From a virus, in IMG/VR virus record IMGVR_UViG_3300031963_000306, positions 1 to 43,313 of that record: 43,313 bases of DNA, one strand, 5' to 3'. The translations under genes and the position numbers were made by a program. Below are positions 1 to 43,313 of the stretch, one piece after another. Position 1 is the first letter of the stretch. Each line of letters starts with the position of its first letter. A model generated the notes under the pieces. That model worked only from the letters and a program-made list of their open reading frames with translations. It did no database searches and was not told the origin of the DNA.

Positions 1-1022
1 CCTTGTATACCGGTTGGTCCTGTAGTTCCAGTAAGTCCTTGAACTCCCGTGGCACCTGTAGCTCCTGGATTACCAGGCCCACCAGGCACTCCTTGCAATC
101 CAGTAGGTCCTGTTATGCCTGTTGGTCCTGTAGTCCCTTGTATACCAGTGGGACCTGTTATGCCCTGTGGTCCCGTTACTCCGGTTGGACCTGCTATGCC
201 TTGTAATCCGGTTGGTCCTGTAGTGCCTTGTATACCTGTAGATCCTTGTATACCAGTTACACCAGTAGGTCCTACTACTCCAGTAGGTCCGGTGGTACCT
301 TGAATACCTGTAGCACCTTGTGGGCCTGTTACACCGGTAGGTCCTATTATTCCAGTAGGTCCAGTGGTTCCTTGAATACCAGTTGGTCCTGTGGTGCCTG
401 TAAGCCCTTGAATACCAGTTGGTCCTGTGGTTCCTTGGGGTCCTGTAACTCCGGTTGGGCCTGTAACACCTATTGGACCTATTGGACCTGTGGTTCCTTG
501 AATACCAGTAGGTCCGGTAGTTCCTTGAATACCAGTAGGTCCAGTTGTGCCTTGTGGTCCTGTGGGTCCTGTTACGCCCTGCGGTCCTGTTACTCCGGTT
601 GGGCCTGTTACACCAATAGGTCCACTAGGACCTGTTAATCCTTGAATACCGGTGGGACCTATATTTCCTTGAGGTCCAGTTGGTCCTGTTACACCAATAG
701 GTCCACTAGGACCTGTTAATCCTTGAATACCAGTTACGCCGGTAGGTCCTATAATACCTTGAGGGCCTGTGGGACCTGTTGCGCCTTGAATACCTGTGGG
801 TCCTGTTTCGCCCCCCGCTGCTGCGTTTAATGCATATGACGCAGTAAATGCATATGAAGCAGATACACCAGATAATGAATTAATTTGTGTGGAACTAGAT
901 AATATTCCTGCAGGTAGTGAAGATTGAATTTGTGTGGAACTCGAAACTACCCCACCGCCTAATGCATGCGTGGGTATACTACCTGATCGTAAAAATCTAC
1001 CGGATAAGCGAGTTTCAGACAA
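1..1022 (-). CDS. Collagen-like phage fiber protein, 3' part beyond the window
   Basis: The minus-strand frame is open from a TTG at 1022-1020 to the left edge, so about 340 N-terminal residues are visible and the C-terminus is missing. TTG is chosen because an in-frame TAG lies at 1037-1035, no ATG lies between, and an AGAGAGGA ribosome site sits just upstream. The protein starts [14 protein letters not shown], continues through a Ser/Ala-rich linker with VSSSTQI and [12 protein letters not shown] motifs shared with other fibers here, and from about residue 71 becomes uninterrupted Gly-X-Y (GPTGPQG, GPTGIQG) to the edge. Gly-X-Y tracts of this type form trimeric collagen-like stalks in phage tail fibers. 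It is the last gene of the appendage cluster. The receptor-binding end would lie outside the window. Confidence 0.85.
604..731. repeat. 47-bp direct repeat inside a collagen-like coding region
   Basis: A 47-bp block at 604-650 recurs without mismatch at 685-731, an offset of 81 bp (27 codons, nine Gly-X-Y triplets). Most collagen repeats in this window differ at synonymous sites, so an exact copy suggests a recent in-frame duplication. Confidence 0.8.
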
Positions 1023-1055
1023 AATAAATCCTCTCTATAAAAAAGACATCTTTTA

Positions 1056-1063
1056 ATAAATAT
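1056..1063 (-). promoter_or_regulatory. Candidate promoter box (ATATTTAT on the minus strand)
   Basis: The plus strand reads ATAAATAT, 34 nt upstream of the TTG start at 1022, in the gap after the small gene at 1113-1313. It is one of about eleven similar boxes ahead of unit-leading genes. Function is inferred from position only. Confidence 0.3.
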
Positions 1064-1112
1064 CTATACTGGGGAAGAAGACTTTATTTGACCGTATCTA
1101 TTAAACGATTTA

Positions 1113-1313
1113 TTAGTATGGAGTTAGTTGCCACGCAGACCCGTCCCAATACTTTACAGGTTTAGTTACCCATGCAGCACCAGTCCACACTTTCATTGGT
1201 TTTGCTACCCATGCAGCACCAGTCCACACTTTAATTTGCCCAGTATTTCCAACAACTGCACTTTGTAAATCCGCTGCTGCTGGAAGTAGCGGTTGATAGA
1301 CCCATGTAGACAT
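1113..1313 (-). CDS. Small virion-associated protein with KVWTGAAWV repeats
   Basis: This 66-aa protein is mostly three tandem units of about 13 residues: two near-identical (IKVWTGAAWVAKP, MKVWTGAAWVTKP) and a diverged third (VKYWDGSAWQLTP). The alternating W/V/W pattern suggests short beta strands, as in fiber tips or wall-binding repeats, but I do not recognise a named family. The ATG at 1313 lies 1 nt after the stop of the upstream gene and has no good ribosome site, so translation is probably coupled. A small appendage or fiber-accessory protein is inferred from its neighbours. Confidence 0.7.
   Translation of the reverse strand: MSTWVYQPLLPAAADLQSAVVGNTGQIKVWTGAAWVAKPMKVWTGAAWVTKPVKYWDGSAWQLTPY
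1167..1232. repeat. 27-bp perfect tandem direct repeat in the small WTGAAWV gene
   Basis: A 27-bp block at 1167-1193 is repeated exactly at 1206-1232. The period is 39 bp, 13 codons, matching the protein repeat. The identity at DNA level indicates recent duplication or gene conversion. Confidence 0.85.
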
Positions 1314-1314
1314 A

Positions 1315-1659
1315 CTATGCTACTTTTCTGATAGACCAGAGAACGGTAATTGTTCCCGTGATTGCAGTTAATGTGACATCCCATCCATGTAATAATATCA
1401 ATGAGGGACTTACCCACGTATCTGTCATAGTTCCATTTATAAAAGATTCATAAATAATACGTTGAGTATCACCTGTACCTGTACATTTTTCATACACACG
1501 AATGCGTAATTCGTCTCCTGCAATCATGTCCGAAGTATCTAAAAAGACTTGATACACTCCAGATACAGTAATTGGAGTACGTGTGGTACTATTATTTGGT
1601 GCAGAAAATTCGGTTGCTCCAATTGCCGATGTTCCACTATATGCTTGCGTTATTGCCAT
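1315..1659 (-). CDS. Small virion structural protein, unknown
   Basis: This 114-aa protein begins MAITQAYSGTSAIGATEFS. It is rich in Thr, Ser and beta-branched residues and has no signal peptide or membrane segment, which fits a beta-sandwich appendage subunit. The ATG at 1659 follows an AGGGGG ribosome site inside the end of the upstream gene, 3 nt after its stop. It sits among fiber genes, so a role in the baseplate periphery or fiber is likely but inferred. The C-terminal part (SLILLHGWDVTLTAITGTITVLWSIRKVA, about 29 residues) is the most hydrophobic stretch and reads as beta structure rather than a transmembrane helix. Confidence 0.75.
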   Translation of the reverse strand: MAITQAYSGTSAIGATEFSAPNNSTTRTPITVSGVYQVFLDTSDMIAGDELRIRVYEKCTGTGDTQRIIYESFINGTMTDTWVSPSLILLHGWDVTLTAITGTITVLWSIRKVA

Positions 1660-1662
1660 ATC

Positions 1663-2523
1663 TTAGCCCCCTGCCGCAACTACGACGGCATTATAGTTAC
1701 CTGTTTCGTTCGCGCCACTGTTTTGTCCACGTATATAAATATTACTTCCTGCAGGAACTTGATATTCGCATCCACCGAGTAGTGGAATATTATTAAAAGA
1801 TTCTGCAGCAGAACCCTGACGAATTGGAATATCTTTTAATATCACTTCTGTTCCTGCCACGGTTCCATCTCCTACGCCTACGTCAACCAGTATCGTAGTG
1901 TTTGCGGCGTATGAGGAGTCGCTTGCCGTTCCTTGAACGCCTACTTGCCACCACCACAAATCACGTATAGTAGTACCTATCGATGTCCATGTTCCATTTG
2001 CCGCTGTAACCGATGGGACAAAGTTTGTTCCTTCAAATGTACTTTCACCAATAGATTCTGCATATGTAGCAGTACGTCGCGCAGATGGGTTTAATGGTTT
2101 GTGATAGAATTGAGCAAATACACGAATTGCGGTACCCACCGATCCAAACGCTGATGCTCCTACGGATGCTCCTGCCGGAATGAATATAGGAAAGTAATAA
2201 TATTGTGCTATTCCTTCGGTTATGAACGAAGGAGCACCACCCGCTACTAGATTCGGTATTACTGTGGTGAACGTGGTTCCTCCTGCCAAATCTACACCAA
2301 TATTTACCACTGTACGTCTAGATGCGTTGTTGGCACTGTTAGAATTGATGCCGATTAGTATTCCGTATGAGTCATCCGTTAAGTCTAGCCCTACTTGTAG
2401 AGCTGTACCAAACCCTGCAGTACCTGGTGTGATTGATGTGCCTTGTGCGGCAGCAGGTCTGGTTCCTGCGGTTGATGATGATACATATCCAAACACATTA
2501 GCTCCGCCTGGAACATATAACAT
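1663..2523 (-). CDS. Virion structural protein (appendage region), unknown
   Basis: This 286-aa protein is rich in Gly, Ala, Ser and Thr, with no transmembrane segment. It starts MLYVPGGANVFGYVSSSTAG and ends in NYNAVVVAAGG. Its composition and strand-like periodicity suggest a beta-rich virion protein. The start at 2523 overlaps the previous stop by 1 nt (TAATG), and an AGGAGAG ribosome site lies ahead of it. I recognise no enzyme motif. Placement between collagen-like fibers suggests a tail appendage component. The paired segments around PIFIPAGASVGASAF and EYQVPAGSNIYIRG could be related strands of a jelly-roll-like fold, which is speculative. Confidence 0.75.
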   Translation of the reverse strand: MLYVPGGANVFGYVSSSTAGTRPAAAQGTSITPGTAGFGTALQVGLDLTDDSYGILIGINSNSANNASRRTVVNIGVDLAGGTTFTTVIPNLVAGGAPSFITEGIAQYYYFPIFIPAGASVGASAFGSVGTAIRVFAQFYHKPLNPSARRTATYAESIGESTFEGTNFVPSVTAANGTWTSIGTTIRDLWWWQVGVQGTASDSSYAANTTILVDVGVGDGTVAGTEVILKDIPIRQGSAAESFNNIPLLGGCEYQVPAGSNIYIRGQNSGANETGNYNAVVVAAGG

Positions 2524-2792
2524 TATACACTCTCCTGATTACGAATAAATGTTAAAAAGTCTACAATTTTATCGGTAAGAACAAATCCTATTGTTGTATT
2601 GTTTACATCCTCAAACGTATATGAAATATTTGCATTATTCCATGCACGAATTTCCGCAGTGTTAGAATCGTGATATCCAGTTTCCGACTGATTATCACTT
2701 AACGTTCCTGGTCCAAATTGTACCGATGCTTTCCATCCATTAGAAAATGTAATTTCAAATCCACTGTAGTCAGTTTGATTAATATGTAACAT
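2523..2792 (-). CDS. Small conserved virion-region protein
   Basis: This 89-aa protein begins MLHINQTDYSGFEITFSNGW and contains the motif WKASVQFGPGTLSDN. Similar 'NGW..SVQFGPG' segments are familiar to me from small hypothetical proteins of T4-like marine phages, though I cannot name a family. The ATG at 2792 is preceded by AGAGAA and sits 13 nt after the stop of the 866-aa collagen-like gene. No catalytic residues or membrane segment are visible. Role unknown. Confidence 0.7.
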   Translation of the reverse strand: MLHINQTDYSGFEITFSNGWKASVQFGPGTLSDNQSETGYHDSNTAEIRAWNNANISYTFEDVNNTTIGFVLTDKIVDFLTFIRNQESV

Positions 2793-2805
2793 ATAATATT
2801 CTCTA

Positions 2806-5406
2806 TTAGTTTGTGTCTACCCATAAATCATTCGTTGCAGGAGCCGATGGGGCGGTAGTTCCTACAGTAATTTTCAAAGAAACAGGATTAAATTGTGCAA
2901 GTGATCCGGTAATACCCGATGATGCCGAGACCACGGATGCAGATATAGTAGCAAACGAACCATTCCATCTAGCAGTAGAAGTACCTAATGACAGTGCAGC
3001 ATCGGAATCAGGTCGTATTGTTGTTGGTTCTATAAACGCTACGCTTGTACCTTGTGCATATAAATTTACGTTGGTTGTGCTACTTCCAATTAATCCTACA
3101 GTTCCGCCACCAACTTCAAGTGCAAGTGTTTGGCTTCCAGATTGTAAATATAATCCACCTCTGCCAGTAGGAGAAACTAGTTGATCGGTATATACTAAAA
3201 CCGATCCCGTACGCATTCTAGCAGATCCCGTAACTTCCAATCCGACACCTGCACCACTTCTCGATACTATCAATGATCCAGTTATTGTCGATGACACTCC
3301 ACCTGTTAATGTTATTCCTGAAAATGATGGCGCGTCGGCGGTTTGTAATCCAGTATCTACATCGGTAGTAGTTGAATTTATTACTGCTCTAACAGTTCCC
3401 TGTGATGGCGATGAAAACGCAGATGATGATACCAATCCAGGTGTATTAGGTCCTGTTGCTCCCTGAGGTCCGGTAGGTCCAGTTGTACCTTGAATTCCTG
3501 TCGCTCCTTGGACGCCAGTTGGTCCTGTAGTTCCTTGAATTCCTGTAGCTCCCTGGATGCCAGTTGGGCCTGTTGTTCCTTGAATGCCCGTAGCTCCTTG
3601 CAATCCAGTTGGTCCCTGAATTCCCGTGGCACCTTGAATACCAGTAGCTCCTTGGATACCAGTTGGTCCTTGAATGCCTGTAGCACCTTGTACTCCAGTT
3701 GATCCTTGTATGCCAGTTGCTCCTTGGATACCCGTTGGTCCTTGGATACCCGTTGGTCCTTGTAATCCGGTGGCACCTTGAATACCGGTTGCTCCTTGGA
3801 TACCTGTAGGTCCAGTGGTTCCTTGAATACCGGTCGCTCCTTGGATGCCTGTTGATCCCTGAATGCCTGTAGCACCTTGGATACCGGTAGGTCCCGTTGT
3901 TCCTTGGATACCTGTCGCACCTTGTAATCCGGTGGCTCCCTGAATACCAGTTGACCCTTGAATGCCCGTGGCACCTTGAATGCCTGTCGGTCCAGTAATA
4001 CCAATAGGTCCGGTGGGTCCAGTGGTTCCTTGGATACCTGTTGATCCTTGAATACCAGTAGCCCCCTGAACACCGGTTGGTCCGGTAGTTCCCTGAATTC
4101 CCGTAGGTCCTGTAATACCAATTGGTCCGGTTGGGCCTGTTGTTCCTTGAACGCCTGTAGGTCCAGTGATACCAATTGGGCCTGTAGGTCCTGTAGTTCC
4201 TTGCAATCCAGTTGGACCAGTAGTGCCCTGAGGTCCTGTAGTGCCTTGTAGCCCCGTAGGTCCGGTAGTTCCTTGTATACCGGTGGGTCCTGTGACACCT
4301 ACTGGACCAGTTGGTCCTGTAGTGCCTTGAATTCCCGTAGGGCCTGTTGTTCCCTGTAAACCCGTTGGACCCGTGATACCAATTGGTCCTGTTGGTCCTG
4401 TGGTTCCTTGTACACCTGTTGGTCCGGTAGTTCCTTGGGGTCCTGTTGTGCCTTGTAATCCGGTTGGACCTGTGGTTCCCTGAGGTCCAGTTGTTCCTTG
4501 TAGCCCCGTAGGACCCGTTGTTCCTTGAACTCCGGTTGGTCCTGTAATACCGATAGGTCCAGTAGGTCCTGTAGTTCCTTGTAATCCCGTTGGGCCTGTA
4601 GTGCCCTGAAGTCCTGTGGGTCCTGTAATACCGATAGGTCCGGTTGGACCTGTAGTTCCTTGTAGCCCCGTAGGACCCGTTGTTCCTTGAGGGCCTGTAG
4701 GTCCAGTTATACCTTGCAATCCAGTTGGACCTGTTGTGCCTTGTGGTCCGGTAGGTCCTGTGGTGCCTTGTATACCTGTTGGACCGGTTATACCAATTGG
4801 GCCTGTAGGACCCGTTGTTCCTTGAGGGCCTGTAGGTCCTGTAGTTCCCTGTGGTCCAGTAGGTCCTGTAGTTCCTTGTAATCCAGTCGGTCCCGTTGTT
4901 CCTGTGGGTCCGGTCGCGCCTTGTAATCCAGTCGGTCCCGTGGTGCCTTGAGGTCCTGTTGGTCCTGTTGTTCCTTGAATGCCCGTTGGGCCTGTTGTTC
5001 CCTGTGGTCCGGTTGGTCCTGTCGTTCCTTGGACACCGGTAGGTCCTGTTGTGCCTTGCAAACCAGTTGGTCCAGTAACACCAATTGGTCCGGTAGGTCC
5101 AGTGGTGCCTTGGGGGCCTGTAGCTCCGGTTGTTCCTTGGGGACCTGTGGGACCTGTAATACCTTGTGGTCCTGTTGGGCCTGTGGGTCCCTGTGGCGTT
5201 AATGCAAAACTCGCGGATGATGCAAAGGAAGCGGATGTTGCAAACGAAGCAGATGTGGCGGCACTGGCTGTACCGAATAAAGATCCAGTTAGCCCAGATG
5301 AATCAAATGTAGTAGATCCGGATACAATTAAAGATCCAGAAAGTATAGTACTTCCTGTTACTTCTAATGCATTAAAACTTCCAGAATCTGTATAAAATAT
5401 TGCCAT
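2806..5406 (-). CDS. Collagen-like phage fiber protein (866 aa)
   Basis: Three parts are visible. Residues 1 to about 70 form a beta/linker head ([20 protein letters not shown]) ending in [18 protein letters not shown] repeats. Residues about 72-650 are an uninterrupted Gly-X-Y tract dominated by [18 protein letters not shown] and GATGIQG units. The last roughly 215 residues are a globular tip that starts with [19 protein letters not shown] and ends in [15 protein letters not shown]. Gly-X-Y tracts form collagen triple helices, so this is probably a trimeric stalked fiber. No C-terminal S74 chaperone is seen. The ATG at 5406 lies 3 nt downstream of the giant fiber's stop, with AAGG close by. 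The start of the tip is nearly the same as in the 1115-aa protein at 37521-40868. Confidence 0.88.
3449..5193 (-). repeat. Collagen-like Gly-X-Y coding repeat
   Basis: About 580 residues of Gly-X-Y. Pro-Thr after Gly is the commonest pair, and Y is very often Thr. At DNA level the units share glycine and proline codon positions but vary at third bases, so long exact repeats are scarce. Limits are approximate. Confidence 0.9.
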
Positions 5407-5409
5407 ACC

Positions 5410-8400
5410 TTAATTTTCTCCGTATGCTGTTGCAATCCAATACGTAGTACCAGTTAATCCAGTATTACTGTTTGCACTAATTACAAAACTTCCTGCTAAT
5501 TTACTTTCAATACTCCATGCTCTTGAATCTTCACCAGTAACTGTGACCGCATAATTTGTATTTGGAAACGCAGTTGCAAATGTTACTGTAGTTTTTCGTG
5601 GATTGCCAGTAAATGATGAATTTGTCACACTGCCTGCTTTTGTTTTGATTACATTACTTGCAAAACTTGCTGTCGTTGCGAATGATGACGAAATTGCAAC
5701 CGATGCACTGTTTGCCCAACTTGCCGTACCAAACAAACTTCCAGTAATTCCGCCAGATGTAAGTCTTAACGAACCTGTTATTTCCGTATCACCAACAACT
5801 TGTAATTCAAGCGGCAAACTACTAGATAGTATCAATGAACCAGTTATACTCTGGTTTCCAATAATTGTTTGTGAACCTGTAACTACCAATGATCCCGTAA
5901 TATCCAATCCACTTGGGAAGGTAATAAATCCATCAAAATATGATGCGGTTTGTGCTATCACCGCAACGCTACTGGTACCGGTTAAGTTTCCAGTAAACGA
6001 GCCACTGAAGCTACCCGTATTTATTTGTAATGAACTCGATACAGTTCCTGCTGGTAGTATTGTTGGTGCAAATGATGCAGAGGTTGCAAAGGATGCTGTT
6101 GCTGGAATAAACGTAATGCTTGTTGCTGCGCTTGCCGTAACTGCATTATTTGCCCAGCTTGCCGTACCAAACATCGTTCCAACATTTGTGATATCATTAC
6201 CACCCAATGACAATGTACCTGCCATTGCACGATTACCATTTACTAATAAATACTGCGTGTGATCGTCTGCATTCAATCCTAGGAGATTTCCGTGAACAGA
6301 AGATGCATTTACTCCCGCCGCTCTAAATCCAATAATAGGACGAATATCTTGAATCTGTGTGATATTTGCCGACCCCGATTGAACATAGATTGAAGCTAAT
6401 GGTACCACACCATCATTGAAGTAAGATGGCATGGATGGTAAGTTTGCATTTTCTGCTTCGACGAGTGTAGAATATTGATTGGAGTTTAATACTAAGAAAT
6501 ATTTTTCATCAACGCCATCACCTACCAAATATACCGTATGTTTGGTGTAATATGATGACGACATTGCCGTTAGTGCACTTGCCGACACATACTGATTATT
6601 TGGCACTATGGATGATGTATATCTTCCCCACACCGATGCACTTGGATAATATTGCGTAAGATTTATCGATGAGGTTCCTGCTGGAATAAATTCATTTTCT
6701 GAGAAGAAGTAGTTACCTTGTGTAACATCTAATTTAAATGGCGTTACATTTTCCGTTACAGTTGATCCCGCGGCATATACTGGTCCCAAGGCTTTTCTAT
6801 TAAACGTAGAAAGCTTGTTAGCCATGTGCTCACCGTTATACAACGTTTGATCAATAAATTCTACTTTTGTATCGTTGGTGACAACTCTTCCAAGAATAAT
6901 ATTGGTTTCGTTATCAGGAATTGACCCAGCCGAAGTTAATGTACCGGCGTCGGTGATGTAAATGTAATTATTGGAATTTGCCGTTAATGTAAGAGAACCA
7001 TCCACCCAATCCAATCTCTTGTATACATCTGTATCTATGGTATCTTGTAAGTATCCGAATCCACTTGCCGCAGTAATACCAAAACCACTGCCTGTAGTAA
7101 TGGTTCCACCTTGCATGACACCCATCGGTGACCCCTTAAAGATAAGGGTTGTTGCGTCAGTGTGGGTACCATCGGCAAAGGTAACGGAGAGTTTACGAGT
7201 TACGTCATTTTCACCATCCGTGTCATCCAAGAAATTCCAATAGAAATCTTGACTATTATTATTAATTTTTGAGTGGTCAGAGACGCCTTGATATCGTCCG
7301 CGAGTGGTTGAATTTTGAATATCAAAATCATAAGTGACCGAATTATGAATCATCGCGCCGACGACTCTAAAGTTTGGACCATCACCACCAGCAGGAACTA
7401 CGATACCATAATCAGGAAATTGAATGTCAAGACCTGTAGATTCTAATTCAGACCCCTTTTCCAATTTAATTGCCGTAGACCCTGCAGTTCCATCACCTTG
7501 GAATTTTGTCGTATATAAACTTAAACTGGAACTTGGTCCAACTGCGTAATTTCCAATTGCAGCACTCGCTGATGGGAAGAGGTAATAATTTTCTAAGTTA
7601 CATTGTGCGGTTGCCCCGTTGGAAGAGGAAACAAACGTACCGTAACTAAATGTACCATTGATATCAATATATTCGCCATAGAACTGCGTATCCGTAGTAC
7701 TTGCGTTAACATACACACCGATATCCGAGTCGTAGATGGATATTTTGTGTGCTTGGGCAAAGTCACCAACATCATCTACATAAATTGCTGCTTGATTGGA
7801 ACCGGCGTTTCTTAATGTTAAAAATGATATTTCGTTATTAATACCCATCTTAATGATGGGATGATTTGATTGACTTGGGAAAATTTCAGTAGTTTGAATG
7901 TTACTGCCAACGATACTGACGTATGGTTTACCAGTAAGGTCAATCATATTTTCGGTATATTGACCAGGACCGACTTCAATTATATATCGGTTGTTTTCCG
8001 CAGCATCCGTAATCCACGCAACCGATGCACTGATAGATGAGAAGTCTCCACCCTTCTTCGCAACGGAAATTTTTCGCGGGTCTTGTCCGACTTCATATAA
8101 TGGTGCGTTTAATGCAATTTGCGTCTTTAAGAAGTTGTCGGTACCTTGTACTTTTCCAAGAGAACCAGTGTGATCTATTTGTACGTCCGTGGTGCAATTT
8201 TCAAAGTTTAAGGCAATAGCATCAATACTTGGTGCGGATCCCGTTTGTGGTGCCCAAATACCACGAATCCAACGTTGGAAGTTGACACCAGTTAATCGGA
8301 GTTGTCCACCGTTATATACTTTAAATCCTGTTCCACGAGCAGTTCCCGTTGCTCTCGTTAAGAGACATCCGTTGACAATGAAGGTACATCCCGGTGCATC

Positions 8401-11400
8401 GGCTAGGGCGAAGATTTGATCGTCATCCGTTCCTGCAACACCACCATTCGTAGAGGTAACGTTACGTAATTGCATACGACCGATACCACCTGAAGAACCT
8501 GATGTAACGTGAAACCCTACATCAAACGATTTACTTCCTGATGTAAATCCACCATACTTAACGTTGGAACATTGTAAGATACAATTACCACTACTTCCAC
8601 TACCAATTACTTTTGCATTAGTATAGTTTGTTCCAAAGCGAACATTTTCTACATATGCAATTGCATTTGTTTGTGGTGTAGTTGGTGATGAGTATACAAT
8701 AGCCGAAACGTTTGGTGCAGTAGACCCTTGTATTCCCATATCAATGACCATTGTTTGGTCAGCCATGATAAAGATACTAGAACTTGGATTTGATGCAGAA
8801 ACAATTGTAGATGTTGATGAATCACCTTTAATTGCAATATATGGTTTTAATGTAATTGTATCTTCAACATAGACACCTGGATACACACGCACAGTATAAG
8901 TGTTTGTTGCGGTAGCATCCGTAATACTATCTACTGCAGTTTTTACAGAGGTATAATTTGTGTCGCTTCCAGGAAGTCCTACGGTTACCAAGTTATCTAT
9001 AAATGTTGGCGGTGCAAATGATGCAGATGTAGCATTATTCGCAAAACTTGCCGTGCCAATAAATGATCCACTAAACGATCCAGTATTAATTTGCAGAGAA
9101 CTACTGACAGTTCCGGTTGGGAGAAATTGTATTACTTGTGCGGATGAAGAAACTATATTTGCAGGTATATCCGATATTCCAGTATATGATATTTGCGATG
9201 ACGCGGACACTAATCCAGGAATATTTGGTCCTTCTGGACCTGTGGCACCTTGAATTCCTGTTGGTCCCGTTGTCCCTTGAGGACCTGTAGGACCTGTAGT
9301 TCCCTGAATGCCTGTTGGGCCTGTAATACCGATGGGACCTGTTGGACCGGTGGTTCCTTGAGGTCCAGTAGGTCCAGTTATACCAATTGGACCTGTTGGT
9401 CCTGTTGTTCCTTCTGGTCCTGTTGGTCCTGTTGTTCCTTGAATGCCCGTTGGACCTGTAATACCAATTGGTCCTGTTGGTCCTGTTGTTCCTTGTAATC
9501 CAGTAGGACCTGTAGTTCCTTGTGGGCCTGTTGGACCTGTAATACCCTGAATACCTGTAGGACCTGTTACTCCAATAGGTCCGGTAGGGCCTGTGGTGCC
9601 TTGAGGTCCTGTTGGTCCTGTTGTTCCTTGAATGCCCGTTGGTCCTGTAGTTCCTTGTACACCAGTTGGTCCAGTTGTTCCCTGAATGCCTGTAGGACCT
9701 GTTGTTCCCTGAACGCCTGTGGGACCAGTGATGCCTTGTAATCCAGTAGGTCCTGTAGTTCCTTGTATGCCAGTTGGGCCTGTGTCACCTTGAACTCCAG
9801 TTGGTCCTGTTACACCAATAGCTCCGGTAGGTCCAGTAGTGCCTTGTAATCCAGTTGGTCCAGTTGTTCCCTGAATGCCTGTAGGACCGGTGATTCCCTG
9901 TATACCAGTGGGACCTGTTGTTCCTTGGATTCCCGTTGGTCCAGTTGTGCCCTGCGGTCCAGTTGTTCCTTGTAATCCTGTAGGTCCGGTAGTTCCTTGG
10001 GGTCCTGTGGTTCCTTGAACGCCTGTGGGTCCGGTAATACCAATTGGGCCTGTGGGACCGGTATCCCCTTGTATACCTGTGGGACCTGTTGTTCCTTGAG
10101 GTCCTGTGGTTCCTTGTAATCCAGTAGGTCCGGTTATTCCTTGTAATCCAGTTGGACCTGTTGTACCGGTTAATCCTTGAATACCTGTGGGTCCGGTAGT
10201 TCCTGTGATACCAGTAGGTCCGGTTGCACCTGTAATTCCTTGAGGTCCCGTAGTTCCTTGGGGTCCTGTTGGTCCTGTTGTTCCTTGAACTCCCGTTGGT
10301 CCAGTTGTTCCTACGCTACCTTGTGGTCCTGTGGGTCCGGTAGTTCCTGTCAAGCCCTGAATACCAGTTGGACCTGTAGCTCCATCAGGTCCAATTACTC
10401 CTGTGGGTCCAGTAGTTCCTTGGGGTCCTGTAGATCCCGTTATTCCCTGAGGTCCGGTTGCGCCTTCAGGACCAGTAGACCCTGTGTTACCTTGTATACC
10501 CGTAGGACCTGTTACACCTGTTGGTCCTGTGATTCCTTGTGGTCCAGTAGCACCTGTATTACCCTGAATACCAGTGGGTCCGGTTGTTCCTTGAACTCCC
10601 GTTGCGCCTGTGTTTCCTGTAGTTCCCTGTGGACCTGTTGCTCCTGTATTTCCCTGTATACCAGTTGGTCCCGTTGTGCCTTGTAATCCTGTAGGACCTG
10701 TTAAACCAATAGGTCCAGTGGGACCTGTTGTTCCTTGAATTCCCGTGGATCCGGTCACACCTTGGATACCCGTTGCTCCGATTGGACCTGTAACTCCTTG
10801 TAGTCCTGTTGGTCCTTGTGGTCCTGTGGATCCGGTAACTCCTGCAAGTCCTGTTGCTCCCGTCAACCCTTGGGGGCCTGTTACCCCTGTTGGTCCTGTT
10901 ATACCAATTGGACCTGTGGCTCCGTCAATACCTTGAGGGCCTGTTGGACCTGTGGTGCCTTGAATACCCGTTGCACCAGCGACTCCTTGAATGCCTGTTG
11001 CACCTGTTATGCCTTGTATACCAGTTGCACCTTGCATACCTGTAGGTCCAGTTACTCCTGCAAGTCCTGTTGCACCTTGTATTCCGGCTACACCTTGAGG
11101 GCCTGTTGGACCTGTTATTCCCTGTGGTCCCGTTGGTCCAGCAGGAGTTAGAGCATAACTGGCGGTACCATATAACGATCCGGTGATGGCATTTAATACG
11201 GTTAATGCACCGCTTATAATCAATGATCCTGTCATTTCATGATTATTAAACGGATCTAATGTTAATTTATTATTTGCCTCCGCATCATCACCACCCGCAA
11301 AAAACATAAGATGTTCGCCTGGAGTTGCATTTCCAATATGCAACATTCGCCCAGTAGAATACAAATATGCGTCATTTGGACCGCCTATAGAATTTGTTAC

Positions 11401-12564
11401 GGCATAATTACTGCTGTTGATACCAAAATTGATAAAATTGGCAGTTTCTGTTCCATTATCTGCCGTAGCAACAAGGTCAGCGGATGCTTCTGCACCAGCA
11501 TTTTGATTTGTTAAATTAAATTGACTATAGTTGTCTACATTACTAACTGCGGTAATTAAGTTGATAGATGATGTATTTAATGCACCGACATATAATGACT
11601 CAGGATCACCTGTAGTAATACTAGTTGTATTAACACCAACTGTACCACCACCGTCGATATATACACGCGCATTGTCGGACGCATTTTCTCCACCTGCAAA
11701 GATGATAACTTTTTTATTTGGAGTTACGTTACCGATGAGAAGATCACTTCCCGTAACATACAAATATCCATCTAATGCGTTTCCTACAGATCCTGGGATG
11801 TTATATAAGCTGGAATTTATACCCAGATTAATATATCCACTGGTTTCATCTCCAACATCTGCCGTGGCAACCAAATCCGTTGATGCATTTGCACCACTAC
11901 TAAAATTTTTTAGATTTACCTGGAGATAATCATCTATTTCACCATGTGCAGAGATAAGATTATATGAATCGGTTACCCCTGCAAACACACCAAATCTATC
12001 TGGTGCCTCTGGAGTGTGTTGAGTAGTCGCTCCTAAGAGTATACTAGATCCTGATTGATATAATAAACTAGATGATAATGAAGAGCTAGTGTTCCATAAG
12101 GGAATATAATTTTCTTCTCCACCCAATACAGATTCTGCTACCTCTGAATAACTTGATGTTACGCTATTCGAGAAAGTACCAAAAAATGATCCACTAAAAG
12201 ATCCAGTTACACCTTGCGTTGCGTTAACAAAAGCTCTAACTAAAATTATGGATTCTGATGGGGGAGGACTTGTGAATTGTAAATTACTTCCGGAGATTGT
12301 GTAATCTTCCGTGGGATTAAATGTTAAGCCATCCACGGATACTATTAATGAATTGATATCATATGATTGCGTGATATCAAATGTAGATGCAACACCATTT
12401 GCTGCAAATTCTACCGTATCAATATTAAATGCTTGTGCACCTGGCGTTGGGAGATTTGTTAATTGACTACCATCACCAACGAAATATGATGCAGTTACCG
12501 ATCCAGAAATATTTGTACTGCCAGAAACTATAAGCCCTTTTCTGGCTATAAATTCATTTGCCAT
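5410..12564 (-). CDS. Giant fiber protein with collagen-like stalk and two beta-helix domains
   Basis: This 2384-aa protein has several modules. Residues 1-13 ([13 protein letters not shown]) match the start of the neighbouring fiber at 12605-13810. Residues about 200-440 hold two tandem copies of a roughly 100-aa domain with DLVATAD and INFGINSS-type motifs. Residues about 475-1113 are Gly-X-Y repeats. Residues about 1190-1760 contain two successive pectin-lyase-like right-handed beta-helix starts, marked by [11 protein letters not shown] and [15 protein letters not shown]. Further domains include [10 protein letters not shown] and [16 protein letters not shown] linkers, and the C-terminus is a lectin-like beta domain ending [12 protein letters not shown]. 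Such helices in phage tailspikes bind or cleave polysaccharide, but no catalytic residues can be assigned here. The ATG at 12564 follows an AGGGGAA ribosome site. Confidence 0.88.
9226..11140 (-). repeat. Collagen-like Gly-X-Y coding repeat in the giant fiber
   Basis: About 640 residues (roughly 213 triplets) with Gly at every third position. The N-terminal third is more varied ([20 protein letters not shown]), and the C-terminal two thirds are dominated by GPTGxQGTT. Limits are approximate. Confidence 0.9.
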
Positions 12565-12604
12565 AATTCCCCTTTTTCATTATCCAAAGGTAGTTAAGTA
12601 TATT

Positions 12605-13810
12605 TTATAGTGCTCGAATTGCGGTTTTGACTATCCAATTATTTGTAGTTACTGTTGCCTTCAATCGTGCATTTCCACCAACTAAATCTACAGTAAATAC
12701 TACTTCTGCTGTATTTCCTAAATCATTAGTAGATGTATCTGTATATTCTACGTTACTAGTTCCTTGTTGCCAAACTGCCATTACTGTTCCTGCTCTATAA
12801 TTAGCTCCATTCTTTACTACATAATCAAAAAATGCAGCATCATAACTACCAGTAGCAACTGTTGCTACAACTTCTGTTCCAGAATCAATATCCGCATTAG
12901 TTGCATAGGTATACAATACATTGTTTATAATTGCATTTCCTGTTGCAGTTATGGATCCTGTAACATACATTCCATTTTCTACATGTACAACATCACTATC
13001 CATTCGAAGTTTTGAAACAGAACTTCTATTATCAATATGATCATCGCCCGTTGCAACAGTAAATCTATTTGAAATTAATACTTGCTCGTCGCCTAGAGAT
13101 CCTGTGTTCTTCGGACCCGCTATTAATATTGCACTATTATATGAAGATCCCGATGCATTTTCATATAACCAATGATTTGTAAAACTATCCCAATACAAAG
13201 ATCCGGATGTTGGCAGTGCAGAACCCGAATCATTTACGGATATACCTCCAAATCTAAGAGCTTCCGTAGTGTTTACAACTATTCTATTGTCCGCAATATT
13301 AAGTTGCGATGAAGTTACATATTGAATAGATTGAGAAACTGCAGTTAGCAATCCTGTAACTGTTAGGCTTCCACTAATGTTAACATCTTTTGCTATTCCC
13401 ACCCCACCACCAACTATTAACGCACCGTCTGTATAATTTGTGCTATTTGTTGTGTTGGATATGGTTTGTATTCCAGTAAAATTATTAGAACCTGTAGTTG
13501 TAAAATTACTGGGGATGGAAATAGTAACAGTATTATCTGTTACAGCGGTAGTTATTCCGTTAGAACCTGTGATGGTAAGTGATTCAGTTTTTAAATTTAA
13601 TACATCACTTCCGGTAGAACCTGTAATAGTTAACGTAGAGGCAATATTCGTTAATCCAGACCCGTCACCAACAAATGAGCCTGTAAACGATGTGGCTGCT
13701 ACTGAAAATCCTGTTGCATCTATATTTCCACTTACAAGTAATGAGCCTGTTATCTTCGTTCCATTTGCTAAAACTATCAGTCCCTTACGTGCAATGAATT
13801 CATTCGCCAT
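12605..13810 (-). CDS. Fiber protein sharing its N-terminal anchor with the giant fiber
   Basis: This 401-aa protein starts [13 protein letters not shown], the same 13 residues as the 2384-aa fiber. A 'TGSFVGDGSGLTNI' segment follows, like [10 protein letters not shown] in that fiber. The middle part has repeated ITGS and GSLTVTG shaft motifs. The last roughly 75 residues (AGTVMAVWQQGTSNVEYTD onward) resemble the C-terminus of the next gene upstream. It reads as a short fiber with a common base, a shaft and a swappable head. The ATG at 13810 has a GGGAG ribosome site. The shared N-terminus probably docks to the same virion site, which is inference. Confidence 0.82.
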   Translation of the reverse strand: MANEFIARKGLIVLANGTKITGSLLVSGNIDATGFSVAATSFTGSFVGDGSGLTNIASTLTITGSTGSDVLNLKTESLTITGSNGITTAVTDNTVTISIPSNFTTTGSNNFTGIQTISNTTNSTNYTDGALIVGGGVGIAKDVNISGSLTVTGLLTAVSQSIQYVTSSQLNIADNRIVVNTTEALRFGGISVNDSGSALPTSGSLYWDSFTNHWLYENASGSSYNSAILIAGPKNTGSLGDEQVLISNRFTVATGDDHIDNRSSVSKLRMDSDVVHVENGMYVTGSITATGNAIINNVLYTYATNADIDSGTEVVATVATGSYDAAFFDYVVKNGANYRAGTVMAVWQQGTSNVEYTDTSTNDLGNTAEVVFTVDLVGGNARLKATVTTNNWIVKTAIRAL

Positions 13811-13842
13811 ATTATTCTCCCTACGCGATATCTATGTGTATT

Positions 13843-14556
13843 TTATAGCTTTGGAAATAACTTAAATAAACTTTGAACCGTCCAAGCTCCAGATCCACTA
13901 CCTTCACTATTTACACGTAATCTAAATTCATTTGAAAAATTTAAAAACGTAAATGATATATCCGATGTATCTCCAATATCAGCAGTAGATACGTCGGTAA
14001 ATACTATATTGCTTCCACTCCATGTAGCCATTATCATTCCCATTCGTGTAGCACCTGGTCTACTAGCTAAATATTCAATCGAAACTCCTGCATAATTTAG
14101 AGTAGAAATGTATGGCAATACATATTCTGATATACCAAACACACCAGACGTAATTGATCCTGATAATGTTAGACTTGCATTTCCTGCATTTAATTTAACT
14201 TCATCCGCTTTTACATAATCAGATACTTGCAGCGAACCAGTAATAACCGCAGAACCACTATATGGAAACGCAGGAGCTGCTTCGGCATTCATTGCATAAC
14301 TTGCAGTAATTGCCAAAGAAGATGTTTGTGCATATGAAGAACTTACTGCATACGAAGAACTTAAAGAACTTTCTGCAAACTCAAGAAATGAACCCGTTAC
14401 AATTTGAGTAGTTGATGGCTGTGTTAATACGACTTTTGTTTCGCCATCTTGTACAACCGTAACCTTAATATCTGGCTCCGTTATACCGATACTTGTTTCA
14501 GGTTGTTCTTTAATGAAAACTTTTAAGTCAGATAATTCAAAAGAAGTATTTGACAT
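13843..14556 (-). CDS. Short fiber or appendage protein with shared C-terminal head
   Basis: This 237-aa protein starts MSNTSFELSDLKVFIKEQPE. It has a central linker of SSSYAVSSSYAQTSSLAITASYA repeats typical of the fibers in this window. Its C-terminal head (GMIMATWSGSNIVFTDVSTADIGD...) aligns by eye with the C-terminus of the fiber at 12605-13810. The ATG at 14556 is 3 nt after the upstream stop, with GAGG ahead of it. No enzyme motif is visible. It is probably a baseplate- or fiber-attached virion protein. Confidence 0.78.
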   Translation of the reverse strand: MSNTSFELSDLKVFIKEQPETSIGITEPDIKVTVVQDGETKVVLTQPSTTQIVTGSFLEFAESSLSSSYAVSSSYAQTSSLAITASYAMNAEAAPAFPYSGSAVITGSLQVSDYVKADEVKLNAGNASLTLSGSITSGVFGISEYVLPYISTLNYAGVSIEYLASRPGATRMGMIMATWSGSNIVFTDVSTADIGDTSDISFTFLNFSNEFRLRVNSEGSGSGAWTVQSLFKLFPKL

Positions 14557-14559
14557 TTA

Positions 14560-14919
14560 CTACCTCGTCGCGGCGGGTCTTATATGCAGACTTCCTTCTA
14601 AAATGCGTCTGGCAGATGATCCACTGGTCATTAATACGTCATAAACGTATTTTCTCTGATCTAGTTCTAGCGTTTGTTCTTTTGTTAAATTAATATATAC
14701 CGATCCTGATGCATATGGCGGTATTTTCGTAAATGTAAAACTAGTGGCGATATCTTCCGAGGAATATGATTCTCTAATCGCCCCCTCAAAGCTAACATTG
14801 GTTAGATCTTGTGGTATATTTACACTACTACTCGGGGAAAGTCTACTTTCATTAACTATTTCTACTAATATCTTGAAAGTTTCGCCTTGCCCTATATTAA
14901 AATTAGTAATATCTGCCAT
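14560..14919 (-). CDS. Small beta-sandwich virion protein
   Basis: This 119-aa protein starts MADITNFNIGQGETFKILVE. The pattern of an initial 'GQGETF' strand, a 'F.GAIRESY' strand, a 'FTFTKIPPYASGSVYINLTKEQT' hairpin and a final 'YVYDVLMTSGSSARRILEGSLHI' strand resembles the immunoglobulin-like domain at the N-terminus of BppU-type baseplate proteins and similar small proteins in T4-like phages. It heads the appendage unit after a strong terminator at 14977-15013. An AGAGA site precedes the ATG at 14919. A connector between tail and fiber is a reasonable guess. Confidence 0.75.
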   Translation of the reverse strand: MADITNFNIGQGETFKILVEIVNESRLSPSSSVNIPQDLTNVSFEGAIRESYSSEDIATSFTFTKIPPYASGSVYINLTKEQTLELDQRKYVYDVLMTSGSSARRILEGSLHIRPAATR

Positions 14920-14944
14920 AAGTATCTCTAAAATAGTGCCTTAA

Positions 14945-14953
14945 TATAAATAT
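14945..14953 (-). promoter_or_regulatory. Candidate promoter box (ATATTTATA on the minus strand)
   Basis: The plus strand reads TATAAATAT, 26 nt upstream of the ATG at 14919 and just past the terminator hairpin. It lies where a promoter for the fiber unit would be expected. Function is not shown. Confidence 0.4.
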
Positions 14954-14976
14954 CAAATTTTATTCGAATGTGTAAT

Positions 14977-15013
14977 AAAATTCCCCCAGATAATTTATAC
15001 CTGGGGGAATTTT
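14977..15013. terminator. Strong rho-independent terminator after the tail tube gene
   Basis: A perfect 13-bp stem (14977-14989 with 15001-15013) contains five G-C pairs in a row and an 11-nt loop. A-tracts on the left arm become a U-run on minus-strand RNA. It starts 22 nt after the tube stop codon, and symmetry means it could stop transcription from either side. Confidence 0.85.
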
Positions 15014-15035
15014 CCTGAAAATTAATACTCTACTA

Positions 15036-15527
15036 TTAGTAGTTAAGTAAGCAGTAATCCGGTTGGATGGTTACTGTGAATTCCATTGGAGCACCATTAT
15101 CACCCCAATCTAATTCTTGGAAATCTACTTCTGTGATTTGTGCACCTTTGATAATCCATTCTTCTACTTTATCACCTACTGGACCCAACATATGTAATAC
15201 TAGGTCTTTCTTGTAGAATGCTGCGTATCCATCACGACCCGTTACTGATTCGTGGTGTAGACGAACCCATTCAATAACAGCTTGTGCACCTGATGGTACA
15301 ATGGGATCATATAAAGTCATTGACATTGTGCCCCAAATGCTCTTACCCTTAACGTAGCGTTGGAGATTGATATGGTCAATCTTTTGTGCTTCTTGAGTTA
15401 ACTTAGGACGATTAATCTTTTTAACTAAATATGATGGAACTCCATCCATAGTTAGGATGAAGCGATTTTTTGTCTTTGGTTCAAACGAATTGAAAAACAG
15501 TTCTTGTTCATTTACTAGATTTGCCAT
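15036..15527 (-). CDS. 19: Tail tube protein (T4 gp19-like)
   Basis: This 163-aa protein is the length of T4 gp19, the subunit of the hexameric rings that form the inner tube of the contractile tail. Recognisable parts are the start MANLVNEQELFFNSFEP, the 'KNRFILTMDGVPSYLVKKINRP' strand pair, 'SMTLYDPIVPSGAQAVIEW', and the C-terminal 'QITEVDFQELDWGDNGAPMEFTVTIQPDY' typical of the family. The start at 15527 is supported by GGAG 8 nt upstream. It is a monocistronic-looking gene flanked by hairpin terminators, consistent with a highly expressed structural protein, and it follows the sheath as in T4. Confidence 0.95.
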   Translation of the reverse strand: MANLVNEQELFFNSFEPKTKNRFILTMDGVPSYLVKKINRPKLTQEAQKIDHINLQRYVKGKSIWGTMSMTLYDPIVPSGAQAVIEWVRLHHESVTGRDGYAAFYKKDLVLHMLGPVGDKVEEWIIKGAQITEVDFQELDWGDNGAPMEFTVTIQPDYCLLNY

Positions 15528-15578
15528 ATTATTCTCCGAGGCGGCGAATTTTTATTAGTTTATTTGAAACCATTATTA

Positions 15579-15586
15579 ATAAATAT
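15579..15586 (-). promoter_or_regulatory. Candidate promoter box upstream of the tube gene
   Basis: The plus strand reads ATAAATAT in the 129-nt gap between sheath and tube genes, 52 nt ahead of the tube ATG and downstream of the sheath terminator. It matches the box found before other units. Confidence 0.35.
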
Positions 15587-15613
15587 TACAATACTAAATT
15601 TTAATCAAATTTA

Positions 15614-15646
15614 TATAATAGTGGGGAATTTCACCCCACTATTATA
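15614..15646. terminator. Rho-independent terminator after the sheath gene
   Basis: A perfect 13-bp inverted repeat (15614-15626 with 15634-15646) has a 7-nt loop and a GGGG/CCCC core. It begins about 10 nt after the sheath stop codon. The U-run on the minus-strand side is interrupted, so strength is uncertain. Confidence 0.75.
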
Positions 15647-15656
15647 CATTATTTAA

Positions 15657-18002
15657 TTAAGCTCCAGGGAATGTTGCGCCTGTTGGGAGAATGTTGAATT
15701 CTAATGAAATGAATTCAGCAGTCTTTGTTGGTTGTAGATACAATTGACCAACCAAGAAGTTACGATCAATTACATCAGGTGTATTGTTTGTTTCATCCAT
15801 AATTACCTTGAATGCATACAATCCTGAACGTTCTTGGATGCTTGCCAGATATGGATTTACAATGTTTAAGAAACGGTTGCGTGTAGCTTCTACGTTTTGT
15901 TCGAATACCAAATAACGTGAAGAACTTGCAATGAATTTCTTAACTGCGATCAAGAGACGACGAACATTTACACGATCAAGAGCTGACTTTCTACGTTGTA
16001 ATGTCTTTTGACCCCATACACAGATACCTTGTCCTGGGAATGATGCAATTGGATTGACCTTTCCTTCGTATAAGGTATCTCTTCCCGCCAAGTTTAATCT
16101 CTTAGCAACACCTACTGCACCTTCGATGCTACCACGATTTAATCCTGCTGGTGCAAACCATTCAGCGGCAACGCTATCGTTGTAGGCATATACTTCAGGC
16201 AATACTACTGAAGGTGGTGCCCAGATAAACTTGTTGGTATTTGTGTCAATTACCTTTACCCAAGGATAATATACCGCTGTATAGTTGCTATCAATTTCTG
16301 CTGCTTTATTTACTGCATTGTCAATTGTTGAACTATATTGTGTTAAATCCATAATATAGAAGCAGTCTTGACGTTCTTCACAAAGTGTAAGAGCTTCTGT
16401 TGCAACATAAGAATGTAATTCATAGATTACGCCAGGTAGAATCAACAAATTCATATCTACTGAATCTGGATTACTTACTGCTGTTAATGCTCTCTTATAT
16501 GCTTGTGATCCATCCGTAGCAGCAGTTTGTAAATTAAATCCTTGTGAATTTTGCGTAGTAATATCTGCGCCTAACTTAAATTCACGAGCAGGATTTAATC
16601 CATCAAACCCACCTTGGAATGGAACTGTAAACTTACGATACTTCAAATGAGAAGTAGTTGTTAGTGAAATTTGACTGCCATCTGCTTCGGTGGAAGGTAC
16701 GTTTTCTAAACTAAATTCGCTTCCAACTATGTCTGCATTTTCAGGAATAGCATTCAAATATGACAAGTTTGTCAAATTTGTGTCAGTGAAATCCCAACCA
16801 TAATACTTCTTCGTATCAGTTGCAGTAGTTGACCATCCTTGAGTTTCACCATCTACCCAACGTGTAGTTACCCACGAACCGGTTAAGAATGTGCTTGCAA
16901 CTAAGTTTGCAGGAGCATACATAGTTCCAAATCCATATGGTAATGCCGCAGGTGGGATCACTCCTTCTGCCATTTCAACTCTAATATACTTGGAGTTGTT
17001 TCTGAATTCACCGTTGTAATATGTTTCACCTGTGTCTGAATCATAGAACGGTGCACTTGATCCGATTCTACGAGCAATATAATTTGCCGAATTTGGATCT
17101 AATGATAATCCATCCCATTGCTCCAATACTTCTACGTTCGAATCGGTATCACCAAATCTACGAACTGTAAGTGTGAATGTACCGAAGTTGTTGGTCGCAT
17201 CTAACGTATCTGGCTTGATTCCAACGATAGAAATCTTGATGTCTTTGTTTGCAGCAACACCATCACTTAATGTGTGTACCTTAAACAAATCAAGTCTATT
17301 TCCGCCTACTGTTTGAGATTGAATCCAAGGCGTATATGCGTTGCTATATTGAACGCCAGTAAAATCTAATTCTGTTACAGTAGCACCAGAAACTGTTGGT
17401 GCTTCTGATACGAATGATACGCTTGAACCGCTTCCTGCTAATGTTGATGCTTCTGGGAAGAATGCATAAAGATATGCAATTTTATCTCCAGCAGGATCAG
17501 TGCCCAAATATTGTTGAATATATGAGGTTGATGATGCCACTGAACTTAATCCTGCTTGTGACGAAGATACACCTGCGGAACTGGTCAATGTTAATGTAAA
17601 TGATCCAGTGTTACCCGTAGCTGTAGCACCTGTGATTGATGCTCCTGTTTGGGTTGGGTGTAAAATGGCGTATAGATATTTACCATTTGAACCTGTAGCA
17701 TATAAGAATCTTGGTCTTGCTATTGATCCAGAATACCCTTCCAATCCAAGAACACGAACAATCGTTGCGCGGCCTGCTTCTTGTAAATAATTTTTAACAG
17801 TATATCCCATGTATGAATTACTGTCGGCTTCACCAAAAACTCGAACGAAATCGTTCGATCCTTCAACTACGGTTGGAATAAATGCTGGACCTTTTGCGGT
17901 GGGTCCGATAAATACACCACCGATTTCTGCAATACCTTGTTCAAGAAAGCTTAAATCTCTTTCTTGGGTAAACACACCGGGGCTTACAATTCTTTCTGCC
18001 AT
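15657..18002 (-). CDS. 18: Contractile tail sheath protein (T4 gp18-like)
   Basis: This 781-aa protein is longer than T4 gp18 (659 aa). The N-terminus MAERIVSPGVFTQERDLSFL is the classic sheath start, whose extended arm links neighbouring subunits. The C-terminal conserved domain is clear: 'GICVWGQKTLQ', 'ALDRVNVRRLLIAVKKFI', 'YLVFEQNVEATRNRFLN', and an end in 'LEFNILPTGATFPGA'. The extra length is in the surface-exposed middle (about residues 110-400), rich in Ser, Thr and Gly. The ATG at 18002 is supported by GGAG 8 nt upstream. The sheath polymer contracts around the tube to drive injection. Confidence 0.96.
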   Translation of the reverse strand: MAERIVSPGVFTQERDLSFLEQGIAEIGGVFIGPTAKGPAFIPTVVEGSNDFVRVFGEADSNSYMGYTVKNYLQEAGRATIVRVLGLEGYSGSIARPRFLYATGSNGKYLYAILHPTQTGASITGATATGNTGSFTLTLTSSAGVSSSQAGLSSVASSTSYIQQYLGTDPAGDKIAYLYAFFPEASTLAGSGSSVSFVSEAPTVSGATVTELDFTGVQYSNAYTPWIQSQTVGGNRLDLFKVHTLSDGVAANKDIKISIVGIKPDTLDATNNFGTFTLTVRRFGDTDSNVEVLEQWDGLSLDPNSANYIARRIGSSAPFYDSDTGETYYNGEFRNNSKYIRVEMAEGVIPPAALPYGFGTMYAPANLVASTFLTGSWVTTRWVDGETQGWSTTATDTKKYYGWDFTDTNLTNLSYLNAIPENADIVGSEFSLENVPSTEADGSQISLTTTSHLKYRKFTVPFQGGFDGLNPAREFKLGADITTQNSQGFNLQTAATDGSQAYKRALTAVSNPDSVDMNLLILPGVIYELHSYVATEALTLCEERQDCFYIMDLTQYSSTIDNAVNKAAEIDSNYTAVYYPWVKVIDTNTNKFIWAPPSVVLPEVYAYNDSVAAEWFAPAGLNRGSIEGAVGVAKRLNLAGRDTLYEGKVNPIASFPGQGICVWGQKTLQRRKSALDRVNVRRLLIAVKKFIASSSRYLVFEQNVEATRNRFLNIVNPYLASIQERSGLYAFKVIMDETNNTPDVIDRNFLVGQLYLQPTKTAEFISLEFNILPTGATFPGA

Positions 18003-18036
18003 ACAGAGTCTCCAAACAGATTATTAATTTTCAGGT

Positions 18037-18294
18037 TTATTTAAACTCGCCGGTTTCTGGATCAAATTCTCCTTCACCGTATTTTTCCAATAACTTGTTA
18101 TATAACTCACTCTGTTCTTTTCCTACTTGACTGAACTCGTTTTGTTTGGTTTTTAACTCACCATCTATTACGTCTAATTCAGATTGCAATACAGATTTTT
18201 TTAAATAAAGCTGCCCAACTTCTGTGAATAAAGTTACAACTCTCTGCTGAATCGATAAAACGCTTGAGTGTTCTTCTTGTGTTAATTTTCTCAT
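18037..18294 (-). CDS. Small coiled-coil protein before the sheath, unknown
   Basis: This 85-aa protein starts MRKLTQEEHSSVLSIQQRVV. It is almost wholly helical, with heptad-like hydrophobic spacing through 'LYLKKSVLQSELDVIDGELKTKQNEF', and ends acidic (GEGEFDPETGEFK). It has no cysteines, signal or membrane segment. It sits between the gp15-like terminator and the sheath gene, with its own candidate promoter box 35 nt ahead. Small coiled-coil proteins at this place are common in large T4-like genomes, but I know of no assigned function. An assembly factor is possible. Confidence 0.75.
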   Translation of the reverse strand: MRKLTQEEHSSVLSIQQRVVTLFTEVGQLYLKKSVLQSELDVIDGELKTKQNEFSQVGKEQSELYNKLLEKYGEGEFDPETGEFK

Positions 18295-18328
18295 ATAACC
18301 CCTTTTTGATTATAATGGTCCTCGTATC

Positions 18329-18336
18329 ATAAATAT
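18329..18336 (-). promoter_or_regulatory. Candidate promoter box upstream of the coiled-coil and sheath genes
   Basis: The plus strand reads ATAAATAT in the 69-nt gap after the gp15-like gene, 35 nt ahead of the ATG at 18294. It matches the recurrent upstream box. Confidence 0.35.
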
Positions 18337-18363
18337 TTAATATATTTTCGAAAATCAGTTTTT

Positions 18364-19182
18364 TCAATCAATATTATCTACTATTTCAGTGAACGTAACG
18401 ATCTTCTTAGGACTATATGAAATCTTACTAACTGGGGTCGGCATACCATTTTTATCAAGCATTTTTTCTGGCAGTAGATATGCATGTGCAGTGAGGGTAG
18501 CTTTGGTTCTAACCATTCGTTCCCCATCGGATGGAGTTTCTAACTGCATATTAAATTGATCTGCGGTAACTCTAAATTTATACCCATTCTTTTCGCCCCA
18601 AAACTCATCTAATTCAAATGTAATTTCTTCTATAATTTTATTCATTTGTTCTACGTATTCCGTCCAAATATATAAATCATATGTAAAATCATAATAGTCC
18701 GGAACCACTAAATTATAGTGTTGGCGACTTGGTGTTATTCCATTTAAAACATTAAATTTATCATATGGAGTATATCTATTCCACCCAGTTTTAAAGCTAG
18801 TAGTTAAATATTTGTTAACAGGAGATGAATTTTTTCCTCTTTCTATGCCCGTTCTGCGTATCATAATTATGGGCAATTGAATCTTATTAAATTTGTCTCG
18901 TATAACTCCATTTTTCTGAACTCCCTTCCACCGTTCAGAATTTCCATATACCACAGGAACTTTCACCGCACTTCCGTCCTGAGTTACAATAGGATTTATT
19001 TTATTTTCTAGATACTTCATAATAGTGCTATCTACAGTATAAAATCTAATAGATGCAGGATTCCCCGTATCTTCTAATAGCTTTACATCGGATGCTCTAT
19101 TTTCTATACCAATTGTAGATTGCTTTGCATCAACCCGACGAGGAATTTCTGGATCGTATGCTTTATATGGATTTCTATTCAT
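18364..19182 (-). CDS. 15: Tail terminator / sheath stabiliser (T4 gp15-like)
   Basis: This 272-aa protein matches the length of T4 gp15, which caps the finished tail and forms the surface that joins to the head. Family features visible are 'VKVPVVYGNSERWKG' (T4 has a KVPITYA-like strand here), 'LPIIMIRRTGIERG', and 'DFTYDLYIWTEYVEQMNKIIEEI' followed by 'EFWGEKNGYKFRVTADQFN'. The start overlaps the gp14-like stop by 4 nt (ATGA), with GAGGAA ahead, so translation is coupled. Order neck-neck-terminator-sheath-tube matches the T4 scheme. Confidence 0.88.
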   Translation of the reverse strand: MNRNPYKAYDPEIPRRVDAKQSTIGIENRASDVKLLEDTGNPASIRFYTVDSTIMKYLENKINPIVTQDGSAVKVPVVYGNSERWKGVQKNGVIRDKFNKIQLPIIMIRRTGIERGKNSSPVNKYLTTSFKTGWNRYTPYDKFNVLNGITPSRQHYNLVVPDYYDFTYDLYIWTEYVEQMNKIIEEITFELDEFWGEKNGYKFRVTADQFNMQLETPSDGERMVRTKATLTAHAYLLPEKMLDKNGMPTPVSKISYSPKKIVTFTEIVDNID

Positions 19183-19634
19183 ACCTGACGTTCCTCAATA
19201 TTAAGATTACTCTTACGAGTTAGATATGCCTTGCAAATTATAGAAACGGTAAATTCAGGTCGATTGGCGATAAGTTGAGTTTCTGACGTATTAAATATTT
19301 CATAATACAGATCATTAAACTTAATAATATCACCCTCATCTGGCATAACATCCACTTCTTCCAATAGTCTACGAACAAAATGAAATTCTACTTCTTGTTT
19401 CGTATCATATCCAAATCCATCATCTACTGGAACATTATCACCATACTTAACCAACGCCGATAATTGCACACCTGTATACCGTATTTTTTCTGTACTTTCG
19501 CCATAGATATTAACTTTTGTATATTCTGGATGTGCTTTATACAAGATCACCGAATTATCGACAATCTCTACCATTAATTCTCTATTTAATTTTTGTAAAA
19601 ATTCAAAATCTCGTGGTGTTACAAATCTAGGCAT
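19179..19634 (-). CDS. 14: Neck protein (T4 gp14-like, probable)
   Basis: This 151-aa protein starts MPRFVTPRDFEFLQKLNREL. The middle has 'VNIYGESTEKIRYTGVQLSALVKYGD' and 'EFHFVRRLLEEVDVMPDEGDIIKFNDLYYEI', the pattern of small neck or head-completion proteins that follow gp13 in T4-like phages. It is shorter than T4 gp14 (256 aa), so orthology rests on position and these segments. AGGAT lies ahead of the ATG, 1 nt after the upstream stop, and the 3' end overlaps the gp15-like start. Expected role: part of the neck ring joining portal and tail. Confidence 0.75.
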   Translation of the reverse strand: MPRFVTPRDFEFLQKLNRELMVEIVDNSVILYKAHPEYTKVNIYGESTEKIRYTGVQLSALVKYGDNVPVDDGFGYDTKQEVEFHFVRRLLEEVDVMPDEGDIIKFNDLYYEIFNTSETQLIANRPEFTVSIICKAYLTRKSNLNIEERQV

Positions 19635-19635
19635 G

Positions 19636-20802
19636 TTATCCTATGTAAATCATGGTAGGTACGTATTGTAAAATTTGACTCATATGCTCTGCATTTGCTG
19701 CTTGCTTTTCCATTTGCTTCTGTAATCCGGTTTGTTCTAATGTATCTCGTAATTCTTTTAACAGAAGTTGTTTTTCTTCGGCAGCTTCTCTTCGTAAAAT
19801 ATCACCATCAAGTCTAATTTCTCTATTTGGAATTGGGATAGTTTGATATTTACTACGAATGTTTCCGAGCATTTCTTTAGCAGAAGATAATGCATACTTG
19901 TAAATCCAAGCTCTTCCAATTGAATTAATTGTAGAATAGCTTATATGTTCATATGGAACATTACTGATATCAGATACTACTGATGATCCTGATGCAATTT
20001 GGCTTGCGGATTTATCTTTTTCTACCATATAGTCAAACCAAATTTTTACTCCATTCCATCTATCTTGAGTAAAAATAGGAGTGAATCTAATTTTATTATC
20101 GTAAATTTGAAATGAATATTGACTCTTACGAATCATATCGTTAACTTCGATTGCTTGAATACGAAGTAAATCTTCATATGCAGGCATCATAACGAATGTT
20201 ACTGGCGGGGAATATCCATCAAATCCAAATTCACCCATAAGATTAGTTAATCCTAATCCTGTGGTTGCAAATGGATCATAATATCTGGCAATTGCAGGCG
20301 GCATTTCGTGATATACTTTTCTAATTTCTATTCTGTTTCCACTTTCACTGACATTTGCCCACAATACTTGCAAATCATATTCTTGTTGACCAGGGACAGT
20401 TGTTATATACCCTTTCTTTAGAGGAGTATCTCCGCCGGATCCTGCTTCGGTTCCATAATTTGAAGATAAATTAATTATCTGTGGCAGAGAAGATCCAACA
20501 ATATTACGTTGTGTAATTGCAGAACCCGTGCTAATTCCTTGTAGAGACAGCATGTGTTCTCTTGCATTAAATTGATTTACTTGTGCCCCATATGCAATAA
20601 TAGCTTCTTCCAAGCAAGTATATAAATTTTGGTCGGTAAGCTCCACATCTACTACTGGATATCCTAACCGATGTGATATATAATTGGCTACTTTAGGCGC
20701 TTCTACTTGGAAGGCTAATTCATTATCAAAAAATCCAAATGGTGTTAAATTTACAGGATTTCTTGCACTTCCGTCATACACTAATGGTTCATTATTCTGC
20801 AT
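19636..20802 (-). CDS. 13: Neck protein (T4 gp13-like)
   Basis: This roughly 388-aa protein follows the capsid gene, as gp13 follows gp23 in related phages. Features are 'PVVDVELTDQNLYTCLEEAIIAY' near the N-terminus, 'PGQQEYDLQ', 'MPAYEDLLRIQAIEVND', 'IRFTPIF' and a helical C-terminus with 'LLLKELRDTLEQTGLQKQMEKQ'. Two ATGs are possible. The inner one at 20802 is preferred because GGAA precedes it and the upstream box at 20831 is then 29 nt away, as for several other genes. The outer ATG at 20814 lacks a ribosome site. The protein should form the collar ring beneath the portal. Confidence 0.82.
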   Translation of the reverse strand: MQNNEPLVYDGSARNPVNLTPFGFFDNELAFQVEAPKVANYISHRLGYPVVDVELTDQNLYTCLEEAIIAYGAQVNQFNAREHMLSLQGISTGSAITQRNIVGSSLPQIINLSSNYGTEAGSGGDTPLKKGYITTVPGQQEYDLQVLWANVSESGNRIEIRKVYHEMPPAIARYYDPFATTGLGLTNLMGEFGFDGYSPPVTFVMMPAYEDLLRIQAIEVNDMIRKSQYSFQIYDNKIRFTPIFTQDRWNGVKIWFDYMVEKDKSASQIASGSSVVSDISNVPYEHISYSTINSIGRAWIYKYALSSAKEMLGNIRSKYQTIPIPNREIRLDGDILRREAAEEKQLLLKELRDTLEQTGLQKQMEKQAANAEHMSQILQYVPTMIYIG

Positions 20803-20830
20803 ATGAATTTCCATTAAAATGGGTCTTTAC

Positions 20831-20837
20831 ATAAATA
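20831..20837 (-). promoter_or_regulatory. Candidate promoter box upstream of the neck genes
   Basis: The plus strand reads ATAAATA, 29 nt ahead of the preferred gp13-like start and just beyond the capsid terminator. This is where a new transcript for neck and gp15 genes would begin. Confidence 0.4.
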
Positions 20838-20874
20838 GTTTCTATAAAATGGAACCGTTACTTTAAAATAAAAC

Positions 20875-20900
20875 CCCCAGGGATATTGCTATCCCTGGGG
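20875..20900. terminator. Rho-independent terminator after the major capsid gene
   Basis: An 11-bp perfect stem (20875-20885 with 20890-20900) with a tight 4-nt loop and a GGGG/CCCC base. On the minus-strand transcript it is followed by a T-rich run (GTTTTATTTT). It lies 24 nt after the capsid stop codon. Confidence 0.85.
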
Positions 20901-20924
20901 TATTTTATTATCTAACTTCTGGTA

Positions 20925-22487
20925 TTAGACTAAATTCAAGTCGGCAATTAAGATCTTACCGAAGAATTCAGGACGTACTACCTTCTTCGCGTAGCGGGTC
21001 ATTACGCCTCTACGTGGTGTGAAGTTAGTTGGATCGTATACAAGAGGTGTCATAATTAATGGAATGTATGGAGCATATACAGCACCAGTTTCCAAGAATT
21101 GTGCGCCACGATAACCAAGCAACATTACGTTTTCGGTCATGTATGGGTTCTTGTAGATTGTGAAGCGGTTTTGGAATGAACCAACCTTAGTGATTCCGGC
21201 TGAGAATTCCATCTTGTCGCCGTTTGTATCGGCTAAGAATCCTGGGATTGTTTCCAAGATTGTTGCAACAGTTGGAGAAACTACTGCGAAGTTAGCACCA
21301 CCACGCATTGTCTTTTGGTGGATGATGTTTGATACCTTCTGCATCTTCTGACCAAGTGTTTGGAACCAGGTCATGTTTGTCCAAGCTGTTCCTACGAATG
21401 ATGAAGCTGCGAATGTTGAACCATTCCATACATCACCGATCTTAGCTGACCAGTATTCTGTTGTGTCGGCTGCACTGACCAACATGTCCAAGATTTCAAG
21501 ATCGATTTCTGTTGAGATGTATTCGCTCAATAGTGATGTCAATTCTGCTTCGGCATCAATTGAGTGGTATGCATTCAAGTCTTGAGCAAGTTCTGGTGAC
21601 CATACTGCCTTCAATTTACGAGTCTTGGCAACGATGGTTTCTGAACGAAGTTCAAGATCGATTTCTGGAATACCGATATCTGAACCAGTGCGATCTTCGA
21701 AGTCGCCACGAGTTGTATCGGATGGTTGTTCTACATAGTTCAAGCTAGCAATTGTACCTGTTGCTGTTGAGTTTACAACGAATTGTACGTTTGAACCAAC
21801 AACTTTTGTAAATTCCTTCAACGTTGCCGTAGCAAAGTTTACGCCTGAACCTGATGGTTCCCATACACGTACCGCGTTTGTATCTGGGCGTGTTAATCCT
21901 GAAAGAGGTATTGAATATACCGTTAATCCGCCTGCTGCTACTGATGCTGAATATGTTGCATTGAAGTTTACATCAGCAAATGAAGCTGTGCTGCCTGATG
22001 TGACGCTCAAACCTGTCTTGATTTGATCGTTGATGCTATATCCGAATGATCCTGCTCCGTATAAACCACCAGTTAATGCATTTGCACCGCTGGTTAATCC
22101 ATAGAGTGAACCACCATCTGTCTTACCATTTACAGTTGTGCCATACTTGAAATCCATATAGAATACAAGTCCGGCTGGAAGATTCATTGGTTGAACTGAT
22201 ACGAAATTCTTCGATGCAATTGAACCAAAGACCTTACGAACCAATGGAAGTGCTACGCCTGCCCAGTTTTCACCTGATGAACCAGCACCACCTGGATTTG
22301 TTGTTGAGTTTTCTGAGATAAGTTGTTGTGCTTGGTTTTCAAGCATAACTGACATACCTTGCTTCTCATATCCGTTCAATCCTTCTAGAAGACCTGAACG
22401 TTCCCACTTCTTAGATAAGCCACGTGTTTGTTGCAAAATTACATCATGCGCGGAACGGGCTTCGTTGATAAAATCGCTTACTGACAT
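20925..22487 (-). CDS. 23: Major capsid protein (T4 gp23-like)
   Basis: This 520-aa protein is the size of T4 gp23 (521 aa). It has the family start 'ARSAHDVILQQTRGLSKKWERSGLLEGL', 'GVALPLVRKVFGSIASKNFVSVQPMN' (the entry to the HK97-fold core), and the C-terminal 'VRPEFFGKILIADLNLV'. Residues 57-59 (ISE), in 'AQQLISENSTT', fit the (I/L)-x-E recognition rule of the gp21 protease and lie near T4's cut after residue 65, so the first roughly 59 residues are probably removed on maturation. The ATG is preceded by GAGGAG, and a strong terminator follows. It is expected to be the most abundant protein encoded here. Confidence 0.96.
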   Translation of the reverse strand: MSVSDFINEARSAHDVILQQTRGLSKKWERSGLLEGLNGYEKQGMSVMLENQAQQLISENSTTNPGGAGSSGENWAGVALPLVRKVFGSIASKNFVSVQPMNLPAGLVFYMDFKYGTTVNGKTDGGSLYGLTSGANALTGGLYGAGSFGYSINDQIKTGLSVTSGSTASFADVNFNATYSASVAAGGLTVYSIPLSGLTRPDTNAVRVWEPSGSGVNFATATLKEFTKVVGSNVQFVVNSTATGTIASLNYVEQPSDTTRGDFEDRTGSDIGIPEIDLELRSETIVAKTRKLKAVWSPELAQDLNAYHSIDAEAELTSLLSEYISTEIDLEILDMLVSAADTTEYWSAKIGDVWNGSTFAASSFVGTAWTNMTWFQTLGQKMQKVSNIIHQKTMRGGANFAVVSPTVATILETIPGFLADTNGDKMEFSAGITKVGSFQNRFTIYKNPYMTENVMLLGYRGAQFLETGAVYAPYIPLIMTPLVYDPTNFTPRRGVMTRYAKKVVRPEFFGKILIADLNLV

Positions 22488-22512
22488 ACTTTATATTCTC
22501 CTCAAAATTGTT

Positions 22513-23616
22513 TTAGTTGTTAATACCAGCTAGGTATTGTAGACGTTTGATAGCTGTGTTCTCTTGCAATTGTTCCACATTCTTTGGAGCAGTTGATGGA
22601 GTTGGGCGTGAAGCCAATCCTTCTGTTACTACTGCCTTACGTGAAGGTGTGCGACCTTCTGTGCGGATAGCCTTTAAGTTTTCCACCATAAGTGCATATA
22701 CCATCTTCACTTCGCGAAGCGTCTTCGCACGATCAAATGATTCAATTACACGAACAGTTTGTTCATTTGTAAGCTTACCCTTCTGGAACAATTTGTTTGT
22801 AAAGAGTAACTTTGAATTGAGAAGATGAACTTCTTGTAACTTACTGCTCAACATTTTAACTGCACGTTGGTATTCAGAAAGTTCCGACTTGAGTTCCGCA
22901 ATTTCTGCCGCCATTTTGCCGTTTTCTTCATCTTCACCTTCTTCATCATCGGCTTCGGCTACAAGTTCACGAATAATAGCTTCAAGATCAAGCTTGTCTT
23001 CTTCTTTTCCTTCTTCTGAACCATGTTCTGGTTCTCCCTTCTTAGGAAGTTCAACAGTCTTGGCTTCTTTTTGGTGATCTTCCTTTTCACCTGCTTCATG
23101 TTCAGGAGATTCCATCTTTTCTTCCATAGAATCTTCTTCCTTCTCTTCTTCGTCGTGTGACTTTTCAAATAAGCTGTCTTCAGAAATATCACCTTCGAGT
23201 TCTTTCAAGATTTCATCAAGATCGAAATCTGATTCATCCCAATCTTCATACCAATCATCTTCGCTTTCAGGAGCATCTTCAGGTGCTTCTTCGCCTTCGT
23301 CACCGATTTCGGAAGAATCGAACCCTGATGGTTCCTTATTATCAGCAGATACATCGGAAGAATCTAATTCTTCTTGCTTCATTTCTTTATGATCCGCATC
23401 TGCTTCTTTCTTTTCCACTTCCTTTTCACCTTCTGGTGCTGGAAGTTCTTCGGCTGGCTTTTCAGCTTCTGCACGAAGGCGCTTTGCTAACATTGATTTG
23501 ATAGCTGGGGTGATACTTTCTTCTAAAGCAAGTCTTGCGTTTGCAATTGCAGTTTCACGAACTGCTTCGGCATCCGCCACTGCTTTCTTTAGAAGTTCAT
23601 TTGTTATTTCTGCCAT
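22513..23616 (-). CDS. 22: Prohead scaffold / core protein (T4 gp22-like)
   Basis: This 367-aa protein has a helical N-terminus (MAEITNELLKKAVADAEAVRETA), a long Glu/Asp/Lys-rich middle (about residues 50-230, with runs such as EEEDSMEEKMES), and a conserved helical C-terminal third (KMAAEIAELKSELSEYQRAV ... NEQTVRVIESFDRAKTLREVKMVY). Scaffolds of T4-like phages have this layout. They fill the prohead and are degraded by the gp21 protease. Position directly before the capsid gene is as in T4 (22-23). T4 gp22 is 269 aa, and the excess here is acidic low-complexity sequence. AGGGAT precedes the ATG. Confidence 0.88.
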   Translation of the reverse strand: MAEITNELLKKAVADAEAVRETAIANARLALEESITPAIKSMLAKRLRAEAEKPAEELPAPEGEKEVEKKEADADHKEMKQEELDSSDVSADNKEPSGFDSSEIGDEGEEAPEDAPESEDDWYEDWDESDFDLDEILKELEGDISEDSLFEKSHDEEEKEEDSMEEKMESPEHEAGEKEDHQKEAKTVELPKKGEPEHGSEEGKEEDKLDLEAIIRELVAEADDEEGEDEENGKMAAEIAELKSELSEYQRAVKMLSSKLQEVHLLNSKLLFTNKLFQKGKLTNEQTVRVIESFDRAKTLREVKMVYALMVENLKAIRTEGRTPSRKAVVTEGLASRPTPSTAPKNVEQLQENTAIKRLQYLAGINN

Positions 23617-23644
23617 AATATTATCCCTAAACAGTTATATTTGC

Positions 23645-23660
23645 ATTATTTGCAAATAAT
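23645..23660. repeat. 16-bp perfect palindrome upstream of the scaffold gene
   Basis: ATTATTTGCAAATAAT reads the same on both strands. It lies in the 127-nt gap between the bS21 stop and the scaffold start, 29 nt before the scaffold ATG. It could be an operator-like site or chance in AT-rich DNA. Confidence 0.5.
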
Positions 23661-23707
23661 TGGTTAACTTAGCAATACGAGCTTTTTATTGAAAAGAGCT
23701 ACTGAAG

Positions 23708-23714
23708 ATAAATA
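23708..23714 (-). promoter_or_regulatory. Candidate promoter box upstream of scaffold and capsid genes
   Basis: The plus strand reads ATAAATA in the bS21-scaffold gap. It is 92 nt ahead of the scaffold ATG, farther than for the other boxes, leaving a long leader that holds the palindrome at 23645-23660. Confidence 0.3.
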
Positions 23715-23743
23715 TATCCTTATTTTACAAAAAATAGGTTTTT

Positions 23744-23962
23744 TTACCAATCTGTTTGCGTTCTCTTTTGCATCTTGCGAGCATCTCTGATCTGTCTTCG
23801 CTTAGATTCTTGTCTTTTTAATATTCTTTTCTTGGAGGGAGTCACATAAAACTCCCGTCTCTTAACTTCATTTACAATATCATTTTTTTTAACTATCTTA
23901 GAAAAGTGCTTTAGTGCGCGTTCAAAGTCATCCTTTGAATCCCCCTTTACTTCAACATACAT
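23744..23962 (-). CDS. rpsU: Ribosomal protein bS21 homolog encoded by phage
   Basis: This 72-aa protein is the length of E. coli bS21 (71 aa) and follows its pattern: an N-terminal strand (MYVEVKGDSKDDFERALKHF), a helix with basic residues, the signature 'VKRREFYVTPSKKR' (E. coli has EVRRREFYEKP), and a long Lys/Arg-rich C-terminal helix. bS21 binds the 30S platform near the anti-Shine-Dalgarno end of 16S rRNA and takes part in initiation. Other phages, including pelagiphages and huge phages, are known to encode bS21. Here it lies inside the head-gene cluster, between a DUF3008-like gene and the scaffold, with an AGGAG site. Replacing host bS21 to favour phage mRNA is an inference. Confidence 0.92.
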   Translation of the reverse strand: MYVEVKGDSKDDFERALKHFSKIVKKNDIVNEVKRREFYVTPSKKRILKRQESKRRQIRDARKMQKRTQTDW

Positions 23963-23977
23963 AACTTATATCTCCTA

Positions 23978-24412
23978 TTAATTATTTTGTAAAGTTTTTA
24001 TCTTATGAGCAATACCCACCATTTTATCGATTGGTTGCATCAAAAATGTTTTTTTATTGTCAGGACTCAATGAATTGCATGTGTCTACTATCATTTTCGC
24101 AGTAAATCCATCGACTGTTTTTCCATCAATTTTCTTAGCAGTCTTATCTTTCAATATATTGTTAATTGCCAACTCTCGTTCAGTTACATCTTCATATAGA
24201 TCGGATGTATCTTCTTGAATTGATAAGATTTCTTTAACCGTGGAAGGAAGCCCTGTGTGCGGTGTAGTTGCATATTTTTCTACATCGGCTGGTGTAAGAT
24301 TACGTGCCAATTTTCTGACATGCGGACTTACAGAAGCAGCAGATATTTTTCCTTTCTGCAATCCCCTAACCAACCCGAATAATCTCTGTTGAGCACGACT
24401 TATTGCAGGCAT
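23978..24412 (-). CDS. DUF3008-like protein with C-terminal extension
   Basis: This 144-aa protein starts MPAISRAQQRLFGLVRGLQKG and contains 'VRKLARNLTPADVEKYATTPHTGLPSTVKE'. These match the short DUF3008 pattern (MPA.SKAQQ..., then AKSMS..DV.DFA.T.H.GLP). The second half (from about residue 62) is a separate helical region with 'ERELAINNILKDKTAKKIDGKTVDGFTAKMIVD'. DUF3008 proteins have no proven function and are common near head genes of T4-like phages. The ATG lies 1 nt after the previous stop with only a weak AGAAA site, suggesting coupling. An internal head protein is possible. Confidence 0.75.
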   Translation of the reverse strand: MPAISRAQQRLFGLVRGLQKGKISAASVSPHVRKLARNLTPADVEKYATTPHTGLPSTVKEILSIQEDTSDLYEDVTERELAINNILKDKTAKKIDGKTVDGFTAKMIVDTCNSLSPDNKKTFLMQPIDKMVGIAHKIKTLQNN

Positions 24413-24413
24413 A

Positions 24414-24716
24414 TTATTTCTTTTTCTTAGTTGCGTTTATTTTTTTAGCAGTGTTTTTAGCTACACGCTTTGTCTTAACCGCTACTTCCTTTACATCCTT
24501 CAAGTTAACTTTACCATCTTTATTGACATCTAATGCAGTTTTGGCATCGGATGCGTTAACTTTACCATCGTTATTTACATCAGCAGCGGAATGAATTGAA
24601 GCTTCTGCTTTCTTTGCAGTCGATGATAATTTGTCCTTTACAGATACGTTCATATCACGTAAAACATACCACACAATTCCTACGACGATAGCGGCTATTA
24701 ATACAAATCCTAACAT
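24414..24716 (-). CDS. Membrane-anchored protein with EF-hand/dockerin-like calcium loops
   Basis: This 100-aa protein has one N-terminal membrane helix (LGFVLIAAIVVGIVWYVL, residues 2-19), a Lys/Ala-rich linker, two consecutive calcium-loop motifs of DxNxDGxVNxxD type ([12 protein letters not shown] and DVNKDGKVNLKD, about residues 46-74), and a Lys-rich tail (KKINATKKKK). Paired loops of this form are the hallmark of dockerin type I and EF-hands. The N-terminal helix could be an uncleaved anchor. It sits between protease and DUF3008-like genes, with an AGGAG site. Why a head cluster carries it is unknown, and a virion or lysis-timing role would be speculation. Confidence 0.75.
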   Translation of the reverse strand: MLGFVLIAAIVVGIVWYVLRDMNVSVKDKLSSTAKKAEASIHSAADVNNDGKVNASDAKTALDVNKDGKVNLKDVKEVAVKTKRVAKNTAKKINATKKKK

Positions 24717-24725
24717 ATAAATCTC

Positions 24726-25313
24726 CTATTTAACTTCCGATAAAAAGTCATAAATTAAAGTATCGATTTTAGAATATGGCGTTATAATCTTTTGTTCAGT
24801 GTTTTCATTTATAAACGCACCCTGTGTGGATGGGTTAGAAACGATATCAAAACAAATTAAATTGAAATCTTCCTGAACTTCTAATGTATTTTCACCAACA
24901 CTCTGAACAGAACCCATTCCTCTTGACGAAACACCAAGACGTATATTATTTTTGATTAGCTCTCTAACTATATTACCTGCTGGAGTAGATAGAATTTCGA
25001 TGTTACCCACTACGTCTTGATTTTCTGTCCACATATCCACCACGTTACAACATACATTTTTAAGATTGACCACTGGACTTTCTGGATGATCTAATTCACC
25101 AAGTGCTCTGCGTTGCGAAACAAAATTATCTTTATATGCTTTTGCTTCTCGCATTAAAATTTCCCGTGGATAAACTCTACCATTTTGATTCTTAGTATCT
25201 GCACGTTGTAAAACTACATGCTTCAACAATAATGGCTTTGTTATATCCGCAGCTTCATTCAATAATTGCGGTGAATATTGAATTACATTGTATTCTACTA
25301 GTAAATTTTTCAT
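24726..25313 (-). CDS. 21: Prohead maturation protease (T4 gp21-like, peptidase S80 type)
   Basis: This 195-aa serine protease is close in size to T4 gp21 (212 aa). Family motifs are 'NQNGRVYPREILMREAKAY', the catalytic His segment 'GELDHPESP' (about residue 96), and the Ser segment 'RLGVSSRGMGSV' (about residues 125-136, Ser at about 128-129). The protease cuts scaffold, capsid and internal proteins after (I/L)-x-E. Its own N-terminus has two such sites (LLVE at residue 7 and LLNE at residue 20), as expected for an auto-processed enzyme. The ATG is 1 nt after the preceding stop, without a good ribosome site. It lies upstream of scaffold and capsid, as in T4. Confidence 0.93.
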   Translation of the reverse strand: MKNLLVEYNVIQYSPQLLNEAADITKPLLLKHVVLQRADTKNQNGRVYPREILMREAKAYKDNFVSQRRALGELDHPESPVVNLKNVCCNVVDMWTENQDVVGNIEILSTPAGNIVRELIKNNIRLGVSSRGMGSVQSVGENTLEVQEDFNLICFDIVSNPSTQGAFINENTEQKIITPYSKIDTLIYDFLSEVK

Positions 25314-25314
25314 A

Positions 25315-25815
25315 TTAATTACGAATCTCCCGTATTTGTTGGGCTAATCCTATTAGCTTTGCTTCTAGTTTAACCAAGCCAGTCAAAGTACGCTTCCACA
25401 TCTTAGAACTATCAATTTTATATTCGTTTTTTAAACGAGCATTCATCTTAATTAACTTTTGTATTTCAGTTAACTGTCTATTGATTTCTGATATAGCATT
25501 TCCCAATTTTTGATGTGGTTGTTTACTAGTATCATTTCGATATGCATAATATCGATTTTCTTCTAATGGATTTAATTTATTCTTTACGATTTCCATTTTA
25601 TCGGCAGGTGCACTCATTTGCTTCTTGCCAATTGGTGTCAATTCATATCCAAATTGCGTTGCTATTTTCTTTAGTCTGGCAACATTTTTTTCAGAATTTC
25701 CACGGAACGCAGCCGGTGTTAAATATCCTGCTACATTTCCAGTAGTGGACATTTCATTTAAAATTCTTTTAATTTCTTCTCGCAAATATTGCCGTAAAAT
25801 TTCTTCTTCATTCAT
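25315..25815 (-). CDS. Unknown head-region protein with N-terminal (I/L)xE helix
   Basis: About 166 aa. The ATG at 25815 is chosen over an upstream GTG at 25824 because GAGGAA lies 11 nt before the ATG but only 2 nt before the GTG. The protein begins MNEEEILRQYLREEIKRILNE, an amphipathic helix ending in L-N-E, then 'MSTTGNVAGYLTPAAFRG', a motif I associate with small proteins of T4-like phages. The rest is basic and helical. It lies between the portal-side gene and the protease. The N-terminal helix resembles a capsid-targeting sequence. Possible internal head protein; no known function. Confidence 0.72.
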   Translation of the reverse strand: MNEEEILRQYLREEIKRILNEMSTTGNVAGYLTPAAFRGNSEKNVARLKKIATQFGYELTPIGKKQMSAPADKMEIVKNKLNPLEENRYYAYRNDTSKQPHQKLGNAISEINRQLTEIQKLIKMNARLKNEYKIDSSKMWKRTLTGLVKLEAKLIGLAQQIREIRN

Positions 25816-25816
25816 A

Positions 25817-26692
25817 TTAATCACATTTCCTCATCTCATGCACAATTTGATATGCAATCAACATAGCGGTTACATGGTTTTCTTTTATAACAGAAATATT
25901 CTTAATTTTACGTAATTGTGAAATAACTTCTTGTAATTTAATCTTGGTAACTTCATTTTTAATATTTGGTAATTTTAATGAAATTTCCTTTATAACAGAA
26001 GTTGCTTCGGATAGAATATAATTTTTTATAGTGCTCGAATTGGAAACGTTGTAGATATATTCTCTTAACAGTTTCTTTTGTTGTTCTGTTAGATTGGTAT
26101 ATCTTTCGTTGAAGTTTTTCAATAACATACTGTATGATAACAATCGTAAATCTTCTTCTTGCTTTCTGACCAACTCCATAATTGCATTTTCTTGTTGAAC
26201 TTGCTTTTGTGTAGTCTGTCCTGTTAAGTGCTCTACGATTGTAAACTTAGAATTTACAATATCTTCAATATTATCGAATGCCAGCGATTCATTTGTTGCG
26301 GCGTCAAATACTTTGTAAATACTTGCATAAATTTTATATGACGGAATTCTTACTGCTAAGAAATCTTTTAAATTATAATGTTCTTTTAATTCCTTGATAA
26401 AAAGATATTTTTGTGTATTCAGCATTCTTTCATTCAATTTTTTTCTTTGCTCTGCTACTAATCGCAAAAATTCAAATGACTTTTGCTCACTTAATTGTTG
26501 AGTATTAAAAAATGCTCTATACAAAATTAATTCTTTCCCCAATTCTGTTTTTGAAGAAAAGTGCTCTCGCAATAACTTTTCAGCGATGCTGAAATCTTTC
26601 TTTTCCATAACATCATTGGTGATCTGACGAGCTAATAATTCAAATAGTATGCCCGTATTTCTTAGCTTATTGTGTCTGTAAGAATCTTTCAT
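25817..26692 (-). CDS. Unknown helical protein between portal and protease
   Basis: This 291-aa, highly charged helical protein starts MKDSYRHNKLRNTGILFELL. It is rich in Lys, Glu, Leu and Ile, with long heptad-like stretches (LRLVAEQRKKLNERMLNTQK; TEQQKKLLREYIYNVSNS) and no membrane segment or catalytic motif. A similar RHNKLRNTG start is, as far as I recall, common in proteins next to the portal in uncultured T4-like phages. A prohead core or portal-assembly function is plausible from position and composition but unproven. Its candidate promoter box is 29 nt ahead of the ATG. Confidence 0.75.
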   Translation of the reverse strand: MKDSYRHNKLRNTGILFELLARQITNDVMEKKDFSIAEKLLREHFSSKTELGKELILYRAFFNTQQLSEQKSFEFLRLVAEQRKKLNERMLNTQKYLFIKELKEHYNLKDFLAVRIPSYKIYASIYKVFDAATNESLAFDNIEDIVNSKFTIVEHLTGQTTQKQVQQENAIMELVRKQEEDLRLLSYSMLLKNFNERYTNLTEQQKKLLREYIYNVSNSSTIKNYILSEATSVIKEISLKLPNIKNEVTKIKLQEVISQLRKIKNISVIKENHVTAMLIAYQIVHEMRKCD

Positions 26693-26720
26693 ATAAAATT
26701 TGCTCTGTGTGTAAGTACAA

Positions 26721-26728
26721 TATAAATA
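26721..26728 (-). promoter_or_regulatory. Candidate promoter box upstream of the protease/head gene run
   Basis: The plus strand reads TATAAATA in the 87-nt gap after the portal gene, 29 nt ahead of the ATG at 26692. It is one of the clearest members of the recurrent box. Confidence 0.4.
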
Positions 26729-26779
26729 CTTAATACTTTCATAACCCCTCTATATTAAATATATAACTTCTATTTCAAG

Positions 26780-28672
26780 TTATGATTTATCCAGATCTTC
26801 GGTCAAAATTTGCGCGACGGAATTGGCTATAGTTATATCTTCCAACTCTTTAGCTAATATTTTAACCAATGATTTTTTGTGTTTTATATTTCGTTCATCG
26901 CCTCTGCTTGCAAATGCCGATTTCTTTCCCAGCGGATCTCTTCCGAATGGATGCGAATCTTTTGAATATTTCAGCCCTTCACGTGGTCTTCCCACTCGAC
27001 GGGCTTCTTCTATTTCTTCATCTTCATCATCAGTTTCTAACAAATCCAGTTCAGTTAACGCTTCTCCCAATTCATCGCCGGAAGAAGTATCATCTAATTC
27101 CTTTTCTGCAGATTGTAATTCATCTTCTTCGGAACTTTGTTGCTCCGGTTCAGTTTCTGCCTGTGGCTCTGCTATATCGGCTTGATTATCGACGGATACA
27201 GGCGGCTGAGATATTTGCGTTTCTATTCTCTTCAATTCTGCCTTTCTTCGAATATCCGATTCTATTGCCGTTCTTTCATTTGAAATTTCTTCATCGGTCA
27301 TTTCAAAGATGTTTTTGTATACCCATTCTTCCGAAATTAACTTAGAATTTACTAAATTATCCGCCAATCCAATCTTTTCATTCCAAAGACTGATTTTTTC
27401 TTGCTCATAAATCATTGATGGAGAAGAAATAGTTAACTCAAAATCGATCAAATCTTCATCTCTAAATCCTTGGACATATAAATGAATGATTGCGATCTTA
27501 GTTAATTCAGAAATCATAATACGCTGAATGCGTTCAATTGTTCTGGCGAATCTCACATCTTGTGAGGCTAATGTGGCTTTTCCGCTTAAGTCTTCTTCGT
27601 ATCCAATGAATGACTTAGGTACTTTAAATGCCGCCATTAATTTTTTGCGGAGGTATTCAATGTCTTCTATAGCATTGAACGAGAGACCTTGCATGGTTTG
27701 AATATCGGTGCCGCTATCTCTACCACGTACCGGTAGATAAAAATCTTCCGTAATATTCATCATATTATAACGCAAATTATAATCGCCGGTTCTTGGATCA
27801 ACCAATGGTGTCTTTTTCATTTTTTCAATGATTCTAGACATGAATTGATCAACTTCTGCCGGTGGAATATTTCCAACGTCTATCAAAAATTTGCGCTTGT
27901 CTGGTGCTCTCATAATACGATGGATTAACATCGCATCTTCCATAAGCTGCAATTGCTTCCAAACACGGCGACCACCTTCAATCATCGCCTTGCCATAAGG
28001 AAGGAAATTAGTATCTGCCAATAGACGAAAATGTGCCACTTCAAAATTTTCTAGTTCGTCTTTACCTAAGTTCAAAAAATCATTTTGTAATTTAAATTTT
28101 ACACCGAACGGATTTGCCGGATCTTCGCCTTCAATTCTAACCGTTTCGTATACAGAAAGTGGCACTACATTAACGATTCCGTATTCTTGATCAATATCTA
28201 GATATAAAAAGAAATCTCCATATTTGACCATATTTCTGACCCAAGGCCATAAATTAAAATCAATATTTAAAATATCATAAAATAGATTATGTAAGATTTC
28301 TTTTACGTTATTATTTGAAGATTTGATACCTAGTATTTGCCCAAATTCATCTTTGATGGTACTTTCGTCTGCGTAAATATCTAATACGGATGAAATAATA
28401 GCATCCGCATCCATCATATCATAGTCTCTGAACAGTTGCAATCTGGAACCTTGGAACGCAGCGGCATGTTCATATCTTCCATTGACAGATCCGTATCCTC
28501 CAGATCCACCAGAAGTATGAACTCTACTATATCTGTCAACTCCTCTTCGATTTACAAATGATTGAATATTGTCGGTATCAGCTACTCTTAGCTTCTTACC
28601 ACCAATATTTCTAACAATTGTATTTGTAGAAAAGAGACGTTTTAATCTACCGTATACGCTGGTATCTACCAT
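26780..28672 (-). CDS. 20: Portal protein (T4 gp20-like)
   Basis: This 630-aa protein is the dodecameric DNA gate of the head. Typical parts are 'DADAIISSVLDIYADES' near the N-terminus, 'WPWVRNMVKYGDFFLYLDID', 'RAPDKRKFLIDVGNIPPAEVDQFM', 'GRDSGTDIQTMQGL', and 'KLMAAFKVPKSFIGYEEDLSGKATLASQDVRFAR', all conserved in gp20. T4 gp20 is 524 aa. The extra length is a C-terminal tail with a strongly acidic stretch (about residues 500-570) followed by the basic 'RRVGRPREGLKYSKDSHPFGRDPLG'. The CGGAGG site before the ATG is among the strongest here. Confidence 0.95.
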   Translation of the reverse strand: MVDTSVYGRLKRLFSTNTIVRNIGGKKLRVADTDNIQSFVNRRGVDRYSRVHTSGGSGGYGSVNGRYEHAAAFQGSRLQLFRDYDMMDADAIISSVLDIYADESTIKDEFGQILGIKSSNNNVKEILHNLFYDILNIDFNLWPWVRNMVKYGDFFLYLDIDQEYGIVNVVPLSVYETVRIEGEDPANPFGVKFKLQNDFLNLGKDELENFEVAHFRLLADTNFLPYGKAMIEGGRRVWKQLQLMEDAMLIHRIMRAPDKRKFLIDVGNIPPAEVDQFMSRIIEKMKKTPLVDPRTGDYNLRYNMMNITEDFYLPVRGRDSGTDIQTMQGLSFNAIEDIEYLRKKLMAAFKVPKSFIGYEEDLSGKATLASQDVRFARTIERIQRIMISELTKIAIIHLYVQGFRDEDLIDFELTISSPSMIYEQEKISLWNEKIGLADNLVNSKLISEEWVYKNIFEMTDEEISNERTAIESDIRRKAELKRIETQISQPPVSVDNQADIAEPQAETEPEQQSSEEDELQSAEKELDDTSSGDELGEALTELDLLETDDEDEEIEEARRVGRPREGLKYSKDSHPFGRDPLGKKSAFASRGDERNIKHKKSLVKILAKELEDITIANSVAQILTEDLDKS

Positions 28673-28690
28673 GATTCCTCCGATATCCTA

Positions 28691-29041
28691 TTATTTTATA
28701 GTATAAATGTCGTCCAATGCTTTTACTAATTGTTCAATTGCAACATTCAAATTTTGATCTTTTTTCTGTTGCCATTCAACCAGTTTCAGTTTAAGACCGT
28801 TCACAGGATTGTCTAAATTAAATAATACATCCATATGAAACGCATTTCTATTAAAAATAGAATATGGCATGGAATTGATAACATCCACGCCTTGCAAAAA
28901 CCTAGTAAACAGCAACATCAAATCTGCCTGTTCTTTGTCATTCAACATAGGTAGAAGCTTTTGTACAGCGACTTCCACTTTAGTTGTAGTGATTTTATTT
29001 TCTATCGATTCCGACAATAAAATGTCATGCAATTTAATCAT
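28691..29041 (-). CDS. Small unknown protein with N-terminal (I/L)xE segment
   Basis: This 116-aa protein starts MIKLHDILLSESIENKITTT. It overlaps the stop of the gene upstream by 4 nt (ATGA), with GGAGAG before the ATG. The first 11 residues form a hydrophobic/amphipathic segment ending L-S-E, a candidate gp21-type cleavage site. The remainder is helical with 'KLLPMLNDKEQADLMLLFTRFL' and no recognisable domain. It lies directly before the portal gene. I do not recognise the family. Packaging in the head as an internal protein is inferred. Confidence 0.7.
   Translation of the reverse strand: MIKLHDILLSESIENKITTTKVEVAVQKLLPMLNDKEQADLMLLFTRFLQGVDVINSMPYSIFNRNAFHMDVLFNLDNPVNGLKLKLVEWQQKKDQNLNVAIEQLVKALDDIYTIK
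28702..28708 (-). promoter_or_regulatory. Candidate promoter box ahead of the portal gene
   Basis: The plus strand reads TATAAAT, 30 nt ahead of the portal ATG. It lies inside the last codons of the preceding small gene, so coding constraint may explain it. Confidence 0.25.
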
Positions 29042-29322
29042 TTTTTTCTCTCCACATACTTCTTTAAAAGCGTATAATAATTCGGAACTTCTTTTAGATG
29101 TGCTGCGGCAATCATAGCAGTCTTTGATAAACTACCATCTGTTACATCTTGATGTTCCAATTCTACATTCATTCCAATATAAAATTGTTGGAAATCAAAA
29201 TCATACCCCATATAATCATATATCCGCTTTACTTCTTCCTTACTGATATAAGTATCCCCACTTACATATGGAGTGTCTTTTTTGGGGACATCTTCTGATA
29301 ATATATGAGATAAAAGAATCAT
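29038..29322 (-). CDS. DUF5661-like small protein
   Basis: The start is set at the ATG at 29322, just after the upstream stop, giving 94 aa. A longer frame would overlap the preceding gene by over 100 nt. The protein starts MILLSHILSEDVPKKD and carries 'MGYDFDFQQFYIGMNVELEHQDV' and 'AAHLKEVPNYYTLLKKY'. This is the pattern of DUF5661, in which a Glu-His pair and a later HL.E.P.YY.L are conserved. The function of that family is unknown to me. The first 10 residues end L-S-E. It shares an ATGA overlap with the next gene. Confidence 0.75.
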   Translation of the reverse strand: MILLSHILSEDVPKKDTPYVSGDTYISKEEVKRIYDYMGYDFDFQQFYIGMNVELEHQDVTDGSLSKTAMIAAAHLKEVPNYYTLLKKYVERKK

Positions 29323-29329
29323 AATTAGG

Positions 29330-29746
29330 TTACCATTTACGGCACGACCAGTAACGTGCCTTAGTTCTTGGTCCTGGATTTGCACAATTATGTCTTGCAC
29401 GAAATGATTTACGACGAGCAGGAATAGATTTCTTAATTCGCATTTTCTTGTCGCCAAAATTTACTTTTTTAATGTTACCTGTCTTTGGGTCTTTTACGAA
29501 TACTTTAAATTTCTTTACATCGCCTCGCATAGGCTTACCCAAAGCAACTTTACGACCATGATATTCCGCTTCTTCCAATGGTTTTTTATTTGCTCGTATC
29601 ATTTCTACGGCAAGACATTGTGGACAGAACTCGTCGATTATATCTTCTTCATTGATGGGAACGCAATTTGGGACCATTCTACCATCCAATTCTTTCATAC
29701 CAACTTGTCTATATCCTTCCCAACAGGCTTCATTTAAGTTTTCCAT
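29330..29746 (-). CDS. Conserved basic phage protein with Cys/His cluster
   Basis: The start at 29746 (MENLNEACWEGYRQVG, 138 aa) lies 1 nt after the preceding stop. The N-terminal part has 'CWEGYRQVGMKELDGRMVPNC' and then 'CPQC'. The C-terminal half is very basic, with 'KKFKVFVKDPKTGNIKKVNFGD' and 'ARRKSFRARHNCANPGPRTKARYWSCRKW'. That C-terminal block recurs in T4-like phage proteins, sometimes linked to head genes. Conserved Cys and His suggest metal binding. The first six residues end L-N-E, fitting a protease site. Function unknown, and nucleic-acid binding is suggested by charge only. Confidence 0.8.
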   Translation of the reverse strand: MENLNEACWEGYRQVGMKELDGRMVPNCVPINEEDIIDEFCPQCLAVEMIRANKKPLEEAEYHGRKVALGKPMRGDVKKFKVFVKDPKTGNIKKVNFGDKKMRIKKSIPARRKSFRARHNCANPGPRTKARYWSCRKW

Positions 29747-29747
29747 A

Positions 29748-30068
29748 TTACTTTTCCTTTTTCTTAAATGTGGATACCATTGTTGGCTTTCCACCTGGAT
29801 TTCCTGCTTTTCTTTTACGAGTAACTGCCGATCTCTTTTCGCCTTTGCTCATCGCAGCGGCTGATCTAGCCGGACGGCACTTTGGATATTTTGCGGAACC
29901 ACCTTTTCGTTCCTTTTTTCCAGCAGATGCTCCGCATGGAGGATGCTTGCCAGTTTTAGAATCTTTTCTGGAAATATCAACCCATTTTTGCTTCAACCAC
30001 TTACCCAATTCACCTTTTGGTTTATATTTCTCATCCAATTCCAATATTATATCAACTAATTTGATCAT
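29748..30068 (-). CDS. Small basic conserved phage protein with N-terminal (I/L)xE
   Basis: The ATG at 30068 overlaps the upstream stop by 4 nt (ATGA), giving 106 aa starting MIKLVDIILELDEKYKPKG. The hydrophobic N-terminus ends in I-L-E and then L-D-E. The body contains 'GKWLKQKWVDISRKDSKTGKHPPCG', 'YPKCRPARSAAAMSKGEKRSAVTRKRK' and a Lys-rich tail. It resembles short basic viral proteins grouped around DUF5872, but I am not certain of the family. Two conserved Cys are visible. The strong positive charge suggests association with DNA inside the head. Confidence 0.75.
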   Translation of the reverse strand: MIKLVDIILELDEKYKPKGELGKWLKQKWVDISRKDSKTGKHPPCGASAGKKERKGGSAKYPKCRPARSAAAMSKGEKRSAVTRKRKAGNPGGKPTMVSTFKKKEK

Positions 30069-30277
30069 TTTTTTCTCTTTTTCCATCCACCACCCATACT
30101 CTTATATTTCTTAGCTGCCCAGAGATTGGCATATGCGGATGGATATACTTTAAATTTAGCACGAGCAGCGGCTTTGGCTCGTGCCCATTTAGCAGGATTA
30201 GTTGGAGTATTTTTTTCAACCAAAGCCGTAAGTTTATGTTCTAATAAAACATCTCGAAAAAAATCTAAATATTTCAT
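30065..30277 (-). CDS. Very small basic protein with KAAARAKFKVYPSAYANLWA motif
   Basis: This 70-aa protein starts MKYLDFFRDVLLEHKLTALVE and ends in MGGGWKKRKK. The core 'WARAKAAARAKFKVYPSAYANLWAAKKYKSMGGGW' is a motif I recognise from many phage-encoded small proteins of unknown function. The N-terminal segment is amphipathic and ends in L-L-E (residue 13). The ATG lies 1 nt after the upstream stop, and the 3' end overlaps the next start by 4 nt, so expression is coupled. Inferred to be a packaged basic protein. Confidence 0.78.
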   Translation of the reverse strand: MKYLDFFRDVLLEHKLTALVEKNTPTNPAKWARAKAAARAKFKVYPSAYANLWAAKKYKSMGGGWKKRKK

Positions 30278-30278
30278 A

Positions 30279-30644
30279 TTACTTTAAAAACTTCAATTTA
30301 TAAAGTGTTGAATTAATTAGTCCTGCAACTTCATCTACAATATTGTTAAGTTCGCCATCTTGTGGTAATTCTGTACGAATTTTATCCACGAATGAAGATA
30401 GTCCTGTAAAATACATTACTACTTTATCAGGAGTTTCTATAATTTGCGAAGAAATGTTATATCCAGTTAAAATTTCATATCTTCCTTGGAATGTTTCAAC
30501 GTATGAATCAATTAAATCAACAATACCATCGTAATATTCATTTAACGCTTTGTGGGCGGCAAATGAAGTAGTCTGTAAATGAAAAATATGAGATTGATTT
30601 CTACTACTCATCAAGGTAGATATAAACTTAGCTACGGCTTCCAT
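30279..30644 (-). CDS. DUF5856-like (ferritin-like helical) protein
   Basis: The start at 30644 (MEAVAKFISTLMSSRNQSHI, 121 aa) lies 1 nt after the previous stop, and a longer frame would overlap it by 40 nt. The helical pattern with 'HIFHLQTTSFAAHKALNEYYDGIVDLIDSYVETFQG' resembles DUF5856, a Dps/ferritin-like phage family. Candidate metal ligands are the two His, the His in AAHKAL and nearby acidic residues. No diiron or ferroxidase site can be confirmed. The gene sits in the small-gene run between terminase and portal. A protective or nucleoid-like role is speculative. Confidence 0.72.
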   Translation of the reverse strand: MEAVAKFISTLMSSRNQSHIFHLQTTSFAAHKALNEYYDGIVDLIDSYVETFQGRYEILTGYNISSQIIETPDKVVMYFTGLSSFVDKIRTELPQDGELNNIVDEVAGLINSTLYKLKFLK

Positions 30645-30645
30645 A

Positions 30646-31326
30646 TTACTTTCCCATAGGGTTGTCGGCAGGAGCACCTGCACCATTTCCTACGGTTGCC
30701 GACTTGGACTTTTCATATTGCATACTATTATAAACCGCATTAATATAATCTGCGGCTTGTGTAATCTTTGATTGTACCCAACCTTCCAATTCTTCGTTGT
30801 CACCAAGCATATTATATAATTCACCAGCTTGCTTATGTAATGCCAATAAATCAGATTTTGCCATAGGTCCTTCTGAATCATCTACAACTTCTTCTTCTTC
30901 GAGTGATTCTTTTTGCATTTTGTTGGCGATTGTGTCTCTGCGATTTTTTAAATACTTGTCAGTAGAATCAACCTTGCCGTCGTTGTTTACATCAGCATCT
31001 TCCTTACCAACTGCATCTAATTCTTCGTAGGTTAAGCCTATTCTTTCTTCGATTGCATCAATTTTTGCAATCTGCTCTTCCGTTAATTCAAATTCTTCTC
31101 TTAATTTACGAAGTGTCATAGCCAAACGTGCTCGCTTGCCCAATTTACCCTTTGCTTTCGCGGCTTTTTCTAACTTAGCTACAGGAATTTTTTCTCCAGA
31201 AGGAACTTTTAATGATTTATGTAAAGCTCCTGGCTTTTGAACTGCCTGCTGTATCCACTTTTCTTCTGCTTCTTTAGTTAAGGGCGTAACTGCAGGCAGT
31301 GTTATCAATCCCATCAATTTAATCAT
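30646..31326 (-). CDS. Unknown basic protein with one EF-hand/dockerin-like loop
   Basis: This 226-aa protein starts [20 protein letters not shown], then '[34 protein letters not shown]', a motif common in small phage proteins ('[16 protein letters not shown]'). At about residues 112-124 it has the calcium loop [13 protein letters not shown], very like those in the membrane protein at 24414-24716. The C-terminal third is acidic then helical and ends [16 protein letters not shown] lies ahead of the ATG. The KPGALHKSL motif may bind nucleic acid, but I know of no tested function. Confidence 0.75.
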
Positions 31327-31349
31327 ACTATATCTCCAGAATGTAAATA

Positions 31350-32426
31350 TTATTCTTTAGGTTTCTTTGGTCTTGCTGATATTGGATTTGCGGAACGAGT
31401 AGCAGATCCACCATATTTTTTAATAGCAATATCACTTGCAGCTGCCCATACGAAACTTTTCCATGCAGAAGCAGGCCATCCAAATCTAACTGCGCGTCTC
31501 TTGAATTTTTCTTTTACTCTATTCATTCGATTATTCGCGGCTTTTCTTTTCTTAGCACTCCAGTTTCTCATAGCTTTGCTACGACCTGCTAATGGTAATG
31601 GTTTGCCATCATTATCCTTTCCACCGCCTAACATTTCCTTTCCAATTCGTTCTCGTTCTGCCTTTGCACGAGGTGACATTTTTCTGCCATGAATATAAGG
31701 AACAGTAGGTCCTTTATCTGATTTGCCACCACCTTGACCGGCTTCGCGTTCTCTTTCCTTTGCTTTTTTAGCACTGCCTCTATGTGGCTCTTTCTTTTTT
31801 GGAGCAGCCGGTGGCGCTTCTTTCTTTCCCTTTTTACCTTTTTGTGGTGCGGCTGTCTTCGGCTCTGCTTTTTTAGTGGCAGGTTCTGATTTTGGTTCCG
31901 CTTTTGTAGGGGTAGCTGGAGCAGCAGCCTTGGGCTTTGGCTTTTCTGGTGTTTTTTGTGGCGTGGCGGCACGGGCGCGAATTGCTGCTCCCGATCCACT
32001 AGGCTCTTTTCTTGGTGGTTCTGGTGTCGCTGCGCGTACCGAAAATCCAGCTTTTTCTACATCATCTGGAGATACGTCTAACGCTCGTGCAAATCTACCC
32101 GCAATCGATGGGTCTGTCTCTCTTCCCTTAAATAATGCCTGTAATATGTCATCTCGCTTATCTGTTTTCAAATCTGCTTTTAACGAATCTATACCACCTT
32201 CTTCGGCGGCTTTCTTTTGCAGATCTTTAAATGTCATGGCTTCCGACAATACAGATAAATCCCTCTTTAATAATACTTTCAAAAGATCCCGCTTAACATT
32301 GGCGTCAAAAATGCCAATAGATTCAAAGAATTCATTATATTCTTTGGTATGTTCTTTTAAAACCTCAGTTATGACTATAGATTTTAATTCTTCTTTAACT
32401 AACTTCTTTATTTTGCTATCACTCAT
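31350..32426 (-). CDS. Lys/Ala/Pro-rich basic protein next to the terminase
   Basis: The ATG at 32426 has GGAG 10 nt ahead; an upstream in-frame TTG at 32441 overlaps that site and is rejected. About 358 aa. The N-terminus is helical ([21 protein letters not shown], ending I-T-E). The middle (residues about 145-215) is low-complexity with repeated KAEPK, ATPTK and PAAPKKK. The C-terminal part is basic and contains '[20 protein letters not shown]' and '[29 protein letters not shown]'. The composition resembles histone-like tails and DNA-condensing proteins. It directly follows the terminase gene. An internal head or DNA-organising role is inferred. Confidence 0.72.
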
Positions 32427-32474
32427 ACAAAAAATCTCCAAAATATTGGATTAAGCAGGAATACTACTTTATAC

Positions 32475-32482
32475 TATAAATA
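32475..32482 (-). promoter_or_regulatory. Candidate promoter box after the terminase
   Basis: The plus strand reads TATAAATA, 49 nt ahead of the ATG at 32426. It lies within a short inverted repeat (ATACTA at 32471-32476 and TAGTAT at 32481-32486) in the 61-nt gap after the terminase gene. Confidence 0.35.
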
Positions 32483-32487
32483 GTATA

Positions 32488-34080
32488 CTATCCTAACAAC
32501 CATCGAATATCTTCGACTGAATCTCCTACTTGCATCTGATAACTATCTTCCTTTCTATCCCTCGAAGTAAGGGGCATATAGCTACTATACGTCAAGTCTA
32601 AGCTCTTCTTTGTTAATTCTATTTGTTCCTGACGCAATCTCAGCGCCGTATCTCTTACCCATAGCCCTATGCACAACGACATAACCAAATCGTCGTTATA
32701 TCCTGACAGCGATTCGGCTCTACCATTCTTCCAAATAAACGTTTCTAACTCAGTTATAGTTCTGATTGAACGAATTATAAAGGAATTATCTCTCATATAT
32801 TCGTCCAACTTAGAAATAATCAACGGTCTGGTTCTGGCGGATATGCTAAACCCAGGAACCATAGACTTTTCTTCCCTATAATATCTGTTTGTATGTTGAT
32901 GTGCTACATCTACTACCTGTAAGTCTTTTGACATATAAAATAAATTTTTATATTGTCTATCTATTACTTGTTGTATTGAGGTATGCCCAATAGAACTGTT
33001 ATCGCAGATCAGTAGGGCATCGTTATACATAGTTGCCGTAGCCACCATCAAATTACCAAACTCTTTTGGAGTTAATTTTCCTTTATACTCTGCTACTTGT
33101 GTGGATTTTTCTATGTCGATTATATGAAATGCCGAATAATCTTCCCCATCGCCTCTAGCTACGTCACCTGCTAGCACATAACTTCGGTTTGCTTCTGGGT
33201 ATTCCCATATCCACAGATTATTGTCAAATCCTTGCTTGGATTTTGGTTCTTCTAAGTAGGTATTTCTATAAAATTCAATTATTTCTGGTTTAATTACTGT
33301 ATTACCAGAGAAAATAAAACTTGCATCATGCTCTTGTGCTGCTTGAGCTTCGCCTAGAATTTCTGTTTGTCTATCTCTCCATGCCTGATCTCTTTCAGGA
33401 TGAACTTTCCAATCTAATAGTATTGGATTAAAGTTATTACTTCCTTCTTGGGCGTGTAACCACATCTTATGGAAGAAATTACCCACGCCATTTGGAGTAG
33501 ATAATAGAATTGCCTTACCACCAGTAGATAATGTTGATGATGCGGCGGTCCAAATTACTTCTGCATCATCAATGAATGCAGCTTCGTCTAGAATTAACAG
33601 AGAAAGTGCTTCTGATCGACCAGCATCCTTACTGCGAGCAACCGCTTTAATCTGCGACCCATTAGAAAACTGTAATGATAGTTTATTATCAGTTGTACAG
33701 TTCCCACGAAGCCATACTGGGAGATTGGAATGCATATATCTAACTTTAGTTACTAGATTTTTTGCAGTTTCTTGCTTCGTAGCGATTACTAATATGTTTT
33801 TATCTTCATGAAATAGTAGTAACCACAACGCATATCCGGCTACTAGTGTAGAAATACCAATCTGGCGACCCTTCAATACTATGTTGTAGTCCTTTTCTTC
33901 AAACTGCGAGATAGAATCTTTTTGATAATCGTATAAATTAAATAATAGCTTGCCTTTGATAGGATGCTGGATATAACAATACTTTGTTAAGAAGTATGCC
34001 GGGCTTATTATGCACTTTTTATACTCTTGCTTAATTATTTCCCGCAAATTATCAGATGAATTTTTCGTAACCGCTGACAT
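32488..34080 (-). CDS. terL: Terminase large subunit (T4 gp17-like)
   Basis: This 530-aa packaging motor has both expected domains. The ATPase has a deviant Walker A 'VLKGRQIGIST' (about residues 68-78), Walker B 'LLILDEAAFI' (about 166-175) and coupling motif 'LLSTPNGVGNFF'. The RNase H-like nuclease has acidic residues in 'LAGDVARGDGEDYSAFHI', 'LLICDNSSIGHTS' and 'GYNDDLVMSLCIGLW'. It cuts concatemeric DNA and drives it through the portal. T4 gp17 is 610 aa. The ATG is 3 nt after the upstream stop and has a weak ribosome site. No small terminase gene is recognised in the window. Confidence 0.95.
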   Translation of the reverse strand: MSAVTKNSSDNLREIIKQEYKKCIISPAYFLTKYCYIQHPIKGKLLFNLYDYQKDSISQFEEKDYNIVLKGRQIGISTLVAGYALWLLLFHEDKNILVIATKQETAKNLVTKVRYMHSNLPVWLRGNCTTDNKLSLQFSNGSQIKAVARSKDAGRSEALSLLILDEAAFIDDAEVIWTAASSTLSTGGKAILLSTPNGVGNFFHKMWLHAQEGSNNFNPILLDWKVHPERDQAWRDRQTEILGEAQAAQEHDASFIFSGNTVIKPEIIEFYRNTYLEEPKSKQGFDNNLWIWEYPEANRSYVLAGDVARGDGEDYSAFHIIDIEKSTQVAEYKGKLTPKEFGNLMVATATMYNDALLICDNSSIGHTSIQQVIDRQYKNLFYMSKDLQVVDVAHQHTNRYYREEKSMVPGFSISARTRPLIISKLDEYMRDNSFIIRSIRTITELETFIWKNGRAESLSGYNDDLVMSLCIGLWVRDTALRLRQEQIELTKKSLDLTYSSYMPLTSRDRKEDSYQMQVGDSVEDIRWLLG

Positions 34081-34083
34081 ATA

Positions 34084-34779
34084 TTATCTTCTTAATTGAG
34101 ATGCTAATATTGCTCCACTAGCAAATGATACCACCGCAACTACTGTTCTGCTTGGCTTCGGTAATAATCCAAACAAAAACTTATCTGGATTCTTTGGTGT
34201 CGTTGGTAATGCTTGTAATACTTTTGTGAGACTATCTGCTCTGGTCTCGGATAATAATAGCGCAGAATTTAAATTTACAATCTTTTCATTTTGTAATTTT
34301 ACTACAGATTCTTGTTGAACAATCACAGAATCGGCAGTTTCTACTTGCGCCTTTAAGTTTACGATAGCAGAATCTTTCAATACCAACAGTGTTGCCGTAT
34401 CTGCATTGGCTACCGATGAATCTATTCTATTTTCTAAACTAGCAAGTGAATTTCTAAGCTGCGCTCGTTCCTTGTTTTTAAACGAGATAGAAATTGTTAA
34501 AGTTTTAATTGTAGAATCCTTCTTTGTATTTTGATCTCGCAGAGAATTAACTTCTGTTTTCAATGAATCGCTATATTTAATTGCATTCTGCGAAGTTCGT
34601 TGATATTCTTCATATTTAGCTTGAAACTCCGCAAACTCATTTTTACTGTTTGACTTCCCAAACATATATGAAATTAAAAATATAGCCACTCCAATCACCG
34701 CATATTTTCCAATTGCGGTTAATTTATCGAATCCTGCGCCAAATTTTAATAAAGATTCTAATATTTTCATTTTATACAT
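34084..34779 (-). CDS. Membrane protein with periplasm-sized coiled coil, possible spanin
   Basis: This 231-aa protein has a membrane helix near the N-terminus (KYAVIGVAIFLISYMFG, about residues 26-42), a long coiled coil (about residues 48-185, with heptads in 'LKTEVNSLRDQNTKKDSTIKTLT' and 'AQVETADSVIVQQESVVKLQNEKI'), and a second hydrophobic segment near the C-terminus (TVVAVVSFASGAILASQL). An ATG at 34770 is an alternative start. The layout recalls a unimolecular or inner-membrane spanin for lysis, or a structural tether. No lipobox is visible. It overlaps the upstream stop by 8 nt. Confidence 0.7.
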   Translation of the reverse strand: MYKMKILESLLKFGAGFDKLTAIGKYAVIGVAIFLISYMFGKSNSKNEFAEFQAKYEEYQRTSQNAIKYSDSLKTEVNSLRDQNTKKDSTIKTLTISISFKNKERAQLRNSLASLENRIDSSVANADTATLLVLKDSAIVNLKAQVETADSVIVQQESVVKLQNEKIVNLNSALLLSETRADSLTKVLQALPTTPKNPDKFLFGLLPKPSRTVVAVVSFASGAILASQLRR

Positions 34780-35335
34780 CCACTTCGGCTAACGCCGCAT
34801 ATAGTTTATCAATATCCTCTTGTATATCTGCTCGCAACTTATTAACATCTACGTTCCACTTCTCAATCATTAAAATTTTCTCTTCATCGGCGTGTACAAT
34901 CTCCGGAGCCGATACTGTATCTCGTAAATGTTCCAATTCTTGAAGCTTATCTTTCAACGTAGCTATGTAATTTGCTTTTACTTTACTCTCTTCGTATTCT
35001 TTATATAAACCAAGTCTCTTTAACTCGGTTTCTTCTGCCGTTACACATTCCATACACTTACCACGGATACCCCAAAACTTAACATCAATTCTATGATTGA
35101 GAGGTTTACTGCATTGTGGGCACCACCAAGGTGTTTTTGCGTCATCTAACTTTGTAACGGATTGTTTAATTCCATTTTTTACAGTCCATTTACGACCAGC
35201 TTCTTCCCAAACGTCACCTTCTTTTCTATCAATATCGGTAGGACGCCACCCGACTACGATTCTGCTTTCTTCCTTATTAATTATTTCATTAATCTTTCTT
35301 CTTGCATCATTGATTTGATCATTCGAAGTAACCAT
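34772..35335 (-). CDS. Zinc-ribbon protein with helical C-terminus
   Basis: This 187-aa protein has two CxxC pairs, 'CPQC' and 'CMEC', 22 residues apart (about residues 72-97), forming a probable four-Cys zinc ribbon. The N-terminus (MVTSNDQINDARRKINEII) is helical, and the C-terminal half is a long coiled coil (ATLKDKLQELEHLRDTVS; DVNKLRADIQEDIDKLYAAL). Overlap with the upstream gene is 17 nt and with the downstream gene 8 nt, so it belongs to the same transcript as the terminase. Proteins of this shape next to a large terminase are common in big T4-like phages. A packaging adaptor, or even a small-terminase role, is possible but unsupported. Confidence 0.75.
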   Translation of the reverse strand: MVTSNDQINDARRKINEIINKEESRIVVGWRPTDIDRKEGDVWEEAGRKWTVKNGIKQSVTKLDDAKTPWWCPQCSKPLNHRIDVKFWGIRGKCMECVTAEETELKRLGLYKEYEESKVKANYIATLKDKLQELEHLRDTVSAPEIVHADEEKILMIEKWNVDVNKLRADIQEDIDKLYAALAEVDV

Positions 35336-37478
35336 ACTTGTTATATCCCTTTGATTGTGGTCGTTTATGTAAAATTGCGACAGATGGATCTCTAAATAAT
35401 GGAATTCCTTTAACGTTATTCTTTAACCATTCTCGTGCAGCATCATATGCAGGATGCCCAGGTCCATATCCTAATGCCGTTCTTAAATAAATAGGTTGCC
35501 CTGTCTTTGGATTGGTAATTCGTATCCCTTGTTTGAATAAATTTGCCAGAATTCCTTTCATTGAATTCTTGGCATTACCCTTTTTCTTTTTCTTATTGGT
35601 GGTTAATTCTGTAGAATCTCCTGCATCTTTAGGAACTAGTTGATCCAATCCACCAATTAATGATGAATCTTTAGAAAATACATAAAATTCACCATCGTAA
35701 TAGAAAACTATCTCATCAGTTTCTATTTCTACTGACTTTAAGCGTTTTAATTCTCGTTGGAGAGTTTCGTATACATCCTTTCCTTCTAGATATGCGTCAT
35801 TCAAGGCATCAACTGATTTTGAAACTTCTTGATTGATGATTTTCTTCTTATGTGGTATGCTGCCCACCAGTGTATTGTTTATTCTTTGCAATAATAATAC
35901 CGATCCCTTTAATATGACCGATTGTATATTTGACATACCATCGATTATATCTTGCTTTAACGCATCCTTTTCATATTTTTTAATGGCATCCTTCTTCTTA
36001 TCATCAAGAGTATCTAAATCAAACTCCTCTTTATCCACCCATCGATACAAGATATCATTTTTTTCTTGTTCTGTGAACTCTAGATCATTTTCATTTTCTA
36101 ATTTGATCAGTAATTCGTTGCATACTTGAACTAAATAATCTCTAAGTGTATCTTCCGATGTCAATTCATATTCGGATGCCAACTTTTCCATAGAAGCTGC
36201 CAATTTTTTTATTTGTGCTTCTAATTTGTATGTTTGCTCTTCGCTAAAATAGATATTATTAACTTTATTTGGATCTAATGCGTATTGATACTTTAGCATA
36301 TTACTAATAATAAACTTGCTGGCGTTTTCTAACGTAGCATCAGTTTTATAATCTTCGTTATATGACACCACATCTTTAAATACTACAAAATTTTTATTGC
36401 TTGGAGTTATATTATTTTCTGATGAAGTATATACATCGAATGAAATAAACTTCTTCCCGTTGTCAAACACCGATTTCATTGCGTCGGTGTTCCCTTCCGC
36501 TCGAATCATCTTCTCCAAATCTACTAATGTCTGGGCAATAGATGTTTTTAGATGCTTATCACCATCAAATGCATCGATATATTGCTTAGAAGATACTCCT
36601 GTCTTATCTACATCTGCCACATCACTCTTATTTTTAATTAATAATAGCTTTCCATTTTTTACAGTCATAGTAACGGTCTCACGCGATAGCTTATCCGTTA
36701 TCTTTGATCCCATTCCTAGCAATTCTCCAAGCCCTCTGCCTAATATCTTGATAACATCATCGAACGTAAGAGACAAATTTTTGAAAATGTGCGCGGTGAA
36801 TGTTAATTTCTTTACTGGCGTTGGCTTTTCTTTAGGAGCAGCGGCTGGTCGTGGCGCCTTCTGCTTCATCTTAGCCAACGCTTGTGCTTTGCGCTTCTGC
36901 ATATCCTTGGTATCTCTACCATGATCCTTTCTAGCTAGCTTCCAGTTACCATTCTTGGCACCATTTGGGTGATGCACATCGTGGTTTTTCATTTTGGATT
37001 TGCCATATTTCTTTACAGCCTTTCTACGATCACGGTTTCTAGCTGCTCTATCCTTTACAGTTTTACGCAAGTATTGCTTAACTTTCTTAGGATGGCGCTT
37101 ATAGTATCTACGAACCCGTTCAGTACTAGATTCTGCATCCGTTATAATTTCTTCGGTAGCCATACCAGAATCTCCACCTTCTGCGGAACCACTATCAGTT
37201 TCGCCAGATGAATTATCAGTGGTTGATGGTTCAGTATGCTTTGGAAACAACGTCATATACAATGGAATATGAAAATATCCAGTTTTTCTGGCATGCTTGC
37301 ACTTTTTCCGCATAGCTTTTGGGGAATCGGTATAACTAATGGTGCAATTTTTCTTTGATTCTTCATCTAACTCAGAAACTATTTCATTATGCTTGTCTAT
37401 CATCTGCATAATTGATATAGTTTTATTGAATGCATCATCATTTGAAGAATTGTTGGCTTCTAATATAGTAAATTTCAT
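35319..37478 (-). CDS. Large unknown protein with HNH-like segment
   Basis: About 719 aa from the ATG at 37478. An upstream GTG at 37487 is the only other in-frame choice and has no better ribosome site. It begins MKFTILEANNSS, ending I-L-E early. An acidic Ser/Glu-rich stretch (residues about 85-120) follows, then a very basic region with 'RRKAVKKYGKSKMKNHDVHHPNGAKNGNW' and a later 'KDHGRD'. The D-V-H-H, N and H spacing resembles an HNH nuclease core. The C-terminal two thirds have 'LLGMGSKITDKLSRETVTM' and charged helices, ending GYNKYGYFE. It could be an injected head protein or homing-type nuclease; family not recognised. Confidence 0.75.
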   Translation of the reverse strand: MKFTILEANNSSNDDAFNKTISIMQMIDKHNEIVSELDEESKKNCTISYTDSPKAMRKKCKHARKTGYFHIPLYMTLFPKHTEPSTTDNSSGETDSGSAEGGDSGMATEEIITDAESSTERVRRYYKRHPKKVKQYLRKTVKDRAARNRDRRKAVKKYGKSKMKNHDVHHPNGAKNGNWKLARKDHGRDTKDMQKRKAQALAKMKQKAPRPAAAPKEKPTPVKKLTFTAHIFKNLSLTFDDVIKILGRGLGELLGMGSKITDKLSRETVTMTVKNGKLLLIKNKSDVADVDKTGVSSKQYIDAFDGDKHLKTSIAQTLVDLEKMIRAEGNTDAMKSVFDNGKKFISFDVYTSSENNITPSNKNFVVFKDVVSYNEDYKTDATLENASKFIISNMLKYQYALDPNKVNNIYFSEEQTYKLEAQIKKLAASMEKLASEYELTSEDTLRDYLVQVCNELLIKLENENDLEFTEQEKNDILYRWVDKEEFDLDTLDDKKKDAIKKYEKDALKQDIIDGMSNIQSVILKGSVLLLQRINNTLVGSIPHKKKIINQEVSKSVDALNDAYLEGKDVYETLQRELKRLKSVEIETDEIVFYYDGEFYVFSKDSSLIGGLDQLVPKDAGDSTELTTNKKKKKGNAKNSMKGILANLFKQGIRITNPKTGQPIYLRTALGYGPGHPAYDAAREWLKNNVKGIPLFRDPSVAILHKRPQSKGYNKYGYFE

Positions 37479-37501
37479 ATATTTCACTGTAAGTGTTCGT
37501 A

Positions 37502-37510
37502 TATAAATAT
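37502..37510 (-). promoter_or_regulatory. Candidate promoter box ahead of the HNH-like gene
   Basis: The plus strand reads TATAAATAT in the gap between the 1115-aa virion protein and the HNH-like gene, 24 nt ahead of the ATG at 37478. It is one of the recurrent boxes. Confidence 0.35.
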
Positions 37511-37520
37511 AACCAAACTA

Positions 37521-40500
37521 CTACGTAGCATACATATTGGTTCCTACAGGAATCACCAATGCCGTAGGTGCTCTCATTATTGAAGATCTAGTTGTACCAT
37601 TCACATCAAGTGTATATGAGGGACTTGTCGTGCCCACACCAACGCTACCACTTATAAAATATCTATTACCACGGGCAGTTACATTTATAGCTTTCCATCC
37701 AGAAATATAACACGTACCTCCGCCTGTGTAATTAAACAATGCTTGTGGAGTCCAATATTTCGTTCCCACAACGAATTGTCCCGTAGAAGTACCAAATCCT
37801 GCAATATATCCAGATACTCTTGTCCATGATGCTCCTGGATTTGTATTACTCATAACCCAATATCCAAATGAACCAGGATTACCTCCCAAGCTTGTAAACG
37901 ATGAATTATAATCAATAGATCCCATATAATGGGTATTAGTTCCTGATGTGTTTTTGATCCAACATTCCATATAAAATACATCGTCTTGATCTACAGGAAT
38001 GTATGGAAATCCAGATCCGTATGGTCCATTTCCCACATTTACCGCGCCTGCTATAGAAATTGCATATCCGCCTGGTGAAGTGGAATCATTTGCCCATGTT
38101 ACTGCGGAGGAGTTAAAGTATTCCTGAAGTTCCGCTTCACTCCACGTTGAATCAATTTCAAATACAGTTTCTCCTGGAGTATAATGTCCCATAGGATAAT
38201 TCTGTCCACCGTCTACTCTTGTATTTGTACGAAGTATACCACCTCTAATATCCAATTTTGTAATTGGAACGGTGGTTCCTATGCCCACTCTGTCGTTTGT
38301 CGCGTCTACATATAGTGTATTTGTATCAACTGTTAATCCTGCGAAGGTTGGACTATCGCCTGTTTGCAGTCCGGTATCTACATCAGTTGTTGTTGAATTT
38401 ATTACTGCTCTAACTGTTCCCTGGGAAGGGGATGAGAATGTGGATGACGATACTAACCCAGGTATATTTGGGCCTGTTGGGCCTGTAATTCCTTGTGGTC
38501 CAGTAGCACCGGTTAATCCTTGAATGCCGGTAGGTCCGGTAGTTCCTTGTAATCCAGTAGGTCCCGTAGTTCCTTGTGTTCCCTGGATACCTTGTGCACC
38601 CGTTGGACCTTGAATACCAGTTGGACCAGTTGTGCCTTGAGGTCCAGTAGATCCTTGAATACCAGTAGGTCCTTGTATACCGGTGGGTCCTGTGGTACCT
38701 TGAACACCGGTAGGTCCTGTAGTGCCCGTTAATCCTTGGATACCCGTTGGACCTTGGATACCAGTGGGTCCGGTAGTTCCTTGAATACCAGTGGGTCCTG
38801 TAGTTCCTGTGAGTCCTTGTATACCTTGTGCACCTGTAGGACCTTGAATGCCCGTAGGTCCTGTGGTTCCTTGAGGTCCTGTGGGACCTTGTATTCCAGT
38901 TGCTCCTCTTATTCCAGTGGGACCTGTCGCCCCTTGTATCCCCGTTGCACCACTGTTTGCAGCGTTAATCCATTGACTTCCATTATATGCTAGAATTTGA
39001 CCAGGCGTTGGTGAACTTAATGTAACATCAGTTAATCCATCTAATGAAGAAGCACCTACGGTAGCCGATGTCAAATATTTTCTAGGTCCAGCGAAATATA
39101 CAGGTTCAGATAATACTTCAATCTTTGTAGAATTGTTATTTATATCAAAAAATTCTGCTTTATAAATTAAACTCTTACCATCCACTAAATTTGGAATCAA
39201 TATAATTGATTCGTCCGGATTGAACGCAAATTCTTCGGCAGGCTTTAATGTAATGTTTGAAAACTTCCAGAATCCACTGGTAGCTAAAAATCTAAATGTT
39301 ACGCTTCCCGAATCTACTACTTGCGGATTGAAATTAAATGAAACGCCATCAAAATATTGCTTATCGGTCCCATCGTTCGGTGTTATGGTACCTATAAGTT
39401 GCCCAAGAGGATTTGTATCTAGTATTCTAGATTCTGATGTCGGTGCCAGATAAACGTATAATTGACCACTAGTATCGCTGAGTCTTGTCGATCCGGTGTA
39501 TAAAGAGTATACTGCGTTGAATTGTAACGTATATTGCGAAGTAGCAAATAATGTAAACGCATCCTTTGTACCGAACACATAAGGAGGTATATATGATCCA
39601 GTCAGTGGAACGATAGGATATACTCCATTGAATAATTCAGACGCATCATATTCCAATCCATATACGTTTGATGCCGTTAGATATAATCCCGATGCAGAAT
39701 ATGGATATGTTATATTTCCACTTGAGGTAATCGGTGCCGCATACCAATGTGTTTTAGTATCTCGCAATGCACCGCTAACAAATTTACCAATATGATAATC
39801 GCCAATTGTAGATGATGTTACAAATAGTTCGGAAACTTGAATGGGAGTTCTTGCAACACTTATAAATTCCCCAGTAGTACCTGCGATTTTGTATGAAAGA
39901 TTGGTTTTGTATATTTCGCCGGTTGCAGTTTCTAAATTAACAAATCGTATTTTAGCGTATGATCCTGTATCTAGCAGTGCGGAATCATTTATAGTTAACA
40001 CCGGATATTGCAATACGACCGATGAAGTTATATTATATGTTACACCATCCTGTGCAGAAAAATATGAATAACTTCCCGATTTTATATCAAGATATTCTAG
40101 ATAGTCTTTAAATTGTATAAGCGAACTTGTACATTCAGCATGTGTAGAATTTAATATTTTATCTAACTGTAAATTTATAGCTTTAGTATATACTTCTCCG
40201 CTAGTGGCGTTTGACGCTGTTATTTCTCCAACTAATGTAGCGGAATCCGTTATAGATCCTGAGAAAATACTTCCGCTAACCGCTTCAATACTATACCCGC
40301 CTACCAGAGACGACTTATATCTAGGGTATAATTTAGCATTGATTGGTTCTGATACAACTGTATATGATGACGATGGAATATAAATGATCTGTTCATCATC
40401 TAAAATTAACCTAGGTTGGTTTAAAAATCTGATTGGGGCTGTATTTCGTCTGCGCGGTTCTATAATTACGTCACGCGACCATCGAACATTATACTTATTA

Positions 40501-40868
40501 TTCCAATTATCAGGAATAGATGCTCCATTGAGAAAATACCTAGCCTGCCCTAATAAAATTACTTTATATAATCCTGGCTTTGTATCATTGTATACTTCGA
40601 ATGATATTAATTTCGAGGCACCTTCTGTGTAATTTTGTATAGCCTGGTGATATATTGTTTGATTTTCAGAATTTACAACTTCGACCAAAACGCTAGAATT
40701 TGGCAATAGAAATGGTGTACCGGCGATTAGAAATCCATTCTTACCGCCGGTAAACACTTCTGGGAATTGTGATACTTTAAAATACTGTGAATTTTCGGAA
40801 GTATCTTCAATTAAAACGTCATATGTTACTAACTTTTGATTAAAAGATACTTTTCTTTGTCTTGGCAT
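37521..40868 (-). CDS. Virion structural protein with collagen-like segment
   Basis: This 1115-aa protein starts [21 protein letters not shown]. The first roughly 635 residues are a multi-domain beta region. Its '[26 protein letters not shown]' and '[19 protein letters not shown]' segments match, by memory, conserved structural proteins of marine T4-like phages. Residues about 640-800 are Gly-X-Y repeats. Then [19 protein letters not shown] is nearly identical to the 866-aa fiber, followed by a VGIGTTVP shaft motif, a carbohydrate-binding-like beta domain ([19 protein letters not shown]) and a second [21 protein letters not shown] lies before the ATG. It is probably a long tail fiber or whisker-type protein. 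Confidence 0.82.
38469..38952 (-). repeat. Collagen-like Gly-X-Y coding repeat
   Basis: About 160 residues of Gly-X-Y, mostly GPTGIQG with GTQGTTG and GAQGIQG variants. It is the shortest of the four collagen tracts and links the beta region to the tip. Limits are approximate. Confidence 0.88.
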
Positions 40869-40898
40869 AGTATTCCTGGTTACAAAATATCTGCAACC

Positions 40899-40907
40899 TA
40901 TAAATAT
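40899..40907 (-). promoter_or_regulatory. Candidate promoter box ahead of the 1115-aa virion gene
   Basis: The plus strand reads TATAAATAT, 31 nt ahead of the ATG at 40868. It lies next to the stop codon of the recombination gene, at the switch from DNA-metabolism to virion genes. Confidence 0.4.
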
Positions 40908-43313
40908 TAAATGTTTATGTAACTATACCCATCTTTGTGCCTAATTTCTAAAGAATTATCTACCATATCACGAGCCGTATCTAGATGGCTAACTATCAAA
41001 ATAAATTCAAATTGAGACTTTAGTAGGCTAAAAAGTGTCTGCATCGAAGATAAATGGTCAGAATCTAAGGTACCAAATCCTTCATCTATCAACAAGAAGT
41101 TACTTTTTGGCAAATTGGAGGCATTTAGCAAAGCTACTCTCATAGCAATTCCGCTAATAAATCGTTCCATTCCAGAACAATTTTCCAAAGGCCAAACTCG
41201 CTCGTGATCGTAATTTAAATATGCATTTATATTTTTACCTTCCATCTCTAAGGTAATAGTAAATCCAACCAGCTGCGATAATATTGTATTTATTTCGTTC
41301 TGGATAGTTGGTACCACTTTAGATAACAACATTCTTGGAATGCCATCCCTACCCGTAGCTTGTAAATAATGCTTGTAAATATTAAATTTGCGCTCGGTTT
41401 CCTCCATCTCAGACATCTCGGTTAACATCGTGGATTTTATATTCTTGGCAACTTTTAATTCCGATGAGACATCCAATATAGTTGATTGTATCTTATCAAT
41501 TTGCTTTTTATTTGAAGAAATATCATATTCTGCTATAACCAATTTGGATTCTATTTGTTTATTGTGCGAAATAGCATCCAAATTGTTATTGTATTCCTGT
41601 ATCATAAAATCGACATCTTCAATATTTTTATACAACAATTGTATAAAAGAATTTAAGGAGTCTATAGACGATGATACTTTGGTCTTTTCCGCATCTATTC
41701 TAGTTAATTTATTTAAATTAGTAGTATATTCATTAAATGCATCTGTCATAACATCCATATTTTGAATTTTAGGAGCTAATGCTTCTACTTCCAAATCAAT
41801 AGTCATAATTTGTGCGGATAAATCTTCAAGTTTTGTCTTAGACTCGGATAATTCATCGATAAATGTAATATTATTTTGTATACAAATATCGCATTCTTTA
41901 TTATACTTAATATCCGATAACTTTGAAATCAATCGCTCCGTTTCGATAATAGAAACTGACAACTGTTTCTTTTTATTCTGTAGCTGTGTAATTTTATTTT
42001 GAATTGCTTGCATACTTGCTATAGTTTTCTGCAATTCGTCAAAATCCACCGCCTCCGTAGACTGTATCAGTTTATTTTCTAAATCTATTAATTTAACTAG
42101 CTTATCTTTTAATGCATCCGTTTCTGTTAAGTTGGATTGAATTTGTGTTTCATATTTTGCCTTTTTTGTGTTTAGTAGATCAGGATCTTCTAAATCTTTT
42201 GCTAATGGCAATAAATCTCGGAGCAATAAACTTTTTGTAACTTCGCTATCCGATAAAATAGATTTAATATAATCTAATTTTTTAATTACTGTGGTTTCTT
42301 CCATCTGTAATTTTTCAATTGCGTTCTGCACACTGACTAATTTATCAGAAATGTCGGTCTTATTAAATTTTTTAATAATCGCAGCCAATTGCTTACTTTC
42401 TTCGTTGGCAATTTCATGCAATTTATCAAAAATATTGAGTCCCATAAATTGAGACAACAAATCCTTGCGCTCGGAATGCGAAGTATCTATAAACAATGCA
42501 CCCGACATATTATTTGTAAACGTTGTTAAAATAAAATCTTCATACGTTCCTATGTAAGAACGAATGATTGAGTTGGTATCTCTACGTTCTTGGCCTGTTA
42601 GAGCTACAAATGTGCCATCTAGCTCTTGTCGTAAAAATTCTACATCAACTTTTACTTCATTTCCCTTCTTTCTAGTTCCTCTTTTTTTGATAACATATAT
42701 CGTATTGCTTATTTGCAACGTCAACTGGCAGTCGAAGGTATTCTTTCTATTGTTCATTACGTGTCCTGCCCGAGATGCACGTGGAGTCTTGTCGTATAGA
42801 CAAAACATCAACGCATCCATTATAGAACTTTTGCCACTGGCGTTAGGTGCAAATATTCCATAGACACCTTTCATATTATCAAATGTAATCTTATTGTTTT
42901 CTCCATATGAAAACATATTTGAGAAATTAAATTCAATTGGTCGCCATTGAATGCTACGTGAATAGTCGCCATGCTTCAATTGATTGTTGGCATTTGAATT
43001 AATTTGTAAAATTTCTTCAACTATCTTATCATCTATATCTGCCGAAGCGTTATTTAAATATTCTGTTATCAATGAATTTTGAATATTTACGTTCGTTACA
43101 TCTAATAATTCGGTATGCTTTGCAGTTTTAGGCTTGATAATCCCATCATATCTATGCTTGTTTGTAGTTAATTCAACTACATTATAATTCTTTTTGAATG
43201 CAGCAATTAATTTTTTGACAGATACACTATCGACATCGCCCGTGAAAATACGTAGTCTTACATTTTTAATTGGTAGAACAGGCAGTTTTGCGTTGTCTGT
43301 ACATTCGAAGGTG
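40907..43313 (-). CDS. 46: SbcC/Rad50-type recombination ATPase (T4 gp46-like), apparently fused to gp47-like tail
   Basis: Open from the right edge (partial 5' end), with 801 residues visible. The ATPase part starts at '[22 protein letters not shown]'. Walker A is '[12 protein letters not shown]', then a long coiled coil with zinc-hook 'CDIC' near its middle, the signature '[18 protein letters not shown]', Walker B '[15 protein letters not shown]' and a switch His in 'LIVSHLDTA'. With gp47 it resects DNA ends in T4 recombination-dependent replication. The 80 residues before TTG 43072 continue the frame without a stop and look like the end of an Mre11/gp47 protein ('[22 protein letters not shown]'). 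No ribosome site or ATG lies where a separate gp46 would start, supporting a fusion. Confidence 0.9.

Follow-up and report, generated by a model that had tools for sequence, protein, structure and literature searches.

The window analysed here, a 43,313-nucleotide stretch of viral DNA (positions 1 to 43,313 of IMG/VR record IMGVR_UViG_3300031963_000306), carries a run of minus-strand genes, many of which begin with a short segment ending in (I/L)xE, referred to below as a leader. The features concerned, with arrows marking predicted cuts, are:

35319–37478, minus strand: 719-residue protein, leader MKFTILE↓A (37458–37478)
31350–32426, minus strand: 358-residue protein, possible 21-residue leader ending ITE↓V (32364–32426)
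30065–30277, minus strand: basic 70-residue protein, leader MKYLDFFRDVLLE (30239–30277)
29748–30068, minus strand: basic 106-residue protein, leader MIKLVDIILE (30039–30068)
29330–29746, minus strand: two-module 138-residue protein, leader MENLNE↓ACWEG (29729–29746)
29038–29322, minus strand: DUF5661 protein, 94 residues, leader MILLSHILSE (29293–29322)
28691–29041, minus strand: helical 116-residue protein, leader MIKLHDILLSE (29009–29041)
25817–26692, minus strand: 291-residue protein without a short leader, 15 (I/L)xE sites against 5.9 expected
25315–25815, minus strand: 166-residue protein whose N-terminal helix (25753–25815) contains LRE13 and LNE21
24726–25313, minus strand: prohead protease (Peptidase_S77, PF03420, E=3e-25; phrog_207), N-terminus MKNLLVE↓Y (25293–25313)
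22513–23616, minus strand: scaffold-like acidic protein (net charge −51), 11 (I/L)xE sites against 9.0 expected
20925–22487, minus strand: major capsid protein Gp23, sites FINE9 and LISE59↓N, predicted propeptide 22311–22487

The original prediction read nine such segments as the starts of internal head proteins matured by a gp21-like enzyme. All nine are present at the starts that it gave; some of these are not the starts of the longest reading frames (30068 lies within an ORF from 30086, 29746 within one from GTG 29794, and 29322 within one from TTG 29457) but are backed by orthologue alignments. The gp21-like enzyme is indeed encoded: besides the PF03420 match, the protease shares the stretches GEL(D/N)HP and GVSSRG with T4 gp21 when the two are aligned. 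Portal_T4 and Gp23 matches are also present in the window, LISE59 of the capsid protein aligns with the T4 gp23 site E65, and the C-terminal RLQYLAGI of the acidic protein (22516–22545 region) recurs in scaffold-like proteins of relatives.

The clustering of (I/L)xE starts is real. With the glutamate at residue 13 or earlier, the motif begins 9 of the 14 interval genes (terminase and portal excluded) compared with 2 of the 24 other genes of the window, an inequality within one genome that is unlikely to reflect chance (p=5e-4, as inflated, like all our p-values, by the relatedness of sequences). Widening the limit to residue 24 gives 12/14 versus 5/24. One ORF outside the interval, 14560–14919, is absent from the gene calls and has its first site, read by eye, at residue 20; its addition changes the outside counts to 2/25 and 6/25, respectively. 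The two outside matches at the narrower limit are 40907 (MITE) and the major capsid protein, a known type of gp21 substrate. The nine interval genes counted here differ from the nine originally named, in that 34084–34770 (MKILE, a loose match) is included and 31350, with its glutamate at residue 21, is not. The pattern extends to relatives: across the window and 79 related contigs, 66 of 120 dereplicated proteins of the terminase–portal interval carry the motif, versus 19% in shuffled sequences, and there is no excess downstream of the capsid gene (3/39 dereplicated proteins), in agreement with the claim that neck, sheath and fiber proteins lack it. Depending on the class, shuffling places the chance rate of the bare motif at N-termini at 10–25%.

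In the relatives, the motif behaves as a property of families (glutamate at residues 4–16). It is nearly universal in fam24 (20/20), fam14 (40/41), the 29748 family (47/48) and the protease (57/59), frequent in the major capsid protein (30/34) and in the 28691 (60/72) and 25315 (55/71) families, and variable in the 30065 (26/45), 29330 (35/64), 35319 (10/20) and 29038 (21/65) families. Among control families, the counts were 0/80 for the portal, 2/54 for DUF5856, 2/48 for S21, 7/49 for the 30646 family, 0/25, 2/23, 7/25 and 5/9 for neck and tail families, and 0/8 for the sheath. The bare motif is not specific, because the terminase family scores 29/45 without being known cargo. There was no excess in the head block of Microcystis phage Mel-JY01, a relative with an S77 protease (3/21 versus 29/199), and the whole genome of S-SM1 stands at the background level (23/207). 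Another relative, Flavobacterium phage immuto_2-6A (host Flavobacterium sp. LMO8), has a leader-rich block at 102–119 kb (12/20). The literature searched yielded no paper on DUF5661 or Mel-JY01.

T4 provides a yardstick for the chemistry of these segments. All 10 known gp21 substrates of T4 have (I/L)xE with the glutamate at 4–24, the known gp23 cut being at 65; hoc has the motif at residue 18, though it is no known substrate. In T4 IPIII, where the targeting sequence was mapped by mutation, positions 4 and 7, equivalent to E-6 and E-3, are reported to serve targeting, and positions 8 and 10 processing (PMC9026906). For T4, a change of the final glutamate of the leader to aspartate is reported to prevent cutting while loading still takes place. 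Across the lineage studied here, both E-6 and E-3 are hydrophobic in 60 of 104 leader sites, compared with 39 of 520 inner sites, so that the proposed likeness to the T4 capsid-targeting start holds for both motif and register. Within the window itself, the full T4 register is seen by eye only in the leaders at 30068, 29322 and 30277; the shortest ones, MENLNE, MKFTILE and MKNLLVE, are too short to hold it. The isoleucine or leucine and the glutamate are conserved, the residue between them varies, and the body begins directly after the glutamate. One conserved body starting ACW(E/D)G is preceded in different relatives by LNE, INE, MTE or LCE.

The 29330 protein offers a comparison of the same body with and without a gp21-type protease. 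It consists of a CW-G module, an inner site LEE59↓AEYHGRK (junction 29570/29569) and a basic domain ending SCRKW, and (I/L/V)xE lies directly ahead of this domain in 17 of 18 unique forms. Such a site precedes the domain in 77 of 79 Kyanoviridae-like loci but in none of 78 loci of CRP-902-related phages. The domain anchor behind these counts found 157 of 160 loci; a first, stricter pattern found 81 and gave 43/43 T4-like versus 0/38 leaderless loci. The search for an S77 protease in the leaderless set found none in the 24 contigs tested or in two complete genomes, and all 24 contigs carry the 29330-domain body without the site. In the leaderless set, the motif is no commoner at N-termini (83/857 genes, 9.7%) than in inner windows (10.3%), whereas in the T4-like set the motif starts 200 of 747 genes (26.8%) versus 9.5% of inner windows.

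Published mass spectrometry of virions of a related cyanophage, S-CREM2, points in the same direction. The motif (glutamate at residue 13 or earlier) is found in 7 of 15 non-tail virion proteins, the other 8 lacking it, compared with 2 of 34 tail or other structural proteins and 15 of 167 undetected ones. The tail class includes 11 detected hypothetical proteins placed there by gene position; moving them to the non-tail class gives 7/26 (p=0.015). For the enzymes found in these virions, PMC10665884 considers packaging or carry-over during purification. The T4-like targeting pattern lies within the first 25 residues of six virion proteins of S-CREM2 (ORFs 6, 12, 13, 14, 136 and 154), and packaging is therefore favored over carry-over. 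For S-CREM1, 14 virion proteins are reported (PMC9964418).

Sequence comparison (the motif and its register, the genomic setting, the exchange of leaders and the co-occurrence with a gp21-type protease across phages) and the agreement with published virion proteomics of a relative make it probable that the N-terminal segments in the window function as T4-type capsid-targeting sequences, docked on the core and cut after (I/L)xE by the gp21-type protease. Each leader, through a stretch hydrophobic at E-6, E-3 and E-2, would anchor the protein behind it to the scaffold core while the prohead grows, and the protease would then cut after (I/L)xE and free the body within the head. The leaders would act as interchangeable modules ahead of different bodies, some of which (29748, 30065, 29330 and 31350) are basic and suited to lie among DNA and others not. 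The 29330 product would also be cut internally, ahead of its second domain, and 25817 and 25315 would be core proteins degraded by the protease. Docking, cutting and retention are what we infer for this phage, and entry into the host together with the DNA would be a further step of the same inference. Overall, this suggests a varied protein cargo packed beside the DNA in this virus and its relatives.

Alternatively, the leader proteins could mostly be parts of the scaffold core, like T4 gp67 and gp68, which are targeted and then destroyed, leaving no payload. The 25817 and 25315 genes, located between portal and protease as are gp67 and gp68 in T4, fit this description, with an excess of inner sites in both (for 25315, 5 versus 2.2 expected, with sites beyond the helix at 86, 110, 117 and 163), and the orthologues of 28691 have 5.2 inner sites per 100 residues versus 2.2. 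For the set as a whole, however, we regard this explanation as rather unlikely: the 35319 protein has only 2 inner sites versus 6.6 expected, although orthologues of it do have the expected number, and 29038 has 1 (0.6 expected); 29748 has none, which says little because only 0.1 is expected. T4 IPII and IPIII likewise have no (I/L)xE site past the leader, and the leader-bearing S-CREM2 proteins are present in finished virions. It is improbable that the segments stay uncut and serve as helices for docking to a head protein, with (I/L)xE simply part of an amphipathic helix. Acid-rich helical types such as MTKDELLEIIREEL (fam14) yield the motif by composition, and shuffled sequences have it in 19%, but constancy of I/L and E around a variable middle residue, bodies starting directly after the glutamate, and the junctions LEE↓A, LQE↓A and LGE↓A of the 29330 family, none of them N-terminal, all argue against this. 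Chance or coding bias in AT-rich genes starting MIK or MKL, for which the bare motif rate and the terminase family might speak, is very improbable given the inner-window, shuffled, post-capsid and S77-negative controls and the register test.

With T4-like targeting and cutting as the preferred reading, the original packaged-protein idea appears largely right, with corrections. Not all nine proteins are payload, because the protease is the enzyme itself, and 25315 and its neighbor 25817, with their excess inner sites and gp67/gp68-like place, are probably degradable core proteins; the others may be payload. The set was also drawn too narrowly: the major capsid protein, the inner site of 29330 and enzymes in relatives also belong. 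The bodies, described as mostly basic or low-complexity, are clearly basic (above +8 net charge per 100 residues) in only five of nine. The 35319 gene, called HNH-like, instead encodes what looks like a shortened ligase/nucleotidyltransferase-type protein: it contains the HNH-like segment NHDVHHPNG; a ligase-like region, EKLDGQN, occurs in its relatives, which also carry a nucleotidyltransferase domain (CTP_transf_like) at the C-terminus that the window copy lacks. The ligase-like reading draws on the aligned stretches EKLDGQN/FARNKG and on an RNA_ligase match, below threshold, of one orthologue; the 719-residue model has a mean pLDDT of 59 and no PDB fold match at E<0.001. By eye, we set aside a homing endonuclease island, the only HNH-like segment lying within this large conserved protein, and secretion signals, as the leaders end acidic and lack the usual signal form.

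Among the other candidates, 29748 (phrog_23735) carries +22 over the 96 residues past its leader, and 30065 has a second site, LVE at 21, and a DUF5872 match below the cut-off. The 31350 protein is very basic and of low complexity (+39 net after the leader) and represents the weakest case, since it has no orthologue in the window and 79 related contigs. The DUF5661 domain of 29038 occurs in relatives behind another leader or none; tblastn of the protein against phage records gave no match, and Flavobacterium phage immuto has one protein with DUF5661 (Pfam). The model of 28691 has a low-confidence joint at residues 10–14, at the predicted cut, and no PDB fold match at E<0.001; this protein may be either payload or degradable core.

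More tentatively, it is nearly as likely as not that T4-like phages of aquatic settings have one code for cargo loading across the lineage, in which the gp21-type protease both trims leaders and cuts multi-module precursors at (I/L)xE linkers. Inner linkers of this type occur in 29330 as well as in fused proteins from relatives (L205, L222 and L242), and modules encoded by separate genes in the window are fused within cyanophage proteins of ~500 residues, in pairs in the examples examined. Packaged proteins are the first to act in infection and, in uncultured phages, are indistinguishable from other unknown genes. If such a code exists, the leader alone would predict which among dozens to hundreds of unknowns travel inside the head and pass into the host as infection starts, including NMNAT-like enzymes, kinases, a SAM hydrolase and a Cas9-like nuclease; and were the leader to prove a dependable address tag outside the T-even phages, genome sequence would suffice to list virion cargo.

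The closest known counterparts are T4 IPI–IPIII and Alt, which (PMC3012670 and PMC9026906) share with the proteins described here a short leader, (I/L)xE with E-6, E-3 and E-2 hydrophobic (here across the lineage), a gp21-type protease and varied, partly basic bodies. The main leader here is MIKLxDILLxE, that of T4 MKTYQEFIAE; many leader genes are packed here among terminase, portal and protease, whereas ipI–III and alt lie elsewhere in T4; unlike the T4 internal proteins, one body here (29330) has an inner site; and no match of the bodies to IPI, IPII or IPIII was found in Pfam or PHROGs. Similarly, 25817 and 25315 resemble gp67 and gp68 in position and in their many (I/L)xE sites, without a sequence match to either in Pfam or PHROGs. 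Virion-associated proteins of T4-like cyanophages (T4-GC190, SAM hydrolase, kinase and Cas9-like nuclease) start with MKx(F/L)xxFLxE or have FASFMAE near the start. T4-GC190 (cytidylyltransferase/NMNAT-like) was detected in virions (PMC3037559), as were an NMNAT (PMC9602691) and the whole set (PMC10665884). Orthologues of 35319 share the CTP_transf_like domain with T4-GC190-type proteins; the window copy lacks this domain, and its leader differs. In the giant phages phiKZ and SPN3US, according to PMC5694885 and PMC9026906, prohead proteases likewise cut head proteins after glutamate, at (A/S)xE, but several of the propeptides, unlike the leaders here, exceed 100 residues. Judged from sequence, the cargo leaders described here would thus represent a variant of the T4 system rather than the known T4 internal-protein families.

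The window, a virus record of 43,313 bases, encodes head and tail components of a T4-like phage; its genes are on the minus strand, and the terminase, tube, sheath and scaffold labels below were assigned by us from sequence and gene order:

2806-12564 and 37521-40868, minus strand: fibre-type genes with long collagen-like Gly-Pro-Thr repeats
Minus strand: tail tube and sheath genes
Minus strand: major capsid protein, MCP (Gp23, E=1e-74)
Minus strand: acidic scaffold-like protein
Minus strand: prohead protease (Peptidase_S77, gp21-type, hereafter S77; E=3e-25)
Minus strand: portal (Portal_T4, E=1e-64)
Minus strand: terminase

Genes were called with a custom script trained on relatives, which missed an ORF at 14560-14919. 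When named relatives were ranked by the protease, those at the top were Microcystis phage Mel-JY01 (52.9% identity) and Flavobacterium phage immuto (50.9%); an identical portal (100%) is present on a 92,845-base contig, L002. The head block also encodes a small protein with an N-terminal membrane-like stretch and dockerin/EF-hand-like repeats (24414-24716), and a Ribosomal protein S21 homologue (23744-23962), 48 family members of which lie near the scaffold gene in relatives.

All nine N-terminal segments quoted in the original prediction, which proposed that small proteins with a leader ending in (I/L)xE form a packaged internal-head payload, are present in the window sequence as given. The N-terminal motif finding is real: (I/L)xE with E at residue 13 or earlier occurs in 9 of the 14 genes from gene 35319 (window genes are named by their lower coordinate) to the protease, terminase and portal excluded, versus 2/24 other window genes (p=5e-4). 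In the window and 79 related contigs, dereplicated at 60% identity over 30 residues and with genes first on a contig excluded from the position classes, the pattern recurs between terminase and portal (66/120, 55%; shuffled 19%, inner windows 14.5%). It is also present from portal to MCP (24/71, 34%; 16% and 21%, respectively), upstream of the terminase (9/33, 27%; 10% and 10%) and in dereplicated protease (4/5), MCP (3/3) and terminase plus portal (2/9) proteins. Genes after the MCP have no excess (3/39, 8%, versus 11% shuffled and 8.5% inner windows). Relatedness among the sequences makes the p values generous. Among individual phages, the immuto block before the terminase is enriched (12/20 versus 32/188, p=7e-5; record minus 1 kb) and includes genes annotated as exonuclease and 5'-3' deoxyribonucleotidase, with sites at 11 and 14. 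As counter-evidence, no excess was found in the head block of Mel-JY01, where S77 is present (3/21 versus 29/199), and motif counts were at background in three stretches of S-SM1 (23/207) and in the first 50 kb of T4 (13/84 versus 12% inner). The DUF5856/phrog_858 protein (30279-30686), found between terminase and portal in relatives, belongs to a family that mostly lacks the motif (2/54 carry one) and shares the annotation "starvation-inducible transcriptional regulator" with T4 rI.-1.

The leaders act as separate modules. Forms of the MIKLVDILLTE, MIRLRDLLKE, MIRLADILCE and MIKLTDLITE type precede bodies from different families, and in the 29330 family the same body follows leaders of varying length, with LNE, INE, MTE, LCE, LYE, LTE or LEE preceding (A/D/S/V)CW(E/D)G; a minority have KGPCWKG-like forms, with the nearest E further away. 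DUF5661 follows MILLSHILSE in the window and MKKSQLRQIIKE in immuto, and it also occurs without a leader in other relatives (motif in 21/65 members). In the T4 IPIII leader, targeting is reported to depend on residues 4 and 7, and processing on 8 and 10 (excerpt of PMC9026906); IPII and IPIII begin MKTYQEFIAE in the T4 record. A site whose E lies at 8-13 is present in 104 of the 238 dereplicated proteins from the block, and in these the third (E-3) and sixth (E-6) residues before the E are hydrophobic in 71/104 and 67/104 cases, versus 19% and 37% of inner sites, and both together in 60/104 versus 39/520. By this register, L4, L7, I8 and E10 of MIKLTDLITE match T4 Y4, F7, I8 and E10. Each of the 10 known gp21 substrates of T4 (list from an excerpt of PMC5694885; gp21 itself from one of PMC9026906) contains an (I/L)xE site, its E falling at 4-24; among three contrast head proteins, such a site is absent from portal and soc but present at 18 in hoc. 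The window capsid protein has a site at FINE9 and another at LISE59|N, which aligns with T4 E65, and the known gp23 propeptide is 65 residues long. T4 gene 61.1 (18966-19130 of the T4 record, L090) begins MKTFKEFIKE, the full targeting-sequence pattern, and its product may be an unrecognised internal protein.

Further evidence comes from the basic C-terminal domain of 29330 (residues 60-138), nicknamed SCRW, for which two scans, the best 80 of the matches listed being taken in each, gave 160 loci. In the kin of Roseobacter phage CRP-902, SCRW was located in 78/80 loci with (I/L/V)xE ahead of it in 0/78, the gene nearly always beginning M-A-x directly before the domain, whereas among the kin of phage C48C1 (Kyanoviridae) 79/80 loci showed the domain, with (I/L/V)xE 1-3 residues ahead in 77/79 and 42 different upstream contexts. 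An initial stricter pattern gave 0/38 versus 43/43, and ITE|A, LQE|A and LTE|A made up most of the junctions. S77 presence was checked in 49 of the 160 contigs: it was not found in 24/24 of the CRP-902 set, all carrying SCRW without a site, and was present in 3/25 of the C48C1 set, the same 3 with Portal_T4, each with a site (3/3); the other 22 have neither and may be fragments. Among named records, no S77 was found in CRP-902 or HTVC111P, both complete genomes in which SCRW begins the gene directly, and S77 is present in 9/9 T4-like records tested, including the window's own contig. Across all called genes, the CRP-902 set has no N-terminal excess (83/857, 9.7%, versus 10.3% inner) and the C48C1 set does (200/747, 26.8%, versus 9.5%); the full register occurs in 5/857 versus 57/747 genes, many such proteins beginning like M-K-x-F-K-x-Y-(I/L)-x-E. 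Taken together, S77, the interval excess, the register and the SCRW contrast strongly support, by sequence comparison, capsid targeting and gp21-type cutting as the main reading of the leaders.

In window gene 29330, the SCRW junction is internal (LEE59|AEYHGRK). The strict pattern finds SCRW in 31/64 family members, 28 with (I/L/V)xE at most 3 residues before it; 17 of 18 unique junctions keep (I/L/V)xE, the remaining one being MME, and residues further upstream are variable. In three kinds of fused proteins from related contigs (L205 and L207, which are alike; L222; L242), ITE|A or LQE|A again stands ahead of SCRW, and the open frame upstream runs to between 278 and 1183 residues. From tblastn links and inspection by eye, a protein of ~500 residues in ACG-2014f unites modules like 30646 and 23978, and a Bellamy protein those like 30646 and 29330. 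These inner junctions and fusions suggest cargo precursors cut at several places. Cyanophage proteins of ~500 residues (L094:2308-3804, L093:2804-4408) unite modules that are separate window genes, EF-hand-like with SQQRLFG and EF-hand-like with CW-VGMK.

An independent test came from published virion proteomics of cyanophages. With all 219 annotated S-CREM2 genes scored for E at 13 or earlier and 52 proteins detected in virions (Table 3, excerpt of PMC10665884), the motif is in 7/15 detected non-tail proteins, versus 2/34 detected tail or other structural proteins, 11 hypotheticals among the detected being assigned to the tail class by gene position, and 15/167 undetected ones (p=5e-4 and 2e-3); with those 11 moved, the non-tail count is 7/26 (p=0.015 versus undetected). 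Protease, scaffold and MCP, scored separately, give 2/3, and three of the seven motif proteins (ORFs 17, 156, 160) are unlike the T4 pattern. A stricter, T4-like motif, F..(F/Y)(L/I/M/F).E within residues 1-28 (two further patterns that were tried gave 7/10 and 6/11), occurs in 6/219 genes, 5 of 6 detected (p=0.003): SAM hydrolase, Cas9-like nuclease, APH-like kinase, cytidylyltransferase and ORF136. The nuclease (L263:7704-10313 of the S-CREM2 record), found in virions (excerpt of PMC10665884), has the T4-like pattern FASFMAE|A at residues 19-25. The S-SM1 cytidylyltransferase T4-GC190, also found in virions (excerpt of PMC3037559), begins MKKFSAFLNE|A. The excerpts of these two papers mention no targeting sequence; a T4 review suggests them as the means by which T4-like phages load a variety of proteins (excerpt of PMC9026906).

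Gene by gene, the proposed payload needs revision. Gene 35319, described as HNH-like, has its leader and encodes a large conserved protein: an orthologue contains CTP_transf_like (E=5e-6) together with ligase-like sequence (EKLDGQN, FARNKG; sub-threshold RNA_ligase match, E=0.015), the family profile matches the NMN adenylyltransferase PDB 2qjt (E=1e-5), and the window copy is without the nucleotidyltransferase part. It is site-poor (2 versus 6.6 expected); its orthologues are not (0.79 versus 0.86 per 100). Bodies said to be mostly basic are clearly so in 29748, 30065, 29330, 31350 and 25315, but not in 29038, 28691 and the protease. The 28691 orthologues are site-rich (5.2 versus 2.2 per 100 residues). 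In the model of 28691 (mean pLDDT 82.6) the leader forms a short helix, residues 10-14 fall below pLDDT 50 and a confident helical body follows, a joint that fits a cut after the leader without proving one. The scaffold C-terminus (22516-22545) carries RLQxLAGI, also seen in scaffold-like proteins of relatives, and an immuto leader protein (record 111675) contains RMQKLAGIITE, possibly a core-binding motif common to scaffold and cargo.

The payload list also included 25315, which, with its neighbour 25817, looks rather like core to be degraded, given their site excess and gp67/gp68-like position. In gene 25817 the first 17 residues are free of sites, yet there are 15 in total versus 5.9 expected (orthologues 4.2 per 100 residues versus 2.0), and 25315 has 5 beyond residue 16 versus 2.2 (orthologues 3.4 versus 1.3); like T4 gp67/gp68, both sit between portal and protease. 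Overall, the window's system would work like that of T4, from which it is set apart by its leader sequence, its bodies, its gene order and the predicted inner cutting.
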